Assembly (NCBI GenBank): GCA_900319105.1 | Contig: ONND01000010.1 | Location: 1 to 64,000 of the forward strand | Direction: 5' to 3' | Length of the DNA: 64,000 nt | Source of the DNA: an uncultured Bacteroidales bacterium | Lineage (GTDB): Bacteria > Bacteroidota > Bacteroidia > Bacteroidales > Paludibacteraceae | In this document: piece after piece, positions 1 through 64,000 of the stretch | How positions within the stretch are numbered: the stretch's first letter is position 1 | Layout of the letters: each line of letters begins with the position of its first letter | Program-made: the position numbers and the translations under genes | The notes under the pieces: model-generated | Database searches by the model: none | The model's input: only the letters and a program-made list of their open reading frames with translations | Told to the model about the DNA's origin: nothing

Positions 1-51
1 TTTTAAACATTTTTGTACGGCTAATAACCGTTCTTCAGTTGAATGTTTCAT
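1..51 (-). CDS. IS3-family transposase OrfA, N-terminus only
   Basis: ATG at 51-49 on the minus strand is followed by 16 open codons (MKHSTEERLLAVQKCLK) up to the window edge. This resembles the start of the helix-turn-helix OrfA of IS3/IS150 elements, which usually opens with a short charged stretch and a first helix rich in E, R, L and V. The frame starts seven bases past the hairpin arm of the IS end, as expected for the first gene of such an element. OrfA binds the terminal repeats and is fused to the DDE catalytic OrfB by frameshifting in this family. None of that downstream part is visible. Confidence 0.6.
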   Translation of the reverse strand, partial: MKHSTEERLLAVQKCLK

Positions 52-98
52 AATAAAAACCCCAAAAGTTTTGTGTTCAACTTTTGGGGTTCATTACA
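1..98 (-). mobile_element. Left end of an IS3-family (IS150-like) insertion sequence, cut by window edge
   Basis: Read on the minus strand, the terminus begins TGTAATGAACCCCAAAAG at position 98, which resembles the TG-starting ends of IS150-group elements. A perfect 13-bp inverted repeat (58-70 with 79-91, loop 71-78) lies just inside the end. It can form a hairpin shielding the first transposase frame from outside transcription. An ATG follows at 51 and an open frame leaves the window. The other end and any target duplication are out of view. The family assignment comes from memory of IS150-type ends, not from a search. Confidence 0.72.
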
Positions 99-134
99 GT
101 GGAGAGGCTTCGGGATTGGATTTGACTTCTTAGC

Positions 135-1043
135 CTACGGCACGATTATTTCTTGTCCCGTGAGGGTGTAATTCTTGTCGCCACGGAGGAGGTAGATCTG
201 GCCGTTATGGAGAATCTTTGTACATTGTACATTGTTCCCTTGTACATCTTCGATGCCTTGTGGGCTAATAGGTAAAATATTCGTAAAATCTTTCCAACCA
301 TCAGCAGATTGATAGGCACTAATGCTGCCTGCCGGCACGTAAAGCACGCAGGAGGATATAGAAAAACTAAACACCCCATAATCCAATTGAGGTGGCCTTG
401 TTGCGAAACATGTCACAGAGGTCAAACCGCTGCAAGATTCGAAAGCCCACTCTCCAATGCTGGTGACGCTATTGCCAATCGTCACAGAGGTCAAACCGCT
501 GCAACCATTAAAAGCATAATCTCCAATGCTTGTGACGCTATTGCCAATCGTCACAGAGGTCAATCCGGAACAATACTGGAAAGCATGATTTCCAATGCTT
601 GTGACGCTATTGCCAATCGTCACAGAGGTCAATCCGGAGCAACCATAGAAAGCCCCATATTCAATGCTTGTGACGCTATTGGGAATCGTTACTGAGGTCA
701 AACCGCTGCAACCATCGAAAGCAGACTCTCTAATGCTTGTGACGCTATTAGGAATGGTCACAGAGGTCAAACCGTCGCAATACCAGAAAGCTTCATTTCC
801 AATGCTTGTGACGCTATACGATACGGAATTGTAGGTTACAGAGGAAGGGATAATAATATTCCCTGAATACTTGCCGCTATTTTGCGAAGTCACTTCAGCC
901 GTTTGGTTAGTGGCATCGAGGTTGTAATACAAATCGCCGATTTTAGTAGAGGCAAACATCGTTCCTACGCCGGCTGCTACAGCGAGCAATAGGGTAAAGA
1001 GTTTTTTCTCTACCGCGAGGGCGCGATTAATGATATTTTTCAT
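135..1043 (-). CDS. BspA-like leucine-rich repeat surface protein
   Basis: Secreted or surface-exposed 302-residue protein. Residues 1-31 form a signal peptide. From about 70 to 220 there are near-identical 23-residue repeats of the LRR_5/BspA (Treponema pallidum-like) type, core [14 protein letters not shown] followed by AF and C. A linker ending in a [12 protein letters not shown]-like segment follows, then a 22-residue tail [19 protein letters not shown]. The tail is nearly the same as the end of the second BspA-like protein at 7836-9227, so it may be a sorting or anchoring signal. The repeats are also near-identical in DNA (69-bp units), so copy number may vary. The gene ends 36 bp from the IS. 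BspA relatives often mediate adhesion; no ligand can be inferred here. Confidence 0.88.
218..246. repeat. 7-bp tandem array inside BspA-like gene
   Basis: Units TTGTACA, TTGTACA, TTGTTCC, then CTTGTACA. They encode residues 266-275 between the repeat domain and the C-terminal tail. Confidence 0.7.
414..800. repeat. 69-bp coding tandem repeats (BspA-like LRRs)
   Basis: About five and a half direct repeats of 69 bp carry a shared core (GTCACAGAGGTCAA, then GCTTGTGACGCTATT) and differ mainly at the variable positions of each 23-residue LRR. Such identity allows recombination or slippage to change repeat number in frame. Confidence 0.85.
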
Positions 1044-1081
1044 AATGTTATTGATTTTTAGTTATATCTCCATTTTGGGCA

Positions 1082-1121
1082 CAAAGGTACAACAAAAATT
1101 GCACATATGCAAGCGTTCGGG
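1082..1121 (-). promoter_or_regulatory. Promoter of the BspA-like gene
   Basis: Minus-strand TACCTTTG box at 1089-1082, with CTTGCATAT about 20 bases upstream. All 40 bases are identical to the promoter at 2975-3014 on the other strand. Confidence 0.85.
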
Positions 1122-1167
1122 TATTTTTTGGGTAGTTTCTTTAAGAACATAAACATAGATAAACCCT

Positions 1168-1190
1168 TTAGTTAGGGGTTAGGGGGAATA
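1168..1190. repeat. Short 7-bp array at end of orphan gene
   Basis: AGTTAGG, GGTTAGG, GGGAATA overlap the TAA stop (1181-1179) of the minus-strand gene. Confidence 0.5.
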
Positions 1191-1844
1191 GGCAGGTATA
1201 AGGCGGGATTGACTCGCAAAGGGAATACGGATGCCATTTGCGGAGAAGGAGCGAGGGGCGAGATGGATAGGAGCAAAAGAGACGTCTTCGGCAAGTGTGG
1301 AGGAATCGGCAGAGGGCTGTTGGTCGGAAGAGATGGAAAGATCGGAAGAGGGCTGTTGGGCGGCTTTGAGTTCGCGGTAGATAGAGACGTAGGTGTATTG
1401 GTAGAAACGGGAATAGGCTTTCATGCCGGGTTCGGGGGCAGCGCCGCCTTTGACTACACGGAAATAATGACGGAAGAAACGAAGGCGCCATTCGAGCGAA
1501 GCAAGGGAATGGTCGTGCTCGAGGGCATGGGCGATCTTCTGGGCGGCTTTGATGAGGTTGCGGTTCTCTACGCAGGCTGCTGACCAGGTCTTGGGGAAAT
1601 GGTAGGTGTAGAGCTGGTGGAGTTTACCGCTCCAGCGCGGAGCACGGCGGACGATGATGTGTTTGTTGTAATGGCGGCCCTCCTTACGGGAGTTCATGAT
1701 TCCATAATACATATCGATGCCGAGCGTGAACTCCAAATAGCAAACTCCGCGACGATGGGAGGCGGAGACTTCAGCGTTTGGAATATAGCGCGAAATAATG
1801 CTATTCAAACGGTTTTTTACTATGGATTTCAAGTGCTGCGACAT
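1179..1844 (-). CDS. Basic protein of unknown function
   Basis: I do not recognise this 221-residue protein. The first 160 residues are rich in Arg, Lys, His and aromatics and look globular, with no signal peptide or membrane segment. Visible stretches include SRKEGRHYNKHIIVRRAPRW and a later FFRHYFRVVKGG. The last 60 residues are Ser/Gln/Ala-rich and probably disordered. They come from a DNA stretch (about 1307-1360) where a motif around AGAGGGCTGTTGG occurs twice. Start is the ATG at 1844-1842. A Bacteroidetes promoter at 1992-2023 lies upstream, so it is probably transcribed alone. The basic N-terminal part could bind nucleic acid, but this is only a composition argument. Confidence 0.65.
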   Translation of the reverse strand: MSQHLKSIVKNRLNSIISRYIPNAEVSASHRRGVCYLEFTLGIDMYYGIMNSRKEGRHYNKHIIVRRAPRWSGKLHQLYTYHFPKTWSAACVENRNLIKAAQKIAHALEHDHSLASLEWRLRFFRHYFRVVKGGAAPEPGMKAYSRFYQYTYVSIYRELKAAQQPSSDLSISSDQQPSADSSTLAEDVSFAPIHLAPRSFSANGIRIPFASQSRLIPAYSP

Positions 1845-1991
1845 GATGCATAAATGGCTGTATGTGTGGTATTTATGAGCGTTTTAAAATATGTATGGTC
1901 TAGGATGACCTCTCGATGCCCTTACAGCGGATAGCGGATGGGGGTACGATTGATAGTTGGTAGGGAGGCGATATTTTTTACAAATCGGGTG

Positions 1992-2023
1992 CAAAGGTAC
2001 ACAAAAAAAATGACATACGCAAA
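1992..2023 (-). promoter_or_regulatory. Promoter of the basic orphan gene
   Basis: TACCTTTG (1999-1992) with TTTGCGTATG starting at 2023 on the minus strand and a 20-base spacer. The leader to the ATG is about 140 bases. Confidence 0.85.
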
Positions 2024-2069
2024 TTTTGTATGCCATTTTCTTGTTTTTTTCTCTATGATCGGAAAGGAG

Positions 2070-2477
2070 TTAGTCCTTTTGACCTGCGTTTTTGAAGTCC
2101 TTCTTGCACTCTTTCTTGCACTCTTTGGGGCCTTGACCTTTGTCGAAGCCGGGGTGCTGCTTGGGTCCGTGGAAATGGAGTACGCGCTTCACCTGACGTT
2201 CATTGAGGGTTTTGCCGAACTCGGCTTTGTACTTCTCGTTCAGTTTGGCTTTCTCCGCCATGTATTCGCGATAGGTAGCGGCGAACTTAGCCTCTTGTTC
2301 TTCACTCAGATAGAGTTCTTCGCTGAGCATTTTGATGTCGAGTTCAATACGCTGCTCTCTGCTCATCTTGCACTCTTTCTTTTCCTTTTTGCACTGTGCC
2401 TTTTCGGCTTTTGCTTCTTGCGCGCTGATGTTAGCCGCAATCATGACGCCAAGCGCCAAAATCATTAACTTTTTCAT
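2070..2477 (-). CDS. Small exported Spy/CpxP-like helical protein
   Basis: 135 residues with an N-terminal signal peptide (cleavage near the ISAQ at 17-20). A very Lys/Glu/Cys-rich, alpha-helical body follows, including SREQRIELDIKMLSEEL and a second helix around EEQEAKFAATYREYMAEKAK. The length, LxxEQ-type helix and periplasmic location resemble the Spy/CpxP (LTXXQ) chaperone-like group common in Bacteroidetes, but sequence support is weak. The C-terminus is a Lys/Cys-rich tail. It has an unusually good ribosome-binding site. There is no clear promoter box immediately upstream. Confidence 0.72.
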   Translation of the reverse strand: MKKLMILALGVMIAANISAQEAKAEKAQCKKEKKECKMSREQRIELDIKMLSEELYLSEEQEAKFAATYREYMAEKAKLNEKYKAEFGKTLNERQVKRVLHFHGPKQHPGFDKGQGPKECKKECKKDFKNAGQKD

Positions 2478-2483
2478 TGTTGT

Positions 2484-2492
2484 ACCTCCTTA
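2484..2492 (-). promoter_or_regulatory. Strong Shine-Dalgarno site
   Basis: TAAGGAGGT lies six bases before the ATG at 2477-2475. A full anti-SD match is unusual among the genes of this window and fixes the start. Confidence 0.75.
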
Positions 2493-2593
2493 AATTAACA
2501 GGGTTCATGAGGCAATTAACAAGAATCGTGCCAAAAAATTTTGCGCTGTTATAAAAAAAAGCAGTACCTTCGACCAACAACAGCCCTCGCATG

Positions 2594-2621
2594 GACCATC
2601 GACCAATCATCAATCATAAGG
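2594..2621. repeat. 7-bp tandem array in spacer
   Basis: GACCATC, GACCAAT, CATCAAT, CATAAGG: four loosely matching units just outside the left end of the MITE-like element. Confidence 0.5.
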
Positions 2622-2631
2622 GAAGAGTTAA

Positions 2632-2924
2632 GGTAAATCAAAAACGCGCAGTCTGCGTCCGCTTCGTACACTTGCGGCCTTGTGTCTCCGGCTCTTTGTG
2701 GATGTATGAGCAAGCTCCTAATCCCCAAAAATCCGAATCCACTTGGCGTTTAGCAGAAGCCAAACACCGCCTGCTTACAAAAAACACGGGATTTCATCCC
2801 TTACAAAAAATCGCTCATTTCATTCGCTTTCAAAAACACAATTACTATCGACTGGTGTAAACTTATGCTACTCGCCGCATGGGTTTTTGAGAGTGAAGTG
2901 CAACGGAACGCGTTTTTGATTACC
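2632..2924. mobile_element. MITE-like element with 16-bp terminal inverted repeats
   Basis: The left end GGTAAATCAAAAACGCG (2632-2648) and right end CGCGTTTTTGATTACC (2909-2924) are inverse complements except for one extra A. They enclose 293 bp without a convincing gene; an 89-codon open frame inside has no recognisable content. No target-site duplication is clear. The rest of the 2478-3033 spacer holds a short heptamer array (2594-2621) and the nitroreductase promoter. Confidence 0.55.
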
Positions 2925-2974
2925 TAAAAATCACTAACGACCAGATAAAAATTCATTTTATTTGGCAAAAAATG

Positions 2975-3014
2975 CCCGAACGCTTGCATATGTGCAATTT
3001 TTGTTGTACCTTTG
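2975..3014 (+). promoter_or_regulatory. Promoter of the nitroreductase gene
   Basis: TACCTTTG at 3007-3014 with CTTGCATAT upstream. Its position downstream of an earlier in-frame start shows that the gene starts at 3034, not 2962. Confidence 0.85.
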
Positions 3015-3033
3015 CACGCTAATTTGGAAAAGT

Positions 3034-3549
3034 ATGGACTCTTTTGAACAATTATGCCAAAAAAGGCGGTCGATCCGTAAGTACACGGCACAGCCCGTGG
3101 AACAGGAGAAAATAGATTATATGTTGCGCTGCGCGCTGATGTCGCCGAGCGCTAAACGGACTTGTCCGTGGGAGTTTATCGTGACGCATGACGAGGCGAA
3201 ACTGCGCCCGTTAGCGGGATGCCGTACCTATGGTAGTCAGATGTTCAATACCGCAACGGCGGCGATCATCATTGCGCTGGACCCGAACCTGTGTGACAAC
3301 ACCTGGATGGCAGACGGTGCGATCGCTGCGGAGCATATTCTCCTGGCGGCGGCAGAGCAGGGAGTCGGCGCGTGCTGGTGCCATGTGTATGAACGCGAGG
3401 GTGCGCCCGAACTGACGAGGCGGCTCTTTGACATACCCGAGGACAAAATAGTGCTCTGCGCCATCGCACTCGGATACCCCGATGAGGAGCGGCAGAATTA
3501 CGACCTCGCCAAACTCAAATACGAAAAGATTCACAACGAGAAATATTAA
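3034..3549 (+). CDS. Nitroreductase family protein
   Basis: FMN-dependent NAD(P)H oxidoreductase of the nitroreductase fold, 171 residues, cytosolic. The N-terminal RRSIRKY motif binds the FMN phosphate. The SPSAKRTCPWEF segment matches the usual PSxxNxQPW stretch, with Thr-Cys in place of Asn-Gln. AAEHILLAAAEQGVGACWC and the late LGYPDEE are also family hallmarks. An upstream in-frame extension is rejected because it would run through the promoter. The physiological substrate cannot be told; the small single-domain form is common in anaerobes. pdxA follows after 13 bases and is probably co-transcribed. Confidence 0.92.
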   Translation: MDSFEQLCQKRRSIRKYTAQPVEQEKIDYMLRCALMSPSAKRTCPWEFIVTHDEAKLRPLAGCRTYGSQMFNTATAAIIIALDPNLCDNTWMADGAIAAEHILLAAAEQGVGACWCHVYEREGAPELTRRLFDIPEDKIVLCAIALGYPDEERQNYDLAKLKYEKIHNEKY

Positions 3550-3562
3550 TTATTCATTCAAA

Positions 3563-4735
3563 GTGAAACCAATAATAGCAATAACCGCCGGCGATACGAA
3601 CGGCGTGGGATATGAAGTGATCATCAAGGCGCTGTTGGAGGGACACATGTTCGAGATCATGCGTCCTGTTATCTACGGCAACGCTGCGGTAGCCAAGCAG
3701 CATATTCATACTTTAGGCGAAGAATACCGTAATATCAACTGGAACATGATCGAGCGTGCCGACCAGGCTAAGGACGGTCGTCTGAATCTCATTACCTGTT
3801 ATGCGGACAATGTGCCTGTTCAATTAGGCACCAACACCCCCGATTCGAACAAAGCAGCCAAGGCCTCGCTCGACCGTGCCTGTGCTGACCTGAAGGCAGG
3901 TACGGTACAGGCGCTGGTGACTGCACCGCTGTGCAAAGAAGCGTTGAATGGCGGGCATACCGAGTATCTGGAGAAGATGTTTAATGGTGCAAATGGTGAC
4001 GCTTCGCTTAATGGTGCAAATGGTGATGCTTCGCTGATGATGCTCTGTACGGAGAGCCTGCGTGTGGCACTGGTATGCAACCATGTGTCGATAGCCGATA
4101 TCCCTGCGCAGATCACCGAAGAGCGCATCCTTGCCAAGCTGACGCTACTCAATAACAGCCTCAAGCGCGATTTCGGATTGGAGAAACCGCGTATCGCCGT
4201 GCTCGCGCTTAACCCGCACGCAGGCGACGCAGGCCTGTTAGGTAAGGAAGAGCAGGAGATCATTGTGCCAGCCTTGGAGAAAGCGAAAGAGCAAGGCATC
4301 TGGGCGTTTGGTCCGTACGCCGCGGATGGTTTCTTCGGCACCGGCCATTTCGCGCATTTCGATGCCGTCTTGGCGATGTATCACGACCAGGGGCTCATCC
4401 CCTTCAAGACACTCGACATGAGTGGCGTCAACTATACGGCAGGACTGACGATCGTCCGTACATCGCCCGATCATGGAGTGGGGTACGATATCGCCGGCAA
4501 GAACCAAGCGGACGCTTTGTCCATGCGCCATGCCATCTACATGGCGATTGACGTCTTGAAGCAGCGTGCCGAGTACGATGAGTTACGCGCCAACCCGCTG
4601 CCCTTCATCGAACGTGCGGACGGAGAAGGCAAACCCCGCCGCGAGTTCATCGACTTCAAGACCACTACCGGCGGCAACCGGTTTAATCAAGGACCAAGTG
4701 ACCAAGTTCCAAGTACTAAGGACCAAAACGCATAA
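3563..4735 (+). CDS. pdxA: 4-hydroxythreonine-4-phosphate dehydrogenase
   Basis: NAD-dependent oxidation of 4-phosphohydroxy-threonine in the DXP-dependent pyridoxal phosphate pathway. The start is taken as GTG at 3563, giving VKPIIAITAGDTNGVG, the canonical PdxA N-terminus. Metal-binding and active-site stretches are present: NPHAGDAGLLGKEE, MYHDQGLIPFK and TSPDHGVGYDIAG. Two oddities are visible. Residues 141-158 are a perfect two-copy 9-residue duplication (NGANGDASL) in a loop where relatives are shorter. The last 13 or so residues derive from a repetitive ACCAAG array and extend the usual C-terminus. Downstream alaS starts 17 bases later. Confidence 0.93.
   Translation: MKPIIAITAGDTNGVGYEVIIKALLEGHMFEIMRPVIYGNAAVAKQHIHTLGEEYRNINWNMIERADQAKDGRLNLITCYADNVPVQLGTNTPDSNKAAKASLDRACADLKAGTVQALVTAPLCKEALNGGHTEYLEKMFNGANGDASLNGANGDASLMMLCTESLRVALVCNHVSIADIPAQITEERILAKLTLLNNSLKRDFGLEKPRIAVLALNPHAGDAGLLGKEEQEIIVPALEKAKEQGIWAFGPYAADGFFGTGHFAHFDAVLAMYHDQGLIPFKTLDMSGVNYTAGLTIVRTSPDHGVGYDIAGKNQADALSMRHAIYMAIDVLKQRAEYDELRANPLPFIERADGEGKPRREFIDFKTTTGGNRFNQGPSDQVPSTKDQNA
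3983..4036. repeat. 27-bp tandem duplication inside pdxA
   Basis: Two copies (3983-4009 and 4010-4036) differ at two bases and keep the frame, adding nine residues per copy. Confidence 0.9.
4689..4728. repeat. Degenerate 7-8-bp array at pdxA 3' end
   Basis: Repeated ACCAAG/CTAAGG-like units encode the terminal residues of PdxA. Confidence 0.55.
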
Positions 4736-4751
4736 AAATTAAACCAAAATA

Positions 4752-7370
4752 ATGACAGCACAAGAAATTAGAAAATCTTTCTTAGATTTTATGGCATCGA
4801 AGGGACATCAGATCGTTCCTTCGGCACCTATGGTCATCAAAGATGACCCCACACTCATGTTTACCAATGCCGGCATGAACCCGTGGAAGGGTATTATCTT
4901 AGGCAACGACCCGATCAAGTACCCGCGTGTGGCTGACAGCCAGAAATGTCTGCGTGTCAGCGGCAAGCATAACGACCTCGAGGAAGTAGGCCATGATACC
5001 TACCACCACACCATGTTCGAGATGCTCGGAAACTGGTCTTTCGGCGACTATTTCAAGAAAGAAGCGATCGACTTCGCTTGGGAGTATATCGTGGATGTAC
5101 TCAAGATAGACCCCGCTAACCTCTATGCAACCGTCTTTGAGGGGTCGCCGGAGGAAGGTCTCGCGCGGGACGACGAGGCGGCTTCGATCTGGGCAAAGCA
5201 TCTTCCCGCCGATCATATTCTGAACGGCAACAAGCATGATAACTTCTGGGAGATGGGCGATACAGGTCCCTGCGGCCCGTGTTCGGAGATACACGTGGAC
5301 AGCCGTCCGGCGGAAGAACGTGCCAAGATCCCGGGACGCGAGTTGGTCAACAAAGATCATCCGCAGGTCATCGAGATCTGGAATATCGTCTTCATGCAAT
5401 ACAACCGCAAGGCGGACGGCAGCCTCGAACCGCTGGCAAAGAAAGTGATCGATACCGGCATGGGCTTCGAGCGCCTTGTACGTACTATCCAAGGTAAGAC
5501 CTCTAACTACGATACCGATGTCTTCCAGCCGATGCTCAAGAAGATCGGCAGTATATGCGGATGCGAGTACGGCAAGGATCAGAAGATCGATATCGCCATG
5601 CGTGTGATTGCCGATCATATACGTACGATCGCATTTGCCATCACCGACGGACAGCTGCCGTCGAACGAGAAAGCGGGTTATGTCATCCGTCGAATCCTTC
5701 GTCGCGCGGTTCGTTATGGCTATACGTTCCTGAATATGCGTTCGGCCTTCCTCTACCAACTCGTACCGCAACTCATCGAAGATCTCGGTGAGGCGTACCC
5801 CGAACTCGTACAACAGGAGGCGCAGATCACTCCGGTCATCAAATCCGAAGAGGAGGCGTTCCTCCGTACGCTCGACAAAGGTATCACGCTGCTCGACAAA
5901 CTGATGGGCGAGGCTAAGAAAGCCGGTAGGACCGAGATATCGGGAGTTGATGTGTTCACGCTCAAAGATACGTACGGCTTCCCGCTCGACCTCACCGAAC
6001 TCATCCTGCGTGAGAACGGCTTTACCACCAATGAGGACGAATACAACAAAGCCCTTGAGCATCAGAAATCCATGGGTCGCGAGGCGAACAAACAGGACCT
6101 CGGCGACTGGACTGTCCTTGCTGAAGGCGAGACCGAGTTTGTCGGTTATGACGAGTTGAGCTGCGAGACCAAGATCCTTCGTTACCGTCAGGTGAGCCAG
6201 AAAGGCAAATCGTTCTACCAGGTTGTGCTCTCGAAGACCCCGTTCTACGCCGAGATGGGTGGTGAAGTCGGAGATACCGGATGTCTCCGAATTGAAGATT
6301 TAAGATTTAAGATTTTAGATTGCAAACGTGAGAATAACCTGCCTGTACATATTATGGCAGAGTTACCGAACGATCCAAAGGCTATGTTTGTGGCAGAGGT
6401 AGATGCAGAGCGTCGTCAGGCGATCGCTTGCAACCACTCGGCAACGCATATCATCCATTATGCGCTGCGTGAGGTGCTCGGCAAGCACGTGGAGCAGAAA
6501 GGTTCGCTGGTAACGCCCGAGAGCTTGCGTTTCGACTTCTCGCATTTCCAGAAAGTGACACCCGAAGAGTTGCGTCAGGTAGAGAAACTGGCGAACAAAC
6601 TGATTCGCGAAGATATGCACTTGGAGGAGAGCCGTCATACACCGATTGCTGAGGCTAAAGCCATGGGCGCGATGGCACTGTTCGGCGAGAAATACGGCGA
6701 TGACGTACGTGTGATCAAGTACGGTCCGTCGGTGGAACTCTGTGGCGGTTGCCACGTGGCTTCAACGGGTAAGATCGGTTCCGTACGTATCGTGATGGAG
6801 ACCTCCGTAGCTGCCGGCGTACGCCGTATAGAGGCGGTTACGGCTGCCAAGGCGGACGAACTCTACTACATGGCGCAGGATACACTCAACGGCCTGCGGG
6901 CGCTCTATAATAACGCACCTGATCTCGCCGGCGCTATCCATAAATCTATCGAGGAGAACGCCGGACTCAAGAAGCAGATTGAGCAATACATGGCGGAGAA
7001 AGTGGAGCAGTTCCGCGATCGGATCATCGAGAAAGCAGAGGACTACGGAGAGATCAAGTTAGTGCGTCTGCAAGATGAAGTGAACCCCGACCTGATCCGT
7101 GGCGTAATGCCGCTGTTGCGCGGTAAGTTCACCGATGTGAAGTTCGCCGTTGTAGCTGCTACGCATTTTGACGGCAAACCGACGATTGCTGTCTTCCTCA
7201 GCCAGCCGCTCGTAGAAGCAGGTAAGAACGCCGGTGCGATGATCAAGTCTGCCGCCAAACTGATACAAGGCGGTGGCGGCGGTCAACCTTGGTTCGCAAC
7301 AGCAGGAGGACGTGATGTCAACGGCCTCAATGCCGCGATGGAGGAATTGTTAAGAAATCTTATCGACTAG
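4752..7370 (+). CDS. alaS: Alanine--tRNA ligase
   Basis: Charges tRNA-Ala and edits mischarged Ser/Gly; 872 residues, full family length. The class II catalytic core opens with [10 protein letters not shown] and the motif 2 region [11 protein letters not shown]. The editing/zinc domain has HSATH (His562, His566) and CGGCH (Cys664, His668), the expected zinc ligands. The C-Ala domain has the [14 protein letters not shown] stretch. Residues 515-524 ([10 protein letters not shown]) in the beta-barrel before the editing domain are encoded by a perfect four-unit heptamer array. The array replaces native sequence without an obvious length change. Part of the + strand metabolic run from pdxA. Confidence 0.98.
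6294..6321. repeat. 7-bp tandem array inside alaS
   Basis: GAAGATT, TAAGATT, TAAGATT, TTAGATT: four contiguous heptamers in frame-neutral context within an essential gene. Confidence 0.85.
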
Positions 7371-7398
7371 TCCTATAGTATTCTAGTCAACTAGTAAA
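7365..7398. repeat. CTAGT-type array after alaS
   Basis: Repeated CTAGT-containing units overlap the alaS stop. The motif resembles the array at 17414-17449. Confidence 0.5.
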
Positions 7399-7407
7399 CC
7401 ACTAACA

Positions 7408-7839
7408 ATGATGAAATTACCAAGTTCTTATTTACCGGAGAATATCCGTTCGGCGGTGCGATTCATGGTGATCGGTTTCACGGGCTCGTTCGTGCAGACC
7501 TGGTTCTTCATGGCCGCACTCTACTTTATGAACCAGCCCGATCAAGGCAGTACGTTGTACTATGTTGCTTTTGGTATCGGCTTTGTTTGTGAGATGATAC
7601 CGAACTACTTCTGCTCGAACTGGTACACTTTTGGTACCCGTCCGAACCTGAAGAACGCAGGAGGTTTCCTCTTGGCACGTACCGTGAACCTGGTGATTCA
7701 GTTTGCACTACTGCCGTTCATGGTATCGAAATTATCCGATTGGAGAGACGATATTATCAGCCTGATTGTGATCTTCATCGCCGGATGTATCAATTACCTG
7801 ATCTGTTTAATCTTCTTTAGAAAACCCAAAGAAAAATGA
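7408..7839 (+). CDS. GtrA family membrane protein
   Basis: 143 residues with four predicted transmembrane helices and the GtrA signature (RFMVIGFTGSFVQTWFF near the N-terminus, an NYFCSNWYTFGT stretch after helix 2, a final INYLICLIFF helix). GtrA-like proteins are thought to move undecaprenyl- or polyprenyl-linked sugars for surface glycan modification; the exact donor is unknown. Two consecutive ATG codons at 7408 and 7411 are both possible starts. The stop overlaps the ATG of the next gene in an ATGA, so expression of the two is likely coupled. There is no adjacent glycosyltransferase. Confidence 0.88.
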   Translation: MMKLPSSYLPENIRSAVRFMVIGFTGSFVQTWFFMAALYFMNQPDQGSTLYYVAFGIGFVCEMIPNYFCSNWYTFGTRPNLKNAGGFLLARTVNLVIQFALLPFMVSKLSDWRDDIISLIVIFIAGCINYLICLIFFRKPKEK

Positions 7840-9227
7840 GAAAACTTACATTAGGAATCATGGCTCTCATGATGAGCGTTGCCTGCTTAGGCGCAGAAAC
7901 AGTTAAAATAGGTGACATATGGTACAAGTTGTACAGCGATGATTATACGGCGATCGTGTTAGGTCCGCAAAACAGCGAGACCTACGCCGATATCGTCACG
8001 CTGGTGTTGCCGGACAGCGTCTTCTATAATGATCGGGGCTACGCCGTGCTGTCGGTGGAAGGCGATGCGTTCGGTAAATGCAGCAAGTTGGATACCGTCA
8101 TCTGGAATATCCGTAATTGTACGCGCACCTACTACACGAACGAGCATCCTTTTTATAACTCGACTCGTATAACGCAGTTTCGTTATATTCGTTTCGGCGA
8201 AGGCGTCATCACGATTCCGGAGTATGTGTGCTACGACCAGTATCAATTGGAAAAAGCGATTATTCCGAGTACGGTGACCACCATCCGCCGCAATGCGTTC
8301 TATGAGTGCTCCAAACTGGCGGAGATACAGCTGCCGGACGGATTGACCGGCATGTACACCTCGGCTTTCGGATATTGTACCCAACTGACGGCCATCCAAT
8401 TACCGCTTTCGCTGAAGAAGATCAATGACTATGTGTTTATCGGTTGTACGAGTCTGAAGACGATTGACCTGCACGAAGGTATCACGTCTATCGGCGAGGA
8501 AGCATTCAAAAACACAGCTATCACAACCATCACGATCCCGAGTACGGTAACGAGTATCAGCGATGCGGCTTTCCAGAACTGTACTAAACTGGATTCCGTT
8601 GTGTGGAATGCCGTGAGTGCAACCTGCGGCTACGCGACGAACACCTGGCCGTTCTACCAATGTAAAAATGTACGTTCCTTCACCTTCGGCGAGAACGTGA
8701 AGTCCATCCCGACGATGACTTGCTATGAACTGTCGGCTTTGCAGAAAGTGTATAACTATGCCTTTACGCCGCAAACGATCAATGCGAACGTATTCAAATA
8801 CGTAGATAAAGCCAATTGTACGCTGTACGTGCCGATTGAGTATATCGACCTGTATCAGACGGCAGATGTGTGGAAAGAATTCAATCCGATCATCGGTATG
8901 TCAGTCGGTCTGCATTTTGATGAGCAGGCCGTTCCTGTCACTTATCTCAAGTCGGATAGTAGTCTCTATCATATGGATCTGCAGACCTGGCAAGTGCCGG
9001 TTGCTCCGCGTATTCAAGGCTTTAATTTCCTCAAATGGGAAGTACAAAAAGGCGATCTGGCAGACGGTATCTTGCTGCGGGCGGTGTATGAAGCAGACCA
9101 ACCGACCGAGATGCCGGCTATCTATACCAACCCGGCGAACCCGGCGCAGAAACTCATTCGCGAAGGAAAAGTGTATATCCTGCGCGACGAGAAGACCTAT
9201 ACTATACAAGGACAAATCGTAAAATAA
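7836..9227 (+). CDS. BspA-like leucine-rich repeat protein
   Basis: 463-residue exported protein with a signal peptide of about 20 residues. Degenerate LRR_5/BspA repeats cover about 60-310 (YECSKLAEIQLPDGL, FIGCTSLKTIDLHEGI and similar). A linker ends in YVPIEYIDLYQTADVWKEF. An InlB-like B-repeat/beta-grasp segment follows (about 335-400, VTYLKSDSSLYHMD ... GFNFLKWEV). The 22-residue tail GKVYILRDEKTYTIQGQIVK matches that of the first BspA-like protein (135-1043). The repeats here are diverged, unlike the near-identical ones in the other gene. It overlaps gtrA by four bases. Confidence 0.87.
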   Translation: MRKLTLGIMALMMSVACLGAETVKIGDIWYKLYSDDYTAIVLGPQNSETYADIVTLVLPDSVFYNDRGYAVLSVEGDAFGKCSKLDTVIWNIRNCTRTYYTNEHPFYNSTRITQFRYIRFGEGVITIPEYVCYDQYQLEKAIIPSTVTTIRRNAFYECSKLAEIQLPDGLTGMYTSAFGYCTQLTAIQLPLSLKKINDYVFIGCTSLKTIDLHEGITSIGEEAFKNTAITTITIPSTVTSISDAAFQNCTKLDSVVWNAVSATCGYATNTWPFYQCKNVRSFTFGENVKSIPTMTCYELSALQKVYNYAFTPQTINANVFKYVDKANCTLYVPIEYIDLYQTADVWKEFNPIIGMSVGLHFDEQAVPVTYLKSDSSLYHMDLQTWQVPVAPRIQGFNFLKWEVQKGDLADGILLRAVYEADQPTEMPAIYTNPANPAQKLIREGKVYILRDEKTYTIQGQIVK

Positions 9228-9233
9228 TATACC

Positions 9234-10514
9234 ATGAAAATCTATAGAGCGAATATCATTTATGCTCCCACTCCGGGAAAACTGGAGATCATCCCGCACG
9301 GGTACATCGTTGTTAAATCCAGCGGTCTGGTAGAGGGTATATACACCGAACTGCCGGAAAACATGGACTGGCGCAGACAAGTGATGGATTTCGGAGACAA
9401 GATCCTGATCCCTGCTTTCAATGATCTCCATGTGCACGCTCCCCAGTACCGTAACATGGGCTTGGCGCTTGATCTGGAGTTGCTGCCATGGCTGAATACC
9501 TATACTTTCCCGGAGGAGACCAAGTATGCGGATCCCGAGTATGCCCGCTTGATGTACCGGCGTTTTGTCCATGAGTTATGGATGCAAGGTACGATGCGTG
9601 CGGCTGTTTTCGGTACTATCCATCCGGAATCGACCCGTATATTGGCAGACCTGTTCATACAAGCCGGAATGGGTGCGTATGTCGGTCTTGTGGGCATGAA
9701 TAGAAACAGTCCCGAAACGCTGCAGAACACTACAGCCGAACTGATGGACGGAATACGGAACCTCAAGGCACATCTCGACGAACACGGCAATGCCGGACTG
9801 GTTCAGCCGATCATCACGCCGCGGTTCGTTCCTTCCTGCTCGGATAAGATGCTCCGTGCGTTAGGCGAATACGCCTCTCAGACCGGTATGCCTGTCCAGT
9901 CGCACCTCTCCGAGAACCGCTCCGAGATAGACTGGGTCAAGGAACTCGAACCGGACACCACCTGTTACGGAGATGCCTATAATAAGTACGGCCTCTTCGG
10001 TCAGACGCCTACGCTCATGGCGCATTGTTGCTATACGGACGGCGAAGAGATGGAACTGATGAAACGCAACGGCGTGTATGTCGTTCATTGCCCGACCTCC
10101 AACAGCAATCTCTCTTCAGGCATGGCACCGATCCGTAAGTTCCTCAACGCCGGCATCAACGTGGCGTTAGGCACTGATATCTCTGCCGGACATCATCTAT
10201 CTATGCTCCGCGTCATGCAGTACGCTATCCAGGTATCCAAACTCAATTATGCTCAGACACGAGGCGAAATGTCCTTCCTGAGTCTGAGTGAGGTCTTCTA
10301 TCTGGCGACAAAAGGCGGTGGTTCGTTCTTCGGCAAAGTGGGATCTTTTGAGCCCGGTTATGAGTTTGACGCCCTGCTTATTGACGATAGTTACCTCAAT
10401 TATGATAACTATACGCTTCCGCAGCGTTTGGAGCGGTATATCTACCTCGGCGACGACCGGGATATAAAACGTCGTTTCTGCCGCGGAGTGGAGTTGCCGG
10501 AACCGGTGATGTGA
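9234..10514 (+). CDS. guaD: Guanine deaminase (amidohydrolase family)
   Basis: Hydrolyses guanine to xanthine and ammonia in purine salvage; 426 residues, cytosolic. It has the amidohydrolase metal motif HVH (His66, His68) in NDLHVHAPQ. It also has the guanine-deaminase features TPRFVPSCSD, QSHLSEN, HCPTSNSNLSSG and LGTDISAGH. TRZ/ATZ-type chlorohydrolases are the alternative, but the RFVPSCSD and PTSNSNL stretches favour guanine deaminase. It starts six bases after the BspA-like gene. Its stop codon lies in a heptamer array that also supplies the start of the next gene. Confidence 0.92.
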   Translation: MKIYRANIIYAPTPGKLEIIPHGYIVVKSSGLVEGIYTELPENMDWRRQVMDFGDKILIPAFNDLHVHAPQYRNMGLALDLELLPWLNTYTFPEETKYADPEYARLMYRRFVHELWMQGTMRAAVFGTIHPESTRILADLFIQAGMGAYVGLVGMNRNSPETLQNTTAELMDGIRNLKAHLDEHGNAGLVQPIITPRFVPSCSDKMLRALGEYASQTGMPVQSHLSENRSEIDWVKELEPDTTCYGDAYNKYGLFGQTPTLMAHCCYTDGEEMELMKRNGVYVVHCPTSNSNLSSGMAPIRKFLNAGINVALGTDISAGHHLSMLRVMQYAIQVSKLNYAQTRGEMSFLSLSEVFYLATKGGGSFFGKVGSFEPGYEFDALLIDDSYLNYDNYTLPQRLERYIYLGDDRDIKRRFCRGVELPEPVM

Positions 10515-10540
10515 TGATTGATGATTGAAGATTGAAGATT
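10513..10540. repeat. 7-bp tandem array at guaD/lplA junction
   Basis: GATGATT twice, then GAAGATT twice, contiguous. The guaD TGA overlaps unit 1 and the TTG start of the ligase gene (10532) lies across units 3 and 4. Confidence 0.9.
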
Positions 10541-11149
10541 GTTCGTCCCATAGAAGGTTTGCGTCTGGAGGAATATCTGGCGCAAGAGGCGGAGATGGTG
10601 AAGACCATCGCTGAGCCGACGCTCTTCACGTGGATAGTGCCGCCTACTGTCATCTATGGCCGTCATCAGAGTGTGGAGGTGGAGGTGAACGAAGCTTTCT
10701 GCCGTGCGCATGGCATCGCAGTCGTGCAGCGCAAGAGTGGCGGAGGGTGTGTCTATGCGGACGAAGGAAACCTGATGATTTCGCTTGTATCGCCCAGCAC
10801 CCGCTCGCAGGAAGTCTTTGACGCTTTCCTCGCTATGCTATCCGGTGCCTTGCGCAGGATGGGCTATGAAGCGGTAACAACCGCGCATAATGATGTGCTG
10901 GTGGCAGAGCGCAAAGTGGCGGGTACTGCCTGCTATACCACGCCGACAGGTACGGTCGTTCATGCGTGCATGCTCTATGACGTCAACCTGGATGCCCTCC
11001 AGCAAGCCATCACGCCTACCGCAGCTAAGTTAGCCAAGCACGCCGTGGCATCCGTCCGCCAACGTGTCATCAACCTGCGCGAGATACAGGACTTAGGCCC
11101 GATAGAGATCTTTCGCCGGCAATTAGAAGACCAACTGCTCCACGCATAA
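10532..11149 (+). CDS. Lipoate--protein ligase family protein
   Basis: Biotin/lipoate ligase (BPL/LPL) catalytic fold, 205 residues. Attaches lipoate, or transfers an octanoyl/lipoyl group, to E2 or GcvH proteins. The lipoate-ligase signature is clear: GRHQ near residue 50, RKSGGGCVYADEGN at about 67-80, then HNDVLVAERKVAGTA with the catalytic Lys. The only workable start is TTG at 10532 inside a heptamer array, because a TGA lies in frame just upstream. menG follows with a one-base stop/start overlap. It is shorter than E. coli LplA, which has an extra C-terminal domain, so it could need a partner protein. Confidence 0.87.
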   Translation: MKIVRPIEGLRLEEYLAQEAEMVKTIAEPTLFTWIVPPTVIYGRHQSVEVEVNEAFCRAHGIAVVQRKSGGGCVYADEGNLMISLVSPSTRSQEVFDAFLAMLSGALRRMGYEAVTTAHNDVLVAERKVAGTACYTTPTGTVVHACMLYDVNLDALQQAITPTAAKLAKHAVASVRQRVINLREIQDLGPIEIFRRQLEDQLLHA

Positions 11150-11832
11150 TGGAAGAGAAACAGCATATAGGACAACTCTTTGACCGCATCGCCGGAACCT
11201 ACGACGGACTCAATCATGGTCTGTCGCTCAGTATAGACAAACTATGGCGGCGCAAGACGGTACGTTGTATGCGGCCGGCGAAAAGAGTACTGGACGTAGC
11301 GATAGGTACGGCTGATCTGACAATCGAGATGGTGCGCCGCGGTAAAGCACAGCAGGTGACCGGATTGGATCTGTCCGATAAGATGATGGAGATCGGTAAG
11401 CGCAAAACAGAACGGCTAAATGCGAACGTGGAGTTCGTACACGGCAACGCGCAACAGATGCCGTTTGAGGACGATACCTTCGATGCAGTGACCTGTGCTT
11501 TCGGGTGTCGTAATTTTCAGAACCTGGATGAGGGCCTTCGGGAGATGTTCCGTGTTCTCCGAACGGGCGGACAAGTGGTCATCTTGGAATTCAGTTATCC
11601 GTCGAATATCCTCGTGCGCGCGCTATACGATATATATTTTACGCGCGTGTTGCCTTTCATCGGGCGTGTCGTGAGCCGCGACAAGACGGCTTACACTTAT
11701 CTGAACAAGAGTGTGAAATCGTTCTGTTGGGGTGAGGAATTTATCCGGCATATGTGCGAGGCCGGCTTCAATGAGCCGCAGTGCAAGGCCCTCTCCATGG
11801 GGATCGCTACTATTTATACCGCTAATAAATAA
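11149..11832 (+). CDS. menG: Demethylmenaquinone methyltransferase
   Basis: SAM-dependent C-methylation of demethylmenaquinone, the last step of menaquinone synthesis (UbiE/MenG family, also called ubiE). 227 residues, usual length. FDRIAGTYDGLNHGLSLSIDKLWRR is the family N-terminus (seen in two overlapping parts). Motif I is LDVAIGTADLT, then GLDLSDKMMEIGKRK and FGCRNFQNLDEGLREMFRVL. The start ATG shares one base with the stop of the ligase gene. In an anaerobe without ubiquinone, the menaquinone role is the sensible choice. Confidence 0.95.
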   Translation: MEEKQHIGQLFDRIAGTYDGLNHGLSLSIDKLWRRKTVRCMRPAKRVLDVAIGTADLTIEMVRRGKAQQVTGLDLSDKMMEIGKRKTERLNANVEFVHGNAQQMPFEDDTFDAVTCAFGCRNFQNLDEGLREMFRVLRTGGQVVILEFSYPSNILVRALYDIYFTRVLPFIGRVVSRDKTAYTYLNKSVKSFCWGEEFIRHMCEAGFNEPQCKALSMGIATIYTANK

Positions 11833-11840
11833 CAATCAAT

Positions 11841-12146
11841 ATGGTAAAACACATTATTTTATGGAAATTGCGCTCGGATTTGAGCGAAGCGCAAAAGAAA
11901 GAAGCAGCTCTGGCTATCAAGCAGGGCTTGGAGGGTTTGAAAGGTCAGGTACCCGGGTTGGTGGATATTCATGTGCAGGCAACAGGGCAGTTAGCCAGCA
12001 GCAATGCGGATATCATGTTGGACTCCACCTTGGAATCGGAAGAAGCTCTCAAGGGCTACGCCGTTCATCCGGCACACGTAGCGGTTGCCAACGGCATCGT
12101 GCGGCCGAATACCGAAGTACGAACTTGTCTGGACTACGAGCTATGA
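11841..12146 (+). CDS. Dabb (stress-responsive alpha/beta barrel) protein
   Basis: 101-residue single-domain dimeric alpha/beta barrel. The typical start MVKHIILWKL, the middle VPGLVDIHV and the end HPAHVAVANGIVRPNTE are all recognisable. Family members are small cytosolic proteins of uncertain function; some have catabolic or cyclase activity. It lies eight bases after menG and overlaps the next gene in an ATGA, so it belongs to the same operon. Confidence 0.9.
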   Translation: MVKHIILWKLRSDLSEAQKKEAALAIKQGLEGLKGQVPGLVDIHVQATGQLASSNADIMLDSTLESEEALKGYAVHPAHVAVANGIVRPNTEVRTCLDYEL

Positions 12147-12787
12147 GAAAGATCATCGTTTGCTGCCTGCTCATTACGATGAGTTGCGCTGCTTTTGCCC
12201 GCCCGCAACGGCGGGAGGTGGTTGTTGATACTGTTTGCAACACCTCGCTAAAAGAACTGCTGCTGGTGGCGGATCGTTTCTGCTATCAGTTCCAGGCTTG
12301 CCCGGACTCCTTGTTCTCATGGGCATATATCGGGCTGGGTGAACAGGATACAACCAAGCAAAAGACCAAAGAGAGTAGGGATGCTATCCAGTTGCGTTAC
12401 AAAGATCGCGTCTATGACCCCAAACTGAAGACCGGCGATGTAGCGATCGACATCTACGTCTTGGGCGTACGCTGGTGGAAAGACCAGCACCTCGGCTCCA
12501 AGTACGTACTTACCCGTCCTGCTCATTCGCCTTACCCGCTCACGGCTCATATGAAAGCAACGTATAGCGGTTCGATACTCGAAGGAGGCGATTTTATCTT
12601 GCGCATGGAACCGATCTCGCCTACCCAAACGAAAGTGCATTATGAGTTCCGTCTGGTCTTTGGAAAAGTGCTGTCTGCTTTCATCTCCGACAAGACTTGG
12701 CATAATGCTATTGAATGGCGCTTGGCTACCATCCTGAATAACATCATAGAATACGCGGAAACGGGAACCGTTCAACCGAAGAAATAA
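12143..12787 (+). CDS. Exported protein of unknown function
   Basis: 214 residues with a clear signal peptide (MRKIIVCCLLITMSCAAFA). The rest is a mixed alpha/beta domain without a family I can name. Aromatic-rich stretches include LGVRWWKDQHLG, TAHMKATYSGSILEGGDFI and KTWHNAIEWRLATILNNI. The layout is compatible with a lipid-binding or lipocalin-like fold, but that is a guess. A longer in-frame reading from 11732 is rejected because it would overlap menG and the Dabb gene. Start ATG 12143 overlaps the Dabb stop by four bases. A terminator follows. Confidence 0.8.
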   Translation: MRKIIVCCLLITMSCAAFARPQRREVVVDTVCNTSLKELLLVADRFCYQFQACPDSLFSWAYIGLGEQDTTKQKTKESRDAIQLRYKDRVYDPKLKTGDVAIDIYVLGVRWWKDQHLGSKYVLTRPAHSPYPLTAHMKATYSGSILEGGDFILRMEPISPTQTKVHYEFRLVFGKVLSAFISDKTWHNAIEWRLATILNNIIEYAETGTVQPKK

Positions 12788-12823
12788 AAAAAAGGGCGTT
12801 AAGCATTAGCTTAGCGCCTTTTA
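12786..12823. terminator. Bidirectional terminator between convergent genes
   Basis: Arms AAAGGGCGTTAAG and CTTAGCGCCTTTT pair with a few G-U steps around a six-base loop. They are flanked by A- and T-runs. The hairpin overlaps the stop codon of the minus-strand barrel gene. Confidence 0.8.
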
Positions 12824-13713
12824 GGTTTTATTCGCGAGTAGTTATTGATAATCCGGCAATGCTCGCAGTTCCGCCAGTGATACGTAACGGTAAGACCTAC
12901 TTGGAACCATCCGTCGTTCCAGTGTATGTGCTTTTTGCCGTAACGATCAATGTAGGTCCCGAAACTGTTACCTAACTCCACACCATCGCCATTTTGAGAT
13001 TTAGCCAAGGGGAAAGCATCCAGGTTCATGTAGTGGGTATCGATCAGACCTTCCTGAATCATGACCTCCAGACCCATTGACCAGGAGTTGGTCAAGCGCC
13101 ATGTATAACCGATTGCTAACTGTACCATCGGCAGAATACCGAAGGTCTTTCCTTTCAGCAGCTTACGCTCTGCATCTTTTTTCGGGTAATAATAAAACTC
13201 GTAGTTGGTAATGATACTTCCTGCCACAGCCACACCTCCGTAGAGATAGAAACCGGCATTGGAGAAAGGATAGTACTGAACGCCCACCGCAGGCTGGACT
13301 AGCACTGCATTGAACTTACGATAGTCGTCGCGAGGCGGATTCAGTTTGCTGAACTTCAACTCGTTGTTACCACGTATTGTACCTCCCATGAGCGAGAAGC
13401 GTAAATTGCAATGATTGCTAATGGGCAGATTGTAGAAGAAGTTGAGGCCGCCGCCAAGACTGAGGTTATGTATGTTGAAGCCTCCATGAAATGCCACGCC
13501 CTCATTATCCACATCGCCAAAATAATAGAGCGCGGATACATTACCTCCGACTCCATGCGATACAAAATAATTCTTGGAGGTGTACAATCCTGTGGATGAA
13601 TTTGGCTTTTTCGTCCAGACAACACGATTTTTTTCTTTTCCTACTGCCGCCAAAGGCGATGTGAGGAGCAGTACTCCCAAGAAAATCAATAAGATATGCG
13701 TTCGCTTACTCAT
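12811..13713 (-). CDS. Outer-membrane beta-barrel protein
   Basis: 300-residue exported protein; the signal peptide ends near LTSPLAAVG. The body alternates aromatic and polar residues in repeated beta-strand pairs (GVGGNVSALYYFGDVDN, NLSLGGGLNFFYNL, AGFYLYGGVAVAG, WFQVGLTVTYHW), which is typical of small outer-membrane barrels. The arrangement with an early YYFGD resembles the DUF6089 family of Bacteroidetes barrels. It has its own promoter (13744-13776) and shares a terminator with the convergent operon. Function unknown. Confidence 0.82.
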   Translation of the reverse strand: MSKRTHILLIFLGVLLLTSPLAAVGKEKNRVVWTKKPNSSTGLYTSKNYFVSHGVGGNVSALYYFGDVDNEGVAFHGGFNIHNLSLGGGLNFFYNLPISNHCNLRFSLMGGTIRGNNELKFSKLNPPRDDYRKFNAVLVQPAVGVQYYPFSNAGFYLYGGVAVAGSIITNYEFYYYPKKDAERKLLKGKTFGILPMVQLAIGYTWRLTNSWSMGLEVMIQEGLIDTHYMNLDAFPLAKSQNGDGVELGNSFGTYIDRYGKKHIHWNDGWFQVGLTVTYHWRNCEHCRIINNYSRIKPKRR

Positions 13714-13743
13714 GGTAACAGAAACATCTACTCAATTCAAGGC

Positions 13744-13776
13744 GCAAAGTTACTGAAAATTTTTCATATATGCAAA
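13744..13776 (-). promoter_or_regulatory. Promoter of the barrel gene
   Basis: TAACTTTG (13751-13744) and TTTGCATATATG beginning at 13776 on the minus strand. Confidence 0.85.
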
Positions 13777-13849
13777 TTTATTGCACTTTTTCTTGTTTTT
13801 TTTAATAATAGGAATTATTTAATGAGAAAATGTGAATAATAAAGAGCAC

Positions 13850-13880
13850 AAAAAAAAGAACGCGTCGGCGTTCTTTTTTT
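13850..13880. terminator. Terminator after tRNA-Glu
   Basis: Inverted repeat AAAGAACGC ... GCGTTCTTT with A and T tracts on either side. It works for the minus-strand tRNA transcript. Confidence 0.8.
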
Positions 13881-13882
13881 AG

Positions 13883-13955
13883 TAGTGCTACCCGGACTCG
13901 AACCGGGGTTTACGGCGTGAGAGGCCGTTGTCCTAGGCCACTAGACGATAGCACC
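13883..13955 (-). tRNA. tRNA-Glu (CTC anticodon)
   Basis: A cloverleaf can be drawn on the minus strand. The acceptor is GGTGCTA/TAGCACT (one G-U pair). The D-arm is in CGTCTAGTGGCCTAGGAC. The anticodon stem ACGGC/GCCGT has loop CTCTCAC, giving anticodon CTC (reads GAG). The T-arm is CCCGG TTCGAGT CCGGG. CCA is not encoded. Most Bacteroidetes tRNA-Glu genes carry TTC, so this is probably a second, GAG-specific isoacceptor. Confidence 0.93.
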
Positions 13956-13981
13956 CGGAAGCGTTTTTTTCAAAAGCGGTG

Positions 13982-14013
13982 CAAAGGTACTGCTTTTTTT
14001 TGATATAACCAAA
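13982..14013 (-). promoter_or_regulatory. Promoter of tRNA-Glu
   Basis: TACCTTTG (13989-13982) and TTTGGTTATATC beginning at 14013, spacer 20. It is divergent from the cdd promoter. Confidence 0.85.
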
Positions 14014-14049
14014 TTTTTTGGCAAAAAAATAACATTTTGTTGCATTTTT

Positions 14050-14081
14050 TTTGCATATGTCAAATTTTTGTAGTACCTTTG
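14050..14081 (+). promoter_or_regulatory. Promoter of the cdd operon
   Basis: TTTGCATATGTC from 14050 and TACCTTTG at 14074-14081, spacer 20. Confidence 0.88.
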
Positions 14082-14101
14082 CACCGGAATATACGCCCAT
14101 C

Positions 14102-14122
14102 AAATAATTTTGCAAATTATTT
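14102..14122 (+). promoter_or_regulatory. 5' leader hairpin before cdd
   Basis: Perfect inverted repeat AAATAATTT-TGC-AAATTATTT in the untranslated leader, 15 bases before the ATG. It is all A/T and therefore weak. It may affect translation or be an operator. Confidence 0.45.
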
Positions 14123-14136
14123 AACCGATCTATAGT

Positions 14137-14619
14137 ATGAAAGAGTTTAATCTCACCACAAAAATGCGTTCCTATCAGTGGAACGAGTTAACAGAGGAGC
14201 AACAAGAGGTACTTCGTGTCGCGAAGTCGCAAACGGAGCATAGTTATTGTCCATATAGTCATTTCCATGTGGGCGCGGCCGCTAAGTTGGGAAATGGTGT
14301 CATTATTCCCGGCTGCAATCAGGAGAACGCAGCTTATCCCAGTGGTTTGTGTGCGGAGCGTAGTGCCCTCTTTGCTGCCGGGGCACAATACCCGGAACAG
14401 CCGGTAAAAATGCTGGGTATCGCTTGTTTTACCGGTGGGCATTTTACGAAAGAACCCGGTTCGCCTTGTGGCGCTTGCCGTCAGGTGATGCTGGAGACGG
14501 AACATCGTTATGGCGGAAAAATGGAGGTGCTACTCTATGGTGAAGATGCAATTTATGTATTTGAGTCTGCGGCCGATTTGTTGCCGTTGATATTTGTAAG
14601 CGAGAATTTGAAAGGCTAA
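14137..14619 (+). CDS. cdd: Cytidine deaminase
   Basis: Zinc-dependent deamination of cytidine/deoxycytidine in pyrimidine salvage; 160 residues, the homotetrameric short form. The zinc site is complete: CAE (Cys72, Glu74 as proton shuttle) and PCGAC (Cys111, Cys114). The substrate stretch SHFHVGAA and GCNQENAAYPSGLCAE are canonical. First gene after the promoter at 14050-14081. Its stop lies in a heptamer array shared with the next gene's start. Confidence 0.96.
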   Translation: MKEFNLTTKMRSYQWNELTEEQQEVLRVAKSQTEHSYCPYSHFHVGAAAKLGNGVIIPGCNQENAAYPSGLCAERSALFAAGAQYPEQPVKMLGIACFTGGHFTKEPGSPCGACRQVMLETEHRYGGKMEVLLYGEDAIYVFESAADLLPLIFVSENLKG

Positions 14620-14641
14620 TAGCTAACGGCTAATGGCTAAA
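14614..14641. repeat. 7-bp tandem array at cdd/lptG junction
   Basis: GGCTAAT, AGCTAAC, GGCTAAT, GGCTAAA. The array contains the cdd TAA (14617-14619) and the ATG of the permease gene (14633-14635). Confidence 0.9.
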
Positions 14642-16117
14642 GTGATAAGGAAAATAGACATTTATCTGCTCCGGAATTTTCTGGGGCTCTTTATGGCTAC
14701 TTTCTTCATTGCGATCTTTATCCTGCTGATGCAGTTTATGTGGATGCACGTAAATGATTTGGTAGGAAAAGGTATAGAGATAAGCGTGTTGACGGAGTTC
14801 TTTATCTATGCTACGGCGTCGGTTGTTCCGTTGGCTTTGCCTTTGGCCATCTTGCTTAGTTCTTTGATCTCGTTCGGTAATCTGGCGGAGAAATTCGAGC
14901 TGACGGCCATGAAGGCAGCCGGTATATCGCTCTTCCGTATCATGCGTCCTTTAGCTCTTGCCGTAGCTTTGCTGAGCGTAGGTGCGTTCTTTTTCAGTAA
15001 CAATATACTGCCCAAGTCGCAGATGAAGCTATGGGCGTTAATCTTCTCTTTGAGGCAGAAAAGTCCGGAACTGGAAATCCCGATTGGCGAATTCTACGAC
15101 GAGATAAGCGGGTATCATATCTTTGTAGCAAAGAAAACACCCAATGGCGAATTGCTGAATATGATGATTTATGACTATTCCAGCGGTTTCGAAAATGCCA
15201 AGGTGATGGTGGCGGATACGGGGCATTTAGCGGCCAGCGCAGACAAACGATACCTGATCCTGGATCTGAAGCAGGGCGAGTCGTTTGAGAACCTGGATGC
15301 GCAGCAGCAGCGAACCACCGGGACGACGCAGAATATCCCATACCGGCGAGAGACCTTCAGCCATAAGCGCATACTGATAGATTTTGCCACGGATTTCAGC
15401 CGTTATGACGAATCGGTGCTTCAAGACCAGCATGTGAGCAAGAATATCATGCAACTGAAAGAGTCTATAGACTCGATGCGTGTAGTGGCGGTAGAGCGTA
15501 GCCATGAGCAAAGTACCAAACTGATCAATGACCGCTATTTCGGTCGGGAGAACGGGCGTAAGGCGATGGTGCCGGAAACAATCACCCCGGAAGAAAAACA
15601 ACTATATGATCTGGATTCGCTTTGGGCTTCGCTTTCCTTGACGCGGAAAAACCAAGTGTTATCCATGGCGGAGGAGAGAGCCCGTACCTACGGGGATCAG
15701 GTGGAGTATAACTCGCTGATGCTGGACGACGCCGAGCGGTATATACGCAGGCATCAGATAGAATTGTACCGTAAGTTCACTCTGGCTTTCGCATGCTTGA
15801 TCTTCTTTTTCATCGGAGCCCCGCTCGGTGCGATCATCCGCAAAGGCGGATTAGGAGCACCGGTAGTGATCTCCGTAGTGATGTTTATTGTCTATTATAT
15901 CATCGATAATACAGGATATAAGATGGCGCGTGAGGCCATTTGGCCCTGCTGGGCGGGAATGTGGCTTAGTTCGTTTGTGCTACTGCCGATAGGAATGTTC
16001 CTTACATACAAGGCTGCAACCGACTCACCGCTCTTCAATCCCGATGCGTGGATTATCAAGGCGCGCCGGTGGAAAGAGAAAATAGATGCGTACAAAGCAA
16101 AATATGTAAAAAAATAA
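14633..16117 (+). CDS. LptF/LptG family permease (lipopolysaccharide export)
   Basis: 494-residue inner-membrane subunit of the LptBFG ABC exporter that extracts LPS toward the LptC/A bridge (YjgP/YjgQ family). It has three N-terminal helices (about 14-125), a periplasmic beta-jellyroll region (about 130-250) and three C-terminal helices (about 380-475). The family start [14 protein letters not shown] and [18 protein letters not shown] are clear. An extra segment of about 100 residues sits between jellyroll and last helices, as in other Bacteroidetes. F and G cannot be told apart from one copy. MAK start from the heptamer array. ribBA follows after two bases. Confidence 0.9.
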
Positions 16118-16119
16118 GT

Positions 16120-17385
16120 ATGAAAATCAATACAATAGAAGAAGCTTTAGAAGATTTCCGTGCAGGACAATTTCTGATTGTAGTGGACGATGAAGATCGC
16201 GAGAACGAAGGCGATTTCGTCATAGCGGCGGAGAAAATAACACCCGAGAAGGTGAATTTTATGCTCCAGCATGGTCGAGGCGTATTATGTTCTCCGATTA
16301 CGGAAGAACGTTGTGCCGAGTTGGGTCTCATCCATCAGGTGCAGCAGAACACCTCGATGTTAGGCACCCCGTTTACCGTGACTGTGGACTATCTGCCCGG
16401 ATGTACGACCGGTGTCTCTGCGCATGATCGTGCTGCTACCATCCGTGCTTTGGCTGATCCGGCATCTCATCCCGATGATTTCGGCCGTCCGGGACATATT
16501 AATCCTTTGTACGCCAAGTCGCGAGGCGTACTGCAGCGCGCAGGACATACAGAAGCAGCTGTGGATCTATGCCGGCTCTCAGGACTGACGCCTGCTGCCG
16601 CACTCATCGAGATCATGAATGAAGATGGTACGATGGCGCGTATGCCGCAACTTCAGCAAGTAGCTCAGGAGTTCGGCCTCAAGATCATCACTATCAAGGA
16701 TCTCATTGCTTACCGACTGGAGAAAGAAAGTCTGTTAAGCGGAGTCGGTCTGTGTTCTGTCAGTCCGAAGGACGGTCTGTCAGGCGAAGCCGGTCTTATT
16801 GAGCGCGGCGAAACGGTGTTCCTGCCAACTCAGTACGGTGAGTTTATGTTAACGCCTTTCCGGGATCTGACCACAGGACTGGAGCATGTGGCGCTTACCA
16901 AAGGCGAATGGAAAACGGATGAGCCTGTCTTATGCCGTGTACATTCATCCTGCGCTACAGGTGACATATTCGGCTCGATGCGCTGTGAGTGCGGCGAGCA
17001 ACTGCATAAGGCGATGCAGATGATTGAGGCGGAAGGACGAGGTATCATCGTCTATATGAATCAGGAAGGCCGCGGCATCGGACTGATGAATAAGATCCGT
17101 GCCTATAAACTACAAGAGCAGGGCGACGATACTGTGGAGGCGAATGTGCATCTCGGTTTTCGTCCGGACGAACGTGACTATGGAGTGGGGGCGCAGATAC
17201 TCCGGGCTATGGGGGCATGCAAACTGCGACTTATGACCAATAACCCCGTCAAGCGCGTAGGACTGGAGAGTTACGGGATTGAAATCGTAGAGAATATACC
17301 TATTGAGATTGCCCCTAATCGCTGGAACGAACGATACATGCGGACCAAAAAAGAGAAAATGCACCATGATCTGAAAATGGTGTGA
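16120..17385 (+). CDS. ribBA: Bifunctional DHBP synthase / GTP cyclohydrolase II
   Basis: Two riboflavin-pathway enzymes in one 421-residue chain. The N-terminal RibB half (about 1-200) makes dihydroxy-butanone phosphate from ribulose 5-phosphate, with [11 protein letters not shown] and [10 protein letters not shown]. The C-terminal RibA half (about 205-400) opens the GTP ring, with zinc motif [24 protein letters not shown] and [17 protein letters not shown]. Start ATG 16120 is preferred over a longer frame that would overlap the permease gene. No FMN riboswitch is visible upstream, which fits its place inside the cdd operon. Confidence 0.97.
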
Positions 17386-17413
17386 CAGTTTGGCACGGTT
17401 TTTGGAAAGATGA

Positions 17414-17449
17414 TAGTAACCTAGTCGACTAGTGGGCTAGTAAACTAGT
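17414..17449. repeat. CTAGT-type 7-bp array after ribBA
   Basis: TAGTAAC, CTAGTCG, ACTAGTG, GGCTAGT, AAACTAGT. The same word family occurs after alaS at 7365-7398. Confidence 0.75.
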
Positions 17450-17473
17450 AAAAACCTTTAAACAATTACGATT

Positions 17474-18799
17474 ATGAGACGATTAACTACACTTCTGATG
17501 ACGCTGATGCTCATGAGTACGGCGTTATGGGCAGACGAAACGGTAACAGTTTCTGCTAACAGTTCGGACATCTCGGAAGGACTCGATCTGAAGGTTGTAG
17601 CTAAGCTATTTGCAGAGGCTAAGAACCTGGAAGAGTTCGAGACGATGCTCAACAATCCAGACAGCGCGTTCTGTAACCTCGATCTCAACGGCGACGGACA
17701 AATAGATTACTTGCGCGTTGTGGAGACCGGCGAGGGAAGCAAGCGTCTCATCGTTCTCCAGGCCGTATTGGCGAAGGATATCTATCAGGACGTAGCCTCG
17801 ATATACGTAGAGAAGAACGAGAAAGACGAGGTCTCCGTACAGATAGTAGGCGATGAGTACGTTTACGGAACGAATTATATCATCGAGCCGGTGTATGTTT
17901 ATCGTCCGGTGATATACGACTGGTTCTGGTGTGACGCATGGTACGCTTGGCATTCGCCCTGGTATTGGGGATTCTGGCCGGGCTGGTGGTACGCACATAC
18001 ATGCTGGGCCCGCGACATATATTGGAGTCATTGCTACGCTTACCATCATCGCCATCACTGCTGTTCTTTCCGTCACGGACGTGAAGCGCGTAGAGGTTAT
18101 CATGAGTTACGCAGTGGCGTAACACGCAGAGACTATGCAGCGTCGCATCCGGAGAAGACGTTCACAGCACGCAACGCCGGTAGAACGAACGCATCAGAGA
18201 TAAGGAGTGGCAGTGCCGCCAGATCAAGCGTATCCGCCCGTTCGGCAGCCAGCACAGAGAGCCGTACTTATGGCAGTCGTAACACAGCATCCGCTCGCTC
18301 GGCAGGAACCGTCTCCGCTCGTGCAGCCGGTACCAGTGGCGCAACAACACGCTCGTCAGGCACGGCAACGACAACTCGTTCGAGTAGCGCTGCAACGACC
18401 CGCTCATCCAGCGCATCAACGACTCGCTCATCGAGCGCATCAACGACTCGCTCATCGAGCGCATCAACGACCCGCTCATCCAGCGCATCAACGACACGCT
18501 CTTCGAGCGCATCTGCAACTCGCTCGTCCGGCACATCAACGGCAAGCCGTTCATCCGGCTCCTATAGTGGCAGTAGCTCACGCAGTAGCAGCTCTTATGG
18601 CAGCAGTTCGCGTAGCAGCAGTTCTTACGGAAGTAGCACGCGTAGCAGCAGTTCTTATGGTGGAAGTTCCTATAGCGGATCTTCATCGAGAGGCAGTTAT
18701 TCGGGTGGAGGCTATTCCGGCGGTGGTTCCCGCGGAGGAGGATTCTCCGGAGGCGGAGGCAGCCGTGGAGGCGGTGGCGGAGGAAGTACCCGCAGATAA
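17474..18799 (+). CDS. Exported Ser/Thr/Arg- and Gly-rich repeat protein
   Basis: 441 residues, not a named family. The signal peptide ends at ALWA (about 20). An N-terminal domain (about 20-140) contains a single EF-hand-like calcium loop, LDLNGDGQIDYL. A striking Trp/Tyr/His-rich stretch follows (about 140-205, DWFWCDAWYAWHS ... HHRHHCC). Next comes a long Ser/Thr/Arg region with TTRSSSAS octamers (about 300-355), then SSYGS units and a Gly-rich C-terminus (SGGGYSGGGS). The C-terminal third is surely disordered and probably surface-exposed. The Trp/His stretch may bind metal. It ends in a terminator shared with aspA. Confidence 0.78.
   Translation: MRRLTTLLMTLMLMSTALWADETVTVSANSSDISEGLDLKVVAKLFAEAKNLEEFETMLNNPDSAFCNLDLNGDGQIDYLRVVETGEGSKRLIVLQAVLAKDIYQDVASIYVEKNEKDEVSVQIVGDEYVYGTNYIIEPVYVYRPVIYDWFWCDAWYAWHSPWYWGFWPGWWYAHTCWARDIYWSHCYAYHHRHHCCSFRHGREARRGYHELRSGVTRRDYAASHPEKTFTARNAGRTNASEIRSGSAARSSVSARSAASTESRTYGSRNTASARSAGTVSARAAGTSGATTRSSGTATTTRSSSAATTRSSSASTTRSSSASTTRSSSASTTRSSSASTTRSSSASATRSSGTSTASRSSGSYSGSSSRSSSSYGSSSRSSSSYGSSTRSSSSYGGSSYSGSSSRGSYSGGGYSGGGSRGGGFSGGGGSRGGGGGGSTRR
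18395..18540. repeat. 24-bp coding tandem repeats
   Basis: About six copies of a 24-bp unit around TCATCGAGCGCATCAACGAC encode TTRSSSAS octamers. Near-identity makes length variation likely. Confidence 0.85.
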
Positions 18800-18805
18800 G
18801 AAAAG

Positions 18806-18835
18806 AAATAAGGTGGTCTTTCGGCCACCTTATTT
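18806..18835. terminator. Bidirectional terminator, secreted protein gene / aspA
   Basis: Perfect 11-bp arms AAATAAGGTGG/CCACCTTATTT with an eight-base loop between convergent genes. Confidence 0.9.
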
Positions 18836-18855
18836 TATATACGTACGCGCGCACG

Positions 18856-20247
18856 TTAATGCGATGCGAGCATGCGTGCAGGATCTAACAGTTCATCGAG
18901 TTGTTCTTTGCTTAGCAATCCATGCTCTAACACAAGATCATATACACCGCGACCGGTCTCCAACGCCTCTTTGGCAATCTTCGTGGAAGCTTTGTAACCG
19001 ATAACCGGGTTCAGAGCGGTCACAATACCAATAGAGTTGCGTACCGTCTCTGCATTGTGCTCGCGGTTGATGGTAATGCCGTCGATACATTTCTCGCGGA
19101 GGATCTTCATCACGTTGCGCAACCATGTGATAGACTCGAAGATACACTCGGTGATAATAGGCTCCATTACGTTCAACTGTAGTTGTCCTGCTTCGGCAGC
19201 AAAGCAAACCGCAGTGTCGTTTCCGATCACTTTGAAGCATACTTGGTTTGTTACCTCAGGAATAACGGGGTTCACCTTACCCGGCATGATTGAACTGCCC
19301 GGTGCCATAGGCGGCAGGTTGATCTCATGCAGACCGCAGCGGGGACCGGAAGCCATCAGACGCAGGTCATTACAGGTCTTACTGAGCTTGACTGCCAGAC
19401 GCTTGAGGGCTGCCGAGTAGCTGACATACGCACCTGTATCTGGAGTAGCCTCAACGAGGTCGCTTGCCAACTCGAACGGTTCGCCCGTTAACTCGCACAT
19501 CTTCTTGATGCATAATTCGGCATAACCGGCTACGGCGTTCAGACCTGTACCGATTGCGGTACCTCCCATGTTGATCTCGTACAGCAGCTTGACGTTACGC
19601 TCCAAGTTTGCTACTTCCTCTTCCAGGTTGTTAGCGAAAGCGTGGAACTCCTGACCGCTGGTCATTGGCACAGCGTCTTGCAGTTGGGTACGTCCCATCT
19701 TGATCGAGTCGTTGAATTCATCGCCTTTCTTACGCAGCGAAGCAATCAGGCGTTTCAACTCCTCTTCCAGTCCGCGGTTCATGCGGATGAACGCATAACG
19801 GAACGCAGAAGGGTAGGCGTCGTTGGTCGATTGGGCGCAATTGACGTGATCGTTCGGGGAGCAGAACTGGTACTCACCGCGTTGGTGACCCATTATCTCC
19901 AGCGCACGGTTGGCAATCACCTCGTTAGCGTTCATGTTTACCGTTGTTCCCGCACCGCCTTGCACCAGGTCTGTAGGGAACTGATCGTGCATCTTACCGT
20001 CTATAATCTCACGGCACGCTTGTGCTATAGCCGCTGAGATCTCGTCGTTGATGACTCCTAACTCATGGTTCGCTTCCACGGCTGCCAATTTAATGTACGC
20101 CATAGCAATGATGTACTCCGGGAAGTCGGACATCTTGAGGTTAGATACTTTGTAATTGTTAATGCCGCGTTGGGTTTGCACTCCGTAATAGGCCTCTGCC
20201 GGCACTTGCAGCTCGCCTAACAAATCGGATTCGATACGATAATTCAT
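18856..20247 (-). CDS. aspA: Aspartate ammonia-lyase
   Basis: Reversible deamination of aspartate to fumarate and ammonia, 463 residues. It feeds fumarate respiration in anaerobes. The superfamily signature GSSIMPGKVNP is at about 314-324. The N-terminal ESDLLGELQVPAEAYYGVQT, VQGGAGTTVNMNANEVIANRA and GRTQLQDAVPM (seen in parts) favour aspartase over fumarase C. It overlaps ftsY by four bases (ATGA) and is the last gene of the long transcript that starts in the glycan cluster. Confidence 0.95.
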   Translation of the reverse strand: MNYRIESDLLGELQVPAEAYYGVQTQRGINNYKVSNLKMSDFPEYIIAMAYIKLAAVEANHELGVINDEISAAIAQACREIIDGKMHDQFPTDLVQGGAGTTVNMNANEVIANRALEIMGHQRGEYQFCSPNDHVNCAQSTNDAYPSAFRYAFIRMNRGLEEELKRLIASLRKKGDEFNDSIKMGRTQLQDAVPMTSGQEFHAFANNLEEEVANLERNVKLLYEINMGGTAIGTGLNAVAGYAELCIKKMCELTGEPFELASDLVEATPDTGAYVSYSAALKRLAVKLSKTCNDLRLMASGPRCGLHEINLPPMAPGSSIMPGKVNPVIPEVTNQVCFKVIGNDTAVCFAAEAGQLQLNVMEPIITECIFESITWLRNVMKILREKCIDGITINREHNAETVRNSIGIVTALNPVIGYKASTKIAKEALETGRGVYDLVLEHGLLSKEQLDELLDPARMLASH

Positions 20248-21194
20248 AAGATAATAGATTTAACGAATTCTACTCTATTAAAACATTGCAGGTCTGTCAT
20301 TTTTTCGCCCAGACCAATATAGCGAACAGGAATCTTGAATTGGTCACTTATACCGATGACGACGCCTCCTTTGGCGGTTCCGTCTAACTTGGTGATTGCC
20401 AGTGACGTCACTTGGGTGGCTGCAGTGAACTGACGTGCTTGCTCGAAGGCATTTTGTCCGGTAGAGCCGTCTAATACGAGCATCACGTCGTGTGGAGCAC
20501 CGGGGATCACTTTCTGCATCACGTTCTTTATTTTCGTCAACTCGTTCATCAGGTTGATCTTGTTATGCAGTCGTCCTGCAGTGTCAATCAGAACCACGTC
20601 TGCATCATTGGCTTTGGCGGACTGTAAGGTGTCAAAAGCAACGGACGCAGGGTCTGAACCTTGCTGCTGCTTGATGACCGGTACACCGACTCGTTCGCCC
20701 CACAGACACAACTGCTCTACGGCTGCTGCACGGAAAGTGTCGGCGGCTCCGAGAAAGACTTTCTTTCCGGCGGCTTTGTATTGGTAGGCTAACTTACCGA
20801 TGGTCGTCGTTTTGCCTACGCCGTTCACACCTACCACCATCACTACATAAGGCTTGGCAGGCAGCGGCGCCTCAAAATCGAGCACGTCCTCTACATTGTT
20901 CTCCTGTAGCAGTTGGGCAATCTCATCTACCAGCAGTCGGTTTAACTCGTCCGTACCGATGTATTTGTCGCGCTTCACGCGTTCCTGTACGCGCTCTACA
21001 ATACGCAGCGTGGTCTCCACACCTACATCTGAAGTGATCAACGCCTCTTCCAGGTTGTCCAGTACCTCATCATCGATGCTGGATTTACCGGCAATAGCGC
21101 GACCGATCTTACTTAGTACGGATTCTTTACTTTTCTCAAGACCCTTATCCAGAGTCTCTTTCTTTTCTTTACTGAATAATCCAAAAAATGCCAT
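20244..21194 (-). CDS. ftsY: Signal recognition particle receptor FtsY
   Basis: GTPase that docks SRP-ribosome complexes at the membrane; 316 residues. The short N-terminal A region (about 1-25) lacks the long acidic domain of E. coli. A helical N domain follows, then the G domain with GVNGVGKTTTIGKLA, DTAGRLHNK, TKLDGTAKGG and the closing GLGEKMTDLQCF. It sits between the glycan cluster (three bases after the WecA-like gene) and aspA, an unusual place for a housekeeping gene. Confidence 0.97.
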   Translation of the reverse strand: MAFFGLFSKEKKETLDKGLEKSKESVLSKIGRAIAGKSSIDDEVLDNLEEALITSDVGVETTLRIVERVQERVKRDKYIGTDELNRLLVDEIAQLLQENNVEDVLDFEAPLPAKPYVVMVVGVNGVGKTTTIGKLAYQYKAAGKKVFLGAADTFRAAAVEQLCLWGERVGVPVIKQQQGSDPASVAFDTLQSAKANDADVVLIDTAGRLHNKINLMNELTKIKNVMQKVIPGAPHDVMLVLDGSTGQNAFEQARQFTAATQVTSLAITKLDGTAKGGVVIGISDQFKIPVRYIGLGEKMTDLQCFNRVEFVKSIIL

Positions 21195-21197
21195 ATA

Positions 21198-22196
21198 TTA
21201 TTCTGTTTTTTTGTTTAAATATCCTTTCAAATAGTCTTCATGCAAATGATAATATCGCTTCATAAATATTATATATGCGGTGCATAGTACAATAAGGGTA
21301 CATCCCGCGTATATCCAATGCGACCGTCCGATGTAAATCAATCCGATGGATATAATGAACTGCATCATCATGTATGCAGCGGATACTATTTCGTGAGGAA
21401 TACGTAGTTCGTTTGCCAGGATCTGGAAGGCGTGCTTCCGATGGGCTTGGCCGAGATTCTCATGCAGCATGATGCGGTGGCATATAGTCAGTACGGCATC
21501 CACACCATATACAGCCAATAGAATAATATAGGTAATATCCCCGGTTTGAAGGATAAGTTTTCCTAAAGGTAATAACACGATATAGGCCATTCCAATGCTT
21601 CCGACGTCTCCCGCAAAGCATTTGGCTTTACCTTTCGGACGGAAATTAAAGAAACAGAAAATGACGCATGCTATACAAGCCACAATGAGGTAAGAAGTCT
21701 CAATGAAATGCAGGGATAGATTTAGTATCATCAAAGGAACGAGTACGGCGATCGAATAGCCGCCTGTGATACCATTGATCCCGTCCATAAAATTATAGGC
21801 ATTGATAATTCCTACGCATAGGATGAGGGCGGGGATGATAATCCACCAACTATCCCAATGAAGTATTCCGAAATCGGCAAACATCATAAACATGGCCGCA
21901 AACTGAGCGATTAGCCGCACCGAGTCGGGCAGGGAATGGATATCGTCCCAAAGGCTGATGCCGCAAACGATAGTCAGTCCTGCGAGGAACCACCAATAGT
22001 GGCATCCGAAAAATGCGCTCCAGATCCATGCGGCAAGCAAAAAGATGATTCCTCCTCCGCGGATGACCACTGTGTTGTGTGATGAACGCTCGTTTGGGCG
22101 GTCCACAATATTAAAACGGTCTGCAATGCGGAAATAGACTAACTCTAAAACCAAGAGCAAAGCCGCTATGATGATATATGTACAATATATAGGCAT
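21198..22196 (-). CDS. WecA/WbpL-like undecaprenyl-phosphate sugar-1-phosphate transferase
   Basis: Polytopic glycosyl-1-phosphate transferase (MraY/WecA superfamily), 332 residues, about ten membrane helices. It starts glycan assembly by placing a sugar phosphate on undecaprenyl phosphate. Visible motifs are RSSHNTVVIRGGGI, the Asp pair in LWDDIHSLPDS, NAYNFMDGINGI (catalytic loop), FAGDVGSIG and the cytoplasmic HENLGQAHRKHAFQ. This is the WbpL/TagO-type sequence rather than MraY. Its start overlaps the epimerase stop by one base. The specific sugar is probably an N-acetyl amino sugar. Confidence 0.92.
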   Translation of the reverse strand: MPIYCTYIIIAALLLVLELVYFRIADRFNIVDRPNERSSHNTVVIRGGGIIFLLAAWIWSAFFGCHYWWFLAGLTIVCGISLWDDIHSLPDSVRLIAQFAAMFMMFADFGILHWDSWWIIIPALILCVGIINAYNFMDGINGITGGYSIAVLVPLMILNLSLHFIETSYLIVACIACVIFCFFNFRPKGKAKCFAGDVGSIGMAYIVLLPLGKLILQTGDITYIILLAVYGVDAVLTICHRIMLHENLGQAHRKHAFQILANELRIPHEIVSAAYMMMQFIISIGLIYIGRSHWIYAGCTLIVLCTAYIIFMKRYYHLHEDYLKGYLNKKTE

Positions 22197-23047
22197 TATA
22201 ATATATGTTTTAATGATTGTTCAAAACTTACGAGTTGGTACTCAAAAGGCATTTGGCTCATTTGTGGCGCATAGTAATATGTACCGAACATCTTGTTGAT
22301 CGGTTGCAGGAAATGACTTGCCAGACGAACAAAGGGATTAAGCCATTTGGCAAAATAGATGGAGTGGTGTTGTGCTTTGGCAAAATAGCGAATAATCTCC
22401 ACCGTGTCGCTGAGTTCACGGTTTTGCGGATAGAAAGTGCCGGATAACTGGCGGTTCACGGCTTGCAGTACAAACTCTGCGAGATTGTCAATGTAGAGCA
22501 TACTGCGCTGGTTGTGGAAGTCGGGGAATACAGGAGTCTTTGCTGCCAACTTGATCAGCCTCGGGAAATTGCCTTTGGAGCCTTTCCCGTAGATCATAGG
22601 TGGACGCAGAATACACACTTTGAAGGTGTCACACTCTAACTCATGCAAGCCTTTCTCCGCTTGCAGTTTGCTGTCTCCGTAGAAGCCGTTCGGGCATGGT
22701 TGTGTATCTGATGTGATCATTTCCGGTTTCAATGAGCGGCTTTCATGGAAAACAATCATACTACTCATGAATATAAATTGCTTCACTCCTGCCGCTTTTG
22801 CTTTTTGGGCTACCTCAATCGTCAAATCCCGGTTGACCTTATAGTACAATGCCTCCATGTTTGCTTTCGCATTCACGTGAGCAATTCCTGCTACATGATA
22901 CACGACGTCGTAGATGGAGAAATCGGTGTCTCTCCATGTATCTTTAAGCATGTCTAATGTATCAACACGGTGGTTGCTGTGGTTTTTAATCCACCGCTCA
23001 ACACTTGTTCCGACATAGCTTCCGGCTCCTGTAATCAGTATATTCAT
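22196..23047 (-). CDS. NAD-dependent epimerase/dehydratase (nucleotide-sugar SDR)
   Basis: Extended SDR, 283 residues. Rossmann motif GAGSYVGTS at 7-15, VYHVAGIAHV, SSMIVF, and the catalytic pair in YGDSK. Substrate region has LRPPMIYGKGSKGNFPRLI. It resembles 4-reductases or 4-epimerases encoded beside WecA/WbpL-type transferases, which make the first sugar (QuiNAc/FucNAc type). The exact product cannot be read from sequence. It overlaps the GT4 gene by four bases. Confidence 0.88.
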   Translation of the reverse strand: MNILITGAGSYVGTSVERWIKNHSNHRVDTLDMLKDTWRDTDFSIYDVVYHVAGIAHVNAKANMEALYYKVNRDLTIEVAQKAKAAGVKQFIFMSSMIVFHESRSLKPEMITSDTQPCPNGFYGDSKLQAEKGLHELECDTFKVCILRPPMIYGKGSKGNFPRLIKLAAKTPVFPDFHNQRSMLYIDNLAEFVLQAVNRQLSGTFYPQNRELSDTVEIIRYFAKAQHHSIYFAKWLNPFVRLASHFLQPINKMFGTYYYAPQMSQMPFEYQLVSFEQSLKHIL

Positions 23048-24168
23048 AGTTTATATAATTCTTCTATATATTTCCAAATCACTGTATGGTCAAAATGCTC
23101 AGCGACCCATTTTCGTCCGTTGATTCCCATTTCCGGATGATCGTAAGCTGATCTTATCTGCCGCGCAATGTCCTCGGGGTCATGCGTGGTGTATAATCCG
23201 GTTATGCCGTCCTTGATAGCATCGATACATCCGGTTTCTTTGGTAGTAATAACGGGCTTTTGCATCGCTTGTGCCTCCAGTGCTCCGATCGGAAAACCTT
23301 CGCGGTAGGATGCTAAGACATAGATATTCATCATCGCATAAAAATACTCCATGTCCGTATCTATCAATCCGGCAAAAATGATGTGTTGATCATTTCGAAT
23401 TCGCTCTTGAATATGCGCAGGCAATGCGTCTCTCTCTTCGAACATGCCCACCAAGAGCAATTTGGCGTGCAGTTCTTCGGGTAAACGGTCAAAAGCGTAT
23501 ATCAACTCAATAATACCTTTATCGCGCACGAGACGTCCCGTATAACCGATGACAAAATCGTTTTCGTTAATTCCGTATTGTAAGCGATAGGAAGCTAACT
23601 TTTGGGGATCGATTGATGAAGGGTTATATTTTTTCTGTGTATCTATACCGCCACAGGTGCCATTTCCTAAGAGTACTTGCTTGCTCGCAGGGCATAAGTG
23701 GTCACGGAGACTTTGCTGCATGAGCGAGTTGCTCACACATACTACCTTCGTAGCACAGGCAGATGTCAGTTTGTCAATCCATATTAATAGCTTTCGTTTG
23801 AGTCCGTGGCTCGTTTCGTAAACAAGTCCGTGCCGGAAATAGATGCGTTTAGGCACGCCGCATAATTTAGCCGAAATCATACCTAATAAGGCACCTTTGG
23901 GCGAGTGACCCTCCACGATGTCAATGTGGTTTTGGCGAATATACCGGCAAAGACGGAATATCGATTTGAGGTCGCTGATGATGGATATTTTGCGCGCTAC
24001 AGGTGTTGCCAGATATTCAAAATGGTAGTATTCCGCTATTTTGGGTAGTCCTTCATCCGGAGAACAGGCAACGAACAATTTATATCCCTTGGGCGGGAAA
24101 TAGAAGAATTGGTCACCTATAAAATGGCGCAATACAAAGCTAATATTTATGACGTGTAAGATATTCAT
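23044..24168 (-). CDS. Glycosyltransferase family 4
   Basis: GT-B fold retaining glycosyltransferase, 374 residues. The C-terminal donor domain has VIGYTGRLVRDKGI and the E-x7-E region YREGFPIGALEAQAMQKPVI. The N-terminal acceptor domain carries a GHSPKGALLGMI stretch typical of PglA/WbpT-like enzymes acting on undecaprenyl-linked sugars. ATG 24168 is chosen; a TTG three codons upstream is possible. It is probably the second step after the WecA-like enzyme. Confidence 0.92.
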   Translation of the reverse strand: MNILHVINISFVLRHFIGDQFFYFPPKGYKLFVACSPDEGLPKIAEYYHFEYLATPVARKISIISDLKSIFRLCRYIRQNHIDIVEGHSPKGALLGMISAKLCGVPKRIYFRHGLVYETSHGLKRKLLIWIDKLTSACATKVVCVSNSLMQQSLRDHLCPASKQVLLGNGTCGGIDTQKKYNPSSIDPQKLASYRLQYGINENDFVIGYTGRLVRDKGIIELIYAFDRLPEELHAKLLLVGMFEERDALPAHIQERIRNDQHIIFAGLIDTDMEYFYAMMNIYVLASYREGFPIGALEAQAMQKPVITTKETGCIDAIKDGITGLYTTHDPEDIARQIRSAYDHPEMGINGRKWVAEHFDHTVIWKYIEELYKL

Positions 24169-24177
24169 TTGTGTCAA

Positions 24178-24918
24178 TTATACGTGTATCAACCGATATA
24201 TTTTCGATATAAATCGTTTCAGTCTCCATCCTCCAAGACTGAGTATCATCTTGCGTAGCCAGATATGCGATGCCGGCATCCATGATTGCGCATAATGATG
24301 GATCGTATGGGTACGTTCTGTCATTTCCATTTTGCCGTCGATGCCAATAGGGCAGAAATACTCTTTTGGATAGATGGAAATACCTTCTATTATTTGGATC
24401 TCGTTGTTGATTTGCAATCCATGTTCAAACAGCACTTCTGTCGTTGTCGTGACGATGGTTTTGAGATCCATAGAACCGTCGTTCAGGATAAAGGAGCGTT
24501 TGTTGTATAAGTCCAGCAGTTCTTTGTAGATAGGGTTCTTCGGCTCTACTCCTAAGCCTAAACCGGGATTGACGGTGATGATCTGATTGTCCTTGGTTGG
24601 CGATGTCTCACACCCCATAAATGCGCCTTTGGCGATGATATCATCGAGCGGTTTTATCACTTCTACGTCGGTGTCGAAATAGATGCCGCCTTCCTGATAC
24701 AGGATCCACAGGCGGGCGTAATCACTTACGAAGGCATATTTCTTCGCATTATACGCTTGTTCGCAGTATTTATTGCAACGGATATCAAAATTGCTTTCGT
24801 TCCATTCCTTGATTTCGTAATCGGGCATATAATGCTTCCACGAGGCGATACATCGCTTCGCGTCTTCGGGCAGAGGGTTGCCGCCAAACCAACAATAATG
24901 TATTATTTTAGGTATCAT
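24178..24918 (-). CDS. GT32-type glycosyltransferase
   Basis: 246-residue capsular-polysaccharide transferase of the Gly_transf_sug/GT32 type. Typical start MIPKIIHYCWFGGNPLP, then FVSDYARLWILYQEGGIYFDTDVEV with the DxD metal motif, and later IHHYAQSW. Start ATG 24918 overlaps the upstream GT2 stop (ATGA). A longer frame from 24939 is less likely. These enzymes often add galactose or mannose to a growing O-unit; the sugar here is unknown. Confidence 0.92.
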   Translation of the reverse strand: MIPKIIHYCWFGGNPLPEDAKRCIASWKHYMPDYEIKEWNESNFDIRCNKYCEQAYNAKKYAFVSDYARLWILYQEGGIYFDTDVEVIKPLDDIIAKGAFMGCETSPTKDNQIITVNPGLGLGVEPKNPIYKELLDLYNKRSFILNDGSMDLKTIVTTTTEVLFEHGLQINNEIQIIEGISIYPKEYFCPIGIDGKMEMTERTHTIHHYAQSWMPASHIWLRKMILSLGGWRLKRFISKIYRLIHV

Positions 24919-25874
24919 AGGTAATGTCTGATAAAGCAATATAGTTTAGGCGAGAGCCTCGCTATTCGTATTTTGATATTCTCAGCAAAAGGAAAGTTGG
25001 CTTTGCTTTGCAGCGGGTATGGATATATCTCCTGTATCGAGATAATATACGATTGACGCTCGGCGTAGAAATGCTTTGATACGATAGTTAGTATAGAGGT
25101 GATGATGGATGCGTTCATCGCATGCAACCAAATAGGATTAGAGACCGTTTGAAGCAATGCGGTATTTTGTCTCAGTACTGTTATATTATCTGCGATGAGT
25201 CGTTTCCATCGCTCTTGGGTTGTCGGATGGGTTATTGAGTTAGCAAACTGAACATAGTTATACACCATCGTGTTGGAAGTCATCACCCGTTTTGCGGAAT
25301 AAAGGAAACGCGGTAACCATTCCACATCTTCATAGAATATCCCTTCTTTGAAGAACAGGTTGTTTTCTAACAAAAGCTCGCGTCGGATCAGATAAACCAC
25401 TGAGAAACAACGGACACTCAAATGACGATTGATAAACTCTTCACCGGTACATGCAGATTGTACATCTCCGGTAAATGTTTCAATGGGTTGTTTCTTATTG
25501 TTGAATATTAATTGCAAGCGAAATGCCAAGGCATCCAGTTGCTCTTTTTGCGCTTGTCGCACCAAAGAAGAATAGGTATTCGGTTCAACATAATCATCAG
25601 AATCAACAAAACAAATATATTTTCCTTTTGCCGCCTTTATTCCGGTATTGCGTGCACCGGACAGACCCTTGTTAGACTGATGAATTACTTGTATCTGCTT
25701 ATATTGAGCGGCATATTCATCGCATTTCTGCGGGCATGTGTCGTCCGAGCCATCATCCACCAAGATGATTTCATATTCATCTGCGTTCAGATCCTGGTGA
25801 AGTAGGCTCATAACGCACCTGTCGAGATATTTCTCAACACGGAAAACAGGCACTATGACGGATAACAGTATCAT
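24915..25874 (-). CDS. Glycosyltransferase family 2
   Basis: GT-A inverting transferase, 319 residues. N-terminal LSVIVPVFRVEKYLDRC, VDDGSDD, NKGLSGARNTGIKAAKG and the DxD-like CFVDSDDYVEP. The C-terminal 100 residues have no transmembrane helix, so it acts as a peripheral enzyme on the lipid-linked acceptor. It overlaps both neighbours by four bases. Confidence 0.93.
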   Translation of the reverse strand: MILLSVIVPVFRVEKYLDRCVMSLLHQDLNADEYEIILVDDGSDDTCPQKCDEYAAQYKQIQVIHQSNKGLSGARNTGIKAAKGKYICFVDSDDYVEPNTYSSLVRQAQKEQLDALAFRLQLIFNNKKQPIETFTGDVQSACTGEEFINRHLSVRCFSVVYLIRRELLLENNLFFKEGIFYEDVEWLPRFLYSAKRVMTSNTMVYNYVQFANSITHPTTQERWKRLIADNITVLRQNTALLQTVSNPIWLHAMNASIITSILTIVSKHFYAERQSYIISIQEIYPYPLQSKANFPFAENIKIRIARLSPKLYCFIRHYL

Positions 25875-26827
25875 ACAGTGGGGTAGTGGTATAGTTTTTT
25901 CAGACAGATACTAAATGTAGATTTGATGCATATTTCTGCGCGCTGACGCAGACTAAGTGCCGGCATGCGGAGGATGCAACCGAGCTTTTTCCAAGAAGAT
26001 GAATAACTCATCATTTCCTCTATATCCTGTAAAAATTCAGATAGTTCTTTTTCTTGTATTTCACCGGCAAATAGTTTGTATGTGGCGCATAAGGGGATTA
26101 ACCGTTCATCAATGGTAAAACCATAGAAAGTGGGCAGGCTTTTTACTTTGCCTGCGAAACTCAATTGGTTGTGCATACGGGCAATCACGTTCGCATCGTG
26201 GTGACGGTAATGCATCAGTTTGTCCGGTAAATTGATCTTTACTCCTTTAACGACAGCAGTATAGGCGACCAATTCATCATAATACATCTGAAAAGCATAC
26301 TCCGGTTTGGTCTGCGTGATGCTTAGTATCAAATCAACAAGGCATCGATTCATGATCATACTACATCCCTGTGAACGAGAGTAAGTCAGCATGGTAGCTT
26401 TCCAGCCTTCTGTTAATTCTCCATTGACTTCTCCGATTATTTTGCCAGCAGCATCTATGTCGTACCGCAAAGAAGAAACAGCAACAGGTTTAGATGCCGG
26501 TAATGCATGTATGGCATTGTATAAGGTTTCTATTTTTTGTGGTAGCCAAATGTCATCTTGGTCACAAATGCAGACGTAGTCTCCAGTACATAAACTGAAA
26601 GCACGGATAAAATTGGCATTGCAGCCTAATGTGTGCTCGTTGATATAAAAAGTCAATCCGTATTTTTGCTGATATTCTATAAGTATATCAACCGTTTTGT
26701 CGGTAGAACGGTCATCGCACACGATTACTTCATCCGGTAATCGGGTTTGCGAATAGAGGCTATCCAATTGCTGTCTTAGAAAACGCTCTCCATTATAAGT
26801 GGCTAAGGCTACTGATATTTTGTTCAT
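25871..26827 (-). CDS. Glycosyltransferase family 2 (rhamnosyltransferase-like)
   Basis: 318 residues. SVALATYNGERFLRQQLDSL, VCDDRSTDKT, CNANFIRAF and CDQDDIWLPQK are the features of the GT2 subgroup that includes alpha-1,3 rhamnosyltransferases. RHHDANVIAR in the C-terminal half fits the same group. Rhamnose biosynthesis genes are not in this window, so the donor is unproven. ATGA overlaps on both sides. Confidence 0.92.
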   Translation of the reverse strand: MNKISVALATYNGERFLRQQLDSLYSQTRLPDEVIVCDDRSTDKTVDILIEYQQKYGLTFYINEHTLGCNANFIRAFSLCTGDYVCICDQDDIWLPQKIETLYNAIHALPASKPVAVSSLRYDIDAAGKIIGEVNGELTEGWKATMLTYSRSQGCSMIMNRCLVDLILSITQTKPEYAFQMYYDELVAYTAVVKGVKINLPDKLMHYRHHDANVIARMHNQLSFAGKVKSLPTFYGFTIDERLIPLCATYKLFAGEIQEKELSEFLQDIEEMMSYSSSWKKLGCILRMPALSLRQRAEICIKSTFSICLKKLYHYPTV

Positions 26828-27750
26828 GCAATTCTACGTATTAGGTTCATTATAAATGTGACAGGAGACAGGATGATCGCCATAAGCAGCAATGATAAAT
26901 CTCCTGCTGAATTGAAGAACATCGTGATAAATCGGAGTTCCTCGCATGTCCTATAGCGAATAGCATGAATAGCGATTTGCGATATTTCAGAAGAAAGCCG
27001 ATACGCAAGTAACGGGTATTCAGTAATGCTAATAATGGGTCTTATATGATGCAATAATAGCATATTCCCATTTGCCATTTTAGTATAAGAACTTGTTTTA
27101 CTTGTTGGATTGATTCGGTAGTAAGAACCGATAAAATCCATTAGTGCCGGTTTGGGACAAAAACGGCTGACATCCAGATGTAATTTCCAGTCTTCCCGTT
27201 GGCGAATACGCTCGTCAAATCGTATTGTGTGCTCCTCAAGGAACTGACGGCGGAACATGAAGCAATGCATCGGAATAGAGAAACTTATTCCCCATCGGCT
27301 CAACAATGCATTCCGTATATTGGTGTAGTACCGAAATTGGTTTTTAGGTTGCAAGTAATATTCTCCTAACTCTTTCATGGAATGAAAATACGCATTAAGC
27401 GTATAGCTGACGTCTATTTTATTAGCTGTCATATACTCGCTCTGTAAGCGGAGTTTGTCACTATTGAGTAAATCATCTGCATCCAAGAATTGAATATATT
27501 CCCCCTCTGCTACAGACAAACCTTTATTACGCGCTACCGCGGATCCCGAATTAGGTTGTTGTATTAAATGAAACCGCTTATCATTCCGGCAATATGATGC
27601 AGCAACTTCGGCGCTATTATCCATAGAGCCGTCATCAATGATGATACATTCCCATTCATTAATCGTTTGCGCCAGCAGACTTTGCAGGGCATAAACTAGA
27701 AATGTACCTTGATTAAAGCAAGGGATAATAATAGATACAAGCGGTTTCAT
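26824..27750 (-). CDS. Glycosyltransferase family 2
   Basis: 308 residues. LVSIIIPCFNQGTFLVYALQSLLAQ, IDDGSMDNS, NSGSAVARNKGL and the DxD-like QFLDADDLLNSDKL give a GT-A fold (motifs seen in order at about 4-95). The C-terminus has a hydrophobic stretch near 285-303 that may touch the membrane. Third GT2 of the cluster, translationally coupled to the polymerase gene upstream. Confidence 0.92.
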   Translation of the reverse strand: MKPLVSIIIPCFNQGTFLVYALQSLLAQTINEWECIIIDDGSMDNSAEVAASYCRNDKRFHLIQQPNSGSAVARNKGLSVAEGEYIQFLDADDLLNSDKLRLQSEYMTANKIDVSYTLNAYFHSMKELGEYYLQPKNQFRYYTNIRNALLSRWGISFSIPMHCFMFRRQFLEEHTIRFDERIRQREDWKLHLDVSRFCPKPALMDFIGSYYRINPTSKTSSYTKMANGNMLLLHHIRPIISITEYPLLAYRLSSEISQIAIHAIRYRTCEELRFITMFFNSAGDLSLLLMAIILSPVTFIMNLIRRIA

Positions 27751-28964
27751 TTCTCATCAGGGATTTTTAATGTAAAGTGCAGCATAATGATTACCATAAA
27801 TATGCAAATGATATTATATGTTTCAAACAATGACATAAGCATCATGATGCATAAACAAGCCAAAGCCCAACGGCTTTTCGTTGTTGAGTTTCTGAATGTA
27901 TTTATAATGCTTTCCAAAACAATCATAACGAAAATACCACAGAGCAGTAATCCACCCTGTAACAAATTAAGCATCCAGAAATTGTGCGGACCGCTACCGC
28001 CAATTTTTTCCATCATCCATTCCGGACTTTGTACTCCATAACCAAACCACATACTATTTTGAATGAGATAGGAGGCTTCTTCCCATAGATAGATACGTTC
28101 TGTAAACGAGGTGTCTTTTTGCAATGTGTTCTCAATAAATTGGGTAGCAAATTTTAAATTATCAATCGCAAATCCCTGCCATACGATGATATAGAAAAAG
28201 AGAATGTATAATAGCAGATAGATGGTCAAACCTATAGTATAGAGGAGGGGGGAGACCAATTTGTGAAGGAGGAAATAAATAGTGATGGCCACTAATCCTA
28301 CCGTGGATGTCATAGACCCCATTCCATAAACAGTTGCTACACTCACAGCTAATAGTAGCAGTAATCTCCAATAACCTCTTTGATGATGAATAACGGTGAT
28401 TCCCCGAGACATAATGCCAAGCAGGCATACCATACCTGTTTGGTTGTAATTACCGAAAAGGTGTCGACGTGGATCTCCGGTTCCTACCCATTCCGTATCT
28501 GTCCATAAACCATCAGGGAAGATGAGAAACAGAAATGCGTTAGCGTAAATGAGCAGAGAAAGTAACGTGGCTATGAATTCAATTAAAACAATTTTGTTTG
28601 CATCATTAGTAAGCCGAAATACCATTATTAGCAGCCATAAAGTAAGCCACTGATATATAATGGTGAAATGGATGGTGTCAGCTAGTAGGGTGAGTATAAA
28701 TAAGGAAGCCCACCAATAATGTATCAAGCGTATAGGTCGTTCAGGAATAGCAACACTCAGCGTTTTGAAATGGAGATGAACAAAGCATACAACAACCAAC
28801 AATTGAAAAGCTTGAATAGCTCTGGTAATAAGGAAAACCAAACCGGACGATGGAACGGAAATGACGTTCAATCCAACAATTAACGCAATTAGAAAACCGC
28901 TTAACAGGAAATTAACTGACGTATGACGTGTATCGGTTGCTATGTCGTATGTGGAGTTAATCAT
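27747..28964 (-). CDS. O-antigen ligase/polymerase (Wzy-like)
   Basis: 405-residue membrane protein with about ten to twelve helices and a larger periplasmic loop. The region around RRHLFGNYNQTGMVCLLGI and the final part with SMWFGYGVQSPEWM resemble the Wzy_C/O-antigen ligase family. In this cluster, with a flippase next door, a Wzy polymerase role is the most economical reading; a WaaL-like ligase is the alternative. Start ATG 28964 overlaps the flippase stop by eight bases; a start at 29006 would overlap by 50. Clearly more A/T-rich than the flanking housekeeping genes. Confidence 0.85.
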   Translation of the reverse strand: MINSTYDIATDTRHTSVNFLLSGFLIALIVGLNVISVPSSGLVFLITRAIQAFQLLVVVCFVHLHFKTLSVAIPERPIRLIHYWWASLFILTLLADTIHFTIIYQWLTLWLLIMVFRLTNDANKIVLIEFIATLLSLLIYANAFLFLIFPDGLWTDTEWVGTGDPRRHLFGNYNQTGMVCLLGIMSRGITVIHHQRGYWRLLLLLAVSVATVYGMGSMTSTVGLVAITIYFLLHKLVSPLLYTIGLTIYLLLYILFFYIIVWQGFAIDNLKFATQFIENTLQKDTSFTERIYLWEEASYLIQNSMWFGYGVQSPEWMMEKIGGSGPHNFWMLNLLQGGLLLCGIFVMIVLESIINTFRNSTTKSRWALACLCIMMLMSLFETYNIICIFMVIIMLHFTLKIPDEK

Positions 28965-30468
28965 GTCTGTGTATATACGAATATATAAATTGTTGTTCGT
29001 TCTCATCGAGACATGTCAACCAAGCGGCAATCCCGCCAAGTAGTACAGAGCCGACTAGAGCTACAAAAAACCTGTAGCCGCTTGTTAGGAAGTGTTGCGT
29101 TGCATAGCATGTTCCGCAAATAACAAGGAAGGGAACGAATATTCGACCAAAAACATTTTTGCAGAAGGTAGCAATATTCAATCCGGCAATGCTTTTCAAT
29201 AAAGGTAAACGGAGGAGAGAGCCAACAAACTCCACCACAGCATAACTTACAAGCGCCTCAGAGGCGGACAAATGCAGTTTTATACATGCCCAAATAGCTA
29301 CCAACGTTAAAAGTTTAGTAGTATAGAAGACGAGTGTATATGTTTTTAAATTTCCAATCGCCTGAATAGCAGAAGTGAGTCCGATAGATAATTGGTCGCA
29401 TAGAGCGGCTATGAGTGTTATTTGGCAGAAAGCAACAGCATGTTCCGGTACTTCTCCCAGCCACCATCGTAAGATGGTCTCCATTTCAAATATAAGAGGA
29501 ACGGACACCATGGATAATAACAAGAAGGCATATTTGCTTTCATACTCCGCCATTCGCATCATAAGAGAACGGTTTTTTGCTCCTTCTGCTTTGACCAGTT
29601 GTGGATTGATGGCGTTAATAATGGATGAGGAAACGAATGCAACGGAACCAGACACTTGCGTTGCGATTCCGTATGCAGCATTAATAATGGCGCCGAAGAA
29701 CAAGTTTAATACAACAGCTATGCCTTGGTTACGGGCCACAATACAACCGGAAGAGTATAATGTCCAGCCGGCAAAAGTTGATAGTTCTCTAACTGTCGAA
29801 TTATCCCATTCTTTGAAATGCGGGAAGTGAAATTCCGGGAACTTTTTGCTGGCAAATATTGTCAAGGCAAGTAGATTAATAATCTGGATGCTCAGCATGA
29901 GAGCCGCGTATAGTATCAACCTATCTGACGAAGCAAATAGCAATAGCCAAGCGAAAAGAAGTTTCAATAAGCCGTCCAATACATCAATGCAAGAGATATA
30001 TACGATATTTTCTTTGGCGATAAACAGTGCACGGATGGGAGCCAGTATAATGGAAACGAAGAACATGATAGAGGTGATGACATAGACCAAGGAGGCAGCC
30101 TCTAACCGGTTCTCCGGTATATTAAGCCCATAATAAATGACGGGATAGCATAATGCAAGTATGATTGCTACTAATCCGGCGCCAATAACAATATGGAGCA
30201 ATAAACTGTTGCTAAAAATGCTATGTATCTTATCTTGTTGTCCTTGTCCGTTGTAAAATGAAATATATCGCTGGGTGGTGATGACAGACGCATTCGTTAA
30301 AAACGCAAACATCGTAATGACACCTGCCACAAGGAAATAAACTCCAAAATCCGTTTGCCCTAAAGCAGCCAGCACAAAGCGCGTGGAAAACAAGGCCAGA
30401 AACGTATTTATCAGAGTCCGGATATATTGCGCAGCCGTATTTACTATGATGCGTTGTGAATTAGTCAT
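28957..30468 (-). CDS. Wzx-like polysaccharide flippase
   Basis: 503 residues, about twelve to fourteen transmembrane helices, MATE/MVF (polysaccharide transporter) fold. The N-terminus is TAAQYIRTLINTFLALFSTRFVL. ATG 30468 is preferred because a longer frame would run into the ugd gene by 110 bases. It flips undecaprenyl-linked repeat units to the periplasmic face for Wzy. Low G+C like the polymerase gene. Confidence 0.9.
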   Translation of the reverse strand: MTNSQRIIVNTAAQYIRTLINTFLALFSTRFVLAALGQTDFGVYFLVAGVITMFAFLTNASVITTQRYISFYNGQGQQDKIHSIFSNSLLLHIVIGAGLVAIILALCYPVIYYGLNIPENRLEAASLVYVITSIMFFVSIILAPIRALFIAKENIVYISCIDVLDGLLKLLFAWLLLFASSDRLILYAALMLSIQIINLLALTIFASKKFPEFHFPHFKEWDNSTVRELSTFAGWTLYSSGCIVARNQGIAVVLNLFFGAIINAAYGIATQVSGSVAFVSSSIINAINPQLVKAEGAKNRSLMMRMAEYESKYAFLLLSMVSVPLIFEMETILRWWLGEVPEHAVAFCQITLIAALCDQLSIGLTSAIQAIGNLKTYTLVFYTTKLLTLVAIWACIKLHLSASEALVSYAVVEFVGSLLRLPLLKSIAGLNIATFCKNVFGRIFVPFLVICGTCYATQHFLTSGYRFFVALVGSVLLGGIAAWLTCLDENEQQFIYSYIHRHD

Positions 30469-30478
30469 CCTCTTTTTA

Positions 30479-31747
30479 TTAGTCTCTTCTGAAAATATCG
30501 CGGGTGTACACTTTGGCGGCAACGTCGTCAAGGACGGGGTCGTAACGATTGGCGATGATGGCTTGGCTGCGGCTCTTGAAGGCGGCAAGATCGTTCACTA
30601 CGAGAGAGCCGAAGAAGGTTGAGTTGTCCGGCAGAGTGGGCTCGTAGATGATGACTTGCGCACCTTTCGCTTTCACGCGCTTCATGATGCCTTGGATGGA
30701 GGACTGACGAAAATTGTCGCTGTTCGATTTCATCGTCAGGCGATAGACGCCGATAACACAAGGATGCTCCTCGGCGGCGTTGAACTGACCGTTATGGTAG
30801 TAGTCATAGTAGCCTGCTTTCGCCAGAACGCGGTCGGCGATGAAATCCTTACGGGTTCGGTTGCTCTCCACGATTGCTTCGATGAGGTTCTCCGGCACGT
30901 CCTGATAGTTCGCCAGCAGTTGCTTGGTATCTTTCGGCAGGCAGTAGCCGCCATAACCGAACGACGGGTTGTTGTAGTGCGTTCCGATACGCGGGTCGAG
31001 GCACACGCCGTCAATGATGTCCTGCGTGTTCAGACCTTTCATCTCCGCGTAGGTGTCGAGCTCGTTGAAGTAGCTCACGCGCAACGCCAGATAGGTGTTG
31101 GCAAACAACTTGACCGCTTCGGCTTCGGTAGTGCCCATGATACGCACCTCTATGTCCTGCTTGATAGCACCTTCTTTGAGCAGCATAGCGAATCGTTCCG
31201 CTGCGGCTGTCAAGGTGGGATCGCTGAGGCTCGTACCGACGATGATACGAGAGGGGTAGAGGTTGTCGTACAGCGCTTTGCTCTCGCGCAGGAACTCCGG
31301 CGAGAAAAGGATGTGCTCGCAGTTGTATTTCTTGCGAACGGACTCGGTGTAGCCGACGGGAATGGTGGACTTGATGACCATGATCGCTTGCGGGTTGACG
31401 CGGAGGACGGTCTCAATGACGTTCTCCACTGCCGAAGTGTCAAAATAATTCCGCTGGCTGTCGTAGTTCGTCGGTGCGGCTATAACGACATACTCCGCAT
31501 CCTTGTACGCCGCCTCGGCATCCACTGTCGCCGTGAGGTCCAAAAAACTCCCTTGTCCCTTGTCCCTTGTCTCTTTGTCCTTTTCGAGGTATTTCTCGAT
31601 ATACTCGTCTTGGATGGGCGAACGGCGGGAGTTGATCATCTCCACTTTCTCGGGGATGATGTCCACCGCCGTCACCTTATTATGCTGGGCGAGTAGGGTT
31701 GCGATACTCAACCCTACGTAACCCGTTCCTGCTACTGCAATCTTCAT
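30479..31747 (-). CDS. ugd: UDP-glucose 6-dehydrogenase
   Basis: Two-step NAD-dependent oxidation of UDP-glucose to UDP-glucuronate; 422 residues with all three domains. NAD motif GTGYVG at 7-12, [18 protein letters not shown], and catalytic Cys269 in [12 protein letters not shown]. The C-terminal UDP-binding domain has [17 protein letters not shown]. Residues 57-66 (around KETRDKGQG) come from a CCTTGTC array and form a polar insertion before the second strand. Base composition is higher in G+C than the glycosyltransferase genes downstream. Confidence 0.94.
31551..31579. repeat. 7-bp tandem array inside ugd
   Basis: CCTTGTC three times, then TCTTTGTC, contiguous and translated. Confidence 0.85.
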
Positions 31748-31749
31748 GA

Positions 31750-32505
31750 TTAAATTTTTTCTTCGAATCCACGGAAGTGGACATTGAGTTCATGTAAGTG
31801 TTCCAACAGTGTTCCTAAAGAGGTACCTTCTGTCATTTTTGCGAAAGCATTCACGTCTTTCGGGAAACACTTGCCGCCGTAGCCGTACTTGCCGTCCGGA
31901 CCCGGTACATACGTGTGCGTGTCGTTGATATAACCCGACAGCAGTATACCCGTGTGTACTTTGCGCCAGTCGGCACCCATCTTCTCGCAGTACTCCTTGC
32001 AGGCATTGAAATACGTCACTTTGTACGCGCCGAACACATTGTGCATGTATTTGGTCAACTCTGCTTCCAACGGACTCATTACCGTAAATTTCTTGCCCAC
32101 GAAGATTTTTGTCAGCAGGTCCTGTGCGCCTGTGAAGACCATCGTCTGTTTGTTGAAGTCCTCGATGAACGTGCGTTCGGTCAGGAACTCGGGCATGTAA
32201 TACACGTTGTGACCCGTCTCTTTGGTTAACATCGCACTCGAGCCCGGCAGGATAGTCGTGCGCACGAAGACCGGTACGTCCGGCAGGTTCTTAATCAACT
32301 CTTTCATCAGCCGCAAGTCCTGCGTGCCGTCTTCTTCCGTCGGTACGTGAATCTGCAGAAACGCGATGTCGATGTCGCTCAGATCATCATTGTAACCCTT
32401 GTATGGGTCACTAATAAAAAGTTTGCACTCAGGGTTGTTGTTCTCCAACCAGTTTTTGAGGGCTCCTCCCACGAAGCCGCATCCGATAATTCCAACTTTA
32501 ATCAT
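31750..32505 (-). CDS. Short UDP-glucose/GDP-mannose dehydrogenase-like protein
   Basis: 251 residues, about 60 percent of a normal nucleotide-sugar dehydrogenase. It has the NAD motif GCGFVG (8-13), [20 protein letters not shown], a dimerisation helix ([19 protein letters not shown]) and catalytic Cys213 in [15 protein letters not shown]. The whole C-terminal UDP-binding domain is missing, and the protein ends soon after the Cys. The frame has no sign of decay, so it looks like a genuine short family rather than a pseudogene. First gene of the cluster, two bases before ugd. Confidence 0.87.
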
Positions 32506-32564
32506 TTTTTTTATTGTTTTTTGTTATTGATATCTCCTTAATTGTCTTTTTGTCTTTACTCTGT

Positions 32565-32626
32565 CAGGCGTAGCCGGTCTGTCAGCGTTAGCGGTCTTTA
32601 CTCTGTCAGCGCAGCGGTCTTCCTAC
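32565..32626. repeat. CTGTCAGCG..AGCGGT repeats upstream of glycan cluster
   Basis: Three imperfect copies of an 17-20-bp unit (CTGTCAGGCGTAGCCGGT, CTGTCAGCGTTAGCGGT, CTGTCAGCGCAGCGGT) in the leader between promoter and first gene. A related AGCGGTCTTT motif occurs at 54857-54912. Confidence 0.75.
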
Positions 32627-32636
32627 AAAAAGCCTG

Positions 32637-32667
32637 CAAAGATACAAAAAATATTTTATATACGCAA
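32637..32667 (-). promoter_or_regulatory. Promoter of the glycan cluster
   Basis: TATCTTTG (32644-32637) with CTTGCGTATATA beginning at 32667 on the minus strand. It is the only convincing promoter seen for the run down to aspA. Confidence 0.82.
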
Positions 32668-32738
32668 GTGCGCGCGCGTTTTTTTATAAAAAAGTGATTT
32701 TTCTTCTCTTTTTTAATCCAAAAATACCATCAAAAACA

Positions 32739-32775
32739 GTATATATACATAGTATATATACTATATTGTATTTAA
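32739..32775. promoter_or_regulatory. A/T palindromic region between divergent promoters
   Basis: AGTATATATAC occurs twice, the second as part of the palindrome AGTATATATACT. It may be an operator or simply an easily melted region. Confidence 0.4.
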
Positions 32776-32794
32776 AAGTTAAAAACTATAATTT

Positions 32795-32849
32795 AGTGCG
32801 TGATTAGTGCGTGATAAGTGCGTGATAAGTGCGTCATTAGTACGAAATT
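32795..32849. promoter_or_regulatory. Five phased 11-bp direct repeats, putative operator
   Basis: AGTGCGTGATT, AGTGCGTGATA, AGTGCGTGATA, AGTGCGTCATT, AGTACGAAATT, with no gaps. The 11-bp spacing puts each copy on nearly the same helix face. It lies about 35-90 bases upstream of the TTTG element of the DUF2723 promoter. Confidence 0.6.
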
Positions 32850-32884
32850 ATAGGTAGAATATAAGTGTATTTTCTTGCTTATCA

Positions 32885-32916
32885 TTTGTGTATATCATTT
32901 TTTTTTTGTACCTTTG
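32885..32916 (+). promoter_or_regulatory. Promoter of the DUF2723 operon
   Basis: TTTGTGTATATC from 32885 and TACCTTTG at 32909-32916, spacer 20. Confidence 0.86.
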
Positions 32917-33000
32917 CGCCGATTTTGCCCTAATCCGGCCTAATCATGCCTGAAGCGGCCTGTTGATATACCGCAAATAAAACAAAAAATAACAATAAAA

Positions 33001-36000
33001 ATGAAACAATTTAAACTTTGGAATACGCTTTGCGGATGGGTGGTATTTGCCATCGCAGCGGCAACGTATCTCCTTACGATGGAGCCCACCGCTTCCTTCT
33101 GGGATTGCGGCGAGTTCATCTCCAGCGCCTGGAAATTGGACGTTGGACACCCGCCCGGAGCACCGTTCTTCATGCTCATGGGCCATTTCTTTAGTCTGTT
33201 TGCGTCTGACACAGCGCACGTAGCCATGTGCGTGAATGCGCTGTCAGCACTCGCGAGTGCGTTCACGATCCTCTTCCTTTTCTGGACGATCACAGCGCTG
33301 GCGAGGAAGTTAGTAAAACCCCTCCCGACCTCCACACAAGGGGAGGAGAAGAATTCGCTGTGGGCGGATTTGGGCATTCTCGGAGCAGGGACAGTAGGTG
33401 CGCTGGCATACACGTTCAGCGACACGTTCTGGTTCTCCGCCGTCGAGGGTGAGGTGTATGCCTCGTCGTCGCTCTTCACCGCCGTCGTGTTCTGGCTCAT
33501 CCTCAAATGGGACGAACAGGCGGACGAGGAAGGATCGGACAAGTGGCTTATCCTTATCATGTACCTCATGGGCCTCAGTATTGGTGTCCACCTGCTGAAC
33601 TTGCTGACCATCCCTGCCATCGGACTCGTTTATTACTTCCGTAAATACGAATTCAGCTGGAAGGGACTTATCTATGCGTTCCTCGCTTCGTGTGCGGTTC
33701 TGCTGGTTATCCTGTATGGTATCATTCCGGGCGTACCTACCTTGATCGGTTGGTTCGAACTGGCGTTCGTCAACGGCCTCGGTTGTCCGTTCAATACGGG
33801 TCTCGCGGTGTCGATCGTGCTCATCGTCGGTTTCCTGGTGTGGGCTATATGGTACACGCGCAAGAAAGAGTGGCGCTGGGCGAACACGGCAGCAATCATG
33901 GTGGCGATGATCCTTATCGGTTACAGTTCGTACGCTGCACTCGTCATCCGTTCGAATGCGGACACTCCGATGGACCAGAACAGCCCGGATAATGTGTTCT
34001 CCCTCAAGTACTACCTCAACCGCGAGCAGTACGGCGACCGTCCGCTTTTCTACGGACAGACCTACAACGCGCCCGTAGAACTGGAGATCAAGGGTAATAT
34101 GTGCATCCCGGTGGAGAACATAGGCCATGCGCAGTACGCTCCGGCTCCGAAAGTGGAGGGCGAGAAAGACCATTACGTCGTAACCGGACATAAGACCAGC
34201 TACAAATTTATGCCGCAGTTCTGCATGCTCTTCCCGCGTATGTATTCGTCGCAGGGCAGCCATGTGCAGGCTTACAAAGAGTGGGCGAACGTCAAAGGCA
34301 AACGCGTCAAATATGACTATTGCGGTCAGACCAAGACGGACTACTGCCCGACTTTCGGCGAGAACCTGCGTTTCTTCTTCCGCTACCAGGTGAACTTCAT
34401 GTACTGGCGCTATTTCATGTGGAATTTCGTTGGTCGTCAGAATGACCTGCAGTCGTACGGCGAGATCACCAAGGGTAATTGGATCTCGGGTATTCCGTTC
34501 ATCGATAACGCCATGCTTGGCGATCAGGACCTGCTGCCGACCGAACTGAAGGAGAATAAGGGCCATAACGTCTATTATTTCCTGCCGTTGCTGCTCGGCC
34601 TCATCGGTATTGTATGGCAAGTGTCGAAGCGTGACAAGGACGGCAAGGCAGAGGGTTGGAAGAACTTCACCCTGACGTTCCTGCTGTTCTTCCTCACGGG
34701 TCTGGCGATCGTGATGTACCTCAACCAGACGCCTTACCAGCCGCGTGAACGAGACTACGCGTATGCAGGTTCGTTCTATGCGTTCTGTATCTGGATCGGT
34801 CTGGGCGTTTTGGCATTGATTGATTGGATCAATGGACAATGGACAAAGGACAAAGGACAATGGATTAAAAATACCATAGCTGTTGTTGTTTCTGTTGTTT
34901 GCCTCGGAGTGCCGGCGCTGATGGCATCGCAGAACTGGGACGATCACGACCGCTCGCAGCGGTACTCCTGCCGTGACTTCGGCGCGAACTACCTCAAGTC
35001 CTGCGAGTCGCAAGCGATCCTCTTCTCCAACGGCGATAACGATACCTTCCCCCTCTGGTACAATCAGGAAGTAGAGGAGGTCGGCACGGATATCCGTGTA
35101 TGTAACCTCTCGTACCTGCAGACCGATTGGTATATCTCGCAGATGAAGCGTCCGTACTACGAATCCAAAGCACTTCCTATCTCCTGGGAGTACAAGGATT
35201 TCATGCCGGGTAAGAATGAGATCGCCCGCGTCGATAACCGTCTTGGTCAGCCCATCAGCGTAGAGAAAGCCTTCAACTTCCTCTGCTCGGAGGACTCCCG
35301 AACGAAGACCCGCGAAGGCGATAACTACATCCCCTCCGACCAACTCTATATCGAGACGCCGGCCGGCGAACAGATACTCTTTAAAAAGAAGCGCATGTAC
35401 ACGCGCTCGGAGATGATGATCATGGAGATGCTCTCTACCAATAAATGGCAGCGACCCATCTATTTCTGCGCGACCGTGGGTAATGACTATTACCTCGGCC
35501 TTGAGCCCTACATGGAACTCACAGGCCTCGCTTATCAGATCACTCCGACCCGTAGCCGCGACGGACAGCCGCGCGTCAACACGGAGAAGATGTACGATAA
35601 CATGATGCATAAGTTCCAGTTCGGTAACATGAACATCCCGGGTATCTATATCGACGAGAACCTGATGCGTATGTGCCGCACCCATCGTATGATGTTTGCC
35701 CAGCTCGCGGAACAACTGCTGCGCGAGAACCAACGCGACAAAGCGCTCGAAGTACTCGACTATGCCGAGGAACAACTGCCGGGCTATAACATCTCCTACG
35801 ACTATACTTCGGCGTCTATGGCTTCGATGTATTTCGCACTGGGTGAGAAAGAGAAAGCCGAAGCAATCATGGAGAAGGTGGCGCAGAGCTGCGTTGAGTA
35901 CCTGCGTTTTGCTGCCTCCCTCAATCGCGCGCAGAAGCGTTCGCTTGAGTCCTCCACAGGCCGTGAGGCGGCTATCCTCGGATACGTGCTGCAGTCCTGC

Positions 36001-36066
36001 GAACGCAACGGCGCGAACGACATCGTTGATAAATACTATCAGGACTATGCGACGTACGCTAAATAA
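33001..36066 (+). CDS. DUF2723 (GT117-like) membrane glycosyltransferase
   Basis: 1021-residue GT-C type protein. An N-terminal half with about twelve helices starts TYLLTMEPTASFWDCGEFI, where the acidic cluster is the likely active site; GHPPGAPFF-type VGHPPGAPFFMLMG follows. The C-terminal soluble half ends in helical TPR-like segments. The family is nearly restricted to Bacteroidetes and is related to protein O-mannosyltransferases. Two low-complexity insertions are visible: residues 107-116 from a CCTCCC/GGGAGG palindrome, and 612-621 from a GGACAAA heptamer array just before a membrane helix. Divergent from the glycan cluster. Confidence 0.93.
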   Translation: MKQFKLWNTLCGWVVFAIAAATYLLTMEPTASFWDCGEFISSAWKLDVGHPPGAPFFMLMGHFFSLFASDTAHVAMCVNALSALASAFTILFLFWTITALARKLVKPLPTSTQGEEKNSLWADLGILGAGTVGALAYTFSDTFWFSAVEGEVYASSSLFTAVVFWLILKWDEQADEEGSDKWLILIMYLMGLSIGVHLLNLLTIPAIGLVYYFRKYEFSWKGLIYAFLASCAVLLVILYGIIPGVPTLIGWFELAFVNGLGCPFNTGLAVSIVLIVGFLVWAIWYTRKKEWRWANTAAIMVAMILIGYSSYAALVIRSNADTPMDQNSPDNVFSLKYYLNREQYGDRPLFYGQTYNAPVELEIKGNMCIPVENIGHAQYAPAPKVEGEKDHYVVTGHKTSYKFMPQFCMLFPRMYSSQGSHVQAYKEWANVKGKRVKYDYCGQTKTDYCPTFGENLRFFFRYQVNFMYWRYFMWNFVGRQNDLQSYGEITKGNWISGIPFIDNAMLGDQDLLPTELKENKGHNVYYFLPLLLGLIGIVWQVSKRDKDGKAEGWKNFTLTFLLFFLTGLAIVMYLNQTPYQPRERDYAYAGSFYAFCIWIGLGVLALIDWINGQWTKDKGQWIKNTIAVVVSVVCLGVPALMASQNWDDHDRSQRYSCRDFGANYLKSCESQAILFSNGDNDTFPLWYNQEVEEVGTDIRVCNLSYLQTDWYISQMKRPYYESKALPISWEYKDFMPGKNEIARVDNRLGQPISVEKAFNFLCSEDSRTKTREGDNYIPSDQLYIETPAGEQILFKKKRMYTRSEMMIMEMLSTNKWQRPIYFCATVGNDYYLGLEPYMELTGLAYQITPTRSRDGQPRVNTEKMYDNMMHKFQFGNMNIPGIYIDENLMRMCRTHRMMFAQLAEQLLRENQRDKALEVLDYAEEQLPGYNISYDYTSASMASMYFALGEKEKAEAIMEKVAQSCVEYLRFAASLNRAQKRSLESSTGREAAILGYVLQSCERNGANDIVDKYYQDYATYAK
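34834..34861. repeat. 7-bp tandem array inside DUF2723 gene
   Basis: GGACAAT, GGACAAA, GGACAAA, GGACAAT, contiguous. It encodes a polar loop containing GQWTKDKGQW. Confidence 0.88.
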
Positions 36067-36091
36067 CAAACAACAAACTACAAATGACAAC
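36064..36091. repeat. 7-bp tandem array at DUF2723/cobW junction
   Basis: TAACAAA, CAACAAA, CTACAAA, TGACAAC. It includes the stop TAA (36064-36066) and the next ATG (36084-36086). Confidence 0.85.
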
Positions 36092-37265
36092 AATTAATAA
36101 AATACCTGTATTATTAATCACCGGTTATCTGGGGAGCGGAAAGACGACGCTTCTGAACCGCATCCTCACGAACGAGAAAGGTATTCGCTTCGCCGTTATC
36201 GTCAATGATATCGGCGAGGTGAATATCGATGCCTCGCTTATTCAGCAGGGCGGGGTAGTGAGCCAGCAGGACGATTCGCTGGTGGCGCTGCAGAACGGCT
36301 GTATCTGCTGTACGCTCAAGATGGACTTGATTCAGCAATTGCACGACCTCGTGGCGCAACACGCGTACGACTACATCGTTATCGAGGCATCGGGAATCTG
36401 TGAACCTGCGCCGATCGCACAAACGATCTGTTCATACGCCCAGATGGTTCCTGCTTTTGCGCAGGACGGTCTGCCGGTTATCGATTGTATCTGCTCCGTG
36501 GTCGATGCCCTTCGTCTGCGTGACGAGTTCGACGGCGGAGACGCTTTGGCGCACTACGTGCCGAAAGAAGAAGATCTCGCAGCCCTCGTTATCGAGCAGA
36601 TCGAGTTCAGCAACATTGTACTGCTGAATAAGGCCTCCGAGGTAAGCGAAGAAGAGCTGGCGCGTATCAAATCCATTATTCGCGCTATCCAACCCACCGC
36701 CGAGATCATCGAGACCAACTACTGCGATGTGGACTTCGACAAGATCCTCCACACACGAATGTTTGACTTTGACCGTACCGCTACGTCGGCGGCTTGGATA
36801 CAAGAGGTGGAGGACGCCAGCCATCATCATGACCATGATGACGATGACGACGATGATGATGACCATGATCATGAGCATGGAGACCATGATCACTTGGCGG
36901 AGTTCGGTATCGAGACTTATGTCTATTATGCCCGCAAGCCGTTTGACCTTGGCATGTTCGATGAGTTCGTTGCTGCCCATTGGCCGAAAAACGTGATCCG
37001 CTGCAAAGGAATGTGTTATTTCGCGGAAGAGTACGACATGTGCTATCTCTTTGAGCAGGCAGGCAAGCAGTTTAACCTCCGTAAGGCAGGCGAATGGTTT
37101 GCTACGATGCCCAAGGAGGAGTTGATGCAACTCATGGCGGATGATGCACAGCTCCGCAAAGATTGGGACGACCAGTACGGCGACCGGATGCAGAAACTGG
37201 TCTTCATCGGGCAGCACTTGGATATACCCGCCCTCAAACAAGCACTCGATAACTGCCTGCAATGA
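36084..37265 (+). CDS. CobW/ZNG1-type GTP-dependent metallochaperone
   Basis: G3E GTPase, 393 residues, cytosolic, probably delivering zinc or another divalent metal to a client enzyme. Walker A GYLGSGKTT at 14-22, metal-binding CxCC at 73-76 (NGCICCTLK), VIEASGICEPAPI, and a CobW C-terminal domain. Residues about 247-270 are a His/Asp run (HHHDHDDDDDDDDDHDH), a metal sink between the two domains. No Zur box can be identified. Start codon lies in a heptamer array; it overlaps the lipoprotein gene downstream by four bases. Confidence 0.93.
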   Translation: MTTINKIPVLLITGYLGSGKTTLLNRILTNEKGIRFAVIVNDIGEVNIDASLIQQGGVVSQQDDSLVALQNGCICCTLKMDLIQQLHDLVAQHAYDYIVIEASGICEPAPIAQTICSYAQMVPAFAQDGLPVIDCICSVVDALRLRDEFDGGDALAHYVPKEEDLAALVIEQIEFSNIVLLNKASEVSEEELARIKSIIRAIQPTAEIIETNYCDVDFDKILHTRMFDFDRTATSAAWIQEVEDASHHHDHDDDDDDDDDHDHEHGDHDHLAEFGIETYVYYARKPFDLGMFDEFVAAHWPKNVIRCKGMCYFAEEYDMCYLFEQAGKQFNLRKAGEWFATMPKEELMQLMADDAQLRKDWDDQYGDRMQKLVFIGQHLDIPALKQALDNCLQ

Positions 37266-38983
37266 GAAAAATCATCGCGATCATAGGGATAGTCCTGGTG
37301 TGCGTGGGATGCGCTAACCGGGGTATCGGACCACAAGGCGGACCGAGGGATTCGATTCCTCCGCAACCCTTGCGGTCTGTGCCCGAGAACGGCGCTCTGA
37401 ACTTCACAGGAAAGAAGATAGATGTAACGTTCAGCGAGTACCTCCAACTGGATAATATCAGTCAGAACCTGCTGATGTCACCTCCGCAGCAACACGCCCC
37501 GGAGGTTAAAGCGAACGGTAAACACTTGATCGTCCAGTTTGAGGATACCCTCAAGCCGAACACCACCTATACGCTCGATTTCGGACATTCGGTCTGCGAT
37601 TTTACGGAGCGAAACCCGCTACCGAACTATACCTTCGCGTTCTCGACAGGACCTGTTATTGATACCTTGCAACTCAGCGGTCGCGTCTATGACGCAGAGA
37701 ACCTCAACCCGCTCAAGGGGATCACGGTGGGCGTATATGCCAACCTTGAGGACTCCGTCTTCACCCGACTTCCTTTTGACCGCATCGGGCGGACGGACTC
37801 GGCGGGCGCTTTCCGGATAGGAAACATGCAGGAGGGTGTCTATCGCCTTTATGCCGTGGAGGATATCAGTCGCGACTATCGTTTGACGATAGGAGAGCCG
37901 CTCGCCTATGCGGATGAGACGGTGACGCCCGAGGCGCAGACCGACTCGGCACTCACCCTTTGGCTCTTCTCCCAACAGCAGCAACGCCTTTACATGCAGC
38001 GTACCCAGCGCGAGAAACAGCATAAGATCATCATTCCTTTCTCCGCTACACCGGATAGTATGCCTCAGGTGCGACCGCTGACGGACAGCCTCAATTACTA
38101 CATCACGTATAGCGCCAAGCGTGACACGCTCACAATGTGGCTCACCGACAGCACCTCCATCCTTCATGACTCGCTTTTCCTGGAGATCCGGTACCGCCGC
38201 ACCGACTCGGTCTATCATCTGGAATGGGCGATGGACACCCTGCGGGCAATCTGGCGGAAACCTCGTATGTCAGCGAAGATGCAGAAGATGATGCAGGAGC
38301 GGCAAAAGAACCGCAAGGTGGACATCCGTTCCAATGCCCGCTCGGGATTCGATATCTACGATACCCTGCGCATCGTCTCAACGACTCCCTTAAAGGATTT
38401 CATCGCCGACTCGATGCACCTCTACGAACGTATTGATACCATCCTCAAACCCGTAGCATTTAAGATAGCACCTACCGACACGCTGCCTATGCAGTTGGAT
38501 CTCATGGCGTCCCTTAAGGCGGGTAAGAAATACGAACTGCACCTCGATAGTGCGGCGCTGCATGATGTCTATGACGCACCGAACAAACAGGAGAAATTCA
38601 CGCTGCAACTCAAGACGCCGGAGGACTATTCCACACTGCGGGTCAAGCTGAATCCGTACCTGCCGAAAGCCCGCATCCAATTGCTCAATGCGCGGGACGA
38701 GGTCGTTCGGGAGTTGCCGGCTAATCCTGCAGGAGCATTCTTCAACTACCTCAAACCGGATGTCTATTACCTGCGTCTCTATCTTGATCTGAACGACGAC
38801 CAGCGTTGGACAACAGGTAGTTGGGATGAGCACCGACAGCCCGAACAGGTCTTCTATTTCCCTGCGAAACTGCAGACCAAGCCCAACTGGGATTTTGAGG
38901 AAGAGTGGGATTATCTTGCGGTACCGCAGACCGTAGCCAAGCCCGCGGAACTCATCAAAGCATCTTCGTCTAAAAAGAAGTAA
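37262..38983 (+). CDS. Lipoprotein with N-terminal Ig-like (Big_5) domain
   Basis: 573 residues. Lipobox LVCVGCAN gives a lipidated Cys near 18. The Big_5/SbsA Ig-like domain covers about 30-130 (PPQPLRSVPENGALN ... KIDVTFSEYLQLDN, typical of this Bacteroidetes family). A carboxypeptidase-regulatory-like beta domain follows (LQLSGRVYDAENLNPLKGI and AGAFRIGNMQEGVYRLYAVED). The rest is beta-rich and ends in a Lys/Ser tail. Role unknown; gliding or cell-envelope functions have been suggested for relatives. ATGA overlap with cobW. Confidence 0.87.
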   Translation: MRKIIAIIGIVLVCVGCANRGIGPQGGPRDSIPPQPLRSVPENGALNFTGKKIDVTFSEYLQLDNISQNLLMSPPQQHAPEVKANGKHLIVQFEDTLKPNTTYTLDFGHSVCDFTERNPLPNYTFAFSTGPVIDTLQLSGRVYDAENLNPLKGITVGVYANLEDSVFTRLPFDRIGRTDSAGAFRIGNMQEGVYRLYAVEDISRDYRLTIGEPLAYADETVTPEAQTDSALTLWLFSQQQQRLYMQRTQREKQHKIIIPFSATPDSMPQVRPLTDSLNYYITYSAKRDTLTMWLTDSTSILHDSLFLEIRYRRTDSVYHLEWAMDTLRAIWRKPRMSAKMQKMMQERQKNRKVDIRSNARSGFDIYDTLRIVSTTPLKDFIADSMHLYERIDTILKPVAFKIAPTDTLPMQLDLMASLKAGKKYELHLDSAALHDVYDAPNKQEKFTLQLKTPEDYSTLRVKLNPYLPKARIQLLNARDEVVRELPANPAGAFFNYLKPDVYYLRLYLDLNDDQRWTTGSWDEHRQPEQVFYFPAKLQTKPNWDFEEEWDYLAVPQTVAKPAELIKASSSKKK

Positions 38984-39655
38984 ATGACCCCCATGGTAAA
39001 TAGTAAGTGGTTTGGCTATTCGTTTCTGGCGTTCGGCTTGCTGATTCAGGTCGTAACATACCTCATCTCGAATTCCCTCAACCCCTATTCGCTCATTCAT
39101 CTCTCGCTCATCAGCGGCTGTCTGGGCGTTTTCTCGGTCGTACTCACGGCACAGGGAAATATATGGATGTACCTCTTTGGCTTTGCGCAGGTAATCACCT
39201 ATACCATCCTCTGTTTCCAGCAGCGTTTCTATGCCGAGATAGCCATCAATGCCTATTATTTCCTGACGATGGTTTATGGCGTGTATGCTTGGCGTAAACG
39301 CCTGAACGCCGACGCTTCTACTATCTCTCCGCGCAACCTCACATGGAAGGCCGTAGTGCTCATCGCCGTTGCTACGGTCATCGGCGCATGGCTGGTAGGA
39401 TGGGGATTAGCGGCGTGGACAGATGATACGCAGCCTTACCTGGATGCCTATACAACAGTACCTGCACTTGTGGCGCAGGTACTGATGATTCTTGTCTATC
39501 GCGAGCATTGGTTCATATGGCTCGCCGTGGATCTGTTTAGTGTCGTTCTATGGCTTCGTGCCGGTGATTATTGTCTGGCAGCGTTGTACGCTTTCTGGTG
39601 TTTGAACTGCCTCTACGGCCTTTACCGCTGGAAATCCCTAACCACTAACCCCTAA
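38984..39655 (+). CDS. pnuC: Nicotinamide riboside transporter PnuC
   Basis: Facilitated uptake of nicotinamide riboside for NAD synthesis; 223 residues, seven predicted helices. LLIQVVTYLISN, FGFAQVITYTILCFQQRFYAE (in parts), NAYYFLTMVYGVYAWRKR, and the late WFIWLAVDLFSVVLW plus LYAFWCLNCLYGLYRWK are the PnuC hallmarks. The final codons and stop fall inside a 12-unit heptamer array. ATG at 38984 directly follows the upstream stop; 38993 is an alternative start. Confidence 0.92.
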   Translation: MTPMVNSKWFGYSFLAFGLLIQVVTYLISNSLNPYSLIHLSLISGCLGVFSVVLTAQGNIWMYLFGFAQVITYTILCFQQRFYAEIAINAYYFLTMVYGVYAWRKRLNADASTISPRNLTWKAVVLIAVATVIGAWLVGWGLAAWTDDTQPYLDAYTTVPALVAQVLMILVYREHWFIWLAVDLFSVVLWLRAGDYCLAALYAFWCLNCLYGLYRWKSLTTNP

Positions 39656-39720
39656 CCGTACACCATACACCGTACACCGTACACCGTACACCGTACACCG
39701 TACACCGTACACCATACACC
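39637..39720. repeat. Twelve-unit 7-bp tandem array, pnuC/DUF4837 junction
   Basis: Exactly 84 bp: CCTAACC, ACTAACC, CCTAACC, then nine RTACACC units. It starts inside pnuC, contains its stop, and ends at the base before the stop codon of the convergent gene. It is the longest array in the window. Confidence 0.97.
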
Positions 39721-40758
39721 TTACTCCTTCTCATTCGGCATCTTCAGGGTATAGAGGATCGCCTCCATCTGGCGCATGGCATTGCGTTTCTTCTGACCTG
39801 CAGCGTAGAGGAACGCCTCGGCGGTCACTATGCGGCCGTTCACTTGATCCAGTCTCGTCAGGCTGACGAAAGGACCACCCATCGCTTCTCCGTTCATAAT
39901 CTTCCATAGGCCGCGTGTCTCCATCGCATAGAAACCGCCTACTGTGTCCCGCAACGCCGCTACACTACGCGTCACAGGCGGGAAATGCTTGTACTCCGTG
40001 CCCATATAACTGCCCTCCACTTGTGCGGTCACCAGCTTGCCCATCACCGTATTACGCATCGCGATAATAGAGTCGTTGCTGAACTGTTCCTGCGCCGTGT
40101 ACGGGTAACTATAGACCACTACATCCTTGCGCATCGGACCTTTGTTGTTGCAGCACCACAGGACATTTACCATTTTGCCATTTACCATGTTGTCATTTAC
40201 TTTCAGAGTGGTATCCATAATGAGCATGTAGTCCTCAGGAATCAATATATCATAGCCCTGTTTGTTAAGTATCGCACGCGCGTCCTTATTCGTATTCGCG
40301 CGATAGAAGCGGATCTGACGGGCTAACTCTTCCTGTACAAACCACTCGCGGATGCGTCCGCCGTTCGTCTGCCAGTACGCTAATAAATCCTCCTCACTCG
40401 GCGCCTGAATACGGATCATCGCCTGAGGTTTGGACCATACATCACGCGATTTGGTGGTCTTCACCTGAGTGTATTTATGCTCGTTGATATCAATAAGCAG
40501 GATATTACGCGAAGCCTTGAAGAGGTCATCGAACTGATTGACAGGCACATGCGAGGTCGTAAAGGTCGCTTCCATCTGGGGCAGGCCATACATGTCAGCA
40601 CGCATCGTGTCGCAAAGGGCTTTCGATACACTCGACGGACTCACCACGATGCACTCGTAGATAGACCCCGTGGCGGAAGTTAACAAACGATCGGTGCTCT
40701 TTCCGCAACCCATCATTACCAGCGCTAATAGCGAAATAAAGATACTCTTTTTCATCAT
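39721..40758 (-). CDS. DUF4837 family lipoprotein
   Basis: 345 residues. Lipobox LALVMMGCGK, mature Cys about 18. The body matches the Bacteroidetes DUF4837 family: early AxGSIYECIVV, a central helical part, IPEDYMLIMDTTLKV, and the ending WKIMNGEAMGGPFVSLTRLD. Periplasmic or outer-membrane lipoprotein of unknown function. Residues about 185-199 (VNDNMVNGKMVN) come from a TTTACCA/TTTGCCA array. Two adjacent ATGs serve as start. It has its own promoter. Confidence 0.88.
   Translation of the reverse strand: MMKKSIFISLLALVMMGCGKSTDRLLTSATGSIYECIVVSPSSVSKALCDTMRADMYGLPQMEATFTTSHVPVNQFDDLFKASRNILLIDINEHKYTQVKTTKSRDVWSKPQAMIRIQAPSEEDLLAYWQTNGGRIREWFVQEELARQIRFYRANTNKDARAILNKQGYDILIPEDYMLIMDTTLKVNDNMVNGKMVNVLWCCNNKGPMRKDVVVYSYPYTAQEQFSNDSIIAMRNTVMGKLVTAQVEGSYMGTEYKHFPPVTRSVAALRDTVGGFYAMETRGLWKIMNGEAMGGPFVSLTRLDQVNGRIVTAEAFLYAAGQKKRNAMRQMEAILYTLKMPNEKE
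40161..40202. repeat. 7-8-bp tandem array inside DUF4837 gene
   Basis: TTTACCA, TTTTGCCA, TTTACCA, TGTTGTCA, TTTACTT in register with the reading frame. Confidence 0.7.
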
Positions 40759-40777
40759 TATTAAGTATTTGAGACTG

Positions 40778-40809
40778 CAAAATTACATATTTTCTGCGAA
40801 ATAAACAAA
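40778..40809 (-). promoter_or_regulatory. Promoter of the DUF4837 gene
   Basis: TAATTTTG (40785-40778) and TTTG at 40809-40806, spacer 20. It lies back to back with the AraC promoter. Confidence 0.7.
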
Positions 40810-40824
40810 AAAAAACGAAAAAAA

Positions 40825-40856
40825 TTTGCATATTTCAAAAAATTATACTACCTTTG
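40825..40856 (+). promoter_or_regulatory. Promoter of the AraC-type regulator
   Basis: TTTGCATATTTC from 40825, TACCTTTG at 40849-40856, spacer 20. Confidence 0.87.
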
Positions 40857-40914
40857 CAGCCGCAGTGAGAAAAATGAATAAGTTTAACAGACAATCTTTT
40901 AATCTAATAATTTT

Positions 40915-41769
40915 ATGACACTTTACACAGACTCAATCTTTCTGACAAATGAGACAGAGGGGTTTAAACAGTGCCGGGATACGCGTTGGGAGATTTCCAC
41001 GACGGTTCTATTATGCACCGCCGGCTTCATTGATGTCTTCTATCGTGGAGAAATGTTACGAATAGGTAAGGATGATATCTTCATCCGTGTGCCGAACGCC
41101 ACGAAGTTAGGTCCGTTCGAGATGTCGCCGGACTTCCGCTTCATGCAGATTTCTATTCCTATCACGCTCTTCGAAAATCTGATGTACGGGAATATGCGTG
41201 TGGAGCCGAACTGGTGGGCGAAGCAGGAGTACCTCAAGCTGCATCCCGTCTTCCATCTGTCGGCGAAATCGATTGAGTTTTGCGAGGTATATTTCCATCT
41301 GTTGACGTTACAGCTCCAGGATAAGCAGTCCGAGTACCGCAAGCAGATCCTTATGCTCATCGCCCGCGGTGCAACCATGGAATTGCTCAATTATATGGAT
41401 AAGGCGGTTTCGTTTGATGATATCATGCATCGTACGTCTGTTAATTCCAGCGACTATACCTTCCGTGCCTTCACCCAGCTCTTACGTGAGTTCCCTCATG
41501 AGCGTGAGGTACAATGGTACGCAAAGAAACTGGACATCACTCCGAAATATCTGTCGGAGATATGCAAGGAGCGTAGCGGCAAGTCTGCCAGCGAGTGGAT
41601 CGCTGATATCACGGTAGCCGAACTCAAGCATTACCTGCGCGAGACGACGCTTCCTATCCGCGAGGTAGCGAAAGCAATGGAGTTCCCCAATGCCAGTTTC
41701 TTCTGCCAATATACGAAGAAGCATACAGGCATGACGCCGAACCACTTCCGCAAAACCAAAGAAGCATAA
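40915..41769 (+). CDS. AraC family transcriptional regulator
   Basis: 284 residues. The N-terminal 160 or so form a cupin-like sensor domain. The C-terminal AraC HTH domain (about 185-282) has WYAKKLDITPKYLSEICKE (first helix-turn-helix) and IREVAKAMEFPNASFFCQYTKKHTGMTPNHFR (in parts) as the second. The ligand is unknown. Single gene with its own promoter and terminator, so autoregulation or a distant target is likely. Divergent DUF4837 gene could be controlled too. Confidence 0.95.
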   Translation: MTLYTDSIFLTNETEGFKQCRDTRWEISTTVLLCTAGFIDVFYRGEMLRIGKDDIFIRVPNATKLGPFEMSPDFRFMQISIPITLFENLMYGNMRVEPNWWAKQEYLKLHPVFHLSAKSIEFCEVYFHLLTLQLQDKQSEYRKQILMLIARGATMELLNYMDKAVSFDDIMHRTSVNSSDYTFRAFTQLLREFPHEREVQWYAKKLDITPKYLSEICKERSGKSASEWIADITVAELKHYLRETTLPIREVAKAMEFPNASFFCQYTKKHTGMTPNHFRKTKEA

Positions 41770-41796
41770 AAAAAGCAGCCTTGAGCTGCTTTTTTT
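41768..41796 (+). terminator. Terminator of the AraC gene
   Basis: AAAAAAGCAGC-CTTGA-GCTGCTTTTTT, a strong intrinsic hairpin with a U-tract. Confidence 0.93.
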
Positions 41797-41831
41797 ATGT
41801 ACAATTTACAATGTACAATTTACAATGTACA
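41797..41831. repeat. 7-bp tandem array after AraC terminator
   Basis: ATGTACA, ATTTACA, ATGTACA, ATTTACA, ATGTACA: five perfect alternating units immediately after the terminator T-run. Confidence 0.93.
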
Positions 41832-41910
41832 AAGGGGTCTTGGGGTTTGGTACAAGGTTTTAAGATACGTACTTTCTATCAAGTTAGTACCAAAGTCACC
41901 AGAACGCTTT

Positions 41911-41938
41911 ATTAATTGTTAATTATTAATTGTTAATT
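41911..41938. repeat. 7-bp tandem array before glyA stop
   Basis: ATTAATT, GTTAATT, ATTAATT, GTTAATT, contiguous. Confidence 0.9.
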
Positions 41939-41943
41939 TCTTT

Positions 41944-43224
41944 TTACCAAGCAAAGAGCGGATGTTTGGTCATTTCGCGGTTGACCTCTGCGCGGACAGC
42001 CGCGATGACCTGCTCGTTCGTCGGATCCATCAGTACGCGGTCGATCAACTCAACGATCCAACCCATCTGATCTTCCTTCAGCCCACGCGTCGTGATAGCC
42101 GGAGTACCGAACCTTAGACCGCTGGTTTGGAAAGCCGAACGGCTGTCAAACGGAACCATGTTCTTATTGGTCGTGATGTCAGCGCTCACTAAGGCCTGCT
42201 CGGCTACCTTCCCCGTCAGATCCGGATACTTGGTACGCAGGTCGATGAGCATGGAGTGGTTGTCCGTTCCGCCGGAGATCACCTTGTAGCCCTTGTCCAT
42301 GAAAGCCTGTGCCATTACGGCTGCATTCCGTTTAACCTGTTTCTGGTAGGTCTTGAAATCCTCCGTCAGGGCCTCACCGAAAGCAACGGCTTTAGCGGCA
42401 ATCACGTGCTCCAACGGACCACCTTGCGTGCCGGGGAAGACCGCTGAGTCAAGCAGAGCACTCATTTTCTTGATCTCACCCTTCGGCGTCGTTTTACCCC
42501 AAGGATTGTCAAAATCCTTGCCCATGAGGATGATACCTCCTCGTGGTCCGCGAAGCGTCTTATGCGTTGTACTGGTCACGATGTGCGCGTACTTGAGCGG
42601 GTTCTCCAACAAGCCTGCAGCAATCAATCCTGCCGGATGTGCCATATCGACCATGAAGATCGCACCGATCTCATCCGCTACGCGACGGATACGAGCATAG
42701 TCCCACTCGCGGCTGTAGGCACTCGCACCGGCAATGATTAGTTTCGGTTTGTTCGTGCGCGCCTTGAGCTCCAGGTCATCGTAGTCCACACGACCGGTCT
42801 CGGGATTCAGATCATAACCGATGGCGTTGAACATCAGCCCCGAGAAATTAACGGCCGAACCATGACTGAGGTGACCACCGTGACTCAGGTTCAGCCCCAT
42901 GAACGTGTCTCCGGCTTTGAGGCAAGCCATGAAAACGGCCATGTTTGCCTGCGCTCCCGAGTGCGGTTGCACATTCACGTACTCGGCATGGTAGAGTTGC
43001 TTCAGCCGGTCGCGGGCGATATTCTCCGCTACGTCCACTACCTCGCAACCTCCGTAGTAGCGATGCCCGGGATAACCCTCCGCGTACTTATTGGTCAGTA
43101 CGCTCCCCATCGCTTCCATCACTTGGTCGCTAACGAAGTTCTCACTGGCGATCAACTCGATGCCTTTCGTCTGACGTTCGCGCTCCCGGCGGATGACGTC
43201 AAAAATCTCTGTGTCACGATTCAT
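41944..43224 (-). CDS. glyA: Serine hydroxymethyltransferase
   Basis: PLP enzyme interconverting serine and glycine with tetrahydrofolate; 426 residues. [25 protein letters not shown], and [15 protein letters not shown] with the Schiff-base Lys are complete. Single gene with a promoter at 43252-43283. No glycine riboswitch or PurR-like site was recognised in the short leader. Confidence 0.98.
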
Positions 43225-43251
43225 ATGTTGTTTGTTTTATGAAATTTGCTG

Positions 43252-43283
43252 CAAAGATACGACAAATTTACTATATACGCAAA
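43252..43283 (-). promoter_or_regulatory. Promoter of glyA
   Basis: TATCTTTG (43259-43252) with TTTGCGTATATA starting at 43283, spacer 20. Confidence 0.87.
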
Positions 43284-43308
43284 TAATTCAGCATTTTTAT
43301 CATAAATA

Positions 43309-43339
43309 CTTGCATATATCAAAAAAAAGCTGTAAATTT
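43309..43339 (+). promoter_or_regulatory. Promoter of the YwqG/Sel1 cluster
   Basis: CTTGCATATATC from 43309 and TAAATTTG at 43332-43339, spacer 19. Confidence 0.82.
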
Positions 43340-43382
43340 GCAGCGGATTAATGATTAGTACCTAATTGAACACTCCCTATGT

Positions 43383-43898
43383 ATGCTGCCGGATGACAAC
43401 ATAAACCGCATGTGGGGTTTTGCTCAACTTCCTGACTCGTTTCCGTATCCTTTCCATGGAGAGGATAATCCGATGACGCCGGTATGCCAGGCGCATTTAG
43501 ACGGAGGCATTCTTTATATCTTTGCCGATTTGGACTATTTCTTTGGAGATTTGGACGCCGAAAGCGGTCATATAGGCGAGTGGGATAAGGGTTTTTACCG
43601 TGTATTATATACGATGGAGGATACTCCGTTGCATCTCCATGAGATATGTTATCCGGACGGCACTCCTGCCGTGCCGGAAGCACGTCCGTTAGGGGAGGAA
43701 CTGCTTCATCCGCCTACCTGCTGGACGGATGAGTTGGCGCAGGACTATCCCGGGTACGAAGTGTTATTCCAACTGGACGAAGATGACGATATAGGTCTGC
43801 GGTTCTATGATTGCGGCACGCTGTTTTTCCTCATTAAGCCGGAAGACCTCCAAGCGCACCGCTTTGACCGCGTTCGCTGTGCCCTGTACTCCTACTAA
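43383..43898 (+). CDS. YwqG/DUF1963 family protein
   Basis: 171 residues, cytosolic. NRMWGFAQLPDSFPYP, MTPVCQAHLDGGILYIFADLDYF (in parts), GEWDKGFYRVLY and LFQLDEDDDIGLRFYDCGTLFFLI match the DUF1963/YwqG family. Members are common next to polymorphic-toxin and contact-dependent systems as presumed immunity or accessory proteins; no activity is established. First gene of a + strand cluster. The protein is acidic. Confidence 0.83.
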   Translation: MLPDDNINRMWGFAQLPDSFPYPFHGEDNPMTPVCQAHLDGGILYIFADLDYFFGDLDAESGHIGEWDKGFYRVLYTMEDTPLHLHEICYPDGTPAVPEARPLGEELLHPPTCWTDELAQDYPGYEVLFQLDEDDDIGLRFYDCGTLFFLIKPEDLQAHRFDRVRCALYSY

Positions 43899-43926
43899 AT
43901 GACCAAATAAATGGTAAATGAATGAA
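43893..43926. repeat. Degenerate 7-bp array at ywqG/Sel1 junction
   Basis: TAAATGA-type units contain the stop of the first gene and the ATG (43922) of the second. Confidence 0.5.
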
Positions 43927-45118
43927 TATGACTCCTATTTTTCAAAACTACCTCACTCAAAACGACATCAACGGCTATCTGACTGCCCTGCATAAAGAAG
44001 CCGAAAACGGAGATGCCGGTTCACTACGAATCTTACTCTACCTATCCGTAATGGTATCCGAGGTGGAGGATGCGATGGACTACGTCGATAAACTCATGAA
44101 TATCGAAGACGACTATGTCTTTGCCGTATGGCCATATCTGTCCGCCGCCATCAACGAACTGAACGAGGAGCTCGGTACGTGTGACGACGACGAGAAGTAC
44201 AAATACGCCCTCGGGGCGAAGTTCAAGACTGCCCTCAACACCGGCGACATGGAGTATGAGAAAGAGCATCCCGATTTCAAGTCCCCCTTCCGGCTCTTTG
44301 GCGACAAAATCATTATTTTGCAGCGCGCGTACCTTAATCATGTAGGCAAGCAGACCTATCCCGTGATAGACGACAGCGTGGCGATGAAGCCCTGCGCGCC
44401 GAAGGAGAAGATTGACTACTGGTACAGCCTGTACCGCCGTAGTGACTGCTCGGCAAACCAGGAGACTATTTATAACGACGCCAAACCTTATGCCGAGCAG
44501 GGTGACCCCGATGCGATGCTTGTAGTAGGTTACCTGCTCGCCCACGGCATAGAGACCAAATACGACAGCCCGCGCGTTATTATCCTTCGCGCCAACCCGA
44601 ATTTTGCGCTGCCATTCCTCCGCCGCGCCGCAGACGCCGGACGACCGCTCGCCTGCTCCGAGACGGCTTTCATCCTATATGACCAAGCCAAAGAGCATCC
44701 CGAATACAGAGAACTCGCGGACCAATATCTGGAGAAAGGTGCTTCCTTGAAAGACAAGAACTCACTCCTCAAACTCTTCAACTACTATGAGGACAAAGAC
44801 GATGCCAAAGCTTTTGCGTACCTCGTTCCCCTCGCCGAAGTGTATGACACGCATGAGTACGACCTTGAGCTCGCCTATTGGTACGAGAAAGGCCGCGGCT
44901 GCGAGAAGGACGAGAAGAAGGCCTTCGAGCTCGTCGAATATGTATGGAAGAACTCCTCCGCCAGCCCTTACGACAGCAGTCAGGAGGATTCCGTCAGTAT
45001 GCTCTGCCGCTATCTGCGCGAAGGTATCGGATGCGAGAAAGACCCTGAGCGCGCAGAAAAAATCGCCCGTTGGTACCAAGATGACGAAGACCGGATGTTG
45101 GAAATGCTAACCAGGTAA
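43922..45118 (+). CDS. Sel1-like repeat protein
   Basis: 398 residues, no signal peptide, strongly acidic. Helical Sel1/TPR-like repeats are visible through the C-terminal 220 residues (GDPDAMLVVGYLLAHG, LAYWYEKGRGCEKDEKKAFELV, LREGIGCEKDPERAEKIARWY in parts). The N-terminal 170 residues are helical and less repetitive. Such proteins act as protein-interaction scaffolds and are often found beside toxin or immunity genes. The stop is the first part of a heptamer array that holds the next start. Confidence 0.85.
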   Translation: MNMTPIFQNYLTQNDINGYLTALHKEAENGDAGSLRILLYLSVMVSEVEDAMDYVDKLMNIEDDYVFAVWPYLSAAINELNEELGTCDDDEKYKYALGAKFKTALNTGDMEYEKEHPDFKSPFRLFGDKIIILQRAYLNHVGKQTYPVIDDSVAMKPCAPKEKIDYWYSLYRRSDCSANQETIYNDAKPYAEQGDPDAMLVVGYLLAHGIETKYDSPRVIILRANPNFALPFLRRAADAGRPLACSETAFILYDQAKEHPEYRELADQYLEKGASLKDKNSLLKLFNYYEDKDDAKAFAYLVPLAEVYDTHEYDLELAYWYEKGRGCEKDEKKAFELVEYVWKNSSASPYDSSQEDSVSMLCRYLREGIGCEKDPERAEKIARWYQDDEDRMLEMLTR

Positions 45119-45137
45119 TTGAGAATTGAGAATTATG
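45117..45137. repeat. 7-bp tandem array at Sel1/helical-paralog junction
   Basis: AATTGAG, AATTGAG, AATTATG. The last unit ends with the ATG start (45135-45137); the Sel1 stop overlaps the first. Confidence 0.87.
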
Positions 45138-45587
45138 GAAACACTACAATCTACTCCCGAGGCATTAGAGAAATATGCCAGGATCTGCTATGACTATTGC
45201 GAGAAAGCCCAAAAGATTCTGCAAGAACAAGACGACCCCAGCCCCATTACCGGCTGGGCGCGCGAAGTGATTGTCTATGCCAAGCACCTCGGACAGTTCG
45301 AGCACATGCTGGGAGCTGCGTACGTCGTCACGCGCGATATGGCGGAGTGCCTCTTCGACCATCCGCGCCTCTTGCTCGAACTCAAAGAGACCGAGCTGGA
45401 GATCCTGGAATATATAGAGGCTGTCGAGCACCATGATCTGGAAATCACCGATGACCTCCGTGCAGAGATAAACACCCTCTGCCATAATATACAGGCCGCA
45501 GATGAAGGACGATGGGAGGTCATTGACGAACAACTCGGTGATGACGAGCCCGAAGACGATGACGGACGCTACGACGCTTGGGCGTAG
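45135..45587 (+). CDS. Acidic helical protein, paralog 1
   Basis: 150 residues of unknown function, all-alpha, rich in Glu/Asp with an Asp/Glu run at the C-terminus. It shares a scaffold with the protein at 48082-48678: LEKYARIC near the start, DPSPIT..AREV, DHPRL.LELK, then DLRAEI and NIQAADEGRW. This makes the two genes paralogs on either side of the large repeat protein. Start ATG 45135 from the array; an upstream TTG is less likely. No catalytic motif seen. Confidence 0.75.
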   Translation: METLQSTPEALEKYARICYDYCEKAQKILQEQDDPSPITGWAREVIVYAKHLGQFEHMLGAAYVVTRDMAECLFDHPRLLLELKETELEILEYIEAVEHHDLEITDDLRAEINTLCHNIQAADEGRWEVIDEQLGDDEPEDDDGRYDAWA

Positions 45588-45592
45588 GGAAT

Positions 45593-45620
45593 GTGAAAAA
45601 TGAAAAGTGAAAAATGAAAA
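45593..45620. repeat. 7-bp tandem array before the large exported gene
   Basis: GTGAAAA, ATGAAAA, GTGAAAA, ATGAAAA, contiguous, ending 16 bases before the ATG at 45637. Confidence 0.92.
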
Positions 45621-45636
45621 AACGAAAGGCATAGTT

Positions 45637-48075
45637 ATGAAAAAGACAATCATCCTGCTTACATTAGCAATGACTGCGCTTACAGCCTACGCGCAGACCT
45701 ATCTCATTGAGGCACTCAAACCTGCGGAAGAAAATCGCATCAAAATCATCTCTTCCAAAGTGGGGTTGAATGATTTTGACGCCCAGCGTATTGCGCATAT
45801 CTATCATGTCAACACTACGCTGGTCATCCGAGGTGCGGCACACGGGCTCATCGGTTCCGACGACCACGGATATGTGACCTATAACCTCAAGGGGGAGTAC
45901 TCCAAACTCACTTTCTGGTTAGGACCCACTTCGCGTGCAGGCGGCACTACCGCCAAAACACTGCTCACTATTACGGCGGACGGCAAGCGGATATTTGACC
46001 AGCCCGTCTTCAATTACGACCCGCCGCGGTTCGTCACCCTCGATGTGAAGGGCGTGGACGAGATCAAGTTCAAAGTGCTGGTAGGAGAGATAGACTTGGC
46101 GCTCGCCTACGCCCAGCTATGGAAAGAAGGAGCGAATATAGTGCAACCCAAACTGCCGGTGAACTATCCGCAAGGCAGACTCAAACTGGTGGAACAACTC
46201 ATCCCTTATTATACCAGCGGGCAGATACAGACTATCCAACCGAAGGACAAAGCGCCCAACTCGCTGGAGGAGTACCCCAACGTCGAGGAGAAAATCAGCA
46301 TGGCCCGTCATGAGTTCACCAGCGGCCTTCAGTTCACCTCGGACCAGAAACTCATCGGCAATCCGTCCTACTACTCCTATTTCTGGCTGGGCAAGCGCTA
46401 CGAGAAACTATCCTTCATCGTCGGTCCGCGTGACAACCAGAGTTCCAACACCTCCGCCTGGCTCGTCATCTACGGCGACAAGAAAAAGATTCTCTATGAG
46501 GAGATTGTACGCCAGACCGACCTGCCGCGACAAGTCGTCGTCGATGTCAAGGGACAGGAGAGCGTCTGTTTCTCCTGCGAACTGCGCTCCAGTGACTTCC
46601 TCGGCTCTATCACCTTCGGCGCGGTGGATATATATGCGTATCCTGCCGGAGACAGTTCCGTACCGCAGGAGGGATTGGCTAATATCAATAAAGAACAGGT
46701 CGCCAAACTCAAATCGCCGGCATCTCTTATGACCAATATCCTACCGTACTCCGTAAGAGGCGTGGCGAAAGCAAAGAACACCCTCTTTACCGGCGAGTCG
46801 TCTTATATCACTTTCTCCATGGGAGGCGAGAAATTCTCCGAGGGGCTGATACTGGCCTCGGGTGCCACTTTATTCGACGATAATATAGACGCTTACGCCA
46901 CCTTCGACCTCGCGGGCGAATTCGACTACATATCCTTCTATGCCGGTATGCTCACCAACAGGCGTGTGCTGGAAGATGACAGGCTCCGTATCTATGCAGA
47001 CAATCAACTCATCTTCGACACGGTGATTCATTGCACCTGGCCGAACCAATACTTCGAGGTGCCAATCCATAAATGCCGCTCGCTGCGTTTCGCCAAGCCC
47101 GGCAACAAGAAACAAAAACAATGTTTCATCGGTGTGGGAGATATAGCCCTCTACCGCGGCAAACCGGTCAAGAACGACCTTTTCTACCACGAATATCCTG
47201 ACTTCCCGGAGGAAGCAGACCTCATTGACCTCTGCCAGCGACCGTATTTCCACTACGTGGGACGGTATCTCTCCTCACTCACCAACTTCGATTTCAACGA
47301 CTGCTTCAAACCCGGCGGCACCAAACGGGACTGCTTCAATATGAAAGACGGTTCTCAAATCTGCAAAGGCGTCATGCTTGAAGCAAACGTGCCGCTCGCG
47401 TTCGAGGATATTACCATGACAGACGCAGCCATCATGTTCCTCGTTGGAGCGGGATCAGCGCTCAGCCAGAGCGATATGGCAGCTTATACAGGAACCACTG
47501 CAGGTGCAGGGCTGGCAGGAGACTTGGCTGTTCTCAAACTCATCAATCCCGACAACAAAGGGCAAGCATCTGTAGTCGCCTTCAATCCTTACGGAGAATA
47601 CCAGAGCTGCACCTTCTCTATCGCCAACAAAGCGGAGTACTGGGACGAAGTGGACAAACTTGTTAACCTCGGCGAACGCAAAGACCATCCGTTCCGCCTC
47701 AATGTCATCGCCGACCAGCGTCTAGTCAAGCAGATCGAACTGACCAACCGCATGGAGCCGCAGACCTTCACCGTCCCGATCAATAACTGCCGTTCGCTCG
47801 TCTTCTGGCTCGAGCCCGGGGACACCCGTTCCGGTCAGTTCGTGCTTTATGACATGAAGGTCAGCAAGAGGCCCTATACGCCTGTCAAACAATGCTGGGA
47901 AGTGACCTTCGAGAAAGGCGGTGCCAAACAGACTATCTATGGCTGGCTCACCGAGCAGGAGGTATTGGAGAACATCGCGGAGATGCGTGCCGATACCTCG
48001 ATCAGCAAGATCTCTTACCGTCCCGCTAATGTGTCCGACCGCGATGCATGTGAGAAACTATTTGACCAACAATAA
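45637..48075 (+). CDS. Large exported protein with four NPCBM-like beta domains
   Basis: 812 residues with signal peptide (MKKTIILLTLAMTALTAYAQ). Four segments share a pattern of the form Y.T..L.GEY..L.FW.G: near residues 77 (YVTYNLKGEYSKLTFWLGP), 245, 418 and 645. Each is followed by a strand with an IYGD/ITADGK-type turn and a D/E-rich -VVDVKG-like strand. This resembles NPCBM-type carbohydrate-binding jellyrolls, but I only infer the fold. A short C-terminal helical domain ends the chain. Start ATG 45637 is preferred to 45607, which lies in the array. It is flanked by the two helical paralogs. Confidence 0.78.
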   Translation: MKKTIILLTLAMTALTAYAQTYLIEALKPAEENRIKIISSKVGLNDFDAQRIAHIYHVNTTLVIRGAAHGLIGSDDHGYVTYNLKGEYSKLTFWLGPTSRAGGTTAKTLLTITADGKRIFDQPVFNYDPPRFVTLDVKGVDEIKFKVLVGEIDLALAYAQLWKEGANIVQPKLPVNYPQGRLKLVEQLIPYYTSGQIQTIQPKDKAPNSLEEYPNVEEKISMARHEFTSGLQFTSDQKLIGNPSYYSYFWLGKRYEKLSFIVGPRDNQSSNTSAWLVIYGDKKKILYEEIVRQTDLPRQVVVDVKGQESVCFSCELRSSDFLGSITFGAVDIYAYPAGDSSVPQEGLANINKEQVAKLKSPASLMTNILPYSVRGVAKAKNTLFTGESSYITFSMGGEKFSEGLILASGATLFDDNIDAYATFDLAGEFDYISFYAGMLTNRRVLEDDRLRIYADNQLIFDTVIHCTWPNQYFEVPIHKCRSLRFAKPGNKKQKQCFIGVGDIALYRGKPVKNDLFYHEYPDFPEEADLIDLCQRPYFHYVGRYLSSLTNFDFNDCFKPGGTKRDCFNMKDGSQICKGVMLEANVPLAFEDITMTDAAIMFLVGAGSALSQSDMAAYTGTTAGAGLAGDLAVLKLINPDNKGQASVVAFNPYGEYQSCTFSIANKAEYWDEVDKLVNLGERKDHPFRLNVIADQRLVKQIELTNRMEPQTFTVPINNCRSLVFWLEPGDTRSGQFVLYDMKVSKRPYTPVKQCWEVTFEKGGAKQTIYGWLTEQEVLENIAEMRADTSISKISYRPANVSDRDACEKLFDQQ

Positions 48076-48081
48076 TGCCTT

Positions 48082-48678
48082 ATGGAAACCCAATTGGATA
48101 AATATGCTCGTCTGTGCAACGAGTTCCCCAGCCAAGCCGAACAGATCGTGCAGAACCAGGAAGATCCTACTCCTATCACCCTCATGGCAAGGGAGGTGTT
48201 AGATGAGATTCGTGCGTACCAAGACGGCACGGAAGGGTGGGAGTATCTATGTGTAGCCGCAATGCGTATGGCAGACTGGCTGACTGACCATCCCCGGCTG
48301 GCGTTGCAACTCAAGCAAGCAGCATTGGAGAGGATGCAGCAGGTGGAACATCTTCTGGATGACGAGGATTGCGAGTTGCGCGAGAACCTCCGGAAGCAGG
48401 CCGAGACGCTCCGTGCGAACATACAGGCGGCGGATGAAAAACGATGGGATGATATTATCCTGTCCGGACATCTCAAGCATGACCCCGTCGAGTGGACGCA
48501 GGCCTATGAAGAGCTCATTGATGACGCAGAGAAAGAGGTGTATGAGCACCTGAAAGATGTACCGCGCGGTATGGGTTTCTGCTTTGCCTATTGGGCCGCC
48601 AAACGCGATGCGCTCGTTAAACGCGGCATCGAATGGAAAAGCCCCGCAAGAATGAACCCCGGGGTGCTGTTTGACTAA
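48082..48678 (+). CDS. Acidic helical protein, paralog 2, with C-terminal extension
   Basis: 198 residues. The N-terminal 130 residues are paralogous to the 150-residue protein at 45135-45587 (LDKYARLC, DPTPITLMAREV, DHPRLALQLK, NIQAADEKRW). The extra C-terminal part has VPRGMGFCFAYWAAKRDALV and KSPARMNPGVLFD. I recall this tail from small Bacteroidetes proteins next to toxin/immunity or Sel1 genes; that recollection is not a database result. Probably cytosolic. Six bases after the large gene. Confidence 0.75.
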   Translation: METQLDKYARLCNEFPSQAEQIVQNQEDPTPITLMAREVLDEIRAYQDGTEGWEYLCVAAMRMADWLTDHPRLALQLKQAALERMQQVEHLLDDEDCELRENLRKQAETLRANIQAADEKRWDDIILSGHLKHDPVEWTQAYEELIDDAEKEVYEHLKDVPRGMGFCFAYWAAKRDALVKRGIEWKSPARMNPGVLFD

Positions 48679-48693
48679 TCATCCCCCTTTCAT

Positions 48694-48728
48694 CTTTAGA
48701 CTTTAAACTTTCAACTTTCAACTATCAT
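48694..48728. repeat. 7-bp tandem array between the last two cluster genes
   Basis: CTTTAGA, CTTTAAA, CTTTCAA, CTTTCAA, CTATCAT, ending at the base before the ATG (48729). Confidence 0.92.
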
Positions 48729-49052
48729 ATGCCTACCATTCATGTAACCGGCTACGTGGTCTCTTCTGACCCGGGCATCCGCAATTTCTCGTCCTATCAA
48801 GGTACCGTCGATACAGCCGGCCTCGCGCCCGGCATGGACGTCGAGCGTCTGGCAATCACCGACTCTTGGTGGAGAAGCGAAGTGGGGCGTAAGTTCGCGG
48901 AATTGCAGTTCATCGAACTCCGCGAGAACGGCATCCTCTTCCAATACGGAGCGAATGCGATCTTTGTCGAGTTCGGAAAAAGCAAGAAGATCGCTGAAGT
49001 TGGCCTCAGTTACGCCTATGGCGAACTCTACATCGAAGTGAAGAACGACTAA
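48729..49052 (+). CDS. Small beta-rich protein of unknown function
   Basis: 107 residues, no signal peptide, mostly predicted beta strands (IHVTGYVVSSDPG, FAELQFIELRENGILFQYG, IFVEFGKSKKIAEVGL). Last gene of the cluster, converging on the amidase gene with no space between the stops (49052/49053). No family recognised; the size fits a small OB- or immunity-like fold but nothing specific supports one. Confidence 0.65.
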   Translation: MPTIHVTGYVVSSDPGIRNFSSYQGTVDTAGLAPGMDVERLAITDSWWRSEVGRKFAELQFIELRENGILFQYGANAIFVEFGKSKKIAEVGLSYAYGELYIEVKND

Positions 49053-51407
49053 CTACTTCTCCAAGAGCCAATTGATAGATCGGCGGTAGAGTTGATCGAA
49101 ATCGAGCGCTGCCTCAATCGGGAAGCCAAAGACGAGAGTTCTTCGGTTTTCTGATGCGGAGGTCCCTCCGGGTAGGAATGCGACAGCAGCGGGCACACGC
49201 ATATCTTCGTACGCCGCCCATCGGATAGCCTCTTTCTCCGGCTTCAATCCCTGCGGATTGGCGGTGAAGAGATGGGCGTCGTTGGGCGCGAGGGAGAGAT
49301 GGAAACGTGGCGAAGGAACCCGTCCTCCGGGCGTTAACGGTTGTGCCGGCGAAGGGTTAAGACGTACCTTACCGCTACGCGTGGCATGCGCCGCGTAATA
49401 CGAGGCATGGAGGGTTCGTTTCGCCCATGCCGGATCGATTGCATCGAAATGGTCTGTACTGAGCAGCAGTCGTCCTCCGGCGGCTACATGGCTCTCGATG
49501 AAGCGCATGGCGGCATCCGAGAGCGGACGGCGTTGACGACCGCAGATGAAATCGAGGAGTATTGGCTGTTGGCTATTAGCTATTGGCTGTTGGTCAGTGA
49601 GCATACCGGCTGTACAGGAGACATAAGAGAGGTTCATCTGTCGCAGGACGCCGCCGTGCTGGGCAGACCAGTCATGGGTATTACCGACAGTGAACTGTCC
49701 CGCATGATCGCGATAGCACGATCCCCATCCGCAGTTATCATCATTGAGCCATAGATCTGTACGGAGGAAATTCCATTGCTCGCCGATATAGGCGCAGGAG
49801 AAATAGTCCTCGCAGGCATAACTGCCCGGCACGATCCCAGCGTAGGTACTATCCGCAAACCAGTCCGGACCATACACGTCGTTGAAAGCATCCACGATAA
49901 GGACCGGCTTCGCCTGCTGGCTGTTAGCTGTTGGCTGTTGGCTATTAGCGGACAGATAGGCGCTGATGGTAGGCGAGGGGAGGGAGAGACCGCCGTCATT
50001 GCCTGCTACCACATAATAGTCGTACTTCACGCCGGGCTGGAGTTGCAGTTTCAAAGAGGTGGCTTTCTCGACCTGCTGTACATCCCACTCGCCTTCGTCT
50101 GCACGGATATAAACCATGTAATACGAAGGGGTTGCGCTCTGCTCCAATGAATCCAGACAAGGCTTCCATTCCATCACCGCGTTGGAGTTTTGGTCCGTTG
50201 TGTTTGTGATCCGGATGCCGAGATCCTGTACCGGCAGAGGTTGCACGATCGCATTTGCTCCATTGATGTATCGCAGGATGCCCTTATAGACAGCCCTCGC
50301 TGCGACGAACCGGAAATGCGGGTCGAGACCGTAGCGCATATCCGCCATGTTCTTATGGCTGAGCAGCTCGAGGATGATACTCGGCACAACAGGCACGCGG
50401 CTCTCGCAGTAGTTAGCTTCCTTGAGTTGGCGTCTCGTCCATTCGGGCGCCAGGGTACGCAGGTCACTGGTCAGTTGGGTCTGGATCCAGTCGGCAAGGT
50501 TACGATTGGTCTTCTCCCGATCGCGTCCGTCGCGTAGGGTGAGGTGTCCGTCATCGTCCTTGGCAGTGTAGATAACGAGCGTGCCGACGATCGTCGAGTC
50601 ATCGCCGCTATCGAGTCCGTCCGTGTGGAGGGCTACGCATAGATCCACGGGTTGATCCAAGGCATTGATCCACATAGCCCGACATTTCATGTCGTCCTTG
50701 TATTCATCCCCTTCGTATAGATCCCATAAGGTCGAATCTACGCCCTGTGTCTGCAGCCAATAGCGTGCTCCTTCGGTCCATTGCGGCATACCGGATCGTC
50801 CGGGCTGCTGATTATCCAGTCCGGCACGCGGCATCAGTACCGTTGCGCCGGCGTTCTCTAACATCTGCTGCACTCGGCGTACGTACTCACGGCTATAGAG
50901 GTCTTCCACCGTGGTCCAGAGGGTTGCCCGCTGCCAGATCCACTCGTCCCGGTCGCGGTTGTAATATAGCCCATGGGAGGGATAGAGCACGATCGTGCGC
51001 TCCGTGAGGTCAGAACACTTATCCCTGCCGCATTTGCCGGGCGCCTTGATCCCCTCACGTGCACACTCCGTGATGAGGGTTGAGATATCGGTATTGGCGC
51101 TGAAGATGGTCACCTTGCCGTTCTCATGACCAAGCACCCAGCGGCTGACTTTCTGCTTGAGAGTGGTGAGGCTCTCCGGCGTCCAGCGGTAGTCCCGCAG
51201 GGTGGTATTGGTATAAAGGGTGATCCGGTCTCCGTTCACGCGCATGTTCTTTACCCTCACGGTCGGTGACCATAGGGTAGAGAAACCGGTATAGGCCATC
51301 AGCGAGTCGCCTAACTCCTTCATCCCGATTTGGGCGTAGGCAGGACCAAAGAGCGCTTCGCTCAAGGACAATAGACAAAAGACAATAATGAACTTAGAAA
51401 TCCGCAT
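49053..51407 (-). CDS. Exported N-acetylmuramoyl-L-alanine amidase-like / Fn3 protein
   Basis: 784 residues; signal peptide ends near PAYAQ. The Amidase_3-type fold (about 125-375) includes IVLYPSHGLYYNRD (first metal His region), HTDGLDSGDDS (second His) and SIILELLSHKN (Glu). An Fn3 domain (about 395-475) and a C-terminal beta/alpha domain with PVLIVDAFNDVYGPDWF follow, as in Bacteroidales proteins named xanthan lyase or golvesin-like. Probably acts on peptidoglycan in the periplasm. Heptamer arrays encode residues 486-497 and 605-616 (ANSQQP repeats) and part of the signal peptide. The start overlaps the upstream gene by 14 bases. Confidence 0.82.
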   Translation of the reverse strand: MRISKFIIVFCLLSLSEALFGPAYAQIGMKELGDSLMAYTGFSTLWSPTVRVKNMRVNGDRITLYTNTTLRDYRWTPESLTTLKQKVSRWVLGHENGKVTIFSANTDISTLITECAREGIKAPGKCGRDKCSDLTERTIVLYPSHGLYYNRDRDEWIWQRATLWTTVEDLYSREYVRRVQQMLENAGATVLMPRAGLDNQQPGRSGMPQWTEGARYWLQTQGVDSTLWDLYEGDEYKDDMKCRAMWINALDQPVDLCVALHTDGLDSGDDSTIVGTLVIYTAKDDDGHLTLRDGRDREKTNRNLADWIQTQLTSDLRTLAPEWTRRQLKEANYCESRVPVVPSIILELLSHKNMADMRYGLDPHFRFVAARAVYKGILRYINGANAIVQPLPVQDLGIRITNTTDQNSNAVMEWKPCLDSLEQSATPSYYMVYIRADEGEWDVQQVEKATSLKLQLQPGVKYDYYVVAGNDGGLSLPSPTISAYLSANSQQPTANSQQAKPVLIVDAFNDVYGPDWFADSTYAGIVPGSYACEDYFSCAYIGEQWNFLRTDLWLNDDNCGWGSCYRDHAGQFTVGNTHDWSAQHGGVLRQMNLSYVSCTAGMLTDQQPIANSQQPILLDFICGRQRRPLSDAAMRFIESHVAAGGRLLLSTDHFDAIDPAWAKRTLHASYYAAHATRSGKVRLNPSPAQPLTPGGRVPSPRFHLSLAPNDAHLFTANPQGLKPEKEAIRWAAYEDMRVPAAVAFLPGGTSASENRRTLVFGFPIEAALDFDQLYRRSINWLLEK
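49561..49595. repeat. 7-bp tandem array inside amidase gene (1)
   Basis: ATTGGCT, GTTGGCT, ATTAGCT, ATTGGCT, GTTGGTC: 35 bp, translated as DQQPIANSQQPI. Confidence 0.93.
49916..49950. repeat. 7-bp tandem array inside amidase gene (2)
   Basis: GCTGGCT, GTTAGCT, GTTGGCT, GTTGGCT, ATTAGCG: same word family as the other array in this gene, 321 bp away. Confidence 0.93.
51365..51385. repeat. 7-bp tandem array in amidase signal peptide
   Basis: AGGACAA, TAGACAA, AAGACAA. In the coding (minus) direction it gives the hydrophobic run VFCLLSLS. Confidence 0.8.
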
Positions 51408-51957
51408 CGCTCATGTCGCTATGTGCCTTCTGATTCTTGCTGACTGCATCCTCATAGGACTTGAGCAGATCGGCTGCCATCTTAGGCTGGTATCCTTCGG
51501 TGATGTCATAGTCCTTGGCGTCGTTCTCCTTGAAGACTACACGCACCTTGATGATCGCAATGTTGCTCTTGAGATGGTCAATGACCTCCTGGGTAACCTC
51601 ATATTCGGTCTCTGTCCAGTACTTGGTGATGGTCTCACGGGCCACTTTCTCCGTATTCTTGTACTTCTTCACGTCCGAGCCGGCGGCACGGTTCAGGCGC
51701 ACGGCTTTGCCATCCGCAAAGCGGATGAGAATACGGGAGGCATCGGTGAACTCGTTGTAAGCGTTCGTGTTGACGGTCTTGACGATGAGGGTCGTGATGT
51801 CCTGACCGTTCACATGATCCTGACAAAACGCAATCTGAGGCTTGAGGTTTTTGTTCACCGAACCATCTACATGAATAAACTTACCGCGCTCAGCGGCATT
51901 CAGACTCATTGTTGCAGCTACCAAAAGAGCTGCCAATACAGAAAATACCTTTTTCAT
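51394..51957 (-). CDS. Small exported protein of unknown function
   Basis: 187 residues with a clear signal peptide (LAALLVAATMSLNA). The mature part is beta-rich at first (ITTLIVKTVNTNAYNEF, ILIRFADGKAVRLNR) and helical at the end. No family recognised. It lies between the TraB-like gene and the amidase gene in a minus-strand run of exported proteins, seven bases after the former. Confidence 0.75.
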   Translation of the reverse strand: MKKVFSVLAALLVAATMSLNAAERGKFIHVDGSVNKNLKPQIAFCQDHVNGQDITTLIVKTVNTNAYNEFTDASRILIRFADGKAVRLNRAAGSDVKKYKNTEKVARETITKYWTETEYEVTQEVIDHLKSNIAIIKVRVVFKENDAKDYDITEGYQPKMAADLLKSYEDAVSKNQKAHSDMSDADF

Positions 51958-51963
51958 TGTTGT

Positions 51964-52857
51964 TTATATTTTGATTTTAAATTTACGATTGACGGGCCGT
52001 ACGCGGTACCCGGCTTTACGGAGTTGCTCAATCAGCCCTTTGTCTCCGCCAATATAGATGGCGTTGAGGGTGATGAAGGCTCCGCCTTTGGCGATGTGTG
52101 GCGCAAGGCGTTTGACCCATTGTTCATTGCGCTGACAAAAGACCTTGTAATCCGAGAAGGAGATCGACGAGGTGTTATTCGGTCCTTCTACCTGGAAGGC
52201 TATATCGGTGAGTTGTCCATTGCGGTACAGATCGCGAATAGCGCGTTCCTGCTTGACCTCGTTCTCGGGGTACTCCATGACCTTGAGCAGCTCCTTGCAT
52301 TGCCAGTGGAAAGGCTCGCGGTCAAAGAGCATATACATTGTCTCGCCGATATTATCCAGTCCGATGACGGGAATATTCCTCTCGGCTGCTACCTGCTCGA
52401 AGAAAGTCTCCATCGATCGCTGCTCGTTATAGTGCAACCAAATCTTCATCAATTCGGTTCGATAGAGCTCCGTGAGGTACGAGGGTTTCATGCGGCATAG
52501 TTGTTCAAAAGTCATGCCCAGAGTAACGCGAAGGCTGTTGTCGATAAACGTATACTCCTTTTCGCTATAGAAATTGCTCAGTTTAACAGAGTCGGGCAGG
52601 AGAGCAGCTTTGCGCAATGCAGCGATTGCTTCGTAGTCCTGCATCGCAAATTCCGTGACTACTTTTTTGCACTTCCCGAAGCACTTGAATACATTCGGAA
52701 TGGTGTCTAAAAAACTCATATCCACGTACCGGTTTGTCGCCAGAAGATACGATTTGCCCTTACTGGACTTGCCGCTGATCTCGTAGAGAACCTGAGCGGA
52801 TGTACAAAGGTACAAAGTACAAAGTACAAAGGTTACTATGTATCGGAAGGGTCTCAT
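51964..52857 (-). CDS. TraB/GumN family protein, catalytically degenerate
   Basis: 297 residues, exported. The TraB/GumN (Tiki/PrgY-related) fold is clear: VLYEISGKSSKGKSYLLATNRY, the long helical middle, FCQRNEQWVKRLAPHI and GGDKGLIEQLRKAGYRV. The hallmark GT.H motif reads ATNR and the later GA.H motif reads NAIY, so both metal-binding His residues of the metalloprotease family are missing. Hence it is probably not an active protease. The signal-peptide core is encoded by a TACAAAG array. It overlaps the TPR gene by four bases. Confidence 0.85.
   Translation of the reverse strand: MRPFRYIVTFVLCTLYLCTSAQVLYEISGKSSKGKSYLLATNRYVDMSFLDTIPNVFKCFGKCKKVVTEFAMQDYEAIAALRKAALLPDSVKLSNFYSEKEYTFIDNSLRVTLGMTFEQLCRMKPSYLTELYRTELMKIWLHYNEQRSMETFFEQVAAERNIPVIGLDNIGETMYMLFDREPFHWQCKELLKVMEYPENEVKQERAIRDLYRNGQLTDIAFQVEGPNNTSSISFSDYKVFCQRNEQWVKRLAPHIAKGGAFITLNAIYIGGDKGLIEQLRKAGYRVRPVNRKFKIKI
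52803..52831. repeat. 7-bp tandem array in TraB-like signal peptide
   Basis: TACAAAG four times with one extra G. It codes on the minus strand for the hydrophobic run FVLCTLYLC. Confidence 0.92.
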
Positions 52858-54932
52858 TTGAATCTCGTGATTAAGTTATACGCTTGATAGATACCTAACT
52901 CGCCGGCTTTGCTGAGGTCCGCCAGACCTTTTTCGGTCTCGCCTATATAGACGTAGGTCAGACCGCGATTGAAATAGGCCTCTGCGAAATCCTCATCAAT
53001 AGCAATCGCCTTGGTATAGTTATTAATGGCGTCGTGCCATTCCTTCTGGGCACAGAGGATATTCGCTTTGTTATAGAGCGCGTAGGAGAAATCCGGCCGA
53101 AGTCGGATCACCTGGTCGTAGTCGCGGAGCATGATATCATAGTCCATGGAGCCGGTGACGACCTGCTCTCCCGTTGTGCGTTGGTACTCGAGCAGCCGAT
53201 ATCGCCAGTTAGCGCGGCAGAACGTAGCGAGGATGGTGAGCGACGAGGTGTTGTCTAACATCGACAGGGCGCGGGTACAGTCGTCAATGGCGCTGGTGTA
53301 GTCCTGCACAATCGCAAACTCAATAGCGCGCGCCATGAAGAGCACAGGGTGGGGCATCTCGTCGATCTGATTGGATATACGGGTGATCTCGGAGAAGTGG
53401 AAATCCACCAGCTCTGCCGTGAGCGATACCTCCTGACAGGTCAGTTTGAGGTCCGCCGGCATGATCTGCGCATGATTGATCTGTTCGATCGTCATATGAT
53501 CGTAGTTCGTGCGCCTCAGGCTGCGGTCCTGGGTGTAGTAACTGACAGCTATATTGGGTTCGTTGACGACATCCTGGTAGCGTTTTTGTACCGATCCGCG
53601 GGTCTCGGAGTCGTATTGTTGCTCCTCCTCCGGTATATCCGTTTGGTTTTGTGCCGTAGAGGCGGAGAACTCCTTACGATGGTCTTTCTTCTGCGGTTGG
53701 GCGTCGGCTATCTGAAGATCCGTATTGGGCTGGTTAGCCTGTATCTCATCCTTGCGCTGCTCGAGGTCGTAGGCTTTCTTGCGATAAGCGTACGCCGCCT
53801 TGGTATTGCCTAACTTGGTCTGCGCCTGGGAGGCCATGTAGTACGCCGGCAGGAAATACGGGTAGCGCGCGATGAGTGTATCGAGGTCTCCGATGACCGA
53901 TTTCCATTGTTTGAGTTGCATTTGTACCAGACTGCGTTGGTACCGCATCTCGGTGCGCTCGGGATCCAGACGAATAGCCGTATTAAGGTCCTCCAAGGCG
54001 CGGTTGTAGTCACCTACCTCCTGCCGCATCACACCTCGGTTATAGTAACAATCCGCATCGCGGGGGGATAACTTGACAGCCTGGTCATAGTCGCTCAATG
54101 CTCCGCGGTAATTATGCCGGTGGTAGTGAATGATACCCCGGTTGATGTAGTCGCCTGCCCATTTGGAACCGAGGTTGATCGCCTGAGTCAACTGGACATA
54201 AGCTTCGTCTTCATGTTGGCGCATAAGGTTCGCTACACCGAGAGCTGACCAAACGGCCGGATTGGTCTTGTCGTACTGAGCCGCCTGCTCGAAGGACTCC
54301 ACGGCGCAGAGAGTGTCCTTTTTTAGAATACAGATACGTCCTTTCTCGGTCCATACAGACGATGACTGAGGTTCACGTTTGAGCATCATCTCGATATCCT
54401 CCAGGGCTTCGTCGTACCGTTTGTTCTCGGCGCGTACATCAGCGCGCAGGAGGGTATAGGTGCGGTTCTCCGGTGAGAAACGCAGCGCCTCGGTATAGTC
54501 CGCTTCGGCTTTGTCGTACATGCCTAACATGCGATAGATGTAGCCGCGGGCATAATAGCAACCCGGCGAGAACGGATTACGCTCAATAGCCGAATTGCAA
54601 TCCTTCAAAGCACCCTGATAGTCCTCCAACTGGATTTTGGCAATCGCCCGGAAGAAATAAGGCTCGGAGAGGTACGGCTTGAGTCGGATGACCTGGTTGA
54701 AATATTGGATGGATAGAACATAGTCCTCAAAATACAAGGCATTCCGTCCGATCGCGGTAATGCGGTCGGTATTGAGCTGCGCCTGTGCAGGAGTAAGGAC
54801 AAAGGACAAAGGACTAAGGACTAAAATGAGTCGTAAGATCCATTTTGTCTTTATTCTTTTAGCGAACGCAGCGAGCGGTCTTTGCTCCTTGAGCGAACGT
54901 AGCGAGCGGCCTATTTTACTTACATCCTTCAT
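52854..54932 (-). CDS. Exported TPR repeat protein
   Basis: About 690 residues. Tandem TPRs cover about 65-370 (AIAKIQLEDYQGALKDCNSAIERNPFSPGCYYARGYIYR-type units, seen in parts) and another set near 550-690. A polar linker (about 400-460) separates them. Probable periplasmic or outer-membrane scaffold. The start is uncertain: ATG 54932 is chosen, with 54956 and 54968 as alternatives; all overlap the PBP gene. The N-terminus is odd, a long basic n-region encoded by an AGCGAACG repeat, then a hydrophobic core encoded by an AGGACAA array, then AQAQ. Confidence 0.83.
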   Translation of the reverse strand: MKDVSKIGRSLRSLKEQRPLAAFAKRIKTKWILRLILVLSPLSFVLTPAQAQLNTDRITAIGRNALYFEDYVLSIQYFNQVIRLKPYLSEPYFFRAIAKIQLEDYQGALKDCNSAIERNPFSPGCYYARGYIYRMLGMYDKAEADYTEALRFSPENRTYTLLRADVRAENKRYDEALEDIEMMLKREPQSSSVWTEKGRICILKKDTLCAVESFEQAAQYDKTNPAVWSALGVANLMRQHEDEAYVQLTQAINLGSKWAGDYINRGIIHYHRHNYRGALSDYDQAVKLSPRDADCYYNRGVMRQEVGDYNRALEDLNTAIRLDPERTEMRYQRSLVQMQLKQWKSVIGDLDTLIARYPYFLPAYYMASQAQTKLGNTKAAYAYRKKAYDLEQRKDEIQANQPNTDLQIADAQPQKKDHRKEFSASTAQNQTDIPEEEQQYDSETRGSVQKRYQDVVNEPNIAVSYYTQDRSLRRTNYDHMTIEQINHAQIMPADLKLTCQEVSLTAELVDFHFSEITRISNQIDEMPHPVLFMARAIEFAIVQDYTSAIDDCTRALSMLDNTSSLTILATFCRANWRYRLLEYQRTTGEQVVTGSMDYDIMLRDYDQVIRLRPDFSYALYNKANILCAQKEWHDAINNYTKAIAIDEDFAEAYFNRGLTYVYIGETEKGLADLSKAGELGIYQAYNLITRFK
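54796..54823. repeat. 7-bp tandem array in TPR-protein signal peptide
   Basis: AGGACAA, AGGACAA, AGGACTA, AGGACTA. In the coding direction it gives LVLSPLSFVL. Confidence 0.93.
54857..54912. repeat. GCGAACG..AGCGAGCGG duplicate in TPR-protein start
   Basis: Two copies of a 19-bp unit (AGCGAACGCAGCGAGCGGT and AGCGAACGTAGCGAGCGGC) 34 bp apart, translated as part of the basic n-region. Confidence 0.8.
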
Positions 54933-57186
54933 TGGGGTCAAACCAAGCAGGTACATCAAATTGTTCATCGGGACTATACCCTAAATCCTCGTCTGCCAGC
55001 ACTTTCTGCATGTACAGCGCGCAGATAGGCAGTGCCATGGAGGCTCCCTGTCCCTGTGCCATATTATCAAAATGTATGCCACGATCTTCACCGCCTACCC
55101 AAGTTCCCGAGACAAGTGAGGGGGTGAAGCACATAAACCATCCGTCAGAGTTATTATTCGTCGTACCCGTTTTACCGCCCATCGGAGCCCGGATGCCGTA
55201 TTTGAATCGTGTGCGCACACCGGTACCATGATCAAGTACCGCGCGCAGCATATAGATCATCTTATAGGAGGTCGTCTCGCTGATGATCTCATGTGTGCGA
55301 GGCGAGAAAGTACCGATCACATTGCCGTTGGCGTCCTCTATGCGGGTGACGTACAGCGGTTCGGTGCGGATTCCCTTATTGGCATAGGTCGTGTAGGCAT
55401 CCACCATCTCCTCGACGCTCACTTCACATGGACCGAGACAGAGCGAGACAACCGGATCCAGTTGACCCTTAATACCGAAGGAACGCATGATCTTGACCAG
55501 CTGCTCGGGAGTGAACAGCGACATCAGGTAGGCGGCATACCAGTTGGACGACTCTTTTAGTCCCCAAGTTATGCTGACTGTATCGCCCTGATATTTCTCA
55601 TGCGTATCCCGCGGTGCCCACTTGTCGCCGTTCGGAAGGACGAAGACCACGGAGTCATACACCCAGGTCTCGCAGGGCCACATTCCTTCATCCATGGCGA
55701 GGGTGTAGAGGAACGGCTTGACCGTTGATCCTACCTGCCGACGACCCTTGGTACACATGTCGTATTGGAAATGTGCGAAGTTGGGACCTCCGACGTAGGC
55801 CTTGACATGACCTGTATGCGGATCCATGGACATGAAGCCGCACCGCAGGTAGCTCTTCTGCCATTTGATCGAGTCGTACGGGCTCATCAAGGTGTCAATC
55901 ATGCCTTGGTCGTAGGTGAAAATCTGCATCTCCCGCGGCGTATGGAAGGAACGGACAATAGAGTCGTTGCTGACTCCCTGATGTCTCATGTTCCGCCAGC
56001 GGTCGGTCTGACGCATGGAGCGGTTCATGATGCCGTTGATCTCTTCCTGGGTCAGGCTGCGCGAGAAAGGAGCGTTCTTCTTTTTCTTCAGTTCCTTGAA
56101 GAAACTCTTCTGCTGTTCTTTCATATGTTCGTTGACCGCCTCTTCGGCATAACGCTGCATACGTGAGTCGATCGTAGTGTATATCTTCAATCCGTCCTGG
56201 TAGATGTCATATTTACTGCCATCTGCCTTGCGGTTCTTCTCGCAGAAGCCATAGAGCGGGTTCGTGTCCCATTGTTCCTTATCCAGTTCGTATTGCTGTT
56301 GATTCCATTCGGGATAGTCGCTCTGTTTGGGCTCTTTGGCGGTCAGTGTTACCCGCAGGAACTCGCGGAAATAAGGTGCTATACCTTGCTTGTGATCGAC
56401 CGAACGGTAGTGTAACTCCAAGGGCAGGGCGGATAGCGAATCGCGTGCTGCCTCGTCCAGAAAACCGTATTTCTCCATTTGGCTGAGTACCGTGTTCCGG
56501 CGTCCTGTCGCCCGCTCGGGATGCCGCACGGGGTTGTAGAGCGAGGGGTTCTTACACATGCCGACGAGCATCGCAGCCTGCTCGGTCTTCAGCTCCGAAG
56601 GGGTGGTGGAGAAATAAACCTGCGAAGCGGACTGAATACCTACGGCATTGTATAGAAAATCAAACTGATTGAGGTACATCAGCAGGATCTCGTCTTTCGA
56701 GTAAAGCCGTTCGAGTTTGGTGGCGATGACCCATTCAATAGGTTTTTGCATCGCGCGCTCGAAGATATTATTCGCACGGGGCGACCATAACTGCTTGGCC
56801 AGCTGTTGGGTGAGGGTAGAGCCACCTCCGGCGCGACCTAACTTGAGGATTGCACGGAACATGGACTTAAAATCGACCCCTGTATGCTTGTAGAAACGTA
56901 CGTCCTCCGTCGCTACCAAAGCATGAATAAGGTTCGGCGAGAGGTCGGCGTACTGCACACCTACGCGGTTCTCATAGCGGTAATAGCGCCCCAAGGACTG
57001 CATGTCCGCAGAAATGATCTCGCTCGCGAAGGTGTTTTTCGGGTTCTGCAATTCCTCCAAGGGAGGCAGATAACCCAACACACCGCGGGTAATGAGCCAT
57101 AGAATGAGCCATACGACCAAAATACCTCCGAAAAAGAGGCTCCAAAACCAAATCAAAAAAGGTTTGTACCACGTTTTCATCTTCAT
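54916..57186 (-). CDS. Bifunctional penicillin-binding protein 1A
   Basis: Class A PBP, 756 residues: one N-terminal transmembrane anchor, GT51 glycosyltransferase (about 55-235; GGGSTLTQQLAKQLW and DEILLMYLNQ), and transpeptidase (about 420-710) with SxxK (GSTVKPF), SxN (SSNW) and KTGT. It polymerises and cross-links peptidoglycan on the periplasmic face. It overlaps hemW by four bases. The end is overlapped by the start of the TPR gene, so it may be co-translated with its neighbours. Confidence 0.95.
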   Translation of the reverse strand: MKMKTWYKPFLIWFWSLFFGGILVVWLILWLITRGVLGYLPPLEELQNPKNTFASEIISADMQSLGRYYRYENRVGVQYADLSPNLIHALVATEDVRFYKHTGVDFKSMFRAILKLGRAGGGSTLTQQLAKQLWSPRANNIFERAMQKPIEWVIATKLERLYSKDEILLMYLNQFDFLYNAVGIQSASQVYFSTTPSELKTEQAAMLVGMCKNPSLYNPVRHPERATGRRNTVLSQMEKYGFLDEAARDSLSALPLELHYRSVDHKQGIAPYFREFLRVTLTAKEPKQSDYPEWNQQQYELDKEQWDTNPLYGFCEKNRKADGSKYDIYQDGLKIYTTIDSRMQRYAEEAVNEHMKEQQKSFFKELKKKKNAPFSRSLTQEEINGIMNRSMRQTDRWRNMRHQGVSNDSIVRSFHTPREMQIFTYDQGMIDTLMSPYDSIKWQKSYLRCGFMSMDPHTGHVKAYVGGPNFAHFQYDMCTKGRRQVGSTVKPFLYTLAMDEGMWPCETWVYDSVVFVLPNGDKWAPRDTHEKYQGDTVSITWGLKESSNWYAAYLMSLFTPEQLVKIMRSFGIKGQLDPVVSLCLGPCEVSVEEMVDAYTTYANKGIRTEPLYVTRIEDANGNVIGTFSPRTHEIISETTSYKMIYMLRAVLDHGTGVRTRFKYGIRAPMGGKTGTTNNNSDGWFMCFTPSLVSGTWVGGEDRGIHFDNMAQGQGASMALPICALYMQKVLADEDLGYSPDEQFDVPAWFDPNEGCK

Positions 57187-58277
57187 ATCATCAATTTTTC
57201 TATTATCGTGTTTAATATATGTATTCCTTTTTGGGTGGCGACTAACCTGCCGTCCTCTGTAATGCGTAATAACTGGTCTTTGACTGTCATTTTCGTGACC
57301 ATTTCGTGACCATTACGTACGTTTACGTCCGATAAGGGGATCCCTTTGTTCGTTCTCAGCCCCAACATGATCCGCTCGTTATACAGATCCTTCTCCGTCA
57401 GGGTCTCACTCTCGCGCACCAACGTGCCCTCTTCTATGCCGCGTATATATGCCTCCAGGTCACAGGGATTCCAGCTGCGTATATTCCTTATATAACTATG
57501 CGCGCCTGCGCCTACGCCCACGTATGGCGTGCCGTCCCAGTAACTGCTGTTATGTTTCGCTTCGTAGCCCGGCAGCGCAAAATTACTGACCTCATAATGC
57601 ACGAATCCTGCCTCTTTCAGCCGTTCGCAGAGATAGTCGTACATCGCGTTCTCCGTCTCTTCATCTGTCTCCTGTATCTCACCCCGGTCACGCATCTTCG
57701 TCAGCGCGGTGCCTTCTTCGTACATCAGCCCGTAGGTAGAGATATGTTGTACACCGAGACTCAATGCCTTCTCTATGTCCGCTTTCCATTGTTCCATCGT
57801 CTGGCCCGGCAGGGCGTAGATGAGGTCGATGGAGAGGTTGTCAAATCCTGTTTCTTGTGCCATTTGTACGGCCTCAATGGCTTGTTGGGCATTGTGCCGC
57901 CGGCCGATGAGTTGTAATAACTCGTCTTGAAACGACTGCACACCCATAGACAGCCTGTTCACGCCTATATCCTTCAAACCCCGTATATATTCCTCCGTCG
58001 CATCGCCCGGATTGAGCTCTACGGTATATTCTGCTATGCATTGACTGGTTATTGACTGGTTAATAACTGTTAGGTCCTCCAAACGTAACGTGCTTGGAGT
58101 CCCTCCTCCGATGTAAATCGTCCGTATGGGTTCGCCTGCTTCGTTTTGTCTCTCCTTGATCTCTTTGCATAGTGCCTTCACATATGCCTCTTGCCTCCCC
58201 AACTGCGTGGTAGAGAAGAAATCGCAGTACAAGCACCTCTTCTTGCAAAACGGTATATGTACGTATAACCCTGCCAT
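57183..58277 (-). CDS. hemW: Radical SAM heme chaperone HemW
   Basis: 364 residues, radical SAM fold with CxxxCxxC (Cys11, 15, 18 in HIPFCKKRCLYCDFF), IYIGGGTPS, LSMGVQSFQ and a C-terminal HemN_C domain. The absence of HemN-only residues and the short start favour HemW, which hands heme to client proteins, over coproporphyrinogen dehydrogenase. Two in-frame 11-bp duplications encode residues 73-80 and about 322-329. Heptamer array immediately upstream. Confidence 0.9.
   Translation of the reverse strand: MAGLYVHIPFCKKRCLYCDFFSTTQLGRQEAYVKALCKEIKERQNEAGEPIRTIYIGGGTPSTLRLEDLTVINQSITSQCIAEYTVELNPGDATEEYIRGLKDIGVNRLSMGVQSFQDELLQLIGRRHNAQQAIEAVQMAQETGFDNLSIDLIYALPGQTMEQWKADIEKALSLGVQHISTYGLMYEEGTALTKMRDRGEIQETDEETENAMYDYLCERLKEAGFVHYEVSNFALPGYEAKHNSSYWDGTPYVGVGAGAHSYIRNIRSWNPCDLEAYIRGIEEGTLVRESETLTEKDLYNERIMLGLRTNKGIPLSDVNVRNGHEMVTKMTVKDQLLRITEDGRLVATQKGIHILNTIIEKLMI
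57291..57312. repeat. 11-bp direct duplication inside hemW (3' part)
   Basis: TTTCGTGACCA twice in a row, followed by TTACGTACG and TTTACGTCC variants. Confidence 0.7.
58040..58061. repeat. 11-bp direct duplication inside hemW (5' part)
   Basis: ATTGACTGGTT twice, then a decayed third copy AATAACTGTTA. Confidence 0.8.
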
Positions 58278-58279
58278 CC

Positions 58280-58314
58280 ACTAACCATTAACCACTAACC
58301 GCTAACCCCTAATC
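58280..58314. repeat. 7-bp tandem array at rarA/hemW junction
   Basis: ACTAACC, ATTAACC, ACTAACC, GCTAACC, CCTAATC. It starts three bases from the hemW ATG and includes the rarA stop. Confidence 0.93.
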
Positions 58315-59529
58315 CTTTTTCCAAAACACCGTCCCTACCAACTCATCCGGCATGTATTGCTGCTCGGTCCAGTGCCCCGGATAATCGTGCGGGTACTTAT
58401 AGCCGTCGGCGTAACCCAGTTCTTTCATCAGGCTCGTCGGAGCATTGCGCAGATGCAACGGAACAGGTAAGTTGCCCGTCTCCCGCACTTTCGCCAACGC
58501 ACCGTCGATCGCCAGATAGGCCGAGTTATCTTTCTTGCAGGTCGCCAAGTAGATCGTCGTCTCCGCCAAGGGGATCCGACCTTCCGGCCAGCCGATCTTA
58601 TTCACTACATCGAAACAGGTGTTTGCTAACAGCATTGCGTTCGGGTTTGCCAGTCCGATATCTTCGCTCGCTAAGATCACCAACCGCCGGGCGATGAACT
58701 TAGGATCTTCTCCGCCTTCAATCATCCGTGCCAGCCAGTATATCGCCGCCTGCGGATCGCTGCCACGCACGGATTTGATGAACGCCGAGATGATGTCGTA
58801 GTGCATCTCGCCGTCCTTGTCATACGCTACGGGGTTCTGCTGTAGTTGTTTGGTGACGGTCTCGTTGTCAATGATCTTGACGCCGCTATTGCTGACTAAC
58901 TCGATGATGTTGAGTAGCTTGCGTGCGTCGCCGCCGCTGTACCGAAGCAGCGCCTCGGTGTCCTTGATCTCCAATCCTAATGAGCGGATATACTCGTCTT
59001 GCGTCAGTGCACGGTTCAGTAATTCCAGCAGATCGTCTTTGTCTAAAGACTTCAGCACATAGACCTGACAGCGGCTCAGAAGCGGTGTGATCACCTCAAA
59101 GGACGGGTTCTCGGTCGTCGCGCCGATGAGCGTGATCGTTCCTTCCTCTACTGCTCCCAAAAGACTGTCCTGCTGACTCTTGCTGAACCGGTGGATCTCA
59201 TCAATGAAGAGGATCGGGCTGCGTCCGTCTGCCGGTGCAAAAAGACCACTATTGATGGAAGCGGTACGTTTGGCTTTGTCGATCACATCGCGCACTTCCT
59301 TCACGCCGCTCGTCACAGCACTCAGTGTGTAAAACGGCCGTTGTAACTGATGAGCGATGATCCGCGCCAGAGTCGTTTTTCCGACGCCAGGAGGACCCCA
59401 TAAGATAAAGCTGGCAATATTGCCGCTCTCGATCATCTGACGAAGGATAGCTCCTTGTCCCACCAGATGTTTTTGCCCTATATACTCGTCCAAGGTCTTC
59501 GGACGAAGTCTTTCCGCTAATGGTAACAT
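58309..59529 (-). CDS. rarA: Replication-associated recombination protein RarA
   Basis: AAA+ ATPase of the clamp-loader group (RarA/MgsA/WRNIP1), 406 residues. Acts at stalled forks with SSB. RPKTLDEYIGQKHLVG, Walker A GPPGVGKT (45-52), Walker B ILFIDEIHRF, sensor GATTENPSFEVI, and the C-terminal tetramerisation domain with YKYPHDYPGHW. The final residues come from the array. Four bases after recN. Confidence 0.97.
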   Translation of the reverse strand: MLPLAERLRPKTLDEYIGQKHLVGQGAILRQMIESGNIASFILWGPPGVGKTTLARIIAHQLQRPFYTLSAVTSGVKEVRDVIDKAKRTASINSGLFAPADGRSPILFIDEIHRFSKSQQDSLLGAVEEGTITLIGATTENPSFEVITPLLSRCQVYVLKSLDKDDLLELLNRALTQDEYIRSLGLEIKDTEALLRYSGGDARKLLNIIELVSNSGVKIIDNETVTKQLQQNPVAYDKDGEMHYDIISAFIKSVRGSDPQAAIYWLARMIEGGEDPKFIARRLVILASEDIGLANPNAMLLANTCFDVVNKIGWPEGRIPLAETTIYLATCKKDNSAYLAIDGALAKVRETGNLPVPLHLRNAPTSLMKELGYADGYKYPHDYPGHWTEQQYMPDELVGTVFWKKD

Positions 59530-59533
59530 AAAA

Positions 59534-61141
59534 TCATTTACAATTTAGTCGTTTACCATATACCAATTCTTTGGCTGTGTTGAGTGCGGCCTCTGTTACA
59601 TTATTGCCGCTCAGCATTGTAGCTATTTCTGTTATCCGTTCGTCGTCGTTCAAGCGACTGATATGTGTCTCGGTGCGGGTAGCGGTATCGGCCTTATAGA
59701 CCTTATAGTGATTCTCGCCGAGTGCGGCTATCTGAGGTAGATGGGTGATCGCGATGATCTGTCGGCTCTTTGCCATCTCGCGCATGATAGCCGCCATCTG
59801 GGTGGCGATCTCTCCGCTCACACCGGTGTCTATCTCATCGAAGATGATGGTAGGCAGTCCTTTGGTGCTGGCGATGAGTGCTTTGACGCAGAGCATCAGC
59901 CGGCTGATCTCACCGCCCGACGCCACTTCGCTCACGGCTCTCAGACTCTGATTGAGGTTCGCGGCAAAATAAATCTGCACTTCGTCGCAACCCTTGGGAG
60001 TGAAGTCCTCGGTAGGCGTCACCGGAACATCTATCTTTGCATGTGCCACGCCGAGTTGTTGGAGCCCTTTGATAAGTCTTTCGCACATTTGCGGGATGAC
60101 TGCCTTGCGGCACTTGGTCAGCACCTCTGCCGCTTTTGTCAATACCTTTTTCTCCTCCTCAACCGCTTTCTTGGCCTGCTCGATATCAAAATCGAAGGAG
60201 TCGAGACGTTTCACTTGTTCCGCAATCTCGTCCCGCATACTGATCAGTTCCTCAATCGTCTCGGCGCTGAACTTCCGCTTCAAGTCCTCCAACGCGCCGA
60301 TTCGCTCTTCTACCCATTCGAGCCGTGCCGGATCCATCTCAATATGATTCAGTTTGCGTTCGGCCTCTTCGGAAATGTCCTGCAACTCTATACGGGCACT
60401 GTCGATCCGTTCCTGCAGGTCAGGCGCCGCTTCATCCAAGCGGCATGCCCGAAGGGCTTCTATTGCACTGCCTTGCTCGCCGCTGAGCGCAGCCACGGCA
60501 GTTTCCAGCGCTGTACGGATCTCCTCCGCATGGCTCAGCGTGTATTGCTCTTGTTCCAATGATTCGAGTTCGCCCGCCTCCAGATGCGCCTCGTCCAGCA
60601 GTTGGTAGCGGTACTGGATGTAATCCGCGTCCTGTTGACTTTTCTTGGCGAGGTTTTGCAGCCGGTGTAACTCTTCTACAGCCGCTGTATAGCGCTCGTA
60701 GTGGGTCGTATAGTCTGCTTGCTGTGCATCATTATGCGCCAGGGCGTCCACTACCTCCAACTGAAAATCAGCGTTCTCTATCAGCAGGTTGGCGTGTTGC
60801 GAGTGGATGTCAATCAGTTGGTTCGCCAAGACCTTCAGTTCCTGCAAGGTCACGACGCTGTCATCGACGAACGAGCGACTCTTGCCGTTGGCGTACAACT
60901 CTCGACGGATGATGGTATCCTTTGTACCTTGTATATAAAACGTGGCTTCGATGATACATTTGTCCTCGCCGTCTGTGATGGCTTTGCTGTCCGCCCGGGC
61001 GCCCAGTACCAACGCCAATGCTCCGAGGATGATACTCTTACCGGAACCGGTCTCACCTGTCAGCACCGAGAAACCATCGCTGAAATCGATATCCAAATGG
61101 CTGATCAGTGCGTAGTTCTGTATGTATAAATGCGTCAGCAT
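59534..61141 (-). CDS. recN: DNA repair protein RecN
   Basis: SMC-like ATPase for double-strand-break repair, 535 residues. Walker A GETGSGKS (29-36), a long coiled coil (about 150-350) and the C-terminal EVASGGEISRLMLCVKAL signature and FDEIDTGVSGEIA Walker B. No LexA box is recognised upstream. It precedes a DUF4835 gene, an order also common in other Bacteroidetes. Confidence 0.97.
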   Translation of the reverse strand: MLTHLYIQNYALISHLDIDFSDGFSVLTGETGSGKSIILGALALVLGARADSKAITDGEDKCIIEATFYIQGTKDTIIRRELYANGKSRSFVDDSVVTLQELKVLANQLIDIHSQHANLLIENADFQLEVVDALAHNDAQQADYTTHYERYTAAVEELHRLQNLAKKSQQDADYIQYRYQLLDEAHLEAGELESLEQEQYTLSHAEEIRTALETAVAALSGEQGSAIEALRACRLDEAAPDLQERIDSARIELQDISEEAERKLNHIEMDPARLEWVEERIGALEDLKRKFSAETIEELISMRDEIAEQVKRLDSFDFDIEQAKKAVEEEKKVLTKAAEVLTKCRKAVIPQMCERLIKGLQQLGVAHAKIDVPVTPTEDFTPKGCDEVQIYFAANLNQSLRAVSEVASGGEISRLMLCVKALIASTKGLPTIIFDEIDTGVSGEIATQMAAIMREMAKSRQIIAITHLPQIAALGENHYKVYKADTATRTETHISRLNDDERITEIATMLSGNNVTEAALNTAKELVYGKRLNCK

Positions 61142-61148
61142 TTCTTAA

Positions 61149-61202
61149 AACTTTAAACTTTCAACTTTCCTACTTCTTTCAACTCTCAACTTTCAACTTA
61201 CT
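61149..61202. repeat. ACTTTCA-type 7-bp array, PorD/recN junction
   Basis: AACTTTA/AACTTTC/CAACTTT units with one off-register break. It overlaps the DUF4835 stop codon. Confidence 0.85.
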
Positions 61203-62121
61203 TTGTAATTCGCTCGTAGGTCTGTTGCCTTGTCGGGTCGATGTCCATTAGGATGTCATAAACTTCTTTCTTCTCTTTGTCCGTTCCTTTGCAGAAGATA
61301 TCCACGAGTTCCTCTGCTTTGGCGTCGAGGAAGGTATTGATGACGTAGGTAGCCGGACGCGAACGGTAGGCCTCCTTGAGAACCGGCAGGCCTTCCGCAA
61401 TGCGCGCGCGACCGTTCGTGACGTTCGCGCTCATCTCGTCCAGACCCAGGCGATGATACTCGTAGTAGAAATTACGGTATTTCTTGAAGGCCTCGTCCAG
61501 GAGGTTATTGATCAGCGCATAGCGGTTTCTGTTGCTCTCAAATGCCAGCCATCCTTTCTGCTCTGTACTTTCCATGGACGAACTCTGGCAGGTCTGACAG
61601 ATCAACTCGCATTGCTGGAAATAGGGCGTGCCGCTCAGGCGCTGGTAACTGTCCTGGTCATGCCCGATGATGAGATAAACATAGTACGCTAACATCGCCG
61701 TCAGGTTCGTCGTGAAGGTATTCTGCTGATACTCGATGCGGTCGTATTCCTCGTAGTGAAAATTGAACGCATTATCCTTGAAGTTCAGCAATGTGGTGGT
61801 GTAGGTCGTGCCATAGACCGGACGACGGCTCTGTAGCGTCATCTCGCATTTGAACATATGATCCACGCTGAGCTCTTTGACCACAATGAGCATACTACAT
61901 TCAATACGCTCTTTCTCGGCGTAGGTCATGTTGGTCCAGCGATTATCGTTCATGTAGCTCTCGATGGACGATTTGAGGGTCTCGAAGATCTGCTTGTTTG
62001 ATCCGTCTATCTGATCCGAGTTGATGCTCACCGTACAGCGTAACTCTTGAGCCTTTAGAGAACTAAAGACCGCTGCGCTCAAGGACAAAAGTCCCAATAC
62101 TATAATCTTAAAACTTTTCAC
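61198..62121 (-). CDS. DUF4835 / PorD-like protein
   Basis: About 308 residues, exported (hydrophobic core IVLGLLSLSAAVFSS, mature part from AQELRCTVSIN). RCTVSINSDQI, NDNRWTNMTYAEKERIECSM and LLNFKDNAFNFHYEEYD (in parts) are the DUF4835 signature. Databases link this family to the type IX secretion protein PorD. No ATG is available; GTG 62121 is chosen, with TTG 62130 as alternative, both in a heptamer array. Located beside recN as in other Bacteroidetes. Confidence 0.87.
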   Translation of the reverse strand: MKSFKIIVLGLLSLSAAVFSSLKAQELRCTVSINSDQIDGSNKQIFETLKSSIESYMNDNRWTNMTYAEKERIECSMLIVVKELSVDHMFKCEMTLQSRRPVYGTTYTTTLLNFKDNAFNFHYEEYDRIEYQQNTFTTNLTAMLAYYVYLIIGHDQDSYQRLSGTPYFQQCELICQTCQSSSMESTEQKGWLAFESNRNRYALINNLLDEAFKKYRNFYYEYHRLGLDEMSANVTNGRARIAEGLPVLKEAYRSRPATYVINTFLDAKAEELVDIFCKGTDKEKKEVYDILMDIDPTRQQTYERITK

Positions 62122-62163
62122 TTCTTTCAACTTTCAACTTCTTTCAACTTTCAACTTTCAACT
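62114..62163. repeat. CTTTCAA-type 7-bp array, DUF4831/DUF4835 junction
   Basis: About seven units of CTTTCAA and variants. It includes the likely non-ATG start of the downstream gene and the stop of the upstream gene. Confidence 0.92.
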
Positions 62164-63199
62164 ATTTACTAATAGACACTACATTTCCTGTCTTCTCGCT
62201 AAAGACGATTTTCGGCAGTCCGCCTTTGAAAAGCTCTTTGGGCAGAGGTACGTTCACGCCTATCTGTGCAATGCTGATTGTGCGGCGGTTAAGTTCTTTG
62301 CCTTTGTACAGCACTTTGACCTCACCGCTTCCGGGCAGGTTATACACGATCTGCGACACGGCCGCATTTTTCTTTTTCTCCGGCGTGTTGACTAATTGCT
62401 GGGGACGCAGGTTGACGCTCACTACTACCGTGTTAGCCTCCAAGTTCTCCTCGGTCGTAAAACCGTTCTCCTCCGAGAAATAGAGGATACATTTCTTCTC
62501 TTCCGGAGCGAACTCAACTCGCTTATGCTCTGTCTTCTTCTTGCGCTTGCCGATGAAGAGCTCCGTCAGCGCGCGTTCCTGTTTGTCCAGTTCTGCCAAT
62601 ACCAGTTCCATGGACTTGCCGTCTGCCGGCGAATGTTCTACTTCGCCATTGAGCAGGTACATACGGGTCTCGCGCAGATGAAAGATCTGCTTGGCTACCG
62701 CATTGGCTTGTGCCAAAGGATTGGCGGCCGTCAGCACTTCCTCCGGCAGCGGAGCTACTTTCTCCTGCGGCTTCTGGGGCTTAGGGGTGCTCGGATTGAA
62801 GCCTTTCTGCTTCTTCGCGGCCTGATCCGGTTCGCTTAACGGCAGGTTATAGCCTTTCAGGATTCCTTTCTCGTTCAGACTCAATAACAGCGGAACATCT
62901 TTCTCCGGTACCACTTTATGGGCACGGGAATAGTCCGGCGACGTCATGGTCAGGATATTGGCATCCTTGATGGCGTACGTCGTCTTGTTCGCCAGCACTG
63001 CGTCTGTCGCACCGAGCATGGCTTCAGCGTACTGCGCATAAATACCCGGTTCTTCCTGAACGATGGTATAGGCCAAGTCCACTACTACGGTCGTCTTAGG
63101 CGAATAATATACGACCGCCGGCTCGCCTTGTTCCACTACTTGCGCATAACTTGCGCTTAGCATCATCGCTCCTAAGAGCAAAACAAAAATCTTTTTCAT
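62162..63199 (-). CDS. DUF4831 family exported protein
   Basis: 345 residues. Signal peptide (LLLGAMMLSASYAQ), VVYYSPKTTVVVDLAYTI, then a Pro/Lys-rich linker, and a helix with ETRMYLLNGEVEHSPADGKSM (in parts). The C-terminal part has VYNLPGSGEVKVLYKGK. These are DUF4831 features, a Bacteroidales family of unknown function. Arrays flank it on both sides. Confidence 0.87.
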   Translation of the reverse strand: MKKIFVLLLGAMMLSASYAQVVEQGEPAVVYYSPKTTVVVDLAYTIVQEEPGIYAQYAEAMLGATDAVLANKTTYAIKDANILTMTSPDYSRAHKVVPEKDVPLLLSLNEKGILKGYNLPLSEPDQAAKKQKGFNPSTPKPQKPQEKVAPLPEEVLTAANPLAQANAVAKQIFHLRETRMYLLNGEVEHSPADGKSMELVLAELDKQERALTELFIGKRKKKTEHKRVEFAPEEKKCILYFSEENGFTTEENLEANTVVVSVNLRPQQLVNTPEKKKNAAVSQIVYNLPGSGEVKVLYKGKELNRRTISIAQIGVNVPLPKELFKGGLPKIVFSEKTGNVVSISK

Positions 63200-63220
63200 A
63201 TCATTTATTCTTTATCATTT

Positions 63221-63272
63221 AACCACTAACCACTAATCCACTAACCACTAATCCACTAACCACTAATCCACT
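63221..63272. repeat. 7/8-bp tandem array at aroE/DUF4831 junction
   Basis: AACCACT and AATCCACT alternate (7-7-8-7-8-7-8). The last residues of AroE (GLVD) and its stop are read from it. Confidence 0.95.
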
Positions 63273-63985
63273 AACCCATTCCAAATCTTCCATGCGGCTT
63301 TGGCCTGACCGTAGAGCATCTCCATTCCGTTTTGGATAGTAGCTCCTTGCGCCTTGCCCTTGTGGAGGAACAGGGTCTCTTCGGGATTGTAGATACAATC
63401 AAACAGCAAATGTTGTGCCGTAATAAACGCGTAGGGTATATCCGGACAGGCATCAACCTCGGGAAACATTCCCAAAGGCGTACAGTTGACGATGAGAGTA
63501 TGATCCTTCATGATGTCTTCCGTCAGGTCTTTATAACCGAGCATGCAGGCTTGAGGTGTGCGGCTGACGAGGGTAGGGATGACCCCTAATTTGCGAAGCC
63601 CGTAGCACACGGCTTTCGAAGCGCCTCCTGTTCCGAGCACCAAAGCCTTTCTGTCATCGGCACGCAGCAAAGGACGGATTGATTCGATAAAACCTAAACA
63701 GTCCGTGTTATAGCCCACATGTTTATGTACCACATTCACCGCGCCGATTGCCTCGGCGGTCTCATCCAGACGATCCAAGTACGGAATGATGGCCTGCTTG
63801 TAGGGAATCGTTACATTCATTCCGTCCAGATAGTTGAGCAATTCGTTCACTCGTTCAGCCGTTAACTCCTTTAGGGGGTACAAAGAGTATTCGGCATCAA
63901 TGCCTGATGTCGTAAATTTCTCGTTGAAGTATTTCGCCGAGAAGGACTGTACCAACGGATATCCGATTATACCGAAGTGACGCAT
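63263..63985 (-). CDS. aroE: Shikimate dehydrogenase
   Basis: NADPH-dependent reduction of 3-dehydroshikimate in aromatic amino-acid synthesis, 240 residues (short form). Shikimate-binding SFSAKYFN, NVTIPYK with catalytic Lys63, NTDCLGF with the catalytic Asp, cofactor loop GTGGASKAV, and the end QNGMEMLYGQAKAAWKIW. Last gene seen; its promoter would be within the final 15 bases or outside the window. Confidence 0.96.
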   Translation of the reverse strand: MRHFGIIGYPLVQSFSAKYFNEKFTTSGIDAEYSLYPLKELTAERVNELLNYLDGMNVTIPYKQAIIPYLDRLDETAEAIGAVNVVHKHVGYNTDCLGFIESIRPLLRADDRKALVLGTGGASKAVCYGLRKLGVIPTLVSRTPQACMLGYKDLTEDIMKDHTLIVNCTPLGMFPEVDACPDIPYAFITAQHLLFDCIYNPEETLFLHKGKAQGATIQNGMEMLYGQAKAAWKIWNGLVD

Positions 63986-64000
63986 AGTTGTTTCTTTTTT

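Follow-up and report, generated by a model that had tools for sequence, protein, structure and literature searches.

Heptamer repeats in bacterial genomes

Cyanobacterial STRR heptamers occur as several tandem heptanucleotides per genome, and the Rickettsia palindromic elements are short, palindromic repeats, longer than heptamer arrays, that lie in frame inside protein genes. Heptanucleotide LSSRs (Mrazek et al. 2007, cited in PMC4679880 and PMC4692102) are phylogenetically scattered, and the heptamer is the commonest long unit in most of the genomes that carry them; according to excerpts of the two citing papers, slippage related to a 7-nt polymerase contact has already been proposed. TAACTGA direct repeats have been described from marine Beggiatoaceae, Cyanobacteria and five Bacteroidetes (MacGregor 2015, PMC4679880). 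In the excerpted text of that paper the arrays are mostly intergenic, with 24 sets in or overlapping ORFs (one of them in a Bacteroidetes purC), and other heptamers are noted beside the TAACTGA repeats. In Xanthomonas and Nostoc, GGGAATC and GGGGATT heptamers form genome-dispersed arrays that vary in length and sequence among close relatives at the same gene pairs; the intragenic share is 7–11% in two Xanthomonas and about a third in Nostoc, and Calothrix heptanucleotides are also mentioned (excerpts of PMC4692102).

The window analysed here is a stretch of 64,000 nucleotides from an uncultured member of the Paludibacteraceae, and is part of contig 16 of a 2.26-Mb, 30-contig genome. Like the TAACTGA repeats, as far as the excerpts describe them, it contains tandem arrays of heptamers, some of them in genes. 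The main array lies between convergent genes:

39638..39721, strand unassigned: 84-bp array of 12 units, three CTAACCN followed by nine TACACCN, in a single phase

The length and unit number agree with the initial annotation, with the register lying 1 base to the right of the earlier limits. The array had been described as filling the gap between two convergent stops. It does touch the stop of the minus-strand gene (39721-39723), but it also overlaps the 3′ end of the plus-strand gene, the stop of which (39653-39655) is inside the CTAACCN part; this part encodes the C-terminal residues and stop of that gene. The 84-bp array has 27 further matches elsewhere in the genome.

Heptamer arrays of the window

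Thirteen array sites had been named earlier, and each has a period-7 TRF row, some also with 14- or 15-bp rows. The other arrays of the window are given below, none with an assigned strand.

218..247: TTGTACA array in an ORF, encoding 11 residues; its 15+7 register recurs at other loci
6291..6321: ATTTAAG array, in frame in a putative alanyl-tRNA synthetase (AlaRS) gene (4791-7370, plus strand); in other species this stretch has different heptamers or none at all
10507..10541: TGATTGA array between co-directional genes (TRF)
14614..14640: GGCTAAT/AGCTAAC array at a gene junction (TRF)
31549..31580: TCCCTTG array, in frame in a minus-strand ORF
34825..34864: TGGACAA array, in frame in a 1021-aa plus-strand ORF
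36061..36084: weak AAACAAC array at a junction (TRF score 34, the weakest of the 13 sites)
41797..41832: ATGTACA/ATTTACA array in a convergent gap (TRF)
41909..41938: TTATTAA/TTGTTAA array in the same convergent gap (TRF)
45117..45134: AATTGAG array of 18 bp at a junction (TRF)
45593..45620: GTGAAAA/ATGAAAA array at a junction (TRF)
48694..48723: CTTTAAA/CTTTCAA array at a junction (TRF)
49560..49593: TATTGGC array, in frame in a minus-strand ORF, encoding DQQPIANSQQPI
49914..49943: GCTGTTA array, in frame in the same ORF, encoding SQQPTANSQQ
52802..52831: GTACAAA array at the 5′ edge of a minus-strand gene
54789..54824: AGGACTA array, minus-strand ORF, near its start
58278..58312: CTAACCA-type array in a co-directional gap (TRF)
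61144..61199: AACTTTC array with an irregular middle (TRF)
62112..62163: CTTTCAA array in a co-directional gap (TRF)
63220..63276: CTAACCA + CTAATCCA (7+8) array; the 7+8 variant is also found at three other loci (TRF)

Heptamer arrays also adjoin motifs around GACCGCTTCGCT (in relatives, L246 and L249) and GAGCGAACGCAGCGAGCG (window 54847-54909).

The strength of the period was measured by counting runs of at least 10 exact matches at a given lag. The window has 16 lag-7 runs against 0.05 expected (mean of 20 first-order Markov sequences), and no such run at lags 2–6, 8 or 9. A genome sample of 464 kb, made up of 20 stretches and the window, has 60 lag-7 runs against 0.4 expected (5 second-order Markov sets), compared with 7 runs at lag 8, 6 at each of lags 9 and 10, and 18 at lag 11; at longer lags there are 33 (lag 14), 18 (lag 15) and 23 (lag 21). 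The excess of 7 bp over 5, 6, 8 and 9 bp, as checked against Markov sequences, is large in both the window and the 464 kb, so the first refuting condition given with the initial annotation, no such excess, does not hold.

Other tandem repeats are present. Separate period-11 arrays occur at 32793-32841, 57291-57318 and 58040-58062 of the window; lags 11 and 22 exceed chance in the genome, and lag 11 is frequent in relatives. At positions 412-817 a 69-bp unit is present in 5.9 tandem copies, with a higher-order unit of 207 bp, and adjoining 24-bp and 30-bp tandem repeats lie at 18386-18660.

Distribution among related genomes

Relatives identified by a housekeeping protein are uncultured Bacteroidales or Paludibacteraceae, many of them recorded as coming from rumen or gut. 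The genome under study has 129 lag-7 runs per Mb, and values elsewhere are 210 (G110), 202 (G114), 191 (G109), 175 (G117), 150 (G170), 129 (G052), 90 (G050), 70 (G113), 50 (G048), 40 (G175), about 30 (G124) and 0 (G087). When 20 other genera of the family were pooled, 4 lag-7 runs were found in 392 kb, and 20 other families of the order gave 5 in 400 kb, so the background outside the genus is about 10–13 per Mb. A set of 31 loci, drawn from the genus and beyond (470 kb), contains 51 lag-7 runs. About 3 Mb of DNA was covered overall. The lag-7 excess is confined to one genus of the Paludibacteraceae.

Placement relative to genes

For placement, 90 arrays in the 464 kb (TRF period 7 or 14, score at least 36) were compared with uncurated gene calls made from ORFs and codon score, and gaps of 15–600 bp were counted. 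Spacer DNA (58.5 kb) holds 49 of the arrays, 12 are at an edge, and 29 are mostly in coding DNA (405.5 kb); per base they are commoner in spacers, yet about a third are in genes, and 27 are wholly within ORFs. An array is present in 12 of the 31 gaps of the window (10 of 22 co-directional, 2 of 4 convergent and 0 of 5 divergent) and in 44 of 203 gaps of the 464 kb (4 of 21 divergent). The initial annotation had arrays marking most gene junctions, which is wrong given these proportions; about a third of the arrays lie away from junctions. The sites should be termed weakly constrained stretches rather than junctions.

The density of arrays in spacers could reflect a functional element selected at junctions, such as a terminator, a translation-initiation array or a protein-binding array, and start-proximal heptamers have been proposed as regulator sites in Beggiatoaceae (excerpt of PMC4679880). 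Such an element is very unlikely. The arrays wholly inside ORFs and the counts for divergent gaps argue against it, as does the finding that the same junction carries different words in different species. Nor do arrays in co-directional gaps have a strand preference (21 with C>G, 28 with G>C, 1 tie, p = 0.39). This and the arrays inside ORFs leave unsupported an earlier suggestion that a 7-bp periodicity is selected at junctions. The data can be explained without a regulatory role, which is a poor fit to them. A Rho or terminator reading, requiring a C-rich transcript, was rejected on the same strand counts.

Arrays within protein genes

Arrays inside ORFs keep the reading frame and encode seven-residue repeats, e.g., ISNFKFQISNFK. 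The genes that bear them include, as we take them to be from their sequences, those for AlaRS, PrmC, QueA and MurF. In-gene arrays average 2.2 open frames in the coding orientation versus 1.3 on the other strand, while the values for spacer arrays are 1.4 and 1.6; the higher number in the coding orientation is expected under selection against stops.

Two enzymes were followed across species, using for each a set of 30 sequences, own included, that were the best matches among 178 genomes. Lag-7 runs reaching 10 or more matches occur in 16 of the 30 PrmC sequences and in 8 of the 30 AlaRS sequences, and neither set has a run of this length at lags 5, 6, 8 or 9. With a laxer cut-off of 7 matches, lag 8 scores in 13 of 30 PrmC and lag 9 in 15 of 30 AlaRS sequences, and the specificity for lag 7 holds only for 10-match runs, not for 7-match runs. 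In PrmC, the linker preceding VLDxGTG, along with two other stretches, has words that vary by species (AAATTTC, TCAAATA, CAATCAG, GACCAAC, TACACCA and others). A sequence alignment of PrmC to the solved homologue 4dzr has gaps at the first and third of these array stretches. In AlaRS, residues 490-515 are encoded by a run of at least 7 matches in 10 of the 30 sequences, with words such as ATTTAAG, TTGAAAG, TGTACAA, TTCAAAA and TTAAAAA, and form a shorter turn in 10 others.

Similar C-terminal tails of the KVLINGQLFILRG type occur in secreted-looking proteins at window 218-247, L047:6616-6650 and L053:7974-8004, and the linker ahead of such tails is a heptamer array, with differing words.

The relatives are metagenome-assembled genomes or uncultured-bacterium records, and arrays could in principle be an artefact of such assemblies. 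This is extremely improbable, as the arrays keep the frames of conserved enzymes, the assemblies come from several projects, and other genera in the same collection are without the excess.

Word stock and copies at other loci

The genome has 49 unit classes among 87 arrays. Identical units form 70 pairs among these arrays, compared with a mean of 8.2 (maximum 20) when the letters of the units are shuffled. Across genomes, units at separate loci are identical in 2.3% of pairs within genomes, 0.66% between genomes and 0.40% after letter shuffling. After sister genomes were thinned, identical units were found in 96 of 4741 pairs within and 160 of 16669 pairs between genomes; 2000 label shuffles gave a mean of 57.6 and a maximum of 87, none reaching 96. 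With the own genome excluded, 28 within-genome pairs remained against a mean of 15.5, and 3 of the 2000 shuffles were as high. The initial annotation held that this is not one dispersed element. The many words bear this out, but the words do recur, as seen from the identical-unit pairs and from the matches of the 84-bp array. A single dispersed element with fixed ends was rejected, the flanks of same-word arrays sharing nothing when compared by eye.

Arrays were also matched to their own genome, excluding 1.5 kb around each array, and to three sets of DNA from relatives (464, 461 and 442 kb). The best match was better in the own genome for 69, 73 and 51 arrays, worse for 18, 14 and 33, and tied for 3, 3 and 6, respectively; random segments had similar mean matches in the own genome and in the three sets. 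Irregular registers are shared between loci as well. The CTAACCA + CTAATCCA register is found at four loci, as is a 15+7 GTACAA pattern, and an irregular AACTTT block, about 50 bp long, at window 61148-61198 resembles one on another contig (L048:12958-13007). Some of the GTACAA loci appear to encode the mutually similar tails described above for secreted-looking proteins, so homology may account for part of the sharing. Nor is a word always restricted to one genome, since a TACACC-type array is 95.8% identical over 72 bp in two species (L072:6890-6961, and L058:814-885 of the own genome).

These results bear on whether ordinary local slippage is sufficient, that is, whether a chance 7-bp duplication simply grows in place, with no copying between loci. 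The genome-specific words, the 7+8 and 15+7 registers common to several loci and the irregular block similar on two contigs all argue against this, and the better matching of arrays to their own genome than to relatives weakens a reading based on local slippage only. A local process copying seven-base words had been proposed earlier; the copying is supported by changes in steps of 7 or 7+8 (below), but the word local seems too narrow, given the recurrence of irregular blocks and the better matches within the own genome. Because units recur more within than between genomes, arrays seem to be copied between loci in addition to slipping locally.

Alternatively, a transposase-like enzyme might move arrays, along with other small dispersed repeats, into permissive sites. 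Words are dispersed through the genome, an array in one sister species may face a seemingly dispersed sequence at the same site in the other (G109/G114 near 4739 and 6170; G117/G052 near 16449), and mobility has also been considered for the TAACTGA repeats (excerpt of PMC4679880). However, neither conserved ends nor target duplications were seen by eye at the junctions, and the units vary freely, making a mobile element improbable.

Turnover between sister species

Two pairs of sister species, with identities of 94.6% and 95.6% across 59 and 67 kb, were compared at array sites, using both members as source (102 arrays, with mirrored sites counted twice). Fifty-two were dropped, either because a flank was not found (25), was below 90% identity or short (21), or because the array was near an end (6). 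The 50 that could be classified comprise 30 with the same words and length, 9 with changed length, 9 facing other sequence and 2 absent from the sister, so that 20 of the 50 differ by length, absence or replacement. Taken together with PrmC and AlaRS, the sister pairs show that both the words and the lengths of arrays differ across species, so the second refuting condition given earlier, lengths identical among relatives, does not hold either.

Changes in length with the same words were of 7, 15, 27 and 42 bp, and unit number shifts by 7 or 7+8 steps between sister species. The 7-, 15- and 42-bp changes in which the words are conserved are what slippage in place predicts, as are the PrmC arrays of L104 and L105, which are equal in length and differ in phase. 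The nine sites facing other sequence are not, as the array meets unrelated sequence between flanks that are 94.0–99.6% identical within 270 bp on both sides; overall, local slippage as the only process is unlikely. Examples of such swaps, with flanks of 94–98%, are AAATCTC against AGCCATG/AGCCGTC words, AGCCATC against C-rich sequence, and TTGTCCA against ATTTTCTC. At array sites of G117/G052 and G109/G114 (L230-L249), another type of C-rich sequence, with an apparent hairpin (e.g., CCCTCTCCTCAGGAGAGGG), is present in one sister opposite a heptamer array in the other.

One gain could be polarised. In L077, 41 bp stand in place of 5 bp (a 36-bp event) between flanks of 98% identity, and the short form is present in both the sister L076 and the outgroup L071. 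The gained words are GTACTTG, GTACTTG, GTCACTTG and GTACTT, and an array about 400 bp away repeats this word order with 24 of 26 bases matching. Equally good matches occur elsewhere in both genomes, and the best match outside the site, a longer one, is in G110 (score 26 vs 22), so the donor is not fixed.

L076 and L077 are 96.2% identical over 17 kb, where the 4 indels measure 1, 1, 15 and 36 bp and both of the large ones are in arrays; the wider comparison of these two has many more gaps, of all sizes. Indel analysis used the L076/L077 and L064/L068 alignments only, those of L059/L062 and L062/L069 being unusable outside collinear parts. Indel sizes over all sister-pair gaps have no sharp peak at 7, which is partly alignment noise, and for this reason only array sites were classified.

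Homologous recombination between diverged strains, swapping whole alleles while the arrays themselves change slowly, would account for the 30 unchanged arrays and for PrmC of G109/G114, which at 80.6% identity within a 94% region is far more diverged than its surroundings. Some replacements may indeed be allelic exchange with a diverged strain, as suggested by this PrmC sequence. As a general explanation it is hardly probable, since close identity resumes within 270 bp of the nine replaced arrays and flanks the polarised gain.

DNA polymerase I and other candidate enzymes

The Pol I gene of the genome (L041:734-3118, contig 29) is a 795-residue open frame with 5′ nuclease and polymerase domains. 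No PF01612 3′-5′ exonuclease domain was found in Pol I of this genome, G110, G170 or G124. When 71 genomes of the genus were aligned to this domain-less protein, 58 matched in one piece and 9 as two pieces separated by a longer stretch; 2 had another small break, 1 was partial and 1 had no match. None of 57 genomes from other genera aligned in one piece (1 had no match). G190 and G196 retain intact DTET and YxCED motifs, which are absent from G185 and from the 13 genus members that were aligned (5 with a deletion, 8 with a remnant). The five deletion sequences form one group (100/99). When four remnant genus members were scanned, three exceeded the PF01612 cut-off and one fell short of it, as did G185.

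Lag-7 runs number 146 in 1.10 Mb for genomes with the deletion (9 genomes; 5 proteins read, 4 assigned by alignment), 5 in 0.20 Mb for those with a remnant (9 genomes, 8 proteins read) and 4 in 0.41 Mb for other genera, including G185. The rate ratio of deleted to remnant is 5.2, with p = 4e-6 if runs are independent and p = 0.065 per genome. Remnant genomes do not significantly exceed other genera (p = 0.16), and 8 of the 9 are represented by no more than about 23 kb. No run is present in 105 kb of G087 although its motifs are lost, which counts against motif loss alone sufficing, and two deletion genomes have few runs (G124 with 29 per Mb and G150 with 0 in 17 kb). The loss of the Pol I exonuclease accompanies the arrays as a correlation within one lineage; being one clade and hence one event, it is a lead, not proof. 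We know of no report that Burkholderia, Xanthomonas or Nostoc, whose genomes are cited as heptamer-rich in PMC4679880 and PMC4692102, lack the Pol I exonuclease domain. Exonuclease loss may even reduce slippage, T7 and Pol II exo- enzymes slipping less on hairpin templates in vitro (excerpt of PMC4134008).

Two other candidates were rejected: mismatch-repair loss, as MutS is present in 8 of 9 genomes and the exception (G050) is an 81% complete assembly, and loss of the Pol I 5′ nuclease, the domain being present in 9 of 9.

A possible mechanism

On balance, we lean to the view that the arrays are a by-product of a genus-specific mutational regime and not a control element. During gap-filling synthesis the growing end would slip back by about 7 nt and then be extended and, in a rarer step, the slipped end would re-engage on another array of the genome and copy a block. 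Tolerant DNA (spacers, linkers, loops) would thus be overwritten repeatedly with heptamers, with selection keeping constrained DNA clean. The regime may have been opened by decay of the Pol I 3′-5′ exonuclease domain, which would otherwise trim the misaligned end; this is the least certain step. The strongest form of the proposal, in which loss of Pol I proofreading leads to a 7–8 nt slip-and-copy that constantly rewrites all weakly constrained DNA with the genome's own words, spacers and protein loops included, a concerted evolution of heptamers across the whole genome with a repair polymerase as its driver, is doubtful.

A tandem-repeat process that rewrites loops of seemingly essential enzymes bears on how loops and spacers evolve. 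Annotation is also affected, because such arrays could pass for real repeat domains. The genus provides a natural comparison, with the motifs intact in two other genera that were read, lost in early branches, and the domain missing in most members searched. The sister species show change under way, and the candidate enzyme is open to bench testing.

Comparison with known systems

The arrays resemble heptanucleotide LSSRs, as excerpted, in having tandem units (5–11 nt) longer than chance, heptamers as the most abundant unit and a copy number that varies between close relatives. LSSR units whose length is not divisible by three are mainly noncoding in those excerpts; the 90 arrays counted here are denser per base in spacers, with about a third in genes. 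Differences from the LSSRs, to the extent of the same excerpts, are the many words that recur across the own genome, the other words of sister species at fixed sites, and the polymerase without an exonuclease domain.

The TAACTGA repeats have a single fixed word; here that class (AACTGAT) accounts for 1 of 87 arrays, with no dominance. In the BOGUAY genome they are mostly just upstream of starts, and in-gene sets are mostly at protein ends (excerpts of PMC4679880), whereas the present arrays are also found in convergent gaps, at stops, inside ORFs and in the middle of enzymes. Compared with the one G-rich, quadruplex-prone motif type of GGGAATC and GGGGATT (excerpts of PMC4692102), the words here are mixed, and 125 of 234 have no G or no C at all.

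The Rickettsia palindromic elements are similar to the present repeats in being in frame in protein genes, here as heptamer arrays. In phase-variation (contingency) repeats, changes in the repeat turn a gene on or off; the arrays found inside genes here keep the frame. Word swaps between sister species are, to our knowledge, not known for the cyanobacterial STRR heptamers. A limited literature search, mostly of titles, returned none on heptamer word stocks peculiar to a genome, nor on tandem repeats together with a Pol I lacking its exonuclease and, as far as that literature goes, reports of heptamer excess have not shown an enzyme that explains the number seven.

Heptamer LSSRs, the polymerase-contact idea for seven, and variation in length and sequence among relatives are known already, as are in-gene heptamers in Beggiatoaceae, Xanthomonas and Nostoc (excerpts of PMC4679880 and PMC4692102). 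To these, the present genus adds a stock of many words that is largely peculiar to each genome, whole words swapped from one sister species to the next at sites that stay fixed, mid-enzyme arrays, and the loss of a Pol I domain.
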